From assembly GCA_002049455.2 (NCBI GenBank), contig KV918779.1:372001-436000 (forward strand): a stretch of DNA of 64,000 nucleotides. The letters are read 5' to 3'. Under the pieces are notes generated by a model. It was not told the DNA's origin. It did not search any database and saw nothing but the letters and a program-made list of their open reading frames with translations. Made by a program: the position numbers and the translations under genes. The DNA is from Porphyra umbilicalis (Eukaryota; Rhodophyta; Bangiophyceae; Bangiales; Bangiaceae). Shown piece by piece: positions 1-64,000 of the stretch (positions within the stretch are counted from its first letter, which is position 1; every line of letters begins with the position of its first letter).

Positions 1-2
1 AA

Positions 3-1952
3 ATAGAGGCGCTCGGCGTCGTCTGGGCAGTGACCTACTTGAGGTCATACCTCGAAGGGGCAGAGTTTTTGGTCCGGTGTGATCACCGGGCCCTACTATC
101 GGTACTCACAAACATGAGTCCGAACGCGCGGATAAACCGCTGGCGACTCCGATTATCGGAGTACACCTATGAGATCCGGCATAAGCCGGGTAAAGACCAT
201 AAGGTCGCAGACGCGCTATCGCGTCTGCCCACGGAGGGTCTCGACTCGACTCCCTTGGACGAGGATATCCCCGTCCTGGCCGTCGAAACCCGGGCGAGCG
301 ACGCCCTAGAGGCCGCATCGCCAGCCGAAGCACCCCTGGGGGCGCTAACGGCTCAAGAGATTATCCTCGGCCAAGCCGAGGATGCGTTCTGCAAAGAACG
401 ACTGAAAGAACTAGACGTTCTTTCTCCACCCAACCCCAAGTGGAGTCGGCAAGCCTTCTTCTTCAGGGAGAAGAATGGGCTCCTATGCCGACATTCGGTG
501 TATGGGAGGGAGACCCAAGTGGTCATCCCCGAGGCGCTGAAACAGCGCCTCCTACGTTACCAACACCAATCGGTGTGGGCCGGTCACCCCGGCTCGCGGA
601 GGATGTATGACACCCTCCGCCGGTACGTCTACTGGCCTACCATGGTGGTAGACGTCTACAAGCACGTGGAGCAATGCCCCGCGTGCGCCAAGAATCGCCT
701 CTCCGAGAGGAGGCATACTTCCACTATGAAGCTGTTTCCAGCTCTCGAGCCCTTCTCGGGGCTCGCAATGGACCTTCTAGGCCCATTGACCACCTCTAGG
801 GGTGGTCACAAACATGTACTGGTCATATGTGACTGGTTTACCAAGTTGACGCAAGCCATCCCTTTAAGGGATGCGACGGCGCTGACGGTATCGTCAGCGT
901 TCATTGACACTTGGGTGGCTGCCTATGGCATCCCCGACTCTGTCCTTACGGACAACGGACCTCAGTTAGCCTCGGTATATTACCAGGGCATCCTCGGGTT
1001 GTTGGGTATAGCCTCGAACTATACCTCTCCTTACCACCCCCAGACCAATGGGCAGGTGGAGCGATATAACCGCACCTTGGTGCGGCAGCTCCGATGCTAT
1101 ATTGCTGAGCATCAGAAGGAGTGGGACAGTCATCTGTCCCTTCTTACGACTTCGTATAATACGCAGGTGCACGCGAGCACTGGGGAGATCCCCTTTGCCT
1201 TCGTGAGCCCCAGGCGGCTCCAGCTTATTGGCATGGAGCGCATGCCTCGGCTTAGACAAGCCGAGGAGAGAACTGAGGACGCCTCCACGGCGGCGGAACA
1301 GTATGTCGAGGACCTTAAGTCCCTCATCCCGGCGGTTCGCCGGCAGCTGGGCAAAGCTCAGGCCACGTACAAGCGGGCGTTTGACGCCCGCACCAAGGAG
1401 AAGAACAACTCGGTCAAGGCCGGGGACTGGGTATACCTAGATGCCCACTCCCGTTCTCCGAAGAAGCTTGGGTTTAAGACCCAAGGGCCCTACATGGTGT
1501 TACAGACCGATGGACATCGGTTTCTGGTGGAGAGCCCCAAGGGGCTCCGTACGGTGAGCAGTGACCATGTCACTGGTGCCCCCGCACCACCGGCGCGGGA
1601 TGGCAAGTGGACGAGGGCCCTTAGGGCCCAAGCCCTCTTTAAGATGGGTGACCAAGTTAAAGAGGGCCCTGAGTTCGTCTTCGAACGATTTCTCAACCAT
1701 GGTTGGGATGATGACGGCCAATTGAAGGTCTTAGTCAAATGGTTTGGGTTTCCTGAACAGGAAGCCACGTGGCAATTGGCTTCTTCCCTCCCTAGGGAGG
1801 CAATTCGCAAGTATTGCTTGCGAAAACGTGTCAAGCTCCCCGCCTTGACGCGGGAAGGTGTTTTCTTTTCCGACCAAGTCGGAAGACGGCCCATAGGGGC
1901 TCCTGTGACTTCAAGTCACAGGGAGAGAGGAGGATACAAGAAGAGAGGCTAA
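3..1952 (+). CDS. pol: Ty3/gypsy pol 3' part: RNase H end, integrase, chromodomain
   Basis: Open from the window edge: the frame enters at base 3 within the RNase H domain (EIEALG-type motif, then RCDH). There follow an HHCC zinc region (HQHSV..GHPG, then CPACAKNR) and an integrase core with the D,D,E triad: Asp in MDLLGPL, Asp in LTDNGPQ, Glu in GQVERYN. A chromodomain-like segment near the end has the VKWFGF..QEATW pattern. The C-terminal tail is basic. The frame has no stop, unlike the homologous frame of element B. The role is integration of element cDNA; the chromodomain is the usual chromovirus tether to modified histones (family knowledge). The true start lies outside the window. Confidence 0.93.
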   Translation: MEALGVVWAVTYLRSYLEGAEFLVRCDHRALLSVLTNMSPNARINRWRLRLSEYTYEIRHKPGKDHKVADALSRLPTEGLDSTPLDEDIPVLAVETRASDALEAASPAEAPLGALTAQEIILGQAEDAFCKERLKELDVLSPPNPKWSRQAFFFREKNGLLCRHSVYGRETQVVIPEALKQRLLRYQHQSVWAGHPGSRRMYDTLRRYVYWPTMVVDVYKHVEQCPACAKNRLSERRHTSTMKLFPALEPFSGLAMDLLGPLTTSRGGHKHVLVICDWFTKLTQAIPLRDATALTVSSAFIDTWVAAYGIPDSVLTDNGPQLASVYYQGILGLLGIASNYTSPYHPQTNGQVERYNRTLVRQLRCYIAEHQKEWDSHLSLLTTSYNTQVHASTGEIPFAFVSPRRLQLIGMERMPRLRQAEERTEDASTAAEQYVEDLKSLIPAVRRQLGKAQATYKRAFDARTKEKNNSVKAGDWVYLDAHSRSPKKLGFKTQGPYMVLQTDGHRFLVESPKGLRTVSSDHVTGAPAPPARDGKWTRALRAQALFKMGDQVKEGPEFVFERFLNHGWDDDGQLKVLVKWFGFPEQEATWQLASSLPREAIRKYCLRKRVKLPALTREGVFFSDQVGRRPIGAPVTSSHRERGGYKKRG

Positions 1953-2094
1953 GCCTTTTATTCCCTACGGGGCCCGAGACCAGTCTATCGTAAGATAGAT
2001 GGCGCCCACCCCCCTTTAGGGGGGGGCGACAACGGGCGACACAACAAGCAAAGAGGGGACACAAGAAACCCTGGGTCACCCTAGGGTGACCAAG
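1953..2094. promoter_or_regulatory. Gap between convergent pol and antisense ORF (A)
   Basis: 142 bp separate the pol stop from the stop of the opposing antisense ORF. It contains an 18-bp perfect palindrome at 2074-2091 (GGTCACCCTAGGGTGACC), an inverted pair around CTATC/GATAG near 1985-1998 and a CCCCCCTTTAGGGGGG stem. Elements B and D have gaps of nearly the same length (139 and 138 bp). The start of the gap, with a C/T run before CCCTACGGGGCCC, is shared with B. Inference: a shared 3' end or bidirectional termination region. Confidence 0.45.
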
Positions 2095-4105
2095 TCACCA
2101 ACCCCCAGGACGGGCACCATAGCCAGGATCAAAGTCCTGGCTGCGATCCTCCTCGGCCTCGGGCGCATAGTAATGCGCCCCCGAGTACGTCGGCGGGTTC
2201 GCCGAGGGGCCCGTCTCAGCCCCATATAGGGCTTGAGAAGACGAGCCAGTACCCGCCCCATAGGGGGCTCGGGATGAAGAACCGGCACCCGCCCCATAAG
2301 GGGCATGGGAGGATGAACCGGTGCCCGCCCCATAGTAGGCGGGGGAAGTACCAGTGCCCGCCCCATAATGGGGCGGGGGAGGAGACGGCGGACGCCGAGG
2401 CGCCGCCGGCAAGGCAACCCCTCGGGGCGGAGCCGACGAAGCGGACATATTACGGAGTGACCATCCGGCCACTACCGTAGTGGTCTCCGCCACGGCGGTG
2501 CCATACTCCTCCGTTAGATAACGGCGGAGCGTCGCAACTGTACCCAAGTGGTACAGAGGCATGATGTCCCGCTCCCCAAGGGGACGGGACACAATGGTAG
2601 CAACCTCGTTGCGCAGCCGCACCAAGGTGCGGCTCAACGCCATAATGAGTGTATGGTCCACCCCATTATTGAGGATGGACGGGAGTTCCCCAAGGGAACG
2701 CCCCAAACTCGACCATATGGCCGGGTTGACGGGGGAACGGGTACCCAACTGGGCCGACCCATCCCAAGTGAATAAGGGAAGGGGCTCCAGGGGGGGACCC
2801 GGGGGTCCCCCCAGAGTACCACTCATACCACCGCTACCCCCAAGGGGGTAGGCCCGACGAGGTCGCACAGGTCGGCTAGCCGAGCGCGGCACAAAGGCCG
2901 GACGTGACACCCTCCCCCAAGAGGGAGGGAGCAGGGCGAGAGGGGCGGAAGCCGAAGCGGCAGGGGCCGAAGGGGGCTCTGGAGCCACCGCAAGGCCTGC
3001 ACGAGCCGAAGCCGCGTCCGCCAGGTCGCGGTCCAAGTCGCGGATCCGGGTGTCCGCGCGGATGTCCCTCCCATAGGGGAGGCGCGTCCCCAAGACCCTC
3101 ACGGAGGACCAAGGTCCCCTCGTCATCCAGTGCCTTGGCACAACGGAAGACCCCTCGGGGTCCCCCTAACCAGGACAGCCGGTTCGCCGGCGCCAGCTCC
3201 TCGATAAGTCGGAGGAGCTTGAGCCCCGCCTCAAGAAGAGGTTGGGCCGATGGGTCGGCCGAGCACAAGCGCTCGGGCGTCAGGTCGGCAAACGCCGACC
3301 GAATAGCCATGGGCAAACGCCAAAGGTGCCCATGACGGCGGATGCTCCCTAGGAAGACATCCGCCACCTCGACGGCCCACAGGGCCGCCAACATCAGATG
3401 ATAGGGACCCCCAAGGGGTTCCCCCATAAGCTGGCTCCCCTGGAGTGCCACCATCTGGGGCACCCGCGCGGCCATGCCTCGAGGCACCTCAACATGCTCC
3501 CACCACACTGGTGTGATGGGATACAGGGCCTTGCGACGTACCACAGGTACGTCGCGCACCTCACGCTGTTCATACAGCGTGAGGACGCGGAGGGAGGTAC
3601 GGATCGTCCACTCCCCCAGCGCACCCGGCACATGAACGCCGCGGTCCATCTCCCCCAACTTAGGGGGAGACCCCGGGTAGTAGTCCCAAGAGAAGTTGGC
3701 CTTGTTGCCAACCTCGGGAGGGATCTCCCGGTTGGCCAGGTGCCTAAGCACCTGGCACACCCGCCAGTCCTCACGACTGCGGAGGAACGGAAAGTCCGTC
3801 GCCGTCCCCTCGGGGACGGCATAGAGGGTATCATACATACCCCGGATGGTCGTCCATATGGACGTCATACGACGACTGTCGATAGCGTCATAGCGCTGCT
3901 CGACGAGGGACCCCCCTAGGGGGGTCCAGGGGAACCGCCGGTACTGGTCGTCAACGACCGCGGGAGTCGGCCACGAGGCCGACAGAAGGCCGGCAAGGAC
4001 GTCGTCATCGATGTCCTCTTCGGGGCCCAAAAGGGCACCCACGCCATCGGCCTCACGGTCGACCGCAATGGCGGCCGACGCGTCGGGAGCCGTAGAAGAC
4101 GCCAT
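2095..4105 (-). pseudogene. Antisense ORF of element A (aORF family), one frameshift
   Basis: Encodes a protein of about 670 residues on the strand opposite pol. I do not recognise the family. It aligns by eye with antisense ORFs in elements B, C and D. The ATG at 4105 (MASSTAPDAS) is preferred because B starts in a similar context. A central block carries WWEHVEVPRG, then RRHGHLWRLP, then a CAKALDDEG..LREGLG segment; a second conserved block contains ILNNGVDHTLIMALSR; the tail is made of 12-residue Gly/Ser repeats. Relative to B one base is missing near 3083, so the N-terminal part (frame ending beyond LREGLGD) and the rest (from LPYGRDI) are in different frames. Otherwise both parts are fully open. 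No catalytic motif, signal peptide or membrane segment was seen. The function is unknown. Confidence 0.72.
2218..2400 (-). repeat. 36-bp tandem repeat in antisense ORF tail (A)
   Basis: The word CCCATA recurs every 36 bp (2221, 2257, 2293). On the minus strand it encodes 12-residue units of the type YGAGTGSSSHAP. Element B has the same tail in diverged form near 56440-56640. Confidence 0.8.
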
Positions 4106-4458
4106 CCCGCCTCTAGAGGCAGGGACCGGGAAGATAAGGATGGCCCCCCCTAGGGTGGGGTCCACGCAAGACGCGGGGCGCGGGGAGAACCCGGTAGCGC
4201 CCGGCAGGGTCGTCCGCCCGGTGGCGACACGGGTGCCGACCCAGAGGGTCGAAGCTCCAGTCACCGCTGGCGGTGACTGCCTTATGGGACTGGCCTGAGG
4301 GTTCCCCGGCTCAGTGAACCCGTCGGTCCCCCGCCGTATGGCGCCCAGGAGCGAGCCCCCAGGGGCACGCTGTCAGAGAGCCACAGGACAGGGTTTCCCC
4401 CTGACCTAGGGAGGGGGTGGCGAGACACCGCCCCCGGTCCCGCGAGACGCGGGCCCTG

Positions 4459-4470
4459 AGGTGGGGGATA
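4459..4470 (+). promoter_or_regulatory. Polypurine tract, element A
   Basis: AGGTGGGGGATA directly precedes the LTR start TGTGGGGG. The same tract precedes the 3' LTR of element B. It is the expected plus-strand DNA primer site. Confidence 0.75.
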
Positions 4471-5080
4471 TGTGGGGGAAACCCCCTGACAGGGGAGACA
4501 CGACCCCCCGGCATGAGCCGGGGACGGGTCGTGAACAGTCACGCAACACCCCCCTAGGGGGGTAGCGTGGGACAACCCCCTTGGGGGGGTGTCCAGGGAG
4601 CCCCAGGGCCACACATGAAACGACCCCTCTAGAGGGGCGTGAGGCGTGGAGCACCCGATCGGGCCCCCCTGGGGGGGTCTGGCACACGCAAGGGAGGCAC
4701 ACGTCATCCCGAATCCGGGCCCTCTGGGGGGACCGGGAAGCTTGAGGAAGCTTCCGCAATCCGAGCGTAAGCCGGACCGAGATATGATCTCGACCAGGGA
4801 TAAAATCCCACCGGAATTCTATCCGGGAAAATTGAAAAATCTTGGGATAAGTCCCGAGGTATTGGTTTTGGATAAATCCTGAAATCTAGGAAGTCTTAGT
4901 GACTTTCCTGCTTCCGCCCGAGACGGGCGCGGGTCCCCTTCCAGTGGAAGGGCTGTCAGGGATGCTGGGCAGGGGTCACTAGAGGCCCGGGCCTGAGACC
5001 GTGGCCCGTTGGGTACCGGTCCCCCCATGGTAGCGCCAGGGGGTCGGGATTGTGCACGTCCTGCGTCTTGTTTCTGAGGG

Positions 5081-5088
5081 TATATGAG
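5081..5088 (+). promoter_or_regulatory. TATA-like box in LTR A
   Basis: TATATGAG, conserved at the same place in the 3' LTR of element B (GGTATATGAG) and altered to GGTTTATGAG in the 5' LTR of B. Confidence 0.5.
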
Positions 5089-5118
5089 AGTATGCTTTGG
5101 GGTCATCGTGCGTGTTCG

Positions 5119-5124
5119 AATAAA
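5119..5124 (+). terminator. Polyadenylation signal AATAAA in LTR A
   Basis: AATAAA lies about 35 bp after the TATA-like box and is conserved in both LTRs of element B. Confidence 0.55.
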
Positions 5125-5280
5125 TCATCGTTGCGTTTGCGTTGCTTCCGTCGTTTTTGTGCGCTTCGCGCCCAGTGATCCCGGCGTTCGCGTTGTGATT
5201 CTGGCGTAGCGATCCGCACCCTGTGCTGGGTTTTCTGACGGGGTTATACCCCGTTGGCTTTGAGGGCAGGATCCACTACA

Positions 5281-6489
5281 CGACGGAGGGGCCATGTCCA
5301 GGTGGTATAGGCCGCTCTTCCGCATTCCGCACGCAGCGACCTTGTCGCTAATCTTGATGATGGACCTACCGCGCTTGAACGCCACATCCGCACCGCGCTC
5401 CTCCATCATACCGACCGACATCAGGTTGAAGCCCATTGTAGGCACATGGAGCACATTCTCCAACTTGACCTTGCGCGTCTTGCCGTGAACGATGACATTG
5501 AGGACGACGGCTCCGACGCCCGCCGTGGCCACGGACCCCTTGTCACCCATTATGGCGCTCCGGCCCGTGGTCGTCTTGTAGTCGTCGAAGCACGCACGCA
5601 TCCAGCACATGTGTGCAGCCGCCGCAGAGTCAATCAGCCACGACTTGGAAGTGTCGCCGCTGTCGCCCGCGTTGCCGACCAGGCAGATGGCGTCATCGCT
5701 GTCTCTATCGTCGTCAGCCGCAATTGCGGCAACCTTGTCCTTGTTCTTGTTCCTGGCCGTAAGCACGGGGCAATCGCGAGAGATGTGCCCAATCTTGTGG
5801 CAGTAGTAGCACTCGATCTTGGAGAGGTCGCCACGGCGGCCTTCCGCACAGTAGTTGGCTCCGACCAGTGCCATGGCACCAATGCGCTTGAGCACCGGCG
5901 ACTTGTCCTCTTGACGTCGCTCCTCCTGAAGCAAGCGGCTCTTAACAGAGTCGAGGCTTAGCTCGTCCTCGCCCTTGGCATCAAGGGCCACCAGTAAGTT
6001 CTCATACTTAGACGTCAGCCCGTTAAGAACGCTCATGGCAACGTCCATCTCCGTCACCTAGCCGCCCATGGCCTTGCGGTTCTCGCCGAGGTTGCGCACG
6101 CGGTTGATGCAGCCCAGCATGCCCTCGCCGACGTTCATCGCGGCGGTGTAGAACTCGCGTCGCGCCCTCATCTTGTTTATCACGCTCTTGCGCTGGAAGA
6201 CACCTTGCAGCGTCGACCACATTTCCGCCGTCGTCTTGCATCCCGACACGTGCTCGAGCTGCTCCGACCCTAGGCTGAGTCCGATGATGGCACTCGCCTT
6301 CGTGTCACGACGCTTCCAAACCGCAAACTCGCGGACCTCCTCGTGCGCCGTTTTGCCGTCTTCATCCAGCCTTTCGTCCAGGTCGCGCAGCGCCAGGACC
6401 ATCTTCATGCGCTGGCGCCACTCGCGGAAGTTCGTCTCCGTCAACTTGTCGATCTTGATGCCGCCCATGCCGGCCGCGCCACCGTCCAT
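5281..6489 (-). pseudogene. gag-pro: Copia gag and protease, stop codon inside, 3' truncated
   Basis: The ATG at 6489 begins MDGGAAGMGG and leads into a UBN2-type copia capsid (KLTETNFREWRQRM..., then AEMWSTLQGVFQ). An in-frame TAG at 6058-6060 falls in the middle of the capsid region (just before VTEMDVAMSVLNGL). Downstream are a zinc knuckle CYYCHKIGHISRDC (CX2CX4HX4C) and a protease segment WLIDSAAAAHM, where copia proteases normally read DSGAS. The Asp is kept but the following Gly is Ala. The frame then runs as YHLDMAPPS into the junction with element A. Non-functional as it stands. Confidence 0.85.
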
Positions 6490-6638
6490 GACGCCTGCTT
6501 TTTGAAGCACGCGACCTTGCCAGTCCTTGCGCGTTGATCGTCTCTTCCTTGAACCACCTTGTCCTTGTCTTGTCCGCACTTGCCAAGACCGCCGTGACGC
6601 CGTCTAGCACACCTTGCTCTTGTCAAAGCCCCGGCTCC

Positions 6639-6650
6639 GGGCTCATAACC
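6639..6650 (-). promoter_or_regulatory. Primer binding site, half-tRNA type (initiator Met)
   Basis: The minus strand reads GGTTATGAGCCC just inside the LTR. Its complement GGGCTCATAACC matches the anticodon stem-loop of eukaryotic initiator tRNA-Met (CAT anticodon), not the 3' CCA end. This is the internal priming known for Drosophila copia and the GalEa-type copia elements. Confidence 0.68.
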
Positions 6651-6653
6651 TTT

Positions 6654-7067
6654 TGAAACGCAGTGGGGATAGAGGATTGGGGACCACGGTGAAGTGGTTG
6701 AGTGGCTTGAGCTTGTGTGTGATTGTGCGAACGTGCTATGTTGGTTGTCCTAAGGTTCGCCCACCTCTCCCAACCAAGAGCACCTCTCAAATATGCCCCA
6801 CCGGGCCAAGTGCTCCCCCCTCTTGCGCCCACACCGACGCTCACGCCCTCGCACCAAATCGAATCACTCACCAAATCAAAAGCCACTAGAGCAAAGCGAA
6901 GATCAAATCCAAACATGTCAAAAGGAACGCCCCAAGATGACCCAAGACGAATGTGTGCAACTTGACCACGTCTTGCAAATGTACCATCTGGGGTACCATA
7001 AGGGTCACCGACCATCATCCATCCGCGATCCGCCAGTGGAATCGGCGACGAGCACCACATCCCAACA
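6654..7067 (-). repeat. Probable 5' LTR of copia element
   Basis: On the minus strand it starts TGTTGGGATG and ends GCGTTTCA, three bases before the primer binding site. The inner edge is well placed; the outer edge rests only on the TGTTGG start typical of copia LTRs. The second LTR is outside the window. Confidence 0.5.
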
Positions 7068-7202
7068 CTGGGGTGGGGATGCACAGCCAGCCTCTGAGGG
7101 AGGCACCCTACCGTCAGGGCGCTGCCGATCTCACAAGAGAATTAACACAGCAGACCTCGAGCAGGGCTCGAGAGAAACAGATTCGGGCGTGGCCAGCCAA
7201 AG

Positions 7203-7640
7203 TTCAGGGCGAAGACCACCGGACTCGCTTCTCGAGACCGCCACGCCGGTGGGGCGGGCCCCAGTGGAGCGCAAAGGCAATGGTCTGCCGAGTTGGCGAA
7301 AACGCGTGTGCGCGGCGGATCTAGCCGTCCCTCGCCCTGATAGAGGGCGGGGACGACGAGACTCACTTCTCGGGACCGCCACGCCGGTGGGGCGGGCCCG
7401 AGTAGAGGGCAGCGACGAGCGTCAGCCGGGGATGCGAAAACGAGTGACCCCAGCCGATCCAGCCGTCCGTCGCCCTGACAGCGAGCGTGGACGACCAGAC
7501 TCAATTCTCGGGACCGCCACGCCGGCGGGGCGGGCCCGAGTGGAGCGCAAAGGCAATGGTCTGCCGGGCTGGCGAAAGCGCGTGTCCCCAGCCGATGCAG
7601 CCGTCCCTAGCCATGACAGAGGGCGAGGACCAGGCCCTGC
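7203..7640 (+). repeat. 138-bp minisatellite, three copies
   Basis: The core ACCGCCACGCCGG recurs at 7237, 7375 and 7513, exactly 138 bp apart, with the intervening sequence alike (GTGGAGCGCAAAGGCAATGG, CGTCCCTCGCCC). The array is followed by CAGGCCCTGCTATGGGTA. Two more copies with the same period lie at 26637-26850. 138 is a multiple of three, so a plus-strand frame stays open through it, but nothing suggests a real protein. Confidence 0.85.
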
Positions 7641-9091
7641 TATGGGTATTTGGCCATCAAGTATTTTGGCAAGTACGAGTTCGAGGCCACACTTACTCGC
7701 CGATTTGATGGGGTCCAGGAATACACTCGCAATCCCTTGGAGGCAGCGAGAATGTACTTCTGAAGACAGGCCGAGTGAGTATGGAATGCATATGCGGTGA
7801 GCATGAGAAAAGCCTTGCTGTCAGTGTCTGCTTTGTCCAGTGAAGAAAAGAACCAGCAGCCTTGTTCACCTGCGCCGTCGGCCGCAATCCAATGGAGACG
7901 CTCTCGAGAACATGAAAAAATCTAATCAGAGTTTGCAGACAGAGAGCACCCAAGAAGCGAAGGGGCACCTAGCAGTTTGCCATATAGTCGCTTGCGAGAC
8001 TGCACAGCGCGTCGTGCGGATCCAGCGTTAGAGAGCGGGTCGCAATGGTACCTGGACGTGGTGTCCAGTTCCGGGACAGTTGTGATCTCTGGCGAGACGG
8101 GAAGGTTGCTGTGTTACTCCCGGTTTATGGCTTCACTCAGCGTCGGTACGCGCTGACAGCCGCCTCTCGCGAACAAGGGCTGGTCAGACACGTGCTTATG
8201 AGCGCTAAAGAGCAGCGAGCCAGATCCGACCCGTGTCCCCCTGGAATACCATCCGTCGCACAACGGATCGGCTATCAGGTGCGTGGGAAAGTGTGTAGGA
8301 CCGCGAGAGCTCGGCGCTGACAGCACTGCGGCATCATAAGGAATGCTGTTGAGCATCAGGTATACTGGCTCCTCAGCAGACTGACATCTGATTGACAGGC
8401 CGGAGCATATACGGAAACGAGGACATGTTCTTCCAATAAACTCAGTCGAGGCCGCACGGAGGAGTGAACCAGGACGAACATGACTTTCGGCGGGAAATCC
8501 GGCATGCACGAGGCTCGCCAACAGTGCCCAAACTGCAGTCCGTGACGGCAGCGTGGCGCGACAGGATCTGCATCAGCGGCTTGATTGATGCTTTCAGCCG
8601 GGACACCAGCTACTGATCCTCAAACATGGATTCAACGCCGCAGGACCGGTGCTGGCTCAGAGTGATCCGGGCGTGAGCGGCCAGTGTCTCCCCACGTGCT
8701 ATTGCGCCGTTGCCCGCTGGCCACCTCGAGAGTGACTGCTATCCCCAATTGGATGCACCAAAGAGCTTGCTGACCGTAGCGTGAGAAGGGCCGATTGGTG
8801 GCTGCCAGACAGCCGGCCTGCAGCAGGCCTGCATGTGGCGTCGCCAGAAGGCCAGCCGATGTCGCCACATTTCTCTGAACGAGCTCATCCAGAGGCAAAG
8901 CGAAGATTTAATGAGGGTTGAGCTCGTGGCCGCTGCCGACGCGCATCCCACCTAAGCGCAGCTGACCCAGAGCGCAAGCGACTTGCACTCCCGTGGCTAC
9001 TCGTCTTTCTTGGCCGCTGGCCGGCCGCTTCGGGCTCGTCTTGCTCCCCCACATTTCCCGCCATCACTCGTAGTCGAACACGCAATCATCG
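7641..9091. other. No gene recognised
   Basis: Mixed-composition sequence between the minisatellite and the hAT transposase. Only short ORFs without recognisable motifs are seen. It probably includes the left end of the hAT element, but I found no convincing inverted terminal repeat or 8-bp duplication. Confidence 0.5.
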
Positions 9092-11716
9092 ATGGAGAGT
9101 TCCCCGCCACCCTCTCCTCCCCCGCCCTCACCGCCGATTGGTTCTGACTTGGACGTTGCTGATGCAACCGAGACGCCTGTCGCCGGGCGGCGCAAGCGCC
9201 CTCTCAGTACGGGCCTGGGCTCAGTGCCTGCTGCCACCGACTTCACCAACTTTGTCCGTGATGTCGTAGGAATCACACGGGACGTCGTGATGGTCGCGCC
9301 CATGCCGTCAGTGATGCACAAGGGCGAGGACTGGAAGCTGGCACCTGCTTTCGTGGCGCAGTCGGACACAAGAACGCCCCTGTGGGGCCTCTTGGACGTG
9401 TACGAGCGCCTTACGGACGCAGACGCTGCCGGTGACGTCCTTGCACGGTGCCGTGTGTGTGCTCTGACGGGCGCGGACACGTTCCTCTTCCTCAAAGGTG
9501 GGGCCCCGAGCAATGGCACTAAGCACATGGAGGGGACGGCCAAGGGCAAGGCGTCTCCGTGCCGCCGTGCCGATCATCTGCAAGCGGCGCTGTACCTGGC
9601 AAAGAATGCACAAGGCGGAAATCGGACGCGCGTGGTGGCGGCCAATGGGACGATCCGCCGCTTCATGCAGCCGAAGGCGCGGCGGGAGCACCACCTTCGC
9701 TTTGTCCAAATGCAGGTCATGACGCGGTCGCCGCACGCGTTTGGCCAGAACCTGTACGTCCGGATGTTTCTGGACGGCCTGAAGGCGCAGTACTCACCCC
9801 CGGCTCTGGACACGGTGGCGCATCTTCTCACGGAGCTCGCGACTTTTGTGTCGGACGCGCTGCGGTCGGTCATCTCGGTCGCCAAGGAGCAGTACGCCGG
9901 CGTGCCGTTTTGCCACGTAGTAACGGACCTGTGGACTGAGGAGCACTCGCACCGCAGCTACGGGTCTCTCGTCCTACGACTTACGGACTTGGAAGCGGGG
10001 ACGGCGCGGGAGCTTTCCCTTGGCGTATGGCGGTGCTCGGGGAGGCACAACTACAAGAACATCCGCTCGTGGGTCGCCAACCGGCTTTCGTTTCTCGGTG
10101 TGGAGCTCCAGGACGTCTCGTCGGCGACGACGGACTCGGGCTCGAATGAACGGAAAGCAATGATTGGCTTTTCGGGAGCCTGGGTGCCCTGAGCAGCGCA
10201 CGCGATCCACAACGCCGTTCGACACGCGGTAGGCGGCTCTGGCGAGACGGCGGCGCAGCGGGCGTCCCGACTCCTTACCTCGGGCGGCCGGGCCGGGCGC
10301 GCGCGAACGGGGTGCCGCAACACGATGGCTCGCGAGTTCTTGGAACGTGCGCGCGGCACCATCCGCTTCTTTGAACACTTTCCCGTGGAGGCGCTGGCGC
10401 TGTCGGAGATCGTCGTCCCCGAAGACGTGGCGTCGCGCAACCTGACGCAGGACGTGGTCACGCGCTGGGGGTCGACTTACCTAGCGCTGTGCCGCTTGTA
10501 CACGATATGGCCGCGTCTGTCTGTATTCTTCCGGTCTACATCTCTGTCGGCCGGTCAGCGGAAGCGCAAGCTTCTGAACCGTGACTGGGACGTGCTCCGG
10601 CAGCTGATTGCGGTTCTCTCCCCTGCGTTTGAAGTGACCAAGGCCAGTGAGAAGTCGGCGGCCACCCTGGCGGAGATCTTCGTCCTCGTCGTCGCGCTGC
10701 GCAAGACGATGTTGGAGGACGCACTGAACGTTCCCCTGTTCCCAGAGCTCCCCCTCGCCGTCGGCGGCGCCGCTATCGAGACGTACATTGACGAGTACCC
10801 TGACGATGCCGTCATTGAGATTGATGGGCGACTTTACCCTTGCGTCTTGACGTTTGTGGACGAGACGCCTGGCCAAGAGTGCCTTGACGAGGAAGCACGG
10901 ACTGCAGTCTACGTGCTGCGCGACGAGATTGACAGACTGTTCCTCAACACCCTCGACAACTCCAAGAATTGGCTGAAGAACAAGGCGGTCCTGTCCTCGG
11001 TTTATTTGACCCCGGGCGGCGCCAGACTGCTGAGGGAGGTAGCGGCCTGGCTAGAGGTGGAAGACCCCATCGATGACGCGGAGGCAGCGGTTGTGCACAT
11101 GTGCGACAAGCTCATTGATGCACGGGGGACTCTAGCAACGGAGCCTACTCCCGGTGTTGCCGGCGGCAGCGGAAGTGCTTCCCGCAACCCGTCGGAAGCG
11201 CGCATGGAGGCGCGCTCCTCTTTGACGCACTGGGGAGCGGGACCCGGTGCGACGCCATGCACGTCAGCAGCCGCACGCCCACAATCGTCTGCATCACACG
11301 CCCGCATGGAGCTTGTTGCTTTTTCGCGGCTGTCCGAGACGGCTGAGCGGGAGCCTCCCCTGGCTTTTTGGGTTCGGCACCGTCAGCAGTTTCCGTCTCT
11401 TTATATTTTGGCGGGGTCATTCTTCGGTGCTGTTGGGTCTTCATCATCGTGTGAGCGGGCATTTTCGCTCACTGGGGGGCTGGTGAGCGAGGAGCGCTCA
11501 TCACTGTCGGTGGACACCGTCGAGATGCATTCGTTGGTGGCAGCCAACATGGGGATGGTTCCCACGCAGAGCTCTGCGGTGCCAACGCTGACGAGAGCGC
11601 AAGCGAGGGCATTCCGCGACCGCATGAACTCGTTCGTTCCGGAAGAGGAGGGGGGCGTCGATGGTGTGGACGAGTGGAGCAGTGGCGAGTCACCTCCACC
11701 CAGCGATGATGAGTAG
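9092..11716 (+). pseudogene. hAT-family transposase with one internal stop
   Basis: One reading frame of about 874 codons, broken by TGA at 10190-10192. The N-terminus is Pro-rich, then comes a possible BED-type zinc finger starting at CRVC (residues 120-123). The RNase H-like core has Asp in VVTDLWT (about residue 282) and Asp in TTDSGSNE (about 349). The stop falls where hAT proteins normally have Cys before AAH (here stop-AAHAIHNAV). The frame then continues through TRWGSTYL to the C-terminal hAT dimerisation region, with the Glu of SSSSCERAFS near 11455, and ends in an acidic tail. hAT transposases cut and paste DNA, giving 8-bp target duplications (family knowledge). No ends could be assigned. 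A single-base change is the only visible defect. Confidence 0.88.
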
Positions 11717-12109
11717 TATAGACTTCATAGCACCATTAGGTTGTCATCGTTTTTGTATATGACGTTTCTTGAAGCTTGTTCCCAGCGCTGTTGTGGTGCT
11801 ATGCGCCAGCTGGGTGCCATCCTGAGCCAACAGAAAGCCAGCAAGCGGGGAACACCAAAGCGACAAACACCTCTTCGTCGTTGTGCGTGCCCGCGCGTTC
11901 GTATGTATCCATACGCATGTTGTAGCCGGTACTAATGTCCCCCATGAGCGAAGACATGCAAGTGGCTTCCACCAACAGAATATGCTCCCTATCATTCTTG
12001 ATTCTGATGGCATGCAGCTGCATGAACCCCCAGCTCACCCCGCCCAACATGTGGACGACGACAAGCGAACTGCATCGCCTACCAACATTACCTATAGAGA
12101 TCATGATGA
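11717..12109. other. Spacer between hAT gene and satellite
   Basis: AT-richer sequence with no recognisable gene; expected to hold the hAT 3' end, which I could not place. Confidence 0.45.
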
Positions 12110-15065
12110 GATGCACTCGACTCCTCGACGTGACCGCGCAACCTTTAACTCCACCCCGAACCCAGGCACCCTGCCGACACACTCCACCGGGCCGGGCCTC
12201 ACGCCAAGCACCGGCAGCATCACCTTCCCCACGCCCCACGGCGCGGATATCAACGCCACCTTGATGGTGGTCATCTTCGTGACGTTCGCGCTCTTGGAAG
12301 ACGTGATGACAGTGGCGGGGGACGTCGGCGCGGCGGCCAAATCAAGGCCGCCGCCTGCCGACGACACCAAACGCGCACCCACCAACCTCCCCCGCACCCA
12401 GGCACCCTGCCGACACACGCCACCGGGCCGGACCACACGCCCAACGCCGGCAGCATCGCCTTCACCACGCCACAAGGCACGCAGATCAACGCCAGCTTAA
12501 ACGTGGTGGTCGCCGCGGCGTGGGCGGCATTGGCCGACATGGTGACGGTGGCGAGCCACGTCGGCGCGTCGGCCGAGTCATGGCTGCCACACGCCGACAG
12601 CAGCAACCGCACTTCCATCAACCTTCCCCGCACTCGGGAATCCCGCCGACATACGCCACCGGGCCGGGCCCGCGCCTCACACAGGCAGCATCACATCTTC
12701 AACGCCCCAGGGCGCGGAAATGGACGCCATCATGATGATGGTGGTCGCCATGGCGTAGGCGGGCTAGGCCGACATGGTGACTTTGGCCGGGGACGTCGGC
12801 CCGGCGGCCAAATCAAGGCCGCCGCCCGCGGACAGCAGCAACCGCACACCGAACAATCTCTCCCGCACCCAGGCACCCCGCCGAAACACGCCACCGGGCC
12901 AGTCCGGCGCCCAATACCGGCAGCATCACCTCTTCCACGACCCAGGGCGTGCAAATGAACGCCAGCTTGATCGTTGTGGTCACCGCGTCGTAGGCGGCGT
13001 TGGCAGACTCGGTGACTGCGGCAGGGGACATCGGCGCGGCGGCCAAATCAAGGCCGCCGCCCGCCGACAGCGGCAGACGCACACCCAACGACCTCCCCCG
13101 CACCAAGGCACCCCGCCGACACACGCCACCGGGCCGGGCCCAACGCCCAAAACAGGCAGCATCATCTCCCCCACGCCCCACGGCGCGGATATCAACGCCA
13201 CCGTGATGGTGGTCATCTTCGTGACGTTCGCGCTCTTGGCAGACGTGATGACAGTGGCAGGGGACGTCGGCGCGGCGGCTAAATCAAGGCCGCCGCCTGC
13301 CGACAACACCAAACGCACACCCACCATTCTCCCTCGCACCCAGGCACCCCGCCGACAAACGCCACCGGGCCGGGCCACACGCCCAACGCCGGCAGTATGA
13401 CTTTCCCCGCGCCGCACGGCGTGCCAATCAACCCCAGCCTGGTGGTTGTGGTCGCCACGACATCGGCGGCCTTGGACGACGTGGTGACGCTGGCGGGGGA
13501 CGTCGCCGCGGCGCCCAAATCAAGGCCGCCGCCAGCCGACAGCACAAAACACACTCCCCCGCAACCAGACACCCCGCCGACACACGCCACCAGGCCGGGG
13601 CCGCCCCCGACACCGGCAGAACACCTCCCCCACGTCTCCGGGCCCGCAAATCAACGCCAACATTACGACGGTTGTTGGCGCGGCGCCGGCGGCCTTGGCC
13701 GACGTGTTGACGGTGTCGTGGGACGTCAGCGCGGCGGCCAAATCAAGGCCGCCGCCTGCCCACAGCGCCATGCGCACACGCAGGAACCTCCCAGCATCCA
13801 GGATCCCGGCCGACGCACGTTACAGGGCCGGGCCACATGCCCAACACCGGCAACATAACGTCTCGCACGCCCCAGGGCGCGCAAATCAACACCACCTTTA
13901 TTGTTTTTGTCGCCGCGTCGTAGTCGACCTTGGCCGAAATGGTCACGGTGGCGGGGGACGTCCGCGCAGCGGCCCAGTCACCGGCACCACCCGCCGACAG
14001 CAGCAACAACACACCGAGGAACGTCCCCCGCACCCAGGCACCCCGCCGACACGCGCCACCGGGCCGGGCCACACGCCCAAAACAGGCCGCATCATCTCCC
14101 CCACGCCCCACGGCGCGGATATCAACGCCACATTGATGGTGGTGGTCGCCGCGGCGTAGGCCGCCTTGGCCGACATGGTCGCAGTGGAGGGGGATGCCGG
14201 CGCGGCGGCCAAATCAAGGCCGCCGCCTGCTGACAACACCAAACGCACACCCACCAACCTCTCCCGCACCCAGACACCCGTCCGACACACGCCACAGGGC
14301 CGGGCCACACGCCCAACGCCGGCAGTATGACTTTCCCCGCGCTCCACGGCGTGCAAATCAACCCCATCTTGGTGGTTGTGGTCGCCGCGACGTCGGCGGC
14401 CTTGGACGACGTGGTGACAATGGCGGGGGACGTCGGCGCAGCGGCCGAATACAGGCCGCCGCCCGCCGACAGCACAAAACGAAAACCGAGCAACCTCTGC
14501 CACAACCAGACACCGCGCCGACACACGCCACCGGGCCAGCGCACATGCCCAACACCGGCAGAAACAACTCCTTCACGGCCCCTGGCGCGCAAATCAACGC
14601 CAACGTGACGATGTTGGTTGTCGCGGCGCCGGTGGCTTTGGCCGACGTGGTGTTGGTGGCGGGCGACCCCGGTGCGGCGGACAGATCAGGCTGGTGGTCC
14701 GCCCACATCAGCCAGCGCACGCCCAGCAACCAACCCCGCACCCAGGCATCCGGCCGACACACGCCACCGGGCCGGGCCACACGCCCAACACCGGCCGCAT
14801 CACGTCGCCTACGCCCGACGGCGCGCAAATCAACGCCAGCTTGATTGTTGTGGTCGCCGTGGCGTCGGCGGCCTTGTCCGACGTGGTGACGGGGATCGGG
14901 TACCCCGCGGCGGCGGGCAAATCGGCGCGTCGGCGGCAAGCGCCAACATGGTGACTGAAGCGAGGAACGCCGGCGCCGGGTCCACGTCCACGCAGCCGCC
15001 CGGCCGCACCGTTTACCGCACACCCAGCAACCCCCCGCGCACCCCGGCACCCCGGAGGCACGTGC
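12110..15065. repeat. 235-bp satellite array, about 12 copies
   Basis: Landmark words recur at a near constant interval: AAATCAAGGCCGCCGCC near 12338, 12809, 13044, 13281, 13517, 13740, 13975 and 14211 and, diverged, in the units between and after; CACCGGGCCGGG at 12185, 12421, 12657, 12893, 13130 and so on. Spacings are 227-237 bp. The period is not a multiple of three, so the long ORFs on both strands here do not keep one coding frame from unit to unit. The array ends about 90 bp before the target duplication of element C. Confidence 0.92.
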
Positions 15066-15152
15066 GGCGGACCGGGTTCACCACGCAAGATGCAGGCGTG
15101 ACTGCTGTCGCGAGCCGCACACTGGGCAGTCGACATCCAGTCCCGCCCTGAG

Positions 15153-15157
15153 ACACC
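15153..15157 (+). other. Target site duplication ACACC (left, element C)
   Basis: ACACC directly before the 5' LTR; repeated at 25277-25281 directly after the 3' LTR. Confidence 0.9.
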
Positions 15158-15832
15158 TGTGGCGGTTGGGGCTGACCGGTGGCAGGGCGACACCTGGGGT
15201 GGCTGACGTGGCCCTACGGATCGGGCTCGGCGGGGGCTGGACGGCTGTCGTGGGCCCTACGTTGGCCCCGCGGCGCGGGCGGACCGTGTCCCGGATGGCG
15301 CCCTGTGATTGGCCGACGTGTGCCTGGATATCTTGGCCGCTGCTGGTGGCGGTTGTGGGATTTGATTTTTCTTTGCTTGTATTTCGCATTGTTTCGAGGG
15401 ACTTGCTTGTCGTATTTTGGGTGGCCTGCATTGGCCGGCCCCGATTGGTGGCCGAGCCACGGGCTCCCGAGGGTCGTTTGCTTCCACATATTTCCGCGGG
15501 TTGGGACCGAATAGCGGCCTCCCAGCGAAGGTGCCCCGTCTGCCCTCTAGGGGCGGGGGTGCTGGCGTGTGTTGGCCCGCTGTGGCCCCGCTAGGGGGCT
15601 GCCGTGGGGGCTCTTCAGGGGAGGTCTCGGCCTCCCCCTCGTGTTCACAGAAAAAACCAACCGTGCCTTGGGTCTCTTGCTCCCTCGGGTCTGTGCCGTA
15701 ATACCTGTGTCCCCCTCCCCGGGACGGGCGTGGATTGCACTTTTCCCTTGCCGGTTCCTTCTGGGCCTCCCTCATTTGGGCTCCAGGGGTTACTGATTTG
15801 CCTCTCCGGACAGAAGAGAGAAAACCGCTACA
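15158..15832 (+). repeat. 5' LTR of element C
   Basis: Begins TGTGGCGGTTGGGG and ends CGCTACA. It matches 24602-25276 along its full length with few substitutions, for example CTTCAGGGG versus CTTAAGGGG. Confidence 0.93.
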
Positions 15833-15836
15833 TTAA

Positions 15837-15854
15837 TGGTGGAGCAGCAGGGGA
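15837..15854 (+). promoter_or_regulatory. Primer binding site, element C
   Basis: TGGTGGAGCAGCAGGGGA, four bases after the LTR. Identical over 18 bases to the site of element D and similar to that of element B (TGGTGGATCTGCGGGGGA). TGG pairs with a tRNA CCA end; the rest predicts a tRNA whose acceptor 5' strand begins GGAGCAG. I could not assign the tRNA. Confidence 0.75.
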
Positions 15855-15984
15855 GGGACATACTTTTCTCCCGTATCGGGACGCCCCTCCTCTTTCTTTG
15901 GCCGAACCCCTCTTTTTTTCTGTCCGTTTGGGTTTTCTTGCCTCTGGTATCCTTCGGGGACCAGTCGAGTGCCGTGGGGCCAAC

Positions 15985-18065
15985 ATGCCGGACCCTCCCG
16001 CTGGTGGACGGGGTCGGGGTGCGCCCCCGGACGCGTCGCTTGTTACTCCTGCTGGCCGTGGAGGAGGGACAGGTATCCGCCGGACTGCTTCAGCCGGTGG
16101 CCAGACCGGGATACCCCTTCGCGTGACGCCCCCGCCGCCTCCTACTGGTGTTGAGGACCCGCCTGGCCGTGGCGGCTCCTCCCTGATGCCGACTGATCTA
16201 CGGTCTGTGCTGGACGCGTTCCGGTCGGGGATGCTGGCCGACGTTACGCGGGCCCTGAGCGAGTCCCCTCGACGGGGTGAGTCGGGCGGACAAGCGTCGG
16301 AACAAGGTGGGACAGGCAGGTCCCACACGAAGCGGCACCACTCACGGCGTCGCCGTCCTCCCTCTTCGTCTTCTTCGTCGGACGGGTCTTTCTCTGGATC
16401 GGCCCGTGGTCAAGGTGACAGGGGGGCTACTCCGCCACACGGGACCGATCTGACGGTCCCCCCTATTCCTGTTCTGCAATGTTCGGACGATCTGTTTTCG
16501 CGGGTGCTGGACTACAAAACCTACCGCCTACGGAACCGTCGGACGGGCTACGGGGCGGCCCAAGCGCGTAAGACGGGCCGAACCACCAAAAACATGAAGC
16601 ATTCCTTCGGCGGGTTTCCGCCGTTCTCGGGTAAGGACCCCCTCAAGGTCTTCTCCTGGCTCCGCAAGTTGGTCAAGGCATGTGATGACAACGACGTGTC
16701 GGAAGGGATGGCCCTCTACGCGATTCCCCACTTCCTGTCGGGCGACGCGGAATCCGCTACACCCGCGAACTGCCGGACTCGGGGACCGCGCTGGGCGTCT
16801 CGAGCATCACGTCCTACCCTGTGGCTGTGAACTGGTTCCTGCAGACCTACGCGGAACCGCACACGCTGGCTCTCGCGCAGGACACCTTCAGTCGGGCAAC
16901 CATCGAGCCCGACGAGACGATCGAGTCCTTCGCTGCCCGCTTGCGTGGCCTGTCGGACCGGTGTGGGAACATCCATACGGAAGGGACCATGAAGCAGCAA
17001 CTCATTCAAGGTCTGCCGGCCTACATTCGGACGGAGGCTGTTGTCTACAACACGCCGGCCTGTTCCTTCCAGCAGTTGGTGACCTACACGTCGGGCAGGC
17101 ACAAGGCGGCCGAGGAGGTCATGACGATGGCCCGTGATGGTCAGGGCCCCTCGACACCGTCTCCCTCCCGTGGTCCCCGCCGTCTCTCGGCGATCCCGCG
17201 GACGCGTCCGACCCGTTCGGATTTTCCGGCGCTGGCCCTCGGTGAGACGGAGCCCCCTGTTGCCTCTTCGCCGGCGGCCAACCCGGAGCCAAGCCAACCT
17301 GTTTGGGGCCGGCAGGACAACCTGCCTCGGTTCTTGACGGGACGCCCGGAAGACCCACGGCGCCCCCGCATCTGTTTCCTGTGCTGGACAGCGGGACACA
17401 TGTCCTACACGTGTCCGATCTTGACGGACCAACAGAAGGCGCTCGTGAACAAGGCCCGTGGGTCCTTCCTTCAAGCGACACGCAGTCGTGGAGCCGGACA
17501 GGACGAAAAGGGACGGGCCACGCGGACCTACAACCGTCAACTCCGCATCGCTATGGTCCAAGCCCTCTGTGACGGCATTGACAAGTCGAACGAGGAGGAC
17601 AAGCAAGACGGTTCGGATTTTCCGGCGCTGGCCCTCGGTGAGACGGAGCCCCCTGTTGCCTCTTCGCCGGCGGCCAACCCGGAGCCAAGCCAACCTGTTT
17701 GGGGCCGGCAGGACAACCTGCCTCGGTTCTTGACGGGACGCCCGGAAGACCCACGGCGCCCCCGCATCTGTTTCCTGTGCTGGACAGCGGGACACATGTC
17801 CTACACGTGTCCGATCTTGACGGACCAACAGAAGGCGCTCGTGAACAAGGCCCGTGGGTCCTTCCTTCAAGCGACACGCAGTCGTGGAGCCGGACAGGAC
17901 GAAAAGGGACGGGCCACGCGGACCTACAACCGTCAACTCCGCATCGCTATGGTCCAAGCCCTCTGTGACGGCATTGACAAGTCGAACGAGGAGGACAAGC
18001 AAGACGGGGACCTTGGGCCCAAGCCGGGAACCGAGCCGGACAAGTCTGGCTCGGGGAACAGTTAG
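15985..18065 (+). pseudogene. gag: Gag of element C, frameshifted, with duplicated zinc knuckle
   Basis: The ATG at 15985 (MPDPPAGGRG) starts a Pro/Gly/Ser-rich N-terminus, then a capsid region (HSFGGFPPFSGKDPLKVFSWLRKLVKACDD) matching those of B and D. Around 16745-16757 the frame changes by one base: LSGDAES is followed in another frame by RYTRELPDSG...AVNWFLQ. The second part runs to TAG at 18065. It holds two identical 132-residue segments, each with a knuckle CFLCWTAGHMSYTC (CX2CX4HX4C), from a tandem duplication. Role: virus-like particle formation and RNA packaging (family knowledge). The pol frame overlaps its end in the -1 phase. Confidence 0.88.
17215..18006 (+). repeat. 396-bp exact tandem duplication in gag (C)
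   Basis: 17215-17610 and 17611-18006 appear identical. 396 bp is 132 codons, so the frame is kept and the zinc knuckle is present twice. Confidence 0.95.
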
Positions 18066-21000
18066 CGGGGGGCGGGCAACTGTCCGACCCCCCGTTGTGG
18101 GCTAGTCCATGCGCGGAACCATCCTCGACTTGCGTACCGAAGTTGCTGACGAGACCGGCGGGACAAGCCCCTAGGCGGCGCGGCCTCGCTGGTCCCTGTG
18201 CGTTGAAGGGAACCCTGCTCGTGTTGCGGAAACGAAACTTTGTGGTCTCGGCGGCCCTGCGTTTGTCGTCGGACCATCCTGTGCGAGAGACCCCATGTGT
18301 GTTGGACACCGGGGCGGGACCAAGTGTCGTACGGGAGGATGTCCTCCCCTCGGGCTGGCAACAGCGGGCCCTGAGGGCCCCTCGGTCGACCCACGTGTGT
18401 GATGCGTCCGGCCAACTCCTGAAGGTTCGGGCCCAAGTGGAGTTGTCTGTCTTTGTGGACGGCGCCGCCATGCCGTTCCAGTTCTTGGTGGTCAAGGCCC
18501 TCTCGGTCCCTGTCATCCTGGGCATGGACTTCCAGAAGGAGCACGTCAAGGCCATCTATCCGGGCTGCGAGACAGTCTCCTGGAACCACGGCGGCTGTAC
18601 AAAGGCGGAGAACGCGTGGGACGGCAAGAAGAAGGAGCCCAACTCGGTGAAGGGCAACCCGACCCGTCGGGATGGCGGGACCATCGACTTGCGACAGGGC
18701 GTGACGGTGGCCCCGTTCACAATCCAAGCGGTCTCCGTGGTTTGCGGGACCGCGGGGAAATGTCGACTCATCAAGCGACCCGAAAAGCTCGCCGAGAAGG
18801 GACTTCGCCTGCACAATGCCCTTGCCAACCTGAAGCCCCGACGGGAATTCATTCTCCACCTGACCAACATCTCGGAAAAGCCGGTCAACTTACCGAAGGG
18901 CTACGCGATCGGCCTGGCGGAGCCCTATGCGGGCCCAACGTACGACATCAAGGAGGACAACTTGCCCGCTGATGTGGGGGCGGACCCCCTCTGTGTTGCT
19001 GGGCCGACGGAAGATCAACCTCGTCTGGAAGCGCCGTTGGCCGCGGCCGAAGCGCAGGGCCTGAAAACCAGCGAGCCACTACAAGATCGGGCCCAGCCGG
19101 ATCAAGAACCGTCGGAATCGGAACCATGCCCACGGGTAGCCTACGAGCTGATCCCGCCAGATTTACATCCCGCGGTACGGCAACTGATGGATCGCTACAA
19201 GCACCTATGGAGTGGCCAGTTGGGCCGGATTGATGTAACACCCCACAGGATCGCCCTCCACCCCGGGACTCGGCCCATTAGGTCCCAACCGTACCGGACG
19301 GGCTTCCATCACCGACGTCTCCTGGCGGAGCAAGTGGCGAAGCAACTCAAGATGGGGGTCATCGAGCCGTCGCAGTCCGAATGGTCCTTTCCGGTCGTGA
19401 TGGTGCCCACGCCGGACGGGTCCCCTCGGTTCTGCGTGGACTACCGCCGCCTGAACGACGTGACGGTCAAGGATACGTACCCCCTGCCCCGCATGGACGA
19501 TTGCATCGACTTCCTGGGCGAGGCGTCTGTCTTCTCCATGCTGGACTGTAACTCCGGCTACTGGCAGATTCCGGTGGCCGTCGAGGACCAAGACAAGACG
19601 ACCTTCACGTGCCACGATGGAACCTACAAGTACATCCGTCTCCCTTTCGGTTTGACGAACACGCCGGCCACCTTCCAGCGGGCTATCGACATGGTCCTGT
19701 CGGGCGTCAAGTGGAAGACCTGCCTGGTTTATCTGGACGACGTGATTGTCTTCTCCCGGACGGTCGAGGAGCACATCACCCACCTGGACGAGGTCTTTGG
19801 TCTGTTGTTCCGCGCTGGGGTCTCCCTCAAGGCGTCCAAGTGCTTCCTGTTCCACGAAGAGGTCGAATACCTGGGGCACATCGTGGGACGCGGACACATC
19901 CGGGTGAACGAGAAGAACCTGGTGGGGCTCCGTCACGCCGAGCCGCCCCGGACGAAGAAGGACCTGCGGAGCTTTCTCGGTATGTGCAACGTGTACCGCC
20001 GGTTTATGAAGGACTACGCGCAAGTGGCCCGACCCCTCCCGGCCCTGACTAGTCCTAAGGTGTCGGACCCGCTTCCGCCGTTCTCGCGGGACCAGCGGGA
20101 GGCCTTTGAGGAACTCAAGAGGCGGCTCACCAACACGCCGATCCTGGCGCTCCCGCGGGCGAACGGGGCCTACGTGGTGGACACAGACGCAAGCGATTAC
20201 CAAGTGGGTTGCGTCCTGACGCAAGAACAGCCGGACAAAACCTTCAAGCCGATCGGGTATTGGAGTCGCCCGATCAAGGGGGCCGAGAGGAACTACAGCA
20301 CGACGGAGAAGGAGTGCCTGGCCGTCGTTTGGGCCCTCTTCATGTTGCAGCCTTATGTCCAAGGGACGCGGTTCGTCGTCCGGACGGACCATTCTGCCCT
20401 CCGATGGATGCTCCATATGGACGGGGCTCACGGACGCCGGGCCCGCTGGCGGCTACGGTTGGCAGAGTTTGACTATCTGGTGGAAACCCGTGCGAAAGCC
20501 GCCCATCACGCAGCGGACACGATGCCCCGGCTTGCGACACCCTCGGTGGACACAAGACCGATCCCGGAGGAGATTCCCTGCCTCGCCCTGGCCAACTCCT
20601 CGCGGGCGTGGACCACCCCGTCGTACCAGGACAGACGGGACTATCCCCCGATCACGGTGGCCCGTCTGGTCAAGGCCCAAGCGCAGGACAACCGGTGCCA
20701 TGAGCTACGACAAGAGATGGACCGGAATGCCCAATCCCGGTTCTCCGGAAACGAGCAGGGCTTGCTGGTCCGTCGCGCACCACTGGACCGGGCGACGCAG
20801 GTGTACGTCCCCAAGGCCCTACGGACGGAGATCCTCACCCTCGAACACGCGCCGGCCCATGCGGGACACCCGGGTGCCAACAAGATGTACGTATCCATGC
20901 GGCGCTTCTTTTATTGGGAGTCCATGGTGGCCGACGTGTACGACTACGTGGCACACTGTGGGACCTGTGCCAAGGGGCGCGTGGGCAGCCGCAGACGGAC

Positions 21001-22150
21001 CAACCCTTTGCGGCTCTTTCCCCCGAAGGAACCGCTGGCCGCCGTATGCCTCGATCTATTGGTACCACTTCCCAAGACGAGGGCGGGCAACCGGTATCTA
21101 CTCGTGATGGTGGACCGCTTCTCCAAGTTGACCCGCGTGGCGGCCCTCTCGCGGGAGGATGCAGAAGCCGTGGCGTCGGCGTTCTGCGACACCTGAGTGG
21201 CGTCCTACGGGCCCCCGGACACCCTTCTGACGGACAACGGGCCCCAATTGACATCCACACTCTTCCAGGGGGTCTGCCGGCTTATGGGAATAACCAACCT
21301 GTACTCCACGACCTACCATCCGCAGACGCAAGGACAAGTCGAGCGGTACAACCGAACCATCGTGGCCCAACTCAAGGCGTACGTGGAGGACCACCAGGAC
21401 ACGTGGGACGAGCTTGTCTCTGTCCTGACGCTGGCCTATAACTCCCGGCCACAACAGAGCACCGGGGTAGCCCCGCTTGAGTTCGTCGTCCCCGAGCGGG
21501 TGCGGACGTTTGCCCTCGAGCGCCTTCCCAAGGAGCCGTACCCGCAGACAACACCGAAGACGGCCCGCGAGGCAAGGGAGCAACAAGAAGGGCACTTGCG
21601 GAACCTCATCACGCAGGTCCGAGCCGCCCTCGCCACGGCCCAACGTCGGTACAAGCGTAACTTCGACAAGCGTGTGCGGCCGGTCAACAAGGCCCTCAAG
21701 ATCGGGGATTGGGTGTTTATGGCCGCCCATGACACGAACCGACGCAAGTTGGACCACAAGGTTGTCGGCCCCTTTGAGATTGTCCGCATGGACGGTCACA
21801 CCGACACGGTTCTCGTGGACGGGCTGCCGGACACGGTGAGCAGCGACCACGTGACGTGGGCGCCTCCGCCGACGGGACAAGTGCCAAACGTGGACGGGAC
21901 GGAGGACCCGGAAGCCGTAGTCCCGGACGGGTATGGACCCGATGGTCCCGCGTTCGTCTGGGACCGTTTCCTTGACCATCTGGTGGACGAGGAGGGAAGC
22001 CTGTGGCTGCAGGTCCGCTGGTGGGGCTATGGGCCCGAGGAGGACACCTGGGAACGCGCGCTTAAGTTCGATCCCCGCAAGGTCCGCCAGTATTGCCGAC
22101 GCAAGCGTCTCCCGGACCCGACCGGACTGGCGGCCTTCCTGAGTTGGTGA
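18062..22150 (+). pseudogene. pol: Pol polyprotein of element C, one stop in integrase
   Basis: The frame lies -1 relative to gag, is open upstream of the gag stop, and has no ATG near its beginning, as expected for entry by -1 ribosomal frameshifting. Domains in order: aspartic protease (LDTGAG near 18305), reverse transcriptase with YLDD at 19730, RNase H (DTDAS near 20180), integrase zinc region (HAPAHAGHPG..CGTCAKGR), integrase core (Asp in CLDLLVPL, Asp in LTDNGPQ, Glu in GQVERYN), and a chromodomain-like end (VRWWGYGPEEDTW). TGA at 21194-21196 replaces a Trp conserved in A, B and D, between the first and second catalytic Asp. The rest of the frame is open, so the defect is a single base. 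Confidence 0.92.
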
Positions 22151-22591
22151 CGACCCCAAGGTCTAGGTGGACAAGACCCTGCCCTGGCCCTCGCCCCGTA
22201 CAAGACAGGCCCGCAGTGACGGCAAGAACCGGGCTACTCCAGGAGGATCCATCCTCTTCCCGCCCGGGACTTGCAGTGTGTCGGCCTCCTACCTTGGGAC
22301 CAGTGTGGCCTGCACGCCCTTGCTGGGAATCGCCGTGGTCTCGTGATTCCTGGTTGAGTCTCGTGACTCGCAAGCTCGGTCTCGCAAGGCGCAACGGTCG
22401 GCCGTTTCACGCAACGGGCCTCTCGAGATTGGGTCTCGAGATGACCGTGGCTTATTGGGACTGAAATCTTCAACGAGAGCGGATTGGTGGTACAAGAACG
22501 CAAGACGGTTTTAGGACGAGAACACAAGGGCGCAAGACACAAGACGATCACTCGCTACACGACGGACGCTACGGACCCGCCACCCGGCAGT
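22151..22591. other. Gap between convergent pol and antisense ORF (C)
   Basis: About 440 bp, three times longer than in A, B and D. It contains inverted words such as CTCGAGATTGGGTCTCGAG and GAGTCTCGTGACTCGC. No ORF was recognised. Confidence 0.5.
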
Positions 22592-24211
22592 TCACCACCA
22601 AGAAGGGGGCCCCGACCGGTACCGCTGCTGGGGCCCGCCTTGTCCCTCCTCCCCGTCGTCCCCCCTCGCACGAACCTGTCCACGCGCAGACGGGTCTCCC
22701 GTGTTCGCTCGGCGGGAGTACCCGGCCTCCGCCGTGTCCACCTCCCGAAGGACCACCTCGCGAAGTGCATCACGACCAAAGCGGTTAAGGAGCTCGGCGG
22801 CCCCATGAGTACTCATCCCCGCCTGCTCACTCGTCCACAGACGGACTGACTCCCCCTGACGGACCAACGTGTGAAGGAGCGCCGCCAACAAGGGGCCCAT
22901 GTGCAACCGGTCAACCGCCCGCTGGTCCACGCCCGAGAAAGGAACCAACACGTCACGAAGGGCCGGCGGGGGTGCGTGCCACAAGGCGTCCAACGTGTGG
23001 TCCTGGATGTCCCGATGGGTCGGCAAGCTCACCGTGACGAGGCGCGGTCCCGTCGCGGCGGGGGGGAGGCCCTCGTGGATCATCCCCTGCGAGACCGACG
23101 GTACGCTCGACCCCGCTTGCTCCGCCCCACTTGGCCCTCGGTCCGGCGGGCGCGAGGACACAACCGCCTGGTCCCACCCGGTCGCTTCCTGGGCCAGGAC
23201 CCGACGCTCGAGGATGTCCGCCGAGTACGGCAAAACCAAGGGGTGTAGGTCCTCATCCACCTTGGCCTCCGTCACGGACCCGTCGGTCGTCACGACAACG
23301 GACACCCAGGAAGAGCGGTCCCGTCGCTCGGAGGACGCGCGGCTGAGGCGGTGCGTCAAGGTTGGACCGACGGGTAGTATGTCTAGCAAGGCCAACAAGG
23401 CACCCAACTCCTCGACAGCCCGGTCCTCCGTTCCCTCCGGCCCTTGACAGATGGCCCGCAAGCCAACACGGAGGATCCAGGTGCGGAGGGCCTTCGGGTA
23501 CAACCACAAGATGCCCCGCGTCCGGAAGCAGTCCATCAAGTAGGCGCCCGCCATGACGACCCACTCGCTACGGAGGACCTTGCCGGCAAAGTCGTCGCGG
23601 CTCAACAAGGCCGCCGACATGTAGGCTTGGACCGGCGGGAGCTCAACCATCGCCCCGTACGGGACCTCCACCAAGGTCCACCACGGCGGGACGCGCGGGT
23701 AGTACTGGGCCCGACGGGGTTGCGGACAACTCGTGAACTCGGCCTGATGCCAACCAACCAGGAAGGGACACGACGCGGTCCGGCAGTTGCGGTTCGCCGT
23801 GATGGTCGTGCGGGGCGGATAGTCCAACGGAAGGCCAAGGTACGGCGGGGACATCACGACGAACTCCCACGCCGGCGCTGTGTGGGACAACACGGCCAGC
23901 GCCGCCCGCCGTTGGTGGTAGGTCCGCATGTAGCCAACCTCCGACGGACGACGGACCACCGTGATGGAGTCCGACCGGTCGTCCGCCGCGGGGACCAACG
24001 CGTCCGGCAAGAGCCGCATCTGCTTGAGGAAGGCGTTCCCGGCGGTCCACCCATCGAGGTCCCGGAAGAGGGCGTGGGCCCGCGTGCTTCGCGTCCACTC
24101 TCGCGCCTCCTCCCGCTCCCACGCCGCCGCCCAGACCGCCACGTCGGACACGTCGGGGATCTCCCCGACGACGTTGATGTACCGCTGGTCCCCGCCGAGG
24201 TCCGCCGCCAT
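22592..24211 (-). CDS. Antisense ORF of element C (aORF family), intact
   Basis: Encodes 540 residues from ATG at 24211 (MAADLGGDQR) without a break. Family not recognised. The central block has RRAQYYPRVPPWWTLVEVPYG, then a Trp- and hydrophobic-rich stretch, then RTRGILWLYPKALR and a Leu-rich LLALLDI run. These match, in order and spacing, the antisense products of A, B and D. A second region around LLAALLHTLVRQGESV corresponds to LIMALSRTLVRLRNEV of A. The Gly/Ser repeat tail of A and B is absent; the C-terminus is Gly/Arg-rich. The frame is open further upstream to the LTR, but this Met is the first giving a family-like start. It is the only undamaged member in the window and so the best reference for the family. 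Confidence 0.75.
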   Translation of the reverse strand: MAADLGGDQRYINVVGEIPDVSDVAVWAAAWEREEAREWTRSTRAHALFRDLDGWTAGNAFLKQMRLLPDALVPAADDRSDSITVVRRPSEVGYMRTYHQRRAALAVLSHTAPAWEFVVMSPPYLGLPLDYPPRTTITANRNCRTASCPFLVGWHQAEFTSCPQPRRAQYYPRVPPWWTLVEVPYGAMVELPPVQAYMSAALLSRDDFAGKVLRSEWVVMAGAYLMDCFRTRGILWLYPKALRTWILRVGLRAICQGPEGTEDRAVEELGALLALLDILPVGPTLTHRLSRASSERRDRSSWVSVVVTTDGSVTEAKVDEDLHPLVLPYSADILERRVLAQEATGWDQAVVSSRPPDRGPSGAEQAGSSVPSVSQGMIHEGLPPAATGPRLVTVSLPTHRDIQDHTLDALWHAPPPALRDVLVPFSGVDQRAVDRLHMGPLLAALLHTLVRQGESVRLWTSEQAGMSTHGAAELLNRFGRDALREVVLREVDTAEAGYSRRANTGDPSARGQVRARGDDGEEGQGGPQQRYRSGPPSWW

Positions 24212-24590
24212 CTTGGTGGGCCGAACACACGCGACGGACCGACGCCGCAAGGCCGACAGGGACACACAACGGCAAGAGCGGAGAACTCTCGCGGGGGGGG
24301 GGGGGCAGCCGACGAGGACCAACAATGGGCGGACGCAGTGGGGATGGCCGACGCGAACACCGAGGCGGACAACATCCACAGGGACCCGCTGATGTACCCG
24401 TGGTCGGGCCCCGCGACGGGACCGACGATGCGGCTGGCCGCCGTGTCCGCCGTAGCCGGTGGGGCCCTGCTGGCCGCTCCCCGCACGCCGATCCCCCCTC
24501 CCCGCACCCTGCACGGCGCCCCCCGTGACACCCCACTCGCCGCCCGCGCTGACACTGTGCGCATGGGCCGGCGGGGACGCTCGGCCTTGA

Positions 24591-24601
24591 TGTGGGGGCC
24601 G
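24591..24601 (+). promoter_or_regulatory. Probable polypurine tract, element C
   Basis: TGTGGGGGCCG directly before the LTR start TGTGGCGG. It is less pure than the tracts of A, B and D. Confidence 0.5.
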
Positions 24602-25276
24602 TGTGGCGGTTGGGGCTGACCGGTGGCAGGGCGACACCTGGGGTGGCTGACGTGGCCCTACGGATCGGGCTCGGCGGGGGCTGGACGGCTGTCGTGGGCC
24701 CTACGCTGGCCCCGCGGCGCGGGCGGACCGTGTCCCGGATGGCGCCCTGTGATTGGCCGACGTGTGCCTGGATATCTTGGCCGCTGCTGGTGGCGGTTGT
24801 GGGATTTGATTTTTCTTTGCTTGTATTTCGCATTGTTTCGAGGGACTTGCTTGTCGTATTTTGGGTGGCCTGCATTGGCCGGCCCCGATTGGTGGCCGAG
24901 CCACGGGCTCCCGAGGGTCGTTTGCTTCCACATATTTCCGCGGGTTGGGACCGAATAGCGGCCTCCCAGCGAAGGCGCCCCGTCTGCCCTCTAGGGGCGG
25001 GGGTGCTGGCGTGTGTTGGCCCGCTGTGGCCCCGCTAGGGGGCTGCCGTGGGGGCTCTTAAGGGGAGGTCTCGGCCTCCCCCTCGTGTCCACAGAAAAAA
25101 CCAACCGTGCCTTGGGTCTCTTGCTCCCTCGGGTCTGTGCCGTAATACTTTTGTCCCCCTCCCCGGGACGGGCGTGGATTGCACTTTTCCCTTGCCGGTT
25201 CCTTCTGGGCCTCCCTCATTTGGGCTCCAGGGGTTACTGACTTGCCTCTCCGGACAGAAGAGAGAAAACCTCTACA
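24602..25276 (+). repeat. 3' LTR of element C
   Basis: Begins TGTGGCGGTTGGGG and ends CTCTACA; copy of 15158-15832. Followed by the duplication ACACC. Confidence 0.93.
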
Positions 25277-25281
25277 ACACC
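25277..25281 (+). other. Target site duplication ACACC (right, element C)
   Basis: Matches 15153-15157. Confidence 0.9.
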
Positions 25282-26054
25282 CATCTGCCGCGTGCCCTGG
25301 ACAGAGGGCAACAGTACGGAAGGGAGCTACGTCTGAGGCCCCCCTGTCCCCCCACACAGTGCTGTGGGGCTCGGGTCACACGCCGCCAGTGGTAATCAAA
25401 ATCTCATGTGCACGTAAGTCCGTGGAGATCAATCCATCAGCGAACGGAGTGTTGACTGATAGTGTATTTATTCTTCTTCTCTTCTTTCTGTGTGGGCTCC
25501 TTCCGGGTTGCAGAGCGGCTGTCCGCTACGTTCGATACGATTGTGATCCTTGCGTATGTTCTTTTCATTTTCTCCGTCTTTCTAGGTGGTCCAAGGTGAT
25601 TCCAATACAATTTCCCTGTGCACCGGTCATCGCTGGTCGGGCGGATGATCTGACTCGAATGCAACAGACAGCCCGATTTGAAATAGTGAGCGTTGCGACC
25701 GGCTGCTCGTCTGTGCCACGCCGCCGGTTCCTACAGTGAACGGACAGGCGTGTGGCCACTGTGCTGTTTCCCGTCCCTGCTCGCTCCCCCTCACCCTCCC
25801 CCCCCCCCCTCCTGGGTGTACCGCAATGCAGCATTCCTCCCTCTGCTCTGCGCCCGTCCGCACCTTCCTTACTGGCATGCTGCCAAGCATCCACATGGGC
25901 GGCCGCCAAGAGCTGCTGGCGTCACCGGCGAAGGAAGCAACACGCGTCCCCCCCAACCGCGTCTGCGACTCGCGTCACGCCTCGGTGTTCGCGGGGTGTG
26001 TTACCGGACGGCGTGCCGACCGCGGCTTTCGCTGCCGTTGCCGCCGGGGTGGGA
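25282..26054. other. No gene recognised
   Basis: Sequence beyond element C with only short, motif-free ORFs and a C-run near 25797. It does not continue the 235-bp satellite, so element C inserted at or just outside the edge of the array. Confidence 0.5.
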
Positions 26055-26206
26055 GCCAGGGGGGGGGGGGGGGGCAGGCGGGGGAGGGGGGTGGCTCTTA
26101 GGGGCGCGGGGAGGCGGGTGGGGGTCGGCGGGGTGGGGGGGGGGGGGATCGGGGGGGGGGGGGGGGGGGGGATCGCGGGGGAGGGGGGGGGGGGGGGCGG
26201 TCGGGG
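26055..26206 (+). repeat. G-tract with quadruplex potential
   Basis: About 150 bp consisting almost only of G runs of 4-20 separated by short words such as GATC and GCAGGC. Many sets of four or more G-runs could fold as G-quadruplexes. Length in the assembly is likely unreliable. Confidence 0.85.
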
Positions 26207-26636
26207 ATGCCTTGAAGGCCGGGCAACAGGGGGACCGGCGCGAAGCTGTGCGTTTGAAAGCATGAGGCAGCAGGATGGGAGCGCCGCTCCCCGTCGAGCA
26301 CAGCATGCCTGAGGGAAGAACAAAGCACACAGCTTCGGCGGATCTCTGCATCATCTCCTGGCACGGCTTGGCAGAGCACACCGGTCGAGGACGGATCAAT
26401 CAGCTTCACAGTAAGCAATTCCGGATGTGTCAGCCAGCAACATGTTCACAAAAAGTGGACCCCACATTCCAAAACGAAGCCCCCCGTGCTCCACATTTGA
26501 GACTTTTGAGTATCTGCACTTGCGGGTGGCAGAATATTTCGCCACGGGTACCCATCTCAAGTTGTATTTGCTGGAAGATACCCGAACTGGAAAGACGTCC
26601 GTAAGAAGCAACTCAAGCCGAATTTTAGTACCCATA

Positions 26637-26850
26637 GTAGGGCCTGGCGAGGACAACGAGACTCACTTCTCGGGACCGCCACGCCGGTGGGGCGGAAACG
26701 AGTGGAGCGCAAAGGCGATGGTCTTCCGGGTACGCGAAAACGCGTGTCCCCGGCGGATCTGGCCGTCGCTCGCCCAGGTCGAGGGCGAGGACGACGAGAT
26801 GCCACGTCCGTGCCCGCCGCACCGGTGGGGCGGACACGGGAAGAATACTC
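26637..26850 (+). repeat. Second locus of the 138-bp minisatellite
   Basis: ACCGCCACGCCGG at 26675 and a diverged copy 138 bp later match the array at 7203-7640. The array is preceded by ACCCATAGTAGGGCCTGG, the reverse complement (one mismatch) of the word that follows the array at about 7630. Confidence 0.8.
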
Positions 26851-27905
26851 AAAGGCGTGTGTCCGCGAGCGCGAGACACAAAGTCAGGCACTGCAACAGT
26901 AGGGTCGTCCCTTACGGGGTGTGTCATGGAACAGAGACTCAACCGCGACCTGAGCACCAACAGACTAGAAAGCAAACAGGGCAGAGTGGGGTAAAGAGGA
27001 TTGGTGTTGGGTGGTTGGTATGAAAGAAAGGCAGGCAACAGATCGGAGTGCAGGGTGCGATCTGCCTCCGCTACGCGCGTGGTCGCACGTGGAGGTCGGC
27101 GAGCAAGACGGGGCGAGTACGGTCGCCGCGGTGCGGAGAGGGTGTCGCGCGGTGCGTCGGACGTGGGTGCAGGCGCGTCCCGCTACGGTGGGGAGGTGCG
27201 GTGACTGTGTTCAGAGCGTCTGCCACCACCCTGACAAGCTCACAAACGGTGACCGCCCCAGCCATCCCCGCACGACGCCCTGCCGTGGAGTCCCCGTGTG
27301 GCGCGATCTGAACGGGTGGCTACAGACGCTGAACCCGACGGGGACGGCGCGACAAACTCGATTGAGATCACTCGTCGGCCGAAACCGAGCGAGCCGGATA
27401 ATCGATGTATCTCCGATCAATTGCAAAATTGTAGACGACCCATGTAATTAAAAGTGGATCATCCATGGCCTCGTAAAGTGAGATCGGCCAAACAATCTGA
27501 GATGGTCCCGAAGACATGCTCTTCGTCCCCACTCATTGGTGAGTCCTCCTGACCACAAAGCTGTCCGGGATCGCCGCCCGTGTGCGGCACTATCTGTAAT
27601 GATCTGAGAGACAGTGCGGGTTATGGAAACAACTAAAGAGCTGTGGTTTCCTCAGCATCACAGCCGGTCTCTTAAAACTGGTCTTTATCCGCTTGTGTGC
27701 TTGGCATAAGCGCTCGCATTGTGATCATGGCTCGGGAGCTCAACGGTCGCCGACAACAAATGAGGAGTCATCGTGCTAGGTGTGCTTGCGATTCGACCTT
27801 GATTCACATCGATAGCATACTGCCCTGGTTGACACCGGCCTCGACGACAATTGCCGGCAAACACTGTGCCTTTTGTTGCTGCCGAAGACCCATCAGGACG
27901 CCATA
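26851..27905. other. No gene recognised
   Basis: GC-rich until about 27330, then more balanced. Several overlapping short ORFs on both strands, none with recognisable motifs. Confidence 0.45.
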
Positions 27906-28980
27906 ATGCCCAACAGTGACGTGGAGGACGCCGACGGCGCACCGGGCGGGTCTCCCGGGCCCTGCTCTCCTGCCGTCATTGCTGCCATCTTCTTGAACGC
28001 GTGGAGCTTCCACGGGGTATGATACTTTGCTTCCAGGCCTTCACCTACGTGTTAATGTGATACAGGTCCGTGCGAGCGTGGCCTTGTAGACTATACGTAC
28101 GACGCCGCTGTCACAAACGTGTCGCACCGAACCATGACCTGACCCGATACTAGTTGCCTTTTGTGTCCATTGTGTTGTGGTTGAATGTGCCGTTTGAGCT
28201 GCTGCTGCTTCAGGATGAGGTGGTTGGTTACTTTTCTCGCTACGCTCAAGCCATGCTCAAGAAGATTTGGAACGGATCCGTGAGCCCTGGTATCAACGGG
28301 AGCGCGGTCGACTCGCCCGAACACGATTGTCTCTCATGGTTGAACCCGCCCGGACAGCTGGAAGGCCCGAACAGAAACTGTACTTGCCCTCTTCAATGCG
28401 TCGTGAAGAAAGCGGTTGAGAAATGCGCGGGGAACATTGACTCTGTTGCAAGTGGCTGGACGAGCAAGCGGCGCGTAGAGAAGGCAGCGTTGAGAAAAGG
28501 ACTGCGTACTCGCTGCAACCGCAGGCGCACCTCTGCTAGGCTGCTACCGTATCGTACACTGGGAGTGTACATGGACAATCATGTCAAGGAGGTCTCAATG
28601 GAGCGCGTCGTTATCGCCACTGAGGCGCAAAGTGCGTCTGAAGCAGCGGAGCTGTCTACGCTGGCCACCCCGGGAAACGTCAGTTACCGCTTGAAGGTAA
28701 AGGACGGCGCCCGGGAGATGGAGCGAGCGCTTGACCTGAAAATGGGGCTGAGACGTCCATCATTGCTGAGCTGCTTCTTTTGGACGCTGCAGAAGTGAGG
28801 ACCTCTGTTCGAGCTGGTGGAGCGGCCTGCTTGCAGAAGTACGTGGATGCTGTGGATTTTCCCAAATTCCTGCGTCCTGAGAGCGCCGAGGCTCGCAAGA
28901 GCGGTGTTCGCTGCATGCGGGACGAGCTGAAGGACCTGGAGGCCGGTGATATTGATTTGTCTGATGAGGAAGCTGACTAG
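27906..28980 (+). pseudogene. Hypothetical gene, possibly intron-containing or frameshifted
   Basis: Not recognised. A possible first exon begins at ATG 27906 (MPNSDVEDADGAPGG) and reaches GGGGTATGA, a possible 5' splice site, with TACAG near 28065 as acceptor. From 28154 a 214-residue frame runs through FSRYAQAMLKKIWNGS and NHVKEVSMERVVIATEAQ. Near 28739-28742, in a run of four A, the frame appears to move by one base into IIAELLLLDAAEVRTSV...KDLEAGDIDLSDEEAD and stops at 28980. The acidic C-terminus and good protein character of both halves argue for a real gene or recent pseudogene. A short unseen intron is the alternative. It is the best candidate for a host gene here. Confidence 0.35.
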
Positions 28981-30915
28981 AGAACACGCTCAACTGATTG
29001 TCATGGTGACGATTTACGAAGACACGACGTCTAAAGCGTAGAGCAGCTGACGTTGGTCAGGTATGGCTTGCTTCATGCCCTTGGAGGCCCTCTGGCCCCG
29101 GCCGAGGGACCTTTCTTTCTACCCGTGGAAGAGGGTGCATCTATCACTTCTTATGAGAGGCTGCCACTTTTGTTTGCTTTCTTTGCTTGCTTTCTGTCTT
29201 TTCCCGTCATATAATCTATCACAACCAGTCTTGCACCGCCGTAAGGGAATCTGCGGGCGATGAATCTCTGTGATTATCCACGGTGCAGAACATGCAAAAA
29301 ATTGCAGGATTTCCTGAGACACTGTTTCGCAGTCGATCATGAAGGGAGCCCCCCAAGCCACACGATGGAAAGTCCTCAGGCAGCCCCATGAAGCAGCCCA
29401 CGGATAGTCTCGTTGGCAGCTCCTCAATCATGCCAAAATATAATGTTTTGCTTTGTTGCAGCAGTTGACGTCAGGATGGTCTCTTCGCCAAGTTTGCGGC
29501 CCGGCATCAGTGGTGTTCCGGAAGCTTTTGCGCGGATGAGTTTGCTCTCTTTCCACCCATCTGCCTCTTTCTCTAAATACAGAAAAGAATGGAGAACGGG
29601 CGCCGGCTGCTGTGGCGACTCAATCCTACGGCATGGACACTCAAATGATCTCCGTCCAATCCAATTTGTGAGCGCATGGCTTTTTCAGCATTCAATCGGA
29701 AGAACAGTCCAGGGGCAGTGCCGCTGGATGCGCCGCAGAACTATCCGACAGACAGTCCTGGAAACAGTTCCTGGATGGATCCCAGGTTCATTTGTCACCT
29801 GATCTCACATTAATCCATTCACTAGTGTGGGATAAGTCCAGTACCACGCCGCCGGATTTTTCTATCATACCAAAGATGATATGATCTGAGATGATCCCAC
29901 ATCGATCACGGAACTTTCCTGCGGAGAATCCGTTGAGCAGCCGTGAGTCGAATCCCAATTATAGCTCCTTATTTATAATGGAAAAATAGATTATAACAAA
30001 GACACGGATTCTCATTCCAACGCACAGTGTACGCCATTCGCTTGGTTTTGACAGGCAGCACATACGCTATCCCACGTTCTTCAAGTGAGTTTTCGAGTCA
30101 TGTCAGTAGTCCCCCTACCATGAAAAATACTACCAAATCGGAGGGTGCCACACTTGCGCACCAGCAGCGGCAGGCGGCGACTGCGGCTCGGCAGGGCGAC
30201 GCGGCGGTCGCCGAGGCGTGACGGCGTGCCGCCGCTGCGGCTGCTCCACGCCAATGCAGCGCTGCTGCGCACGCTTGAGCGGATGGTTGTGGCCGCAAGC
30301 GCCCGCGGCGTGCTGTCTGTGGGGTGGTGGCGGTACCGGCGGCAGAGAATGAAAGGCGAGGGGGCGGACGCGGCGCTGCGCGAGACCGCCCTGGTCGCGC
30401 CAGAACAAAAGGGGACTCCGGAATCGTACGTGCGGGCAACCTGGGCGGGTGTGGTCGGGCGCACATGCGCCGTCACGTGGGGGAAGAGCAGAGCGGGGGG
30501 GCGCGTGCTGCGCCATCGGTCGCTGTCGGTGGGGTGTAAACCTCCGCTGCTGCGGGGGCTCGCATCGGGTGCGGGGTGCCGTGCGTAATTGACGGTGGGG
30601 CGCCGGACGACCCAATCAATGTCAGTCAATGGATCCTACAGGCTGAGCATTGTCTACGTACCCGGCGAAAAGGGGACCGCGAAGGTCTCAAAGGGCCGCA
30701 TGCCTATGATGGCCATGCGACTTGGCCAAGGCCGATGGAGGTCCTTTCTCATCGGACTCCTCGGCCACGCTGCCTGCAAAACGTGGCTCTGAGAGAGCCA
30801 CGTACTTTCGAGACGGCAGCGAGGGATACGTGCCGCGGTGAGACGGCACTGCGTACCGACATCACAGCCTTTGACCGCCCGTGCTGTGAGCACGATGCTC
30901 CTGCCCATCATGGGC
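28981..30915. other. No gene recognised
   Basis: AT-richer stretch (29800-30010 has several ATGATATGATCT-like words) followed by a GC-rich stretch. ORFs are short and show no motifs. Confidence 0.45.
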
Positions 30916-30982
30916 CAACGCCGCGCCACATCTTGGCACCTTCTGAATGATTCAGAAGGTGCCAAGCTGAGGCGCGGCGTTG
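30916..30982. repeat. Hairpin with 33-bp arms and 1-base loop
   Basis: Arms 30916-30948 and 30950-30982 are inverted copies with two mismatches (CACATC versus CTCAGC region). The centre reads CTGAATGATTCAG. It could extrude as a cruciform or be transcribed as a 67-nt hairpin. Confidence 0.9.
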
Positions 30983-32074
30983 ACAGGGAGTACGTCCGCA
31001 CACCGCTTGCGTCCTGCTCACACGAGACGGTCCGCTGTCAGGGGCTACACATGACTCACATTGATAGCGTCATAGCAGGATCTCGCGATCTCACTCTTTG
31101 AACAGGATCGGAAACGGGGGCTACCAAGCGAGTGAGATACGCTTTTCAGGCGCGAACGGCCATTTCGCTCGCCAGATTTTTGAGAGCGTAGATACGCTTA
31201 AGAGCAAACCTAACAATGAAGGACAAACGAAACGTGTCTACATTATTGCGGCCACGTGTCTATATTCGCTTATTGGTCCACAAACCACGGTCTTGTCAAT
31301 GTAACGGTGCCCTAACGAGTATCGAACTCGACAATACATTTAGGTCAGTCTATCTCGCTCCGATAGTCGGGGGGACACAATTGGGGACGCATGTTCTATT
31401 CGAAGGCAAAACAGGCCACGCCCTCCCTATTCAGGACACAAGGACTATGCTAGACGCCCTCCCATTGACTGATCGTGTGATGAAAAGAATCCAACACGTG
31501 TCCCAGTAACTTCGACTACGGCAAAGTCGACCGTGAAAGAAGCGCGCGCGCGACACAGTGCTTGATGCGACACTTGACCGGACGTTTGACAGAACGCTGG
31601 ACGGTCCGAGACAGCCAGACCGGGCCCGAGTGGACACAACGTATGGCAGAGAAACAGACAGTGGAGGGGGAGGCACACTAGTAGCTTTTGTCAGTAGGCC
31701 CGACACATGACACGCGATCCAAAGGAGCCGTCAGACCTGGAGTGGACTGGACGACGCGTGCGCCTGTGACGTTGACAATGTCTCGTGGCCGTCGGACGAC
31801 TGGCTCCCCCTCTAAACCGGAACCTGTGGTCCTAATTTGAGGATCAGTGGATGTCGGCTCGTGAATCGTCGTACGTTGACCGAGTCGGACGAAAAGACGA
31901 CCTAGACAGCCGGATCCGCAATGTCAAGCACCACCCGTACAGAAAACATGGTGCCTCGTGACTGACGGTCAAATGTCAATTCCAGATTCGTCGGTCAAAT
32001 GTCCTTCCAATGTGAGAGCCTTTGGTACGTACGGCATGTGGCGGAGAGTGGGCCATCGCGCCCGATCCTGACGG
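30983..32074. other. No gene recognised; target region of element D
   Basis: Short ORFs only. No similarity to the right flank of element D was noticed beyond the 5-bp target duplication. Confidence 0.45.
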
Positions 32075-32079
32075 CAGAG
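32075..32079 (+). other. Target site duplication CAGAG (left, element D)
   Basis: CAGAG just before the LTR start TGTGG; repeated at 42510-42514. Confidence 0.9.
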
Positions 32080-32722
32080 TGTGGCAACACAGCACGCCCA
32101 CCCCCAGCCCGGGGGGCGACCGTGCCGTGTCCCCGGTAGTCCCGAGTAAGGACCCCGGAAGAAAACACCGGAACCGCCAACACACAACTGGCGTGGCCGG
32201 GTACACCCCGACGAGCACGACACAGCACTGTTGGAGCCGAATGTTTACTTGGTGGGCGAAGGGCGTCGGGGCCAGCACCGCAGACCTCCCCCCTTATATA
32301 CCCTCGGGGACCCCGCCCAGAACACGCAAAAAGGGGTCCCAACATAGACACGCACCCCGACCCACCAGGGCCACCCACTCCCACTGGGAGTGGAAGGTAG
32401 TAAACCACGCATCGCTCCCGCGCAAACGAAGCCCATTAAGTAAGCAAGGCGTAAATACCAAAACATTAGCGCAGGATGAAAACCCAGGACAATTAGGAAG
32501 ATGTAACGGTTACCCGATTTGGGTGTATACTTCCGAACTTCGGTACTAAAGCAAGCCGTCCGTTAAGCCGTTATCTGGGACACTTAGTTAGTGACCGTCT
32601 TCCTTACTCTCCCAATGACATGGCCTGGTAAGTGACCCTGGGCCTGTGTGGTCCTCTGCGATCTGGGCCTCTAGTTGAGACGGATCGCGACAGGTGACCG
32701 CGGTAGGTGGCATACTACCACA
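32080..32722 (-). repeat. 3' LTR of element D
   Basis: On the plus strand it starts TGTGGCAACACAGC and ends TACTACCACA, giving short inverted ends TGTGG/CCACA. It copies 41867-42509 with one mismatch. The minus strand carries TATATAAG at 32293-32300. Confidence 0.95.
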
Positions 32723-32735
32723 ATTCCCCCTTCTC
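32723..32735 (-). promoter_or_regulatory. Polypurine tract, element D
   Basis: The minus strand reads GAGAAGGGGGAAT directly before the 3' LTR. Confidence 0.8.
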
Positions 32736-33495
32736 AAGGGTCAGCCGTCCCGGCTGGCGGGTGTTGGGAGATTCGTCCAACAGGGGACCCACGGGGTCAC
32801 TCGCCCGGAGCTGTGGCGTGGCACGTGCCAGCAATGCGGTCAGCCCACTTGGCAGACCGCAGTCGGAAGATTTTTCCGGCTCGGGCCCCGAGTGCAAGGG
32901 CCCGAGTGTGGCTGCAATCAGTCGCAAGGCGGGGGTGTTCGCCCGCCCCTACGTCACGAGGACACGCGGGGACTCGTCGCGTGTCGTCGCGTAGGCAGCC
33001 GCTCTGTGTGGCGCCGCTTGCCCGAGGCGCAGTCTGGCTCTGGCGCACCCCTTCGCGTACCCGCATTCCCTCGTGTCTGAGGGGGGGTTGCGTGCTGTCG
33101 TGCCAGCGTGAGGCCACTCACCCCCGCTGGTGTGGGCAGGGCGAGCCCCTCGCCCTCCCAGTGCCCCTCGGCAGCCCCTGACTCGGGGGTGCCGTGTGGG
33201 ACGCGCCCGTATATGGGTCGCGCGTGCCCGGCGTGTACTCGCGTCGGGTCGGGTGTGCAGCAGCTTCGCGGTCGTCGGGCGCTTCGCCGGCGACGGACCA
33301 CTCCCCCGCCATCGTCGTCCCCTCCCCCAGCCCTGAGTGGGGGCGTCGGTTCTTCCGCTTCCTTCGGGTGGGTCACTCCCCCTACCCCCTTTCTGTTTTG
33401 TCTTTCCCCTTTTGCTTGGGTTCCCCAGAGTGCGGGTGGTGGGACTATTTCTCCCCGCGGGGCGGGTGACTCCCCCTATCCCCCTGGCTGCGGCG
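32736..33495. other. Leader between 3' LTR and antisense ORF (D)
   Basis: 760 bp without a recognisable gene. It would be the promoter or 5' untranslated region of the antisense ORF if that is transcribed from or near the 3' LTR. Confidence 0.4.
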
Positions 33496-35719
33496 ATGGC
33501 TTCCGAGGAGTCGTCGAAGGTCCGGGGCCCCCCCCCGGGGGTGCCCCTCTTGGAGGAGGAGGAGGTGGAGCCGGCGATGGACGTGTCGCCGGACCCCCCC
33601 CCGCGCGGCGCACTCCTCGGCGGCGGCGTCGGGGCAACCAAGTGGGTCATCCCCGGTCGCGTCGGCGGCACTCTCGGCCGTCGGCCCGGGTCACGGACAA
33701 GGGCCGGCGGCGTCGGGGTTACTTCTTCCGGCGCGCCCCGGGGAGGGCGCCCGTGCCGCACGGGCGGCGCTCGTGGCGGCTCAAGTCGAGGCAGCCAGCG
33801 CGAGGACTACTCCTCCCGCGCCGCAGGGCTGGTGGACGCCACCGCCCCACCCGACTGGGATGAAGATGGGTCACCTCCGGGACGTCTACTTGGCGATCCC
33901 GGACGCACGTCGTTTGGACGCCTGGAAGCGCTGGTGCGCCCAGTTCCCCACTCAAGTGGAGTTCCCTCTGGGGTTCAAGGCATGCCTCCCGGCTCTACTC
34001 GAGGCGGGGGATGAGAAGGGCGTCATGACGGCCCACCGCTTGTTGACGGCCGCCCCGGAGGACAACGAAATCGACGCCCAGAGTGCGGCCGTCTCTTGGG
34101 CGTGGGCCACGCTATCCCCGCCTTACATGGCGGAGGCGGACCCACACGTCAACCACGCTGCGGCGCGCCAAGAGTGGCTGGCGCGTGACGAGCACGCCTA
34201 CCTCTTGTCGGCGGTGCAGGTGGAGTTCACCCAGGTGCACCGGGACATGCGCCCGCGCTACTATGCGGCGCTGCCCCCGAGGTGGTCGGATGTGGAGGTG
34301 CCTTTTGGCTTCCCGGCGTGTATGCCGCGATACGTGGCGTACTTTGCCACGGCCGTCCAACCCGGTGATCACTTTCACCGTGCGTTTGCCATCCTCGCTA
34401 CCAACTGGGTGATCGGGGTGGCGTCGACGTGGTACGCCGTCGTGCGTAACAGGGGCCGACTATGGCACCTTTCGGCCAGCCTGGTGGCGGCCATTCGGTC
34501 GTTGGGCCCGGCCGAATTCGCGGCCGGGCGTGACGGGGACGCAGCTTTTCTGCTGGCGTCCATGCTTGCCCTCCACGATCAAGCTGATTGGGGGGCGGCG
34601 GTCAGTCACCTCCGTCGTAAGCGGATGGCGCCGGGGAAGGAGCCCGATACTCGGGGCTTCGTCCATTGTACTAAGGGGCTCGAGGACGGCGAACTCCGCC
34701 TCTGCGAGGGCCTTGGCCGGGGCGACTACCCCTACGCCGACGGGTGTGGGCCGACGACGTCGCCTCCCCCAAGTGGGTGGGACGCGGTGGACAAGACGAC
34801 CCCCGCCTTCGATGGTGGTCGGGGCTCAAAGGACGCCCGTACTTCGGGTGTCCGTCGAGGCGGCCGAGGTGCGCCGGGCCGTCCCCGCGGCGGCTATCAC
34901 GATCTGGACGCCCCGAGCTCTGGTGTGGCGGGGCCGTCCGGCGGAGGTTCTTCCCGGGCCTACTCGGCCCGTGAGTCCCCGTGGTTTGGCGCGGCGCCGA
35001 GTCGGCTTCGCGATCCTCCTTCGTTCGCCATGGTGGAACCTTTCCCCCTACGCCACTTGCGCAGGGGACTGAGCCGGGAGCCCCTGCCGCAAGGTTTCGC
35101 GCGGGGGCTCCAGGAGATGCTTCCCGCCGTGGCGCCCGTTATCTGGGACGCGGCCGGGGAAGTCACCCTGGTCGCCTTGGCTGACACGGTCGGGTGGTTG
35201 AGCCGCCGTCTCGCCTCCTTTGCCGCCCAAGTCGGGTCGGCTGACGAGTCTTCCGCGGCGCACCGTCTACTGGAGGAGACCGCTCTCCCCGCGGTCGGGG
35301 CCCACTTGGTCGCCCGACTGGAGGAGCACCGAGCCCACTTGGCCTGGTCGCAAGGTGGCGGATATGGCCCCACGGCGCCTCCGGCTGGGCACTCATCCAC
35401 GCCGCAGTGGGGCGTCGGGACTGGGGCGTCTTATGGTCGGTATGGGTCCGCTGACCAGCGCGGGGATTACTCCTCCCCGCCGGCGCCGGGGTACACGCAA
35501 CTGCGGTCTGCCCACGGTACGGGTTCTTCCGTGACGGGATCCACGCCGACGCATGCACAACTGATGCAGGCGTGGGAGGCGCAGCGGTCTACCGTCCCTG
35601 GTGTCCCGTCCGCGCCGGACACTTTCCGTCGCGGGAGTTGGGGTGGACCGAGTGGGGCCCATTGGGATGCGTCGCCGCGTAGGGACGGACAGGACCACCC
35701 CGGTGGCATGGAGCCGTAA
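33496..35719 (+). pseudogene. Antisense ORF of element D (aORF family), frameshift at C-run
   Basis: The ATG at 33496 (MASEESSKVR) resembles the MASS start in element A. The frame changes by one base at a run of C near 33594-33602, after MDVSPDPP. The following frame is open for about 700 codons to 35719. The conserved core is RYYAALPPRWSDVEVPFG, then VRNRGRLWHLSASLVAAIRSLG, a Leu-rich stretch, and FVHCTKGLEDGELRLCEGLG, paralleling FRCAKALDDEG..REGLG in A. A second block includes LVALADTVGWLSRRL. The tail is Gly/Tyr/Ser-rich. The homopolymer shift may be real or a sequencing error; with it ignored the product would be about 740 residues. Function unknown. Confidence 0.7.
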
Positions 35720-35857
35720 GTGAGGGCCCCAACCGGGGGCCTGGTGCGGTGGTGAGCGTTGTTCGCTTTGCTTTGCGTTGGTACACACGCAAAGGGCCCG
35801 TTTGCATTCCACAGTCGGGATCGGTCCTTGTGGGTGGTGACCACGCGTCGTCCGGGG
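35720..35857. other. Gap between convergent antisense ORF and pol (D)
   Basis: 138 bp, matching the 139-142 bp gaps of A and B. Confidence 0.5.
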
Positions 35858-38800
35858 TCACTCCCCCCGGTCGGGTGTCTGCCGCAGCGCGATGTTATGC
35901 CGACTGCAGTATCGCCGGACCTTCTCACTCGGAAGGTCCTCGATATATTCCCAGGTGTCCTCTCGGGGACCATACCCAAACCAGCGCACGCGGAGCATGA
36001 GTCGCCCCTTCTCGTCATACCCTTGTCCGACAAACTGGTCGAACACCGCCTCCATCGTTTTAGTTGACGATGAAGGCAGGGCGGGCACTTGCCACGCCGC
36101 GAGAGCCCGCTCCCAGACTGGGTCGCCCTCGTGTGGCTCCGGTGCCCGTGTGGCATGATTGCCATTAATCGTACGGATGCCATCGTCACTCTCGATGGTC
36201 AGCAGCCGCCCATCGGTCTTTAGTATCTGATAGGGGCCGCGGGTTCTGAAGATGAGTTTTCCTCCTTGGTTCTCGTGTGACTTCACGAAGACCCCGTCTC
36301 CAACTCGGAGCGCCTGGCGGCGGCTCTTGACTCGTTTGTCAAAGTGCCGCTTGTATCGGGCTTGTGCCTTGTCCATTGACTCTTGGACAAGCGGTATCAT
36401 CTCGTCCAGTCGTTTGAGAAAGCTGGCCTTCGCCTGACTTGGCGTGAGGGTGGACTCGCCCTCTGCCGTCCCCTGTGTCAGCCGCTCGACGGCTATCGGG
36501 TTAAGCCGTCGGGGGCACACAAAGGAGAACGGTGCCTCTCCCGTGCTACTATGCACTTGGGAGTTGTATGCGGTCACTAGTAGTGACACGTACCTCGCCC
36601 AGGATGAGACGTGCTCACTGACATAGTGTCGTAACTGGCGCACTAATGTCTTGTTGAAGCGTTCCACCTGCCCGTTCGTCTGAGGGTGGTAGGGTATAGC
36701 AAAGTTCGTACTTATCCCCAGCATTTGTAGGACTCCTTGATAAAGTACTGAGGCAAATTGTGGCCCGTTATCGGAAAGTGTGGAATCAGGTATGCCGTAA
36801 CTGGCAATCCACACGTCCAAGAAGGAACTCAGTACATCCAGAGCCGTGACGTCTTTCAGAGGGACGACACGAGTCAACTTAGTGAATCGATCACATATGA
36901 CCAACAAATATTCATACTCCTCGGGGGTGCGTGGCAAAGGGCCAAGTAGGTCCAAGGCAACAGCCGCGAAGGGCTCTTTCGCGGGAAACAGACGCATGGA
37001 GGCAGTACTCCGCGTCTCCATGAGCCTATTCTTGGCACAGGTGGGGCATGCCGCCACCCAACCGAACACGTCGGCGACCAGGGAAGGCCAGTAATACCTT
37101 CGCCGGAGGGTCTGATACATCCGAGTGGCACCCGGGTGTGCGCCCAGCGGGGAGGAGTGTTCCCGCTGGAGGATTTCCTTCGTGAGGGACTGGGGGACAA
37201 CCACTTGCTGTACCCCTTGTTGATGGCCCTGACGGCAGAGTATGCCGTCTCCGTTCGCATAGAAACGGGTGGCCTCGGTGGTGTCCAGATCTTTCTGGAC
37301 CTTCTGGCAGAAGTTATCTGCCTGTTGGGCCGTGGCCAACTCGGCCAACGGGATGGGTAGCGCCTGGGAATTCTCCGGGGGTCGGGGGTCTAAGACCGCC
37401 CCCGACCTCGTCGTCACCCCGACTATGGGTATCTCTTCCGGGATGGGGTTCTCGTCCTTCCCCTCAGTCGGGATGCGGGACATCGCGTCAGCCACTGCAT
37501 GACGCCGGCCAGGCTTGTACTCCACGTCATAGTCAAACTAGGCTAGACGTACCCGCCATCTGTTAAGGCGGTTGTTCGTACATGTCGTGGTGGTCAGTAC
37601 CCACCGCAGTGCCTGGTGATCACACCGTATAAGGAAGTGCGTCCCTTCAATGTAGGGACGTAACATAGAGACGGCCCAGACCACTCCGAGGCCCTCTATC
37701 TCTGTAACGGTATAGTTCTTCTCAGCCGGGGTGAGTCCCTTACTGAAGTAACCAACTGGGTGATACTCGCCCGATGGTTGTTCTTGGAGCAGGCTGCAAC
37801 CGAGTTGGTCGTAGCTGGTATCCACGTCGATGATGTACTTGCCTTCCTTCCGCGGGAGGGCCAATATAGGCGGGTTGCAGAGCAGTTCTCGCAACTTATC
37901 GAACGCCTCTTGCTCCTCTTGAGTGGGAGGGGCAAGCCGCTTTGGCAACGCCGTCCTCGCCAAGCGGTTCAGCGGCTTCGCGTACTTCGCGAAGCTGTCG
38001 GTGAAGCGCCGATATACATTACACATCCCCAAGAAGCTCCTCAGTTGGGTTTGCGTCTTGGGGAACTGGGCCTTCCTGATGGCTTTCAGGTTCTTCTCAT
38101 TGACGCTGATACGTCCTGGCCGGACTACATGGCCAAGGTACTCCACCTCGTTACTGAAGAGGTGGCACTTTTTCGCTTTAAGCGTGACGCCTGCGTTGCC
38201 CAGTAGGGTAAACACCTTGTCCGAGTGGGACAGGTGTGTCTCCGCGTCATGGGAGAAGACAATTATGTCGTCGAGGTAGACCAGGACGTACTGCCACTTG
38301 ACACCTGCGAGTAGCATGTCAATGGCGCGCTGGAAAGTTGCCGGCGCATTGCATAGGCCGAAAGGGAGACGTTTGCACTGGAACGTCCCCGAGTGGCAGA
38401 TAAACGTTGTGAGATGGCGATCCTCCAGTGCTACGGGGATCTGCCAGTAGCCCGCGTTACAGTCTAACGTGGAGAAGAAGATTGCCTCACCAAGTGAGTC
38501 GAGGCAGTCGTCCATGCGGGGGAGGGGGTATGCATCCCTCACCGTCCGTTCGTTCAGTTGACGATAGTCGATGCAAAACCGAGAAGAGCCATCCGGTTTC
38601 GGTACCAGGACGATGGGGCTGGCCCACTCACTTGAGCTGGGCTCAATGACATCCAGTTGTGTCATCTTGTCGACCTGCTCCCGTATTTTCTGACGAGAGC
38701 GGGGCCCCATCCGATAGGGGTTCAAGCGTACTGGCTTGGCCCCGGGTTTGAGCTTGATGCGACGCTCCGTGGCTTTGATGAGGCCAAGGGAGCCGTCCCA

Positions 38801-39837
38801 CAACTTGTGGTGCTTCTCGATGAGCTCATCGAGGCGTTCCTTGAAACTTTCAGGCACGTTCTCCCTGTGGATATGCGGACGGTTGTCGCTGTCCTCTGGT
38901 GCTTGGGTCGGTGTACTATCCGTGTCCAAGGCCTGCCACTGCTCCGTAGTCACGGCAGTCACGTTTCCCTCGTACCGATCAATGAACCCGAGGTTCATGC
39001 CCGCTGGGAAGCGCTTAGTTGTCTTCCCAGTGTGGATTATTTCCAACCACCAGGTCTCCCCTGCAGTACAGGTCATCGTGCCTGGGGCGACATGTAACTG
39101 GTGTTTATCAAACACCCGATGTAGGGGAAAAACCATTCCGTTCCCCTGGAAGGCCGTGCGCACTTGCACGTACCCTCGAGACCTTGGTTGGATTACTGTC
39201 TTCTGCGCCAGCCGGACTAAGGCGGAGGCAGAAGAGGGGCAGGCACAATACATGTCTGCCTTCTGGGTTGTCGCAGCAATAGTCCTGCCGCGACGTAAGA
39301 TGGGGACACGCCCACCATCGTGCATCCGGATGTAGTTGTCCGGACCACAGATCGCCGGAACATGGCGATCCGTGTAGTCGGTCCCCAGAATCATGGGGAC
39401 GGACATGCCGGGTACGACCCCGATAGTGATCTCAGTCGTAAATGATCCAATGCGGACGTGAAGCGCAAGGGTGCCCTTGATGGGAAGTAGCCCACCATTT
39501 ATGTCAAACATGGAGGCGGATGACTTGTCCGCCGCCTTGACCGTCACATCCCTGGGGAGGAGGTCTTCCCGGATGAGGGAGACGCCAGACCCGGTGTCTA
39601 TTATGACCCGCGTGGCCAACTCATGCCCTTTCGTAAGCCATACTCGGGCTGCCACTTGATAGTTGCTGCCTGTTAGGATGGCAACGACCTTACTGCGGTC
39701 GACGCCCTTCGGGAGACGCATATCCCGAGGGCGTACCCCCTTGGGGCGGGTGAGGATCCACTTGACTTTCGTGGGCGACTCACCCGTAGCCCCAGATGGG
39801 ACCACCGGGGGCCGCGGGGTTTCCTTACCCCCAGTGG
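35858..39837 (-). pseudogene. pol: Pol polyprotein of element D, one stop in RNase H
   Basis: Frame -1 relative to gag, open across the gag stop and without an early ATG. In order: protease IIDTGSGVS; reverse transcriptase with YLDDIIVFS; RNase H in which the usual TDAS is DVDTS; TAG at 37538-37540 (RVRLA-stop-FDY) where A, B and C have Glu; integrase zinc region (REHSSPLGAHPG..CPTCAKNR); core with Asp in LDLLGPL, Asp in LSDNGPQ and Glu in GQVERFN; and a chromodomain-like end (VRWFGYGPREDTW). Apart from the one stop the frame is complete, about 1325 codons. Confidence 0.93.
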
Positions 39838-41717
39838 TTAGGCGTTTCCCGCATCGGAGTGGGATGCGGGTGCCGGCTCCTCCTCTGAGTGTGAAGGTTC
39901 CCCCTCCTCAGTGGTGGAGTCGCTTTCGATCACTGCCTCCGCGGCTTGTGTGGCAGCGACGACGGGCGGCGCCTGCTGGCGCGGCGCCTGAGTAGGGCGC
40001 CGTGTCTGGGGCCGCGCCCAAGGGTTACCCATCGCCAGACGGGCCCTGAGACGTGCATCCAACTTGGGACACGTCTCGGCCCAATGTCCCTTTTGGCCAC
40101 ACTGCCAACAGGGCTGGGTGCCCGGTCCATCACCGGAGTGGGCAGTCGTCGGTGTAGTGGCCGCGACTGCCGATCCCTCACCCTCGTCCCGCGCATAGTA
40201 GGCACGGGTACGCGGCGGGGGGCGAGGCACAAGGGTCTGCCTCGCCTGGCGCCGAAGGCTCTTTGCCGCGGCTGCGTTACGGGCTTCCTCTGCCCGCTCT
40301 TTCTGCTGCTCCGAGCGGAGCCAGCGAAACTCGTCACCCTTAGTCTGGGCAAGGCGAGCCAGCTCGGCCAGAGTCATGGCCGGCGTGTTCCGCTCACGCA
40401 CAGTGGCGCGTACCGCCCGGTGAACTCCCTCCACGAAGCGCCCCTTGAGGGCGCCCGACTCATGGAGAGAGCCGCACTCGGTGTTCAGTCGTCGCAGGCG
40501 TTCGGCGAAGGACAACTCGTCCTCGCCGTCCTCCTGAGACGCTCGATTAAACTCTTCCACTCGAAGAGCGATGGATGCCTCATCGGCATGCATCCGGATC
40601 ATCCAGTTGACCAGTTACAAATAGGAGGTCACCTCCCCAGGGTTACCCCCACGCCGAGTCGGCATGACGGCCATCACCTCTGAGCGGAGTGGCTCGCGAG
40701 TGAAGTCCTGGAGGACGTAGAAGGCCTCGCCTTCCGAGACGAAACTGTCGTCGCACGCTTTTGCGAATTTACGCAAGAACTGGAAAACCTTGTGGGATGG
40801 GGTCCCATCCCACTCGGATCGGGACCCGAAGGAGTGTGAGATATCTTTCTTGAGTCGACCCATGTTATGGGCCTGCTCGCGCGTGTAGAGAGTTGACTTA
40901 TTCTCCAACGCGTATGTCTCACAGTCAAACATGTCCTTATATTGGGGATTGTTAACTGTGATCTTGGCCGGTACAACTCGTACCGATGGGGCAAGCCTGC
41001 CCCGGATGGGTGCATAGTCCGCGCCCGCACTACGAGGTTGTCCACGCGAGGAGGACGCGTGGGTGCGCCGCGGCGTCCAGGAGGAGTCCTCCTGGGTGCC
41101 GGGTGTACGGATGTAGGGGGAATCCCCCCCTGAATATTCTCCATCTGAGGATTACGACGTATACACCAGTCGACAACGGGGGGAAGAGTAGCCCCCCCGA
41201 CGCGGTCGGGCCTTGGGAACTGGAACAGAAGCCACGGCGGGCGACCCCTGTAGGGATCGCGCCACCTCCGTCCGTACCACGTGGGTGATGGCGTCCACCA
41301 GCTCTGGACCTATCACCCCCTCAGAGCCCCGGGGAGCACGACTAGAGCTCCCACCCGGCGGCTCCCGTGGCAAAGTGGGCACAGTCCAACCAACTCGAGT
41401 CGGGGACGGCCTCTCCGTCCGCGACACACGGGCCGGCCGACTTCCGCCGAAGAGAATGCCAGCACCCGGATGGAGACTCTCGGTGTTACTGCGAACCGAG
41501 GGTGCCCCAGCCGGGGGGTGCGAACGCCACTAGGCCCAACGGGCAAGGCCTGGGGGCGGAATAAAGACCCACGCCAAGGGTCACCCGCATCCCCGTCGCT
41601 CTGACTCAGTGGGTCGCCGCTCGTCGGCGGATCGACACCCGGGGGGAGGTCAACACCGCCCCCACCACTAGTCATTCCGGAGCGCCCGGGAGGGTTCCTA
41701 CGCCCACCCCTGTCCAT
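39838..41717 (-). pseudogene. gag: Gag of element D, two stop codons
   Basis: Probable start at 41717 (MDRGGRRNPP). A frame change is likely around 41430-41480, because the N-terminal and central parts are open in different frames. TAA at 41152-41154 interrupts the Ser-rich motif SSDGEYSGG that is intact in B. TAA at 40615-40617 follows SYL, where B has Glu. The capsid region (HSFGSRSEWDGTPSHKVFQFLRKF) and the knuckle CWQCGQKGHWAETC (CX2CX4HX4C) are well preserved. The end is acidic (EEGEPSHSEEEPAPASHSDAGNA). Confidence 0.87.
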
Positions 41718-41846
41718 CGGGCCCCAACTTGGGGCTCGCCAACCTGGCGTTGCGGGGTTGCAACGCGAGGGAAGAAATCGCTGGGGAAGAAGGTCGACTC
41801 GACCTTCCCCGAGGGGCCCCTCGAAGAAGACAAAGTGTGTCCTCCT

Positions 41847-41864
41847 TCCCCTGCTGCTCCACCA
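41847..41864 (-). promoter_or_regulatory. Primer binding site, element D
   Basis: The minus strand reads TGGTGGAGCAGCAGGGGA two bases inside the 5' LTR, identical to element C. Confidence 0.8.
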
Positions 41865-41866
41865 AA

Positions 41867-42509
41867 TGTGGCAACACAGCACGCCCACCCCCAGCCCGGG
41901 GGGCGACCGTGCCGTGTCCCCGGTAGTCCCGAGTAAGGACCCCGGAAGAAAACACCGGAACCGCCAACACACAACTGGCGTGGCCGGGTACACCCCGACG
42001 AGCACGACACAGCACTGTTGGAGCCGAATGTTTACTTGGTGGGCGAAGGGCGTCGGGGCCAGCACCGCAGACCTCCCCCCTTATATACCCTCGGGGACCC
42101 CGCCCAGAACACGCAAAAAGCGGTCCCAACATAGACACGCACCCCGACCCACCAGGGCCACCCACTCCCACTGGGAGTGGAAGGTAGTAAACCACGCATC
42201 GCTCCCGCGCAAACGAAGCCCATTAAGTAAGCAAGGCGTAAATACCAAAACATTAGCGCAGGATGAAAACCCAGGACAATTAGGAAGATGTAACGGTTAC
42301 CCGATTTGGGTGTATACTTCCGAACTTCGGTACTAAAGCAAGCCGTCCGTTAAGCCGTTATCTGGGACACTTAGTTAGTGACCGTCTTCCTTACTCTCCC
42401 AATGACATGGCCTGGTAAGTGACCCTGGGCCTGTGTGGTCCTCTGCGATCTGGGCCTCTAGTTGAGACGGATCGCGACAGGTGACCGCGGTAGGTGGCAT
42501 ACTACCACA
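41867..42509 (-). repeat. 5' LTR of element D
   Basis: Copy of 32080-32722 with one mismatch. TATATAAG on the minus strand at 42080-42087 is a plausible TATA box for the genomic RNA. Confidence 0.95.
42080..42087 (-). promoter_or_regulatory. TATA box in 5' LTR of D
   Basis: TATATAAG on the minus strand, in a GC-rich context and oriented towards gag. Confidence 0.55.
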
Positions 42510-42514
42510 CAGAG
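42510..42514 (+). other. Target site duplication CAGAG (right, element D)
   Basis: Matches 32075-32079. Confidence 0.9.
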
Positions 42515-42938
42515 GAGGGTGCATCCAGATACCGCCCCGCCCCATTGGTGCCATGCGAGGGGTGGCGGCAGGCCCGGTTCGCTGCGTGGCCAAACTGACG
42601 TATTGGGAGGGGTGCGCGTAGAAGCGTCGCTCGACCCCAGCCCAAGCGCATTCTGGCGGGGGGGGGGGGGACAACGTGCCATTCCGCACAATCAGCCCCC
42701 GGGCGTTGCTCGGTGGGTGGCGGCGCTGAGAGACACCGCATTGACAATGACGGTCGGCGCTGGGCGCGGATCGCGACCGCCGTGCTCGCGACCACGTTGC
42801 TCGCGACCGCCGCCCTTGCGACCGCCGCGCTCGCGACCGCCGCGCTCGCGACCGCCATCTCCGAGACCGCCGTGCACGGGACGGCCCCGCTTGCGCCGCA
42901 CGCGAGCGCAGCGCTCTCGTGCAGCGGCGGGTGGCCCC

Positions 42939-44903
42939 ATGGAGGGTGGATTCATGAGCATGAGCGGGTGGGAGGGGGACGCAAGTGGGAACGACGATGT
43001 CACTACAGCGGCCGTCGTCGCAGCACACGTTGCTACCCTCCTGGAGTGGCGCCGCCGCGCGAGGTCGTCGGGGCGCGTGCAGCGTCCGCGGTATCGTGGC
43101 TCGACGCCCGGCCGGGTGCCCAACAAGCCACGCAACTTTGAGCTCGGCCTGCACTGCATTCTGCGTGACTATTTTGGCGTGGATGGGCTGCCCCCAGTGT
43201 ATAGCCTGTTGGACTTTGAGCGTCGCTTTCGTGTTCCCATGGCCGTGCTCTTGAGAATCTATCATGTGATTAAGGACCGACCGTTTTGGGTACAGCGCGT
43301 GAACGCGACGGGGCGGCCGCAAGCGCACCCTTTGCAGAAGCTGGTGGCTGTGTTCCGCGTCCTGGGATATGGCGAGTCCTGTGACCGCGCGGACGAGTAT
43401 GCGCGGCTGTCTAGTTCAACCATATCGCGCGCGGTGACGCTCTTCACGGAGTTTATGGTGGACGAGTTTAGCTCTCGCTACCTGCGACCGCCCACCAGGG
43501 CGGAAATCGGTAACATCCTCGGCCGCAATGCTGAGCGTGGGTTACCGGGGTGTCCTGGGTCGCTTCACTGGTCTCACTGGCAGTGGTCCGCCTGCCCGAA
43601 GGGGCGCGCGGGCACCTACCAGGGCCGCAATGGGCAGCGGTCCATCGTGATTGAGGCAATCTGTGACGAGGACACCTGGATATACCACATTTTTGCGGGG
43701 AGTCCCGGGAGCCTGAATGACATTAACGTCCCGTACCAATCTCCCTTGTACATTGATGTTATCACTGGCAAATGGCCCCCGCGTGACTTTCCGTTCACTG
43801 TGAATGGCAACACTCGTACCTTGCTTTACTACCTAGTGGACGGCATCTATCCTCGCTTCGCGTTCCTCGTCGCCCCCTATCCCAACCCCCAAACTCGAGA
43901 GCAACGGACTTTTAACCGTTTGCAAGAGGCGGTGCGCAAGGACGTGGAGCGCCTCTTCGGGATCCTAACGGCCCGCTTCCACATTATGCTGCACCCGTGC
44001 CGTTACTGGTCAGTGCATAGCATGGTTCTGACCACACAGACAGTTGCCATCTTACACAACATGGTTGTGGAGGCACGCCGCGACGGGTTTGTGTCGCGGT
44101 CGCGCTCGTCGCGGTACGGGGGAGGCGGCGATGGGCCGGGGGCCGCCGGACCGGCGGGTAACGCCGGACTGGCAGAAGGAACTGCGGCGGAGGGTGCGGG
44201 CGCCGGTGCCGGAGTGGGCGCCGGCGCGGGCGCGGGCGCGGGCGCGGGCGCCGCCGGTGACGCAGCTGGAGAGGCGGCCGAACACGGCGCGGGAGGTGTC
44301 GCGCCCGGTGCCGGTGCTCCAGCGGCGGCCGGCGTGGGCGGGGACGCCCCCGGTGCCGGTGGTGGAGCAGAGGCCAGCGCCGGCGCGGGCGCAGGCAGTG
44401 ACGGAGGTGCTGGTGCGGGAGCCGGCGAGGGTGGGGGGACCAACGGCGCGGGCGATGCCACGGCTGGAGACGGCGGTGGTGGTACGGGGGCCGGTGGCGG
44501 AGGGGGGGGGACCAGCGCGGCCGCGGGCGCGGCTGGTAGCGGCGGTGCTGGTCCGGGGGCGGGCGACGGTGGAGGGGCAAACGGCGCGGCAGCGGGCGAC
44601 GGCGCTGAGGACGGTGGGGCCGACGGGGTTGGTGCCGGAGGGTTGGATGATCTTGAGCACACCCCGGGCGTCCCACCCCCCCATGTCGGAGCTGCTCCGG
44701 CGGCGCCAATGAGCGAGTTTATGCGCATCCTGAAAGCGACGGGCGAGGCCAAGGAGAGGAGCACCCACCGGGGTCGCCGGATGGTCACACACGCCACGCC
44801 CGGCAGCCGGCCACGGCAGCTGTGCACGAGGGACACGCCGCACAGCAGCGACGAGCGGCCGCCGCCCACAGACACCGACGGGCGGCCGCCGGCCACTTAC
44901 TGA
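42939..44903 (+). CDS. PIF/Harbinger-type transposase with Gly/Ala-rich tail
   Basis: An uninterrupted frame of about 654 codons from ATG 42939 (MEGGFMSMSG); an upstream in-frame ATG at 42747 is possible but gives an Arg/Pro-rich, low-complexity start. The core matches the plant/HARBI1-like DDE_Tnp_4 nuclease: DYFGVDGLPPVYSLLDFERRFRV, GCPGSLHWSHWQWSACP, GSPGSLNDINVPYQSPL, FTVNGN, YYLVDGIYPRFA and RKDVERLFGILTARF. The second catalytic Asp (codon 43719, residue 261) and the Glu (43947, residue 337) are present. The first position, normally Asp in GSLDC, is His (CAC at 43566, residue 210). After residue about 385 comes a tail of some 180 residues, nearly all Gly and Ala with scattered Asp/Glu. 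PIF proteins usually work with a Myb-like partner, not seen here. Long and open, but probably not catalytic. Confidence 0.87.
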   Translation: MEGGFMSMSGWEGDASGNDDVTTAAVVAAHVATLLEWRRRARSSGRVQRPRYRGSTPGRVPNKPRNFELGLHCILRDYFGVDGLPPVYSLLDFERRFRVPMAVLLRIYHVIKDRPFWVQRVNATGRPQAHPLQKLVAVFRVLGYGESCDRADEYARLSSSTISRAVTLFTEFMVDEFSSRYLRPPTRAEIGNILGRNAERGLPGCPGSLHWSHWQWSACPKGRAGTYQGRNGQRSIVIEAICDEDTWIYHIFAGSPGSLNDINVPYQSPLYIDVITGKWPPRDFPFTVNGNTRTLLYYLVDGIYPRFAFLVAPYPNPQTREQRTFNRLQEAVRKDVERLFGILTARFHIMLHPCRYWSVHSMVLTTQTVAILHNMVVEARRDGFVSRSRSSRYGGGGDGPGAAGPAGNAGLAEGTAAEGAGAGAGVGAGAGAGAGAGAAGDAAGEAAEHGAGGVAPGAGAPAAAGVGGDAPGAGGGAEASAGAGAGSDGGAGAGAGEGGGTNGAGDATAGDGGGGTGAGGGGGGTSAAAGAAGSGGAGPGAGDGGGANGAAAGDGAEDGGADGVGAGGLDDLEHTPGVPPPHVGAAPAAPMSEFMRILKATGEAKERSTHRGRRMVTHATPGSRPRQLCTRDTPHSSDERPPPTDTDGRPPATY

Positions 44904-45105
44904 TGGACGGCCGCCGCCCACACCACCGACGGGCGGCCGCCGCCCACACCACCAACGGGCGGTCGCCGCCCACACCACCGACGGGCGGCCGCCGCGCACA
45001 CCAGCGACGGGCGGCCGCCGCGCACACCACCGACGGGCGGCCGCGGCCCACACAAGTTACGGGCGGCAGCCGCCCCACACCAACGACGGCCGGCAGCCGC
45101 CCGAA
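44876..45105. repeat. 26-bp minisatellite
   Basis: GACGGGCGGCCGCCGC-type units start at 44928, 44954, 44980, 45006, 45032 and 45058, exactly 26 bp apart, with diverged units on both sides. Most copies carry a NotI-like GCGGCCGC or a near match. Confidence 0.9.
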
Positions 45106-48100
45106 AGCGCGCGCGCGCCACGCGCTTCGACCCGTGCGGGGCCCTGGCGGCCGCCCAGCGCTTACCGTCGCGGCAGCCGCGCCCACAAAAGAAGAGGCCG
45201 GGGTGCAGAGGGGAGGAGCGACGCGGGCAAGGGGGCGGGAAGACGGGGTGGGAGGGGATTATCCACAGTTCCCACACAGCACGAAAAAAAGCGCGCGCCC
45301 GAGAGAATACCCGACAACGGCACCATCACGTACCGGCGGCCGTTGGGGTCAGGGCCACCGCGAGAAAAGCGCGCGCCAAGAAAGTGCGCGCACGACAGAG
45401 AGCCGCGTCGCAGACGTCGGCGGTAGCACAGGTCTCACGGAACCGTCCACCAGAGGCACTTGCACCACGTCGTGGAAGCCGGACGCCACTGCGCACCTCG
45501 AAAACAACCAGCGAGCGCGCATGGGCACGCTGCACCACGGCGGCCACTCCACACACCCCCTCCGGGACACCGAGCAGGGGGTGGCCCGCGCGGGGCCGCA
45601 CCCAATCCTGGGCGGCGGTTGCCTGCCACCACGTCGCCGTCCGCTGTCTGTGGCGCACGAGATCGGAGAGGGAAGAGTGTTGGAGGGCGCGTGCTGAGGG
45701 GGGGGGGCGCTAAACAAGTCGCCGTCTGGCGGCCCGAACGCTCGCGCCAGGCCCCCAGAGGCAGCCACCCGCGCCCCGCGCGCCCCTCGCAGCTCCCTGC
45801 CGACGATGCGTGGCGCGACGGCTGCCGAGGGCGCGTCGGCCAGAACAGCTCACGCCGACGCGGCCGACAGAAGGCAAGAAGCACGTGGACGCGCGTCCCA
45901 TCCCCCAACCATTTCGTACGTTGCGTGCGTGCTCGCGTGTGGCCGACGAGCCGTGGATGGAACATGTGCCACCTGAGAGGTTCGAAAAACCGGTCACAGC
46001 CCTGGTGCCGAGAGAGCGCCGCCAATGTAGCCATGAATAGCCTATCAAACGGTAGTCCGCTGGATGCACGAGTTCTCCAGAAATCGGGTTGCTGACAGAG
46101 GCTCGTCTGCACCAGTAAACTGTCGCCGTTCTGGTGACTGTGCGGTTGCCACAGCCATGAAATTCTGGCCAAGCCACCTCACACTGATCGTGTCCACAGC
46201 TTCCGTCTGATCTGTGAATAGTGACCACCGCCATCTGCCACTGACGGTCACCGCCAGCGCGGCCGCCTGAAGTGGCGCGGGCACCTGGCGAGTACCCCAC
46301 CACAGGGCTGTGTTCCGCTGCGGGGGGGGATGGTACATGCACTCACCCTCGCCGCAGCGGCACGCGGCGGGCCTGTGGGCCGCGTCCGGCGCGACACACG
46401 CCGCGGGCGCCGCGGCCACGACCTGGCGCGCGGGCCCAACGCGAGGCAGACGCCTGGCAAGACGCCACGCGGTCGATTCCTGCCCGCGGACTGCACGCCT
46501 CTGTTTTGCCTCGTCTGGTCGACCCGTGCCTGACGAGGGAGTCCTTCGGGACAGGCCCTGCCGGAGAGGATCACACAACGGGGGTCACCACCAAGGTTGC
46601 ACCCAGCCGGTAGGGGTCGTGCCGGGGATGCACCACGCTCGCACGCTGCCCTGGAGGGGGGGTGAAGCGGGAGCACCGCCACGCTCGCACTAGTTGCCTG
46701 TGCGGCCCGCCCGGCACGTGGGGCGCGACGCATTGCTTGGCGCCTGTGCGCTTGCCTCTGCGCTGTCCTCGGGCTGCCGCCAAAGTGGAAACTGGCGGTC
46801 CACCCACTTTCCGCATGGTCACTCCTCAGTCGTCAGTCTCGAGCTTTTTGGGATGACTGGTAATCTCACGGGCATCGCGGCGACCCGCGATCAGCGATGC
46901 CACTCCGAAAACCGTGGTCTGAGTCCTCCAATCATCGTTCGCCAGGCACACGACACTTGTCCAGCGAGGATCACACGAGTGCTGGTCGAACATCACAGAG
47001 ATCACTGTCGAAATGGGGCTCTCATGCGTCACGGCTGAGGCTGCAAGAGCATACGTTGAGCACTCCTGTGTATATCGCACGCTTGCATGTCACGCGACAG
47101 CACGATAGGCTCAAAATACTCCATCTCTGTGCACCGTGGCAACATGGCGCGCCGCCATGTGGCACATTAACTTCGGTTTGGACGACGATCTCGTACTTTG
47201 CGTCCTACATGTGCATCGTGTCAGTTTTGTGTCAAACAATTGCTGCTTTTCCTCGATTTCTCATCCGCAATCTGCCGTGCATCTCGCGCATCACGCTTCC
47301 ATGACGGCTGCGATAATACGCAGAAGGCTTACTCCAACGAAATGGGCCACCGATAACGCACCAACGACAGGGACTATCGTACGGAAAGTATCCCGGTCCC
47401 GGGTAGTTCTGTAGCGGAAATTGCCCTTTCTAGGCCCCTACAATAGGCGGCCTCTGAGGGGCCGCCACGTCGCATGCCGAATTGAGATTTTAAGGATAAT
47501 CCTGTTACATTGTTAGGTTTGCTCTAATCGATGCGCTTGGCTGGCATTTTCGCAACACCCGCTTGGGGCCCAGTCGTCTCCAAGTAGATACGCATTCGCT
47601 GACGAATTTCGGTGTCGAGAAATCATACGCTATTCAAAAAGTGATACGCTTGGGAGCCTCTGGTGGTTGCGGTCCCAGGGCAACTCTGGTTTGATCTGGT
47701 GGGAAACCTGCAATCTTTGTATTGTACTGCAGTAGGAGATGCCCGCGGAACTGCACCTGCATGTATCGTTCCTCAGACCACTGGCGCTGCCTCATAGCAG
47801 TGTATGATCTGGTACACAACACGGACCAAGTCCCGCACAAAAGAACCAAAGCGCCACTATGCCTAGTCCGTGAAACTCTGGCCGTGGTAAGAGCGTTCCT
47901 ACGAATGTCGGGCCAACGCCATATTGGGCACACGCTGCACAAACGTGTCTCAAATTCGCCGTTGGCCAGTTCTCGGGGCGAGTATCAATGTCGAACGTGC
48001 ACGCGGCGGTGCCAACCGAGGTCAACCGAGTTAAAACGCGAATGTACTTGCGTCCGATTCGGGGTCGGAGCCGTTGGCCCCGGGGCCAGCGAGCTGCCAA

Positions 48101-48613
48101 CGGAACCTCCGTTGGAAACTTGTTGGCCATGGGGCCAACGGGTCCTGTGCTCTAATTGGTCCATCGCGGTTTCACGGGGTTAACTGAATGACATGTGGCA
48201 CTTCATATTGTCCTCAGAGTGCCCGATTTATCAAAGTTTTGTTTCGACAGCTACCCACGGATGGAATGTGGTACCTCTCGGAACTGGACGGCCGCGTGCC
48301 AGCTCGGCCCAAGGGTCCCGATCGTTGCAGCGTGTCACGTATCAATCATGCAGTGGCACGAGGCCGAAGGTTGTTTCGGGCCTGTCAGACACGCGGCGCA
48401 ACCCTCTGACACTGGAAGAACAAGAGGATCGGCGCTAATGAGGGGGCACACGAGGCGGGGCTGCGCCGAGCGGCCCCGCCTCAGGCCCCCTCTAGGCTAC
48501 GACGCGGCCGCTCAGGCCGCCACGCGTTCCCGCGTGGCGGCCGTGGCCAGCGCCGGTGCGCAACAATCGGCAGTGGCGGTGGCCCACGGCAGTGCCCACG
48601 GCCGCCCTCACCA
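45106..48613. other. No gene recognised
   Basis: GC-rich to about 46800 with many overlapping ORFs on both strands and in several frames, the pattern of composition rather than coding. Less GC-rich from 46800 to 48400. No transposase, polymerase or RNA-gene signature was found. It may include the 3' end of the Harbinger element, which I could not place. Confidence 0.45.
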
Positions 48614-48621
48614 CCGTCAGC
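48614..48621 (+). other. 8-bp target duplication CCGTCAGC (left, hAT-like element)
   Basis: CCGTCAGC immediately before TAGGGATAGGC; repeated at 60437-60444 immediately after CCCACCCCTA. Confidence 0.92.
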
Positions 48622-48634
48622 TAGGGATAGGCAA

Positions 48635-49011
48635 GTGATGAATTGGAATCGGGTATAAATCGATTAATCGGGCCAAAAAGAAAAGGATCGACAGGATATC
48701 GAATTGGGAGTCGAAAAATCGGGGCAACCGATTTTCTAACAAAATACGAGCATAAATATTGCCGGAGCGCATAATTTACAGCACTTCGGACTCAGACCAC
48801 CAGACTTAGCCGTCATCGGTCACTTCAGAGCTGGTGGCTCGCCGAGCTGACGCTGGGGAAACGCTGGTTGCTCTCGCCCATACGTGCGAGGATACATAAC
48901 GCGTTGCGGCCAGAATGCTGTGGGATGGTCCCATCGGGCACCCAAGTCTTGGTGCAGCATTGACAGCTTGTCTTCGAACCCCGACACCGTCCGTACATAC
49001 GCGCTCGTCAC
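48635..49011. other. Left interior of hAT-like element
   Basis: Subterminal AATCG motifs, then a minus-strand frame ending ...TFGREQPAFPQ-like with stop near 48820, cut off by element B at 49016. The encoded stretch (SAYVRTVSGFEDKLSMLHQD) is not recognised. Confidence 0.4.
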
Positions 49012-49016
49012 CGACT
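49012..49016 (+). other. Target site duplication CGACT (left, element B)
   Basis: CGACT precedes the LTR start TGTCGGGG; repeated at 59596-59600. Confidence 0.9.
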
Positions 49017-49806
49017 TGTCGGGGAAACCCCCTTGACTCGGATGACACGACCCCCCGGCCGGGGCTGGAGGGAGTGGGTCGTGAGTTTCCACGTGGCGCT
49101 CCCCAGAGGGAGGTGACGTGTGGCGCCTCCTCGGGGAGGGTGCCAAGGGTGGTCCCCGACCACACCCGTAACACCCCCCCTAGGGGGGTGAGTGAAGGAG
49201 CATCGCCTGAGCAGGCCTTCCTGAGGGGCCTGACGCAGACGAAAGGGGTGCACGTCCCTTCGATCTGGGCCCCCTGGAGGGGCCGGGAAGCCTTTGGAAG
49301 CTTCCCCATCCGGGGCGGAACCCGGAGCCGAGATCAGATCTCGGCCATCGAAGACATTCCCCAGGGACTTCCATCTGAGAATTGGAAAGTATTGGGTCTA
49401 AGTCCCTTGGGATTTAGAGGGACTTGCAAGTCCCGACTGACCCAAAACTCTATGGGCCAGATATCTCTTCCAGTGGAAGAGTGTCCTTTGATCCGTGGCA
49501 GGGGCCACCAGAGGCCCCTGTTCCAGGACCGTGACCCGCTGGGCACCGGTCCCCCCATGACTGTTCTCGTGGGCTGGGTACGTGTGCGCTCTGCTTCTGC
49601 TGAGGGTTTATGAGTGTGAGTTCCTTGGTCGGCCTGCTTCAATGAATAAATCAGCGTTGCGTTAGCGTTAGTTCCGGCGTTCTGGTGCGGTTCGCGCCCT
49701 GTGATCCAGGCGTTCGTGTTCTTTCTCCTGTGTGTCGCTCCGCTTCCTGTGCTGGGTTCTCCGACGGGGTCTTGCCCCGTCGGCTGTGAAGGCAGAAACC
49801 ACAACA
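49017..49806 (+). repeat. 5' LTR of element B
   Basis: TGTCGGGG to ACAACA. AATAAA at 49645-49650. The TATA position reads GGTTTATGAG (49605-49614) instead of GGTATATGAG. Contains a 16-bp palindrome GGGACTTGCAAGTCCC. Confidence 0.93.
49645..49650 (+). terminator. Polyadenylation signal in 5' LTR of B
   Basis: AATAAA, conserved in the 3' LTR (59434-59439) and in the LTR of element A. Confidence 0.5.
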
Positions 49807-49808
49807 TG

Positions 49809-49826
49809 TGGTGGATCTGCGGGGGA
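49809..49826 (+). promoter_or_regulatory. Primer binding site, element B
   Basis: TGGTGGATCTGCGGGGGA two bases after the LTR. It shares TGGTGGA and the G-rich end with the sites of C and D. Confidence 0.65.
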
Positions 49827-50159
49827 CAGGGTTCGGCCCTTCCTGATCAGTCGGGCCTACCCTGTGTCCGTTCCTACGGTGGTTTTTCGCTGTGTCTTTG
49901 TCTTACCCTTGGGTGTGACTGCGTTGCTGTGGTTGTCGGAGTTGATTGATTGTCCGGAAGGAGGACGGAGTCCTCCCGTCATGAACGTTCAGGTGTGACG
50001 GGGTCCGGCGCCGAGAGCGCCGCCAACTCGTCACGAGGTGACCGTGACGGAGCCAGCGATGGTTCGGGGGCCGTGAGCCCCGGAGGAATCCCTCCTCGGA
50101 CGGGGGATCGAGCCAGCTATACCGCGTCAGAGCGCGGCGGGCTGGGAGGTGGGGGGGGA

Positions 50160-50360
50160 GACGGAGGGGTATTCCCGTTTTCTCCCCCTCCAGGTGAGGG
50201 GGGCGTACGCGGAAGGGATTCTTCGTCTCTCCCCCCCCAAGGTCAGGGGGGGTCGAACGGAAGGGCATTCCCGTCTATCCCCCCCCAAGGTGTGGGGGGC
50301 GCGGACGGAAGGGCATTCCCGTCTCCTCCCCCTCAAGGTGTGGAGGGTTGAGCCGGAGGG
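50160..50360 (+). repeat. 48-bp tandem repeat in gag N-terminus (B)
   Basis: CGTCT recurs at 50224, 50272 and 50320 within AAGGT..GGGGGG..CGGAAGGGCATTCC units, 48 bp (16 codons) apart. Confidence 0.85.
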
Positions 50361-51529
50361 GTATACCCGCCTCCACCTCCTCGACCGCTCGGCGAGCGGG
50401 ACCAAGCGGTTCCCCCTCTGCCGTGGGGTCCGTATGATGGACAGGCTAGTCCGGCGAGAGCCGCTGGCCCACACCAAACGCCTCCTCATGGAGGTGGAGA
50501 TCGGGCCCCCCGGGGGGCCCAGGACGCGGCGGTCTTGTCGGCCGCCCTACGGGATTCTTTGGACGCTTTGATTAGCCCATTGCATGAGCGGCTGTCTCTT
50601 ATAGAGACAGCCATCGGGACCGCACGACGGTCCCGGCGCCGTCGTCTGCGGATGAGTTCTTCCTCTTCGGACGGAGAATACTCCGGCGGAGATGGGGGCC
50701 GTCATGTGCCCCGTCGCTCTGTGACTCGTGCCCTAGGGCGCGAGCTGGAAGGGGAACCCCGTTGACAGATTCCCTCTAAAATCATCCCAGCTGATGATCG
50801 CTATGCAGCAATCTTGGATTGCGCCACGTACGCCCTGGCGAACACCGATGACCGGTATGACCGGACCATGGCACACGGCCTAGGCCGTCTGCGTAAGGAC
50901 GTCTCGGCCACCTTTGGCCGTGACGCAGAATGGGATGGGACGCCCGCAATAGGCGTCTTCGAATTCCTAAGCTGCTTCGTGAAAGCGGGCGATGACAATG
51001 ATGTCTCGGAGGGCAGAGCCCTGTATCTCCTTCCCGAGTTCATTAAGGGTGACCTCAAGCGGGAGTTGTATACCATCATGCCGTCCCTCCAAGGAGGGCG
51101 GAGCGGAGAGGTCAGTTCCTATCTGGAGCTGATCAACTGGCTTTTCCGCAAATATGCGGACGAGCAATTGCTAAGCGATCAAGATGCCTTGTTTCATGGG
51201 GCCTCCTAAGAGGCGGACGAAACAGAGAGTGAGAACTACGTACACCTTCGCGGGTTAGGTCGCCTGTGTGGTTTTGTCCCTACGGAAGGACAAATGAAAA
51301 GTCGCTATATGCAGGGACTTGGCTGGGAGGTTCGCGCAGATGTGCGCGAACATAATACCCCGAACATGCCGATGGACCTGCTGGTGCAATATGTCCAGCG
51401 GAAGGGTGACGTCTGTCGTAGACGCCACCAAGAACAGAATGATGAGGAAGACAGACGGGCTGAGGCCCGTCGGGTACGTCGCGCTACCCGGCCAGTGCCG
51501 CGTAAGTATGTAACCGCGGCAGTAACTGC

Positions 51530-51720
51530 CCCACCTCAGGTGGGGGAAGCCCCTCAGGGCCCTTCCCGATGGGGCCTACCTAAGGTGGGGGAGGCGGGTC
51601 GCTCCCGATGGGGCCCACCTAAGGCTGGTGAAGCGGGTCCGTCCCGATGGGGCCCACCTTAGGGGAGGGAGTTCCCTCCCGGTCAGACCCGATGGGCTCC
51701 CACTAAGGTGGGGGAAGTCC
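51530..51720 (+). repeat. Imperfect tandem repeat in gag C-terminal half (B)
   Basis: Units of about 42-45 bp with CCTAAGGTGGGGGAAGC and CCCGATGGGGCC, encoding PKVGEAGRSRWGP-like peptides. Confidence 0.75.
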
Positions 51721-52085
51721 CATCAGGGCCTTCCCCACGGACTTTTCCCAAGGTGAGAGAAGCTCCACCTGGTCCTCCCCGAGAGGACACGGGTCGTCCC
51801 GGGCGAACCCGGACGAACAATTGCCTCGCATGTAACATGCGGGGACATTTCTTTAGGGAGCGCCTTCGCTTCGACGCGGGGACAAAGGCTCTGCTAACGA
51901 AGGCCTTCCTGGAGCGGTTCGAAGAGCGCCGCAAGAAGGAGGAGGAGCTCTGGCAGGGACAACCGGTAGCAGCGGTGAGACACCACTATGGTCCACCATG
52001 GTCGTCCTCGGACGACTCACCCTCCCCCGGGAGGGGCGAAGCCGAGCAAGATGAGGAGGACAACTCCTTCTCGGAAAAAGAGTAG

Positions 52086-55000
52086 CGGGTGGGATAGTCC
52101 CACCCATCCTGAAGACAAACGGGGCAGACCGGCGATATAAGTCTTCCCTGAGGGCTGGGAAGAACTGGCCGAGTCGAGTGGGGGGGGCGTCCCAAGGGAA
52201 GCTCCCGGAGGGCACGCCTTGTGCTTTTATGCCCTCCTCTAGTTGCCAACTAGCCGTCCGGTTATTCCTGACGGCAGGATTTGATCTCACTACCCGGGCA
52301 ATATTAGATACCGGTAGTGGGCCGACCCTCATAGACCGGCGGTTACTGCCGGTCAACACCCCGCTACAACCGTTGCGTGATCAGGCGAAGATGTTTCACG
52401 ACGTCAATGGGGGCTGGCTCCCCATTGTTGGTGGTGTGTGTCTTGGTGTGACCCTTGGGGGTCAGACCTCCTAGATCTCCTTTGGCGTTGTAAACTATAT
52501 CAGTGTCCCAGCAATCCTGGGCACGTCCTGTATTCATGTCGCAACGAAGAACATTGCGACTCAGGAGCAACATGTGGAACTCCTCAACGGCACCGAGGTG
52601 CCGATCAAGAGAAGGGGAGCCCCCACGGGGCGCCCCGATGCCTCCATCTGGGTGGTCTGTGCTTGCCCCGAGGGGCCTTCGGCTCAGCTGAAGCCGGCCC
52701 TGAAGACCTGGGTTCAACCTGGGACCATCGCTCACGTTCCCGTGAGAAGTACCTACACGGGGCATGGCCTCGTGAAAGGGCGGCCCGCTTCATACCATAA
52801 GCATGGCATACAGGTCGCCCAAGGCCCCGCCATTATGATGGCGAATGAGCCAGTAACCATCCAGGTGATGCACCTGGGTGTCACGCCGTTACGGTTAACG
52901 ACAGATATGACCATTGCTTATATCGACGCCCATGAGGAGCCGACCTCTGAGGTCTCGGAGAGCGAGCTCAAAGAGCTGGCGACACCACCGAAGGGGGTAA
53001 AGGAGCCTCCTCTCCCTGAGTTAGACGTTTCGTTGGTGCCTACGGAGTGGTCGGGGGCCGTGGAGGCCCTCCTACAAAAGCATGCCTCCCTATGGGAGGG
53101 CAAGCTTGGCTTGATCCGAGGTGTGGAACACAGGATCCGAAAGAAGCCTGGGGCTGTCCCTGTGAGACAGCACCCGTATAAGGCCGGGCCTATGACCCGG
53201 GAGAGAGAGAAAGCGGAAGTCGAGCGTATGCGCTCGATGGAAGTGATTGAACCCGCAAGCGGGGAATGGGCTAGCCCCGTGGTTATGGTACCGCAGCCTG
53301 ATGGTTCGGTACGCTTCTGTATCGATTGGAGAAAGCTCAAGTTGATGACTATCAAGGATGCATACCCCATCCCACGGATGGATGAGTGTGTAGACTCCCT
53401 AGGGGACGCCAGGGTGTTCTCCACCCTGGACTGTAACGCGGGCTACTGGCAAATACCAGTAGCCGAGGAGGACACGCACCTCACGGCTTTCACGTGCCAC
53501 ACGGGCGCGTGGCAATGCGTGCGCCTCCCCTTTGGGCTATGCAACGCCCCTGCGATGTTCCAACGCGCCATGGATTTGATTCTGGCTGGCGTGAAGTGGC
53601 AGATATGTTTAGTATATCTGGACGATGTGATCGATTTTTCGCGTTCCCCAGAGGAACACTTGCAGCACCTAGACGAGGTTCTGACCCTACTCGGGAAGGC
53701 GGGGGTCACCTAAAAGCCGTCCCAGTGCCACTTCTTCCAAGAGGAAGTGGAATACCTCGGTCATGTAATCCGACCGGGGCGGGTACATGTCCTGGAGAAG
53801 AACCTCCGGGCGCTTCGGGGTTTCCGTTATCCGGAAACCCAGACCCAGATGAAGAGCTTTATGGGTATGTGCGGCGTGTACCGCCACTTTGTAGCTGACT
53901 TCGCCAAGATATCGAAGCCCTAAACGGCGCTCACGATCACCAAGCTTCCTAAGAAGCTTCCTCCTCCTTCAAGGGAGGAGGTGGACGCCTTTGAGATACT
54001 CCGAGGACGTGTATTGGACGCCCCTATCCTTGCCCTGCCCAAGAGGCACGGGCATTACATCGTCGACGTCGACCCCAGCTATGAACAGCTGGGTTGTTGC
54101 TTATAGAAACAACAGTCCGACGGGGAATACCACGCCATCGGCTACTACAGCCGTGCGCTTCTCCCTGCGGAGAAGACCTACTTCGCTACGGAGATAGAGG
54201 CGCTAGGCGACGTGTGGGCGGTGACCTACATACGGTCCTACCTAGAAGGCGCGGAATTCGTGGTACGGTGTGATCACCACGCCCTTTTATCTGTTCTCAC
54301 TAGTATGAGTCCGAATGCGCGGATTAACCGATGGCGACTCCGATTGTCGGAGTACAACGACGAGATACGGCATAAGCCGGGAAAGGACCACAAGGTGGCA
54401 GACGCGTTATCGCGCCTCCCTGCAGAGGGCCTGGACACCTTGCCTCTGGACGAGGACATCCTCGTCCTGGCTGTAAAAACCCGAGCTAGCGACGCCTTGA
54501 AGGAGGCGTCACCGGGGGAGGCTCCCATGGGGGCCCTATCAGCCCAAGACATCATCCTGGGCCAAGCCAAGGATGACTTTTGTCACGCAAGGCTGAAAGA
54601 GCTCGATGCTCTTCCGCCCCCCGACACAACTTGGAGTCGACAAGCGTTCTTCTTCCGAAAGAAGAACGGGCTTCTCTGTCGCCGCTCGGTGTACGGACGG
54701 GAAACCCAAGTGGTTATCCCGGAGGCGCTAAAGGAGCGCCTCCTGATACACCAACACCAGTCGGTGCTAGCCGGGCATCCCGGCTCGAGAAGGATGTACA
54801 ACCCCCTTCGTAGGTATGTGTACTGGCCGACGTTGGTCTTCGATGTGTACAAGCACGTGGAGCAATGCCCCGCGTGCGCCAAGAACCGCCTCTCGGAGAG
54901 AAGGCACACGACGGTGATGAAGCTATTCACCGCCGACGAGCCCTTCTCGGGGCTCGCTATGGACCTGTTGGGCCCACTGCCAACCTCGAAAGGTGGGCAC

Positions 55001-56143
55001 AAGCACGTCCTGGTCATCTGTGACCGGTTTACGAAGTTGACAAGAGCCATCCCCTTGCGGGATGCCACGGCAATAACCGTGGCATCGGCCTTTACTGATA
55101 CATGGGTTGCCGCGTATGGCATCCCCGACTCGGTCTTTACGGACAACGGGCCGCAGTTCGCCTCGGTATACTACCAGGGCATCCTGGGCTTACTCGGTAT
55201 AGCTTCGAACTATACCTCGCCTTACCACCCGCAGACGAACGGACAGGTGGAGCGGTATTACCGCACCTTCGTTCGCCAGCTCTGCTGCTATGTAGCGGAG
55301 CACCAAGTCGAATGGGACAGCCACCTGTCCCTCTTTACCACTGCGCACAATAAGCAGGTCCACTCCAGCACAGGGGAGCTCCCCTTTGCTTTTGTGAGCC
55401 CGAGGCGGCTTCAAATTATCGGTATCGAGAGAATGCCTCGGCTAAGACAAGCCGAGGAAAGGCCTGTCGACGCCAGCTCGGCGGCGGAACGATATGTAGA
55501 GGACCTAGAGGTCCTCATACCGAAGGTCCGAGAGCACCTGGGTCAATCCCAGGCTGCGTACAAGCGTGCGTTCGACGCACGCGCTCGGGAAAAGAATAAC
55601 CAGCTAAAGGCTGGGGACTGGGTGTATCTGGATGCCCACTCCCGCTCGCCGAAGAAGCTTGAATTCAAGACCCAAGGGCCCTACATGGTGCTACAGACCG
55701 ATGGGTACCGGTTCATGATAGAGAGCCCTAGGGGCATCAGGACGGTAAGCAGTGACCATGTCACTGGAGCTTTCACGCCTCCGGCGCGGGACGCCAAGTG
55801 GAACCGTGCCCTTAGGGCACAAGCCCTCTTTAAGGAGGGGACCCATCGTAAGGATGGTCCAGAATTCGTGTTTGAAAAGTTTATCAAACATGGCCGGAAT
55901 GATGACGGGCAATTGAAGCTCCTGGTCAAATGGTTCGGCTTTCCCGAAAAGGAAGACACGTGGCAATTTGCCTCTTCCCTCCCGAGGGAAGCCCTCCGGG
56001 AGTACTGTCTCCGGAAGAAAATTAAACTCCCCGCCTTGACGCGGGAAGGGGTATTCTTCTCTGACCAAGTCAAGAGAAGGGTACAGGACCAGCAGGCTGC
56101 CTGGCGTGGCAGAGAGGCAAAGAGGAACAAAAAGAGGAGCTAA
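52086..56143 (+). pseudogene. pol: Pol polyprotein of element B, four stop codons
   Basis: The frame is -1 relative to gag, open across the gag stop, as in C and D. Stops: TAG 52472 (after the protease core LDTGSGPTL), TAA 53711 and TAA 53921 (reverse transcriptase and connection) and TAG 54104 (RNase H, after GCCL). Reverse transcriptase carries YLDDVIDFS at about 53617. From 54107 the frame is open through the RNase H end (RCDH), integrase (MDLLGPL, FTDNGPQ, GQVERYY) and chromodomain-like end (VKWFGFPEKEDTW). No frameshift was seen. The last 640 codons are highly similar to the element A pol. Confidence 0.93.
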
Positions 56144-56282
56144 GCCCTTTTAATCCCTACGGGGCCCTCTCGCACTCTCCCTCGTAGTGCGGCACCAGCC
56201 CTGCGAGGGGCGGTGAAGAGCAACAAAGACAACCCCCCAGAAGGAGGGGGAGGGGGCACAACGAGTGCCCCCAGACCACAAG
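56144..56282. other. Gap between convergent pol and antisense ORF (B)
   Basis: 139 bp. The first part, CCTTTT then CCCTACGGGGCCC, matches element A; the rest has drifted. Confidence 0.5.
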
Positions 56283-58415
56283 TCAATAACCCCGTGAACG
56301 CGGGGCGTAGCCATGGCCATCGCCCTGGCTAGCACCCCCTTCAGGGGCACAGCCACGGCCATCGCCCTGGCTAGGACCCCCTTCAAGGGCATAGTACTCC
56401 GGCCCCGAGGGGCACGGCGGGTTGGCCGACGGCCCCGTTGTCGCCCTATACAGGGGCATAGCCGGGGCACCAGAGCCCGCCCCATAAGAGGGTGCGGGCG
56501 ACGAACTCGACCCCACCCCGAAGGGGAAGGCGGCCGAAGCACCCGCAACAGCCCCATAAGAGGGCGCGTGAGACGAACCCGACCCCACCCCGTAGGGGGG
56601 TGTCGCCGCAACACCAGAGCCCGCCCCATAATGGGGCGGAGCAGGAGACGGCGGACGCTGGTGCGTCGCCGGTGAGATAGGGCCCGCGGTCAGAACCGCC
56701 GCCATTATGTGACGAATGGCCCACCCCGCCAAAACGGTGTCAGTCTCCGTCACTGCCACCCCGTACTCCTCCGCCAGAAAACCGGCGGAGTGACTCGGCT
56801 GTGCCCAAGGTGCACAGCCGGTCCGCCTCACGGTCCCCCATAGGGCGGGACGCAACCGAGACCATCTCGTTGCGGAGCCGCACGTAAGCGCGGCTCAAGG
56901 CCATAATGAGGGTATGGTCCACCCCGTTGTTCAGGATGGGTGGGAGGTCCCCGAGGGAACGCCCCGACCCCGACCACACGGCCGGTCCCACGGGTCGAGG
57001 GGTCCCCAGTTGGGCAGACCCCTCCCAAGTAAAAAGGGGCATAGGCCCCACCGGGGGCCCCGAATGCCCCCAGTACGTGGGACCGAGCTACTCCCTACGA
57101 GGGGGTAGGCACGACGCGCCCGCGTGTTCCGTGCACCCCCACGGGCGGTGTACGGGGGGCGAGCGACGCCCCCCCAAATGGGAGGCATCAAGCGCGAGGC
57201 CGCCGCCGCTTGAGTAGGCGGCGAACGCGCCGACGCCGCGGCCGAAGCCGCCGTCGCTTGAGCAGACGACGCAGGGGCCGACGCCGCGACTAAGGCCGCG
57301 GCTGGGCCATACCGATACGGGCCCGACTCGGCCAGCTCGCGGTCCAGGGTGCGGAGGCGCAGGTCGGGAAGAATGTCCCTCCCGTAAGGGAGGTGCGGGT
57401 CCCCGAGTCCCTCCGAGAGGGTCAAAACCCCCTCGTCGTCCACCGCCTTGGCGCAACGGAAGACCCCCCGGGGGGTCCCTTCCCACTCCATCCAAGCGGC
57501 GACAGCCTGCTCCTCCACGCGACGGAGCAGCACGAGCCCCGCCTCTAAGAGAGGCTGGATTGTAGAGTCCGCCGAGCATAAACGCTCGACCGTTAAGACC
57601 GGGAAGGCCTCACGCAAGGCCACAGGCAAGCGCCACAGATGCCCATGATGGCGGATGCTGCCGACAAAGACGTCGGCGACCTCTACGGCCCACAAGGTCG
57701 CCAAAATAATATGGTAGGGACCCCCGAGCGTCTCCCCCTTGAGTTGGCTGCCTTGCAGCCCAACCATTTGGGGAATCCGCGCGGCCATGCCGCGCGGTAC
57801 TTCCACAGAGGCCCACCACGCCGGCGTGGCGGGGTAGAGTACCTGGCGGCGTGCCACTGAGATGTCACGCAGCTCGCGCTGCTCATAGAGCGCGACGAGA
57901 CCCTTGTCATTGCGGCAGGACCACTCCCCCAAGACCGCCGGCATATAGAAGCCGGGGTCTGTCGCCCCCAACTTAGGGGGCAAACCTGGGTAGTACTCCC
58001 ACGAGTAGTAAGGCGCATTACCCACCTCAGGAGGAAGCTCCCTGTTCACCAAGTGGTTTAAGACCTGACAAACCTGCCAATCCTCTTTCCGACGGAGGAA
58101 GGGGAAGTCCGTAACCGTCCCCTCGGGGACGGCATACAGGGGCCCATAGAAGGCCCGGATGCTCGTTCAGACGATAGTCATCCGATGGCTATCAATCTTC
58201 GCATACCGCTACTCCACGAGCGAAAGCCCCGGGAGTTCGCAAGGGAACCGCCGAAACTGGTCGTCCAGGACAGCCGGTGCCGGCCACGAAGCCGACAGGA
58301 GGTTGGCCGGAGTGACGTCAATCTCCTCCTCCGGGCCGAGCACATCACCCGAGCCGCCCTGTCGGCTATCGACCGCCATGGCGGCCGCGGCGTCGGCCTC
58401 ACCGGCCGACGTCAT
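56283..58415 (-). pseudogene. Antisense ORF of element B (aORF family), degenerate
   Basis: Homologous along its length to the antisense ORF of A. The start ATG at 58415 reads MTSAGEADAA. Damage: TAG at 58209-58211 where A has Gln (CAG), TGA at 58167-58169 where A has Trp (TGG), and frame changes near 57035-57055 and 56780. Conserved landmarks: LLSASWPAPAVLDDQFRRFP near the N-terminus, WWASVEVPRG, RHHGHLWRLP, FRCAKAVDDEG..SEGLG, ILNNGVDHTLIMALSR, and a YGAGSG-type repeat tail with the same end (GYAPRSRGY versus GYGARPGGW in A). Function unknown. Confidence 0.72.
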
Positions 58416-58794
58416 CGGATCCCATAAAGCGGGGACCCGGAATGAAGAGGTGGGCCCCACCCAAGGGGGGGGCAAAGAGTCGTCAGGGACGCGGGGCTCA
58501 GCCCGGACTCGCGCTGTGAGCGCCGTCCCCAACACGTGACGACCCAGACACCTACGGGATTTCCGGCACGCCGGAACGCCGCCCAGCGGTGACCGTCTTA
58601 TGTGCCCCGACTCGGGGCCTCTCTCTCTAGCGCCCGGGCGTTCCCGTGCGATAGACCCCCCGGTGGGGGTGTCCCAAAGCACACCCCCAAGGGGGTGATG
58701 GGGGGGTAACAGAGGATACGAGTCCCGGGACTTCCCCCGGGGCCTGTCAGAGGCGGTGACACACCTCCCTCGGGCCTGCGAGACGCGGGCCCTG

Positions 58795-58806
58795 AGGTGG
58801 GGGATA
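58795..58806 (+). promoter_or_regulatory. Polypurine tract, element B
   Basis: AGGTGGGGGATA directly before TGTGAGGG, identical to element A. Confidence 0.78.
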
Positions 58807-59595
58807 TGTGAGGGAAACCCCCTTGACTCGGATGACACGACCCCCCGGCCGGGGCCGGAGAGGGTGGGTCGCGAGTTTCCACGTAGCGCTCCCTGAGGGG
58901 GGTGACGTGTGGCGCCCCCTCGGGGAGGGTGCCCAGGGTGGTCCCCGACCACAATCGTAACACCCCCCCTAGGGGGGTGAGTGAAGGAGCATCGCCTGAT
59001 CAGGCCTTCCTGAGGGGCCTGACACAGACGAAAGGGGTGCACGTCCCTTCGATCTGGGCCCCCTGGAGGGGCCGGGAAGCCTTTGGAAGCTTCCCCATCT
59101 GGGGCGGAACCCGGAGCCGGGATCAGATCTCGGCCAACGAAGATATTCCCCAGGGACTTCCATCTGAGAATTGGAAAATATTGGGTCTAAGTCCCTTGGG
59201 ATTTAAAGGGACTTGCAAGTCCCGACTGACCCAAAACTCTATGGGCCAGATATCTCTGCCAGTGGAAGAGTGTCCTTTGATCCGTGGCAGGGGCCACCAG
59301 AGGCCCCTGTTCCAGGACCGTGGCCCGCTGGGCACCGGTCCCCCTATGACCGTTCTCGTGGGCTGGGTACGTGTGCGCTCTGCTTCTCCTGAGGGTATAT
59401 GAGTGTGAGTTCCTGGGTCGGCCTGCTTCAATGAATAAATCAGCGTTGCGTTAGCGTTAGTTCCGGCGTTCTGGTGCGCTTCGCGCCCTGTGATCGAGGC
59501 GTTCGTGTTCTTTCTCCTTTGTGTCGCTCCGCATTATGTGCTGGGTTCTCTGATGGGGTCTTGCCCCGTCGGAATTGAAGGCAGAAACCACTACA
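58807..59595 (+). repeat. 3' LTR of element B
   Basis: TGTGAGGG to CTACA, followed by CGACT. TATA-like GGTATATGAG at 59394-59403 and AATAAA at 59434-59439. Confidence 0.94.
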
Positions 59596-59600
59596 CGACT
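59596..59600 (+). other. Target site duplication CGACT (right, element B)
   Basis: Matches 49012-49016. Confidence 0.9.
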
Positions 59601-60423
59601 GCGGTTCCCTCCACTACCCCACGACTTTCTTGAAGCGCATCACGGGTTCATGGCTGACGCCCAACTCCCTTGACCATGTCGACGCTGTCTGTGCCGCCCC
59701 AGTCGAGCCAGGCCGCCACCGTGCCCAGCGCTGGCCCCTCTGCCCAGTACGCTGGCGGCCTTTCTCATACACAAGAATCAGACTGGCGGTCGGGCGACGG
59801 TTTCCGGTGGGGGCCAGTGCCTATGATGAAGAAGGGGAGTTCTGTCTCTGCGTACTTCGTCATCGAGTTCAAGGACCCACGGGGAGTGATGGTCGTGTTA
59901 AATAGATGAGCCCGCTCTCGGACCTAACGCGGTTGAACTCCAATGGTGCACGCCAGAGGGAGGCGCCGAGAAGCGACGGGGGGGTGCGGGGGAGGCGCCG
60001 AGAGGCAAGGCTGGGAGCGGGGGTGGAGCAGACAGGCAAGGCCGCGAGCGGGAAAGACGCCGAAAAGCGTGGCGGGGAGTGGGGGAGGCGCCGAAGAGCA
60101 AGGCAGGGAGCGGGGGAGGCGCCCAAGAGCAAGGCGGGGAGCGGGGGTGACTCAGAAGAGGAAGGCAGGGTGCTGGGGACCCGAAGAAAGGAACGACCGG
60201 GACCAGCGCGAGGGTGTTGCTGGACAGCCACGAATGGGTGGACGATTACGCGTACCGTCGATAAATACGAGAGCAGCAGCCAAAGACAAGCCTGCAGAGT
60301 GACATCCATGCACCTGTTTTCCGCTGCGTGCAAGCCTCGCTGGCGGCAGGTGAAAAATTCGATTTAAAATCGATCATTGGTTGTGACTGAAGCCCAATTT
60401 ATCGATTTAGCCCAGCCAACCGA
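59601..60423. other. Right interior of hAT-like element
   Basis: A small plus-strand frame, 59670-59909 (VSAYFVIEFKDPRGVMVVLNR at its end), is not recognised. 59940-60200 is G/A-rich and internally repetitive (GCGGGGGAGGCGCC-type words). 60355-60410 holds palindromic ATCGATTT words near the terminus. Confidence 0.4.
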
Positions 60424-60436
60424 TTGCCCACCCCTA

Positions 60437-60444
60437 CCGTCAGC
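60437..60444 (+). other. 8-bp target duplication CCGTCAGC (right, hAT-like element)
   Basis: Matches 48614-48621. Confidence 0.92.
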
Positions 60445-61246
60445 ACCGCACCAGCCACCCTCGCTCGCCCACGGCCGCCGCCGCCACCCCACCCACCGCA
60501 TTCCGCGCTGCCCCCGTCGCCGTCGGCTACGCCCCTCCCGGCTGCCGCCGCCCTCGCGGCTGTCGGTCGTCGTCGGCCGCGCCGCCCCCGGACCGGCGGC
60601 CCTCCCGTCGCCACCGATGTCGGCCGCCGCCGTTCCCTCTCCCGCTGCCGTCCGCAGCCGCCACCCCTGCCGTCCTCACCGCCGCCGCCGCCAGCCGCTG
60701 CCCGCCCCTCCCCCGCGTCCCCCGCCACCGTTGGCCGCCACCGCCGGTGTCCGCGGTGGCCGGCCCCGCTGACCCTGCCGCAGCCGCCGCCATCGGCCTC
60801 CCCCGCCGCCCCTGCCAACGCCGCCTGCTGCCGCCACCCTTCCCGCCGCCGACATCCCCGCCCCCGCCGCTATCGGCCGCCGGCGCCGCCCCAACCCGCG
60901 CCGCCGTCTGCCGCTGGCCCCCCCACTGCCTCGCCCCCACCGCCGCGCCCGCCGTCGCTGCCTCCCCTGCCGCCGCCGACCGCCGCCGCCACCGCCCCCG
61001 CCGACCACGGCTTCGGCCGACTGCCGTCCCCGCCCCCGCCACAGTCCCCACCGTTGGCGACCGCCGTCCCCGCCGTCGCCACCCCCGCCGCAGCCTTAGC
61101 CGTCGCCGACCGCCGCCTCCCCCGTCCCGACTGTCGCCGCTCGCCCCCCCCGCCGCCGCCTCCGACCGTCGCCCCCGCCGTCGCCGCTTCCCCCGCCGCC
61201 GCAGACCGCTGACACCACCACCCCTGCCTACCGTCGGCCCCGTTGA
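60445..61246. repeat. CCG-rich low-complexity tract
   Basis: About 800 bp of CCGCC, CCACC and CCGTC words, strongly C-biased on the plus strand. Pro/Ala/Arg ORFs open in several frames on both strands reflect composition. Before the hAT insertion it would have been continuous with the GC-rich sequence left of 48613. Confidence 0.8.
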
Positions 61247-63727
61247 CCGCCTCCCCCGCCTCCGCCCTCGTCCAACGGCGTCGCCGAGCGATACAACCGT
61301 GTCGTCGTCGAGCTCACGGTTGCGGCGCTGGCCGGCTGTGAGCTGGACCTCAAGTTCTGGGGGGAGGCGGCCGTCACTATCAACTACCTCGGCAACCGCG
61401 TTGTCGGACGCGGCCGCACCGCTACGCCCTATGAGATGCTCTACGGGACCCGCCCGGACGTGTCGCACCTCCTTCCCTTTGGTTGCCGCGCCTGGGTCCA
61501 CGTCCCAGACGAGCTGCGCAAGAAGATGCAGCCGCGTGCCATTCAGGGGACTTTCGTTGGGTATGGCATCGACCAGCGCGGCTACCGCGTGCTGGTCGGC
61601 AACCGCATCGAGACCAGCCGGGACGTGCGATTTGACGAACCGCGGGTGCTTGGGTCGGGCGCCCTGCCGTCCACCACCTCGGTCACCCCCGCGGACGACA
61701 CCATCTCCCCAGGCGTTCATTTCCCCGACGATCTGGACGCGGTCCCCCCGCGCACCGGCGCGCCTTCCCCCTCGGTGACCGCGCCCGCGCCTCCGCCGGG
61801 GCCGTCGCCCCCGGGCGCCGCCACACCGCTCGCGCCCCTCAGCTCGGTGGATGACGCGGTGGCGGCCGCCCTCCACCTTGTCAGCGGTGCCTCGGCCGCC
61901 CTTGACGGCGGCGCCGCGTCGGTTCCCGACGGCTGCGCCGCGGGGGAGGATGCGGGCGAGAGCACCTCCGACTCCTCTTCCTCGGAGCCCTCGGACACGG
62001 ACACGGTGGCGACGGGCTCAGGCGGCTCAGGCGCGGACTTGCCAGCGGCCGGGGCCCGCGACTCTGTTGGTGGGCCTGGCCCTGTGGCTGGGTCTCGGCA
62101 CCCGGCCCGCCTGCTCCGCCCCGATCCACGGCCCGCGCAGGCCCGGGTTGCCTGGGCGCTCGCCGCCCACGGCGGGCGGTCGCGGGACAAGATGCGGATT
62201 GACCAAGCGCGCCGGGAGCCCGACTGGCCCGAGTTCGATGCGGCGGTCCAGCGTGAGGTCAACTCGCTCTGGGCGCATGGCACCTGGTACCTGACGGACC
62301 TCCCTGCCGGGAAGACGGTGACGGACACCGACATCCTCTGCGAGCGCAAGCGTGGCCCCGACGGGGAGCTAGCCAGCCACAAGGGCCGCTTCGTCGGGCG
62401 CGGGGATAAGCAGACGTTTATGGTCGACTACACCGACGTCTGGGCACCGGTCGCTCGCTACACCACGCTCCGGGCGCTGCTCGCGCACTGCGCCGTGGGC
62501 GGGCTGCATGTGTACCAGCTTGACATCGAAACGGCTTTCCTCAACGGTGAGGTGGACGAAGAAATCTACATCCGCCAGCCCCGTGGCTACGAGCGCGGGG
62601 ACCCCTCGAAGGTGTGTCGGCTGGTGAAGGCCCTATACGGACTCAAGCAGGCGGCGCGTGCCTGGCACAAGAAATTGGACAGCATGCTGGGGGCTGCCGG
62701 CTTCACCCCGTGCAGTGCAGACCTGTGCCTGTACAAGGGCGAGCGCAACGGGAAGACGGTGCACATCCTCATCTACGTCGATGACCTCCTCATCGTGGGC
62801 GAGACCGACGCGGCAGCGGTGTCCGCCAAGACCGCCATCATGACCGCGTTCAAGGCGCGTGAGATGGGGGAGCCTACCTTTTTCCTCGGGCTCCACATCG
62901 AGCGGGACGCGGCGCGCGGGACCATCAAAGTGGGCCAGCGACAGTACGTACACACCCTCCTTGAGCGTTTTGGGCTTGACCAGGCCAACCCGGTGCAGCT
63001 GCCTATGAGTGCTGGCACGAGACTGACCAAGGACGGAGCACCCCTGTCGGAGGAGCTGCACCAGACCTACCAGGAGTTGGTCGGGGCCCTGCTGTACCTG
63101 GCGACGGCGACACGCCCGGACATCTCCTTCGCTGTCGGCCAGCTGTCCCGGCATGTGGCGAGCCCAACTACGGAGCACCTCGCTGCGGCCAAGCGGGTGC
63201 TGCGGTACCTGAAAGGCACCAGCACCCTGGCGCTAACGTACGGGACAGCAACGGGCCTAATCGGCTACAGCGACGCGGACTACGCGGCAGACACGGAGAC
63301 GCGGCGGTCGACAACGGGATACCTGTTCAACATGCACGGGGCGGCGATCAGCTGGACCAGCAAACGCCAGGCCTCGGTCTCCCTGTCGACCACTGAGGCC
63401 GAGTACATGGCCGGGGCGATGGCGTCGCGGGAGGCGGTGTGGCTCCGCCGGCTACTCAGCGACCTGACCGGGAACGAGGAACCGGTCGCAATGCGCGTGG
63501 ACAACCAGAGCGCGCTGGCGCTCATGCACAACGACGTATCATCGCAGCGGACCAAGCATATCGACGTGGCCTTCCACTTTGTGCGGGAGAACGTGGCCGC
63601 CAAGGTGATTGACGCGACGTACGTCCCAACGGGGGACATGGTCGCGGACATGCTGACCAAGGCGCTCCCCACTGCAGCCTTCACCGCGTGTCGCGAGGCG
63701 GCTGGGCTGACGGAGCTCACCCTCTAG
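61247..63727 (+). CDS. pol: Copia pol 3' part: integrase end, reverse transcriptase, RNase H
   Basis: Recognisable copia sequence begins at 61271 with SNGVAERYNR (the Glu is the third integrase catalytic residue), then INYLGNR..TPYEMLYGTRPDVSHLLPFGCRAWV. An Ala/Pro/Ser-rich linker follows (61640-62130). The reverse transcriptase starts near 62430 (WAPVARYTTLRALLA), with LDIETAFLNGEVDEEIY and the catalytic YVDD at about 62776. RNase H carries YSDADYA, STTEAEYMA, DNQSALAL and RTKHIDVAFHFVRE. The frame ends at TAG 63725. No stop or frameshift from 61247 onward. 5' truncated: no integrase first or second Asp, protease or gag. Confidence 0.93.
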   Translation, partial: PPPPPPPSSNGVAERYNRVVVELTVAALAGCELDLKFWGEAAVTINYLGNRVVGRGRTATPYEMLYGTRPDVSHLLPFGCRAWVHVPDELRKKMQPRAIQGTFVGYGIDQRGYRVLVGNRIETSRDVRFDEPRVLGSGALPSTTSVTPADDTISPGVHFPDDLDAVPPRTGAPSPSVTAPAPPPGPSPPGAATPLAPLSSVDDAVAAALHLVSGASAALDGGAASVPDGCAAGEDAGESTSDSSSSEPSDTDTVATGSGGSGADLPAAGARDSVGGPGPVAGSRHPARLLRPDPRPAQARVAWALAAHGGRSRDKMRIDQARREPDWPEFDAAVQREVNSLWAHGTWYLTDLPAGKTVTDTDILCERKRGPDGELASHKGRFVGRGDKQTFMVDYTDVWAPVARYTTLRALLAHCAVGGLHVYQLDIETAFLNGEVDEEIYIRQPRGYERGDPSKVCRLVKALYGLKQAARAWHKKLDSMLGAAGFTPCSADLCLYKGERNGKTVHILIYVDDLLIVGETDAAAVSAKTAIMTAFKAREMGEPTFFLGLHIERDAARGTIKVGQRQYVHTLLERFGLDQANPVQLPMSAGTRLTKDGAPLSEELHQTYQELVGALLYLATATRPDISFAVGQLSRHVASPTTEHLAAAKRVLRYLKGTSTLALTYGTATGLIGYSDADYAADTETRRSTTGYLFNMHGAAISWTSKRQASVSLSTTEAEYMAGAMASREAVWLRRLLSDLTGNEEPVAMRVDNQSALALMHNDVSSQRTKHIDVAFHFVRENVAAKVIDATYVPTGDMVADMLTKALPTAAFTACREAAGLTELTL

Positions 63728-63739
63728 ACGGTCGTGCCC

Positions 63740-63748
63740 GCAGGGGAG
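63740..63748 (+). promoter_or_regulatory. Polypurine tract, copia element
   Basis: GCAGGGGAG directly before the LTR start TGTTGTGG. Confidence 0.7.
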
Positions 63749-64000
63749 TGTTGTGGACACGGGGGGGGAGCAACTACTAAGTACGCCCCCCCCGTGCTCG
63801 CGGCACCCGCCAAGTCCCGGCGGGTGGGTGTCGCCATCGGGAAGGGGGGGTGCGCCCACCCAACGCGGGGTGACCCACCCGGTGCGGCGCCGCACGGCCG
63901 GCGGGGGCCGTCAGGGGAGGCTCCACCGGGACGGTGGGCGTCACCCACGACGGGAGCCGCCGGGGGGGTGGGGCGGCGAGGCGGAGCAACTCAACCACAG
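63749..64000 (+). repeat. Start of 3' LTR of copia element
   Basis: Begins TGTTGTGGACACGG after the polypurine tract and runs off the window. No copy of it was seen elsewhere in the window. Confidence 0.75.

Follow-up and report, generated by a model that had tools for sequence, protein, structure and literature searches.

The window analyzed here, by which we mean the whole stretch of 64,000 nucleotides from the red alga Porphyra umbilicalis, holds four Ty3/gypsy retrotransposons that we call A, B, C and D (Table 1). Its GC content is 52–74% per 2 kb, and the available text of PMC7423979 gives 64–68% for Bangiales genomes. Element C reads from 5′ to 3′ as a 5′ LTR, a gag region, pol, an open reading frame in antisense orientation (hereafter the aORF) and a 3′ LTR, and is flanked by a 5-base target duplication, ACACC. 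Element D sits on the minus strand of the window and is flanked by a 5-base duplication of its own, CAGAG. Both show the Ty3/gypsy hallmarks of paired LTRs, the order RT–RNase H–integrase and a 5-base target duplication, and common to both, adjoining the 5′ LTR, is TGGTGGAGCAGCAGGGG, likely a shared primer site. Element A runs off the edge of the window, and no clear target duplication was found around B, though its LTRs are paired. The chromodomain-like stretches of B, C and D score 24.7, 20.1 and 22.9 bits in Pfam (E-values of 2.3e-5, 6e-4 and 7.9e-5), all under the cut-off of 25.1. The zinc knuckle of the C gag region also scores below the Pfam cut-off and is present twice because of a 396-base duplication; this exact tandem duplication occupies 17215–18007.

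Elsewhere in the window, a tandem array of ∼11 copies of a 235–236 base unit runs directly before C (12202–14845), a frame at 10193–11716 carries a hAT transposase C-terminal dimerisation region, an 813-residue frame at 42462–44903 carries a Plant_tran / DDE_Tnp_4 transposase domain at 1.0% lysine, and an RT frame of Ty1/copia type (RVT_2) lies at 61247–63727.

A reading made earlier from the sequence alone had assigned each of the four elements an antisense ORF between pol and the 3′ LTR. A homologous gene does occur at this position in all four, but only in C and D is it intact, while the copies in A and B are broken. The span given in that reading for C (22592–24211) is exact, whereas in D the first ATGs lie at 33860 and 33866 and not at 33496. 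The open frame around the C aORF extends from stop to stop over 22592–24700. Within the window the state of the gene follows the age of its element: the aORF is intact in D and C, whose LTR pairs are 99.84% and 98.8% identical, and broken in B, where LTR identity is 95.0%.

Table 1. Coordinates in the window of the features of elements A, B, C and D
Feature	Position	Strand	Remarks
A pol, 3′ part	3..1975	+	78% (DNA) to B
A aORF, broken	2095..4105	-	two frames, 2876-4372 and 2095-3165
A 3′ LTR	4416..5284	+	70% to B 3′ LTR
C 5′ LTR	15158..15832	+	98.8% identity to 24602-25276
C gag region	15833..18065	+	two frames; coordinates counted from LTR end
C pol (RT, RNase H, integrase, chromodomain)	17978..22150	+	in-frame stop 21194-21196
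C aORF, intact, 539 aa	22592..24211	-	ATG at 24211; in-frame relatives; dN/dS
C 3′ LTR	24602..25276	+	pairs with 15158-15832
D 3′ LTR	32080..32722	-	99.84% to 41867-42509
D aORF, intact, 617 aa	33866..35719	+	619 aa if ATG at 33860 is used
D pol	35858..39907	-	RT/RNase H frame 37538-39907; integrase-chromodomain frame 35858-37537
D 5′ LTR	41867..42509	-	99.84% to 32080-32722
B 5′ LTR	49022..49806	+	95.0% to 58812-59595
B pol	52475..56143	+	RT frame 52475-53713; RNase H-integrase-chromodomain frame 54107-56143
B aORF, broken	56283..58415	-	at least three frames: 56283-56894, 56931-58166, 58209-59186
B 3′ LTR	58812..59595	+	pairs with 49022-49806

Homology, coding status and properties of the antisense product

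The four antisense products belong to one homologous family, as the sequence-only reading had proposed. Within a small sequence set, BLASTP links A with D (3e-15), C with D (2.5e-14) and A with C (1.4e-8), and A with B at 70% identity over 256 aa. The profile comparison suggested at that time also gave a significant alignment: in hhalign a C-type profile built from 14 proteins matches an A/D-type profile of eight proteins with a probability of 99.2% and an E-value of 6.7e-20 over 362 columns. Across 43 aligned aORF proteins one residue is invariant, L275 in C numbering, and a further set is nearly invariant (P123, E158, P175, W177, W178, E182, V183, P184, G186, P192, W217, W236, P239, L269, L273, E320, L322 and P328); the motif that had been aligned by eye across the four products agrees with these positions. 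The only named species among the protein matches is Pyropia vietnamensis, a Bangiales red alga, with three hypothetical proteins. In one of them, P0009 (MMPV_002403), the aORF product follows an unrelated N-terminal part that to the eye resembles gag, and this gene model is possibly a fusion artefact of annotation.

Since the window is GC-rich and holds 146 stop-to-stop frames of at least 150 aa, open frames alone prove little, and intact copies were therefore compared codon by codon. Over 14 pairs of intact copies the antisense frame contains no stop and has an omega of 0.07–0.79, with 13 of the 14 values at or below 0.58; in two pairs dS exceeds 1 and omega is rough, and the restriction of the sample to intact copies biases it towards constraint. 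Four of the other frames give omega values of 0.72–4.76 in the same pairs. The sixth frame, whose wobble position coincides with that of the aORF, gives 0.19–0.76, slightly below the aORF in two of the 14 pairs, and carries 10–23 stops per sequence. Constraint and freedom from stops coincide in the antisense frame alone. A shadow ORF, in which the antisense frame is an artefact of GC richness and the true gene lies on the sense strand, would account for the long sense-strand frames that overlap the aORF in several copies (for example 23387–24619 in the window and 676 aa in L004) and for the one sense frame that lacks stops over the aORF in L004, L005 and L006. We nevertheless reject it as practically negligible on the frame-by-frame comparison of omega and stops, in which two sense frames run at 0.82–4.76 and the third is the one interrupted by stops, and it is in their antisense translation that distant relatives align.

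Selection on the aORF was gauged against the integrase–chromodomain part encoded by the same element. For the 10 pairs of C or A type, four of which include one integrase copy with a stop, omega is 0.12–0.42 for the aORF and 0.11–0.48 for the integrase–chromodomain part. In five D2-type pairs, which are so close that the values rest on few changes, omega is 0.40–1.40 for the aORF and 0.19–0.59 for the integrase part, and the aORF is the less constrained in four of the five. The aORF thus evolves as a protein, under constraint like that of integrase in the C- and A-type pairs (10 of 15) and weaker in the D2-type pairs; dN/dS, proposed beforehand as a check, lies below 1 in all pairs except one. 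The matched stretch is free of stops in 30 of the 64 loci fetched, with L041, which is clipped at a contig end and has two stops, counted out of this set. Among the copies of one subfamily the start is identical and the end usually so.

The protein had not been recognised in the sequence-only reading, and our domain searches agree with that. Of ten proteins compared with Pfam, six were aORF frames, and none of these has a match at E ≤ 0.001; for the C protein nothing appears even at E ≤ 5, and the 43 aORF proteins return only six scattered weak names. In Pfam the aORF proteins show neither a bZIP domain nor gag similarity. In collections of viral and prokaryote sequences there were six and eight pattern matches, respectively, none of them upheld by tblastn. 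The gene adds to the known repertoire a protein family unnamed in Pfam.

The structural check that had been suggested for the C product gave no trustworthy Foldseek match. The AlphaFold models of two aORF proteins are middling, with mean pLDDT values of 66.5 and 61.8. No trustworthy fold match came from Foldseek against the PDB with both models (E-values of at least 3, probability at most 0.13), from BFVD with the C model or from VIA against the PDB, and matches to HBV core, apolipoprotein E and BAG1 were set aside since they look like helix-bundle noise. We recognised no nucleic-acid-binding fold in the models and no shared basic run of the nuclear-signal type in the seven proteins examined. 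The highest 19-residue hydropathy is 1.26–1.53 in five C- and D-type proteins; for two A-type proteins it is 1.65 and 2.02, at a site inside a long predicted helix. Lysine makes up 0.4–1.3% of eight aORF copies from the window and genome and 1.1–1.8% of four relatives, against 3.1–6.0% in the gag and pol of the window elements. We discarded a lysine desert as a distinguishing property: lysine is almost as scarce (1.0% and 1.8%) in two transposase frames of the window that are unrelated to the gene, and GC content may explain the low values.

Genome-wide occurrence, loss and descent

Searching the 83.8-Mb assembly (665 contigs) for relatives placed the aORF in at least 226 merged places, 90 of D-type, 86 of C-type and 50 of A-type among the matches listed, and many of them fragmentary. 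These are places rather than copies, as a single copy is sometimes divided between two places and only the best candidates were scored; the count took 60 of the 103 matches in one list, with 42 D-type matches already listed and one 83-residue piece left aside, and 81 of 82 and 83 of 86 in two further lists. Among 64 loci examined, eight lack a pol match, and in all 56 that have pol within reach the aORF is antisense to it. The same arrangement emerges when the search starts from pol: of the best 125 of 1,248 integrase–chromodomain candidates of the clade, an aORF lies within 5 kb of 98, and in 97 of these cases it is antisense. The remaining one, 2.3 kb away from a D-type copy, may be part of a neighbouring element. 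Among the best 150 of 679 H2C2 integrase candidates, 25 precede a clade integrase match, and 22 of these have an aORF in reach; for the remaining 125 the figure is 10. The other gypsy lineages that abound in this genome thus seem to be without the aORF, and the gene appears to mark one clade.

Near 27 of the 125 clade integrase matches, among those listed, the aORF is absent. We read five of these loci. L066 and L068 hold a degenerate relic, and in L065, L069 and L070 tblastn found no aORF, while pol is open there at 1434, 1341 and 1341 aa. In a subfamily that we call C3, which includes L066, L067 and L068, the aORF is cut near residue 212: matches stop at residues 212–217 in at least 19 listed places, L067 among them. 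The conserved Trp residues are replaced in the C3 copies read, and the pol frames are open at 1433–1434 aa in three C3 copies (C133, C28 and C13). Since some pol-intact copies have no aORF or only relics of it, the gene seems dispensable in cis, so that, to judge from these copies, single elements would be able to spread without it.

The pol genes of A/B, C and D had been described beforehand as clearly different lineages, which overstates their distance. RT identity is 71% between B and D, 67% between B and C and 59–60% between C and D, and the integrase part is 42–46% identical between types; these are rather the values of sister subfamilies. The aORF is more diverged than either, at 25–30% identity between types, and A/B resembles D more than C in the aORF as in RT. 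Distances in the aORF and in integrase are strongly correlated in Mantel tests on 43 of the 60 loci L001–L060, with A-type loci outside the comparison: r is 0.95 over the 43 C- and D-type loci, 0.85 within C-type (24 loci) and 0.89 within D-type (19 loci), and in each test none of 999 permutations reached the observed value. The simplest reading is one old acquisition followed by vertical descent with pol. Of the two origins that the earlier reading had left side by side, an old gene of the group therefore holds up, whereas repeated acquisition is disfavoured, as the aORF tracks integrase in the C and D types and places A/B nearer D just as RT does.

A difference between two groups of C-type elements stands against purely vertical descent. 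We compared 14 of the 30 C-type loci, five in group C2a (L004, L005, L007, L009 and L016) and nine in group C2b (L010–L013, L018, L022, L025, L027 and L028). The 3′ end of pol is 86–97% alike between the groups, and they are only 56–88% alike over the stretch that begins just upstream of the aORF start codon and runs up to the vicinity of the pol end. Inside this diverged block, positions 1351–3550 of L004 in aORF orientation, each group is mostly 92–99% alike internally; the exceptions are three 100-base stretches adjoining pol in C2a, at 80–90%, and the first two stretches in C2b, at 74–84%. The boundary on the LTR side is less clean, with 74–91% between the groups and 60–84% within C2b. In two C2a/C2b pairs synonymous divergence is 0.54–0.55 in the aORF versus 0.21–0.22 in the integrase part. 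In the two groups the aORF block seems to have had its own history, most likely through cassette exchange between elements; alternatively, the block may have diverged fast and locally.

Possible roles of the antisense gene and comparison with known systems

Taken together, we consider it somewhat better than an even bet (a probability of roughly 0.55) that the aORF is a true accessory gene, one that defines a single group of chromodomain Ty3/gypsy elements in Bangiales and probably encodes a trans-acting regulator or anti-silencing factor. The step to a regulatory or anti-silencing role draws on the position of the gene, on the analogy with Retand and deltaretroviral antisense genes and on how the gene has been lost and has diverged, and we offer it as a lead. 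A regulator and a silencing suppressor were among the roles floated in the sequence-only reading, and either may be right. Transcription would start from an antisense promoter in or beside the 3′ LTR. The predicted product would be soluble, with ∼300 residues forming a helical core, then a disordered linker, a helix bundle towards the C terminus and a tail that is again disordered. With less confidence, we suggest that this protein could act in trans on the expression or chromatin state of its own element. Action in trans would explain how pol-intact copies without an aORF are able to spread, why diverged aORF versions sit on similar pol genes in two subfamilies, and why the aORF has diverged more than RT and integrase.

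The same modelled layout of core, linker, helix bundle and tail would also suit a role in the virus-like particle, as a structural or packaging component supplied in trans: a second coat protein or one that packages RNA. We regard this as unlikely: a sense gag with a zinc knuckle, albeit one below the Pfam cut-off, is already there, an antisense transcript would hardly match gag in amount, and the Foldseek search of the PDB described above gave no good match. The loss pattern, in turn, could be read as that of a copy-number control protein that limits the spread of its own element. Ty1 p22, the copy-number control protein of yeast, is a gag fragment encoded on the sense strand. Loss of the aORF in spreading subfamilies fits an inhibitor shed by escape copies, and diverged versions on similar pol genes would be in keeping with it, but integrase-like constraint is less expected of a pure self-inhibitor, and the lack of gag similarity in Pfam also speaks against this reading, to which we give a small chance. 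p22 and the aORF have in common that both are encoded by the element and, if our inference for the aORF holds, act in trans; they differ in strand and in their relation to gag.

That the aORF is a transduced host gene, carried as cargo with no role for the element, seems to us quite improbable. Cargo genes are known in LTR elements according to the portions of PMC11963269 available, and in Pfam the aORF is unlike other known element proteins. Against this, the same gene is found in all sublineages seen and diverges together with integrase in the C and D types, its constraint is like that of integrase in 10 of 15 pairs, and no match is recognisable as a host gene among protein matches judged without their genomic context. 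An envelope-like protein, one of the roles floated in the sequence-only reading on the strength of a site between pol and the 3′ LTR, has very little to commend it, since the gene lies on the strand opposite gag–pol (56 of 56 loci; 97 of 98 integrase matches) and hydropathy maxima of 1.26–2.02 in seven proteins give no clear membrane segment.

Our preferred reading of an accessory gene with a probable regulatory role could be extended further. The aORF might be a control module that acts in trans, is exchanged in its different versions among subfamilies independently of pol and sets which elements help or restrain each other, and such antisense genes might have arisen or persisted in the Ty3/gypsy elements of both red algae and green plants. 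We put this forward tentatively and think the odds are against it; if true, an antisense regulator would be a recurrent part of Ty3/gypsy elements and more than an oddity of flowering plants.

Among the literature matches listed, from a search with subscription papers and bioRxiv mostly outside it, we found no report of antisense ORFs in red algal retrotransposons. Known antisense genes of retroelements provide two points of comparison, the first of them in deltaretroviruses. Antisense transcription there starts from the 3′ LTR, and HBZ is a bZIP protein. The likeness to the aORF is one of layout only: both are antisense to gag–pol, but the aORF is without a bZIP domain. The available text of PMC11963269 describes HBZ and APH-2 as nuclear or regulatory.

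The second and closer comparison is with plant elements. In PMC11963269, as far as its accessible text goes, the region between pol and the 3′ LTR of Retand has antisense coding potential in all recent clusters studied, 97% of which encode Transposase_28, a domain apparently limited to flowering plants, and antisense ORFs are reported also from Grande and RIRE2; those of Retand occur in most copies of the lineage, and their function is given as not known. The aORF resembles these Retand/Tat genes, as they are described there, in its site between pol and the 3′ LTR, its antisense orientation and its presence in most copies of a lineage. It differs from them in sequence: a profile HMM search, the one method used for this point, gave no match to Transposase_28 (PF04195) in the genome at E ≤ 10 and none among the 43 aORF proteins at E ≤ 5. 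The carriers seem to differ as well, in that the excerpted source text makes Retand/Tat elements non-chromoviral and places them in flowering plants, whereas the red algal elements have a chromodomain-like stretch with scores below the Pfam cut-off. Extra ORFs of Ogre, Retand and Athila bear the plant mobile domain, Transposase_28 and Athila ORF-1 in the sections available of PMC6317226, and none of the three was found in Pfam among the 43 aORF proteins at E ≤ 5. Like the Ogre extra ORFs, as that source presents them, the aORF is a lineage-specific extra ORF in Ty3/gypsy; unlike them, it has no match to PF10536, the plant mobile domain, in those 43 proteins at that threshold. Judged by its sequence, the aORF is a new antisense gene family and a positional analogue of the plant Retand antisense genes, to which it has no detectable sequence similarity. 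The many intact copies in this genome offer an independent system for studying transcription, localisation and the effect on element RNA, and a second antisense family in Ty3/gypsy, beside that of flowering plants, suggests that antisense genes can repeatedly answer some need of these elements.
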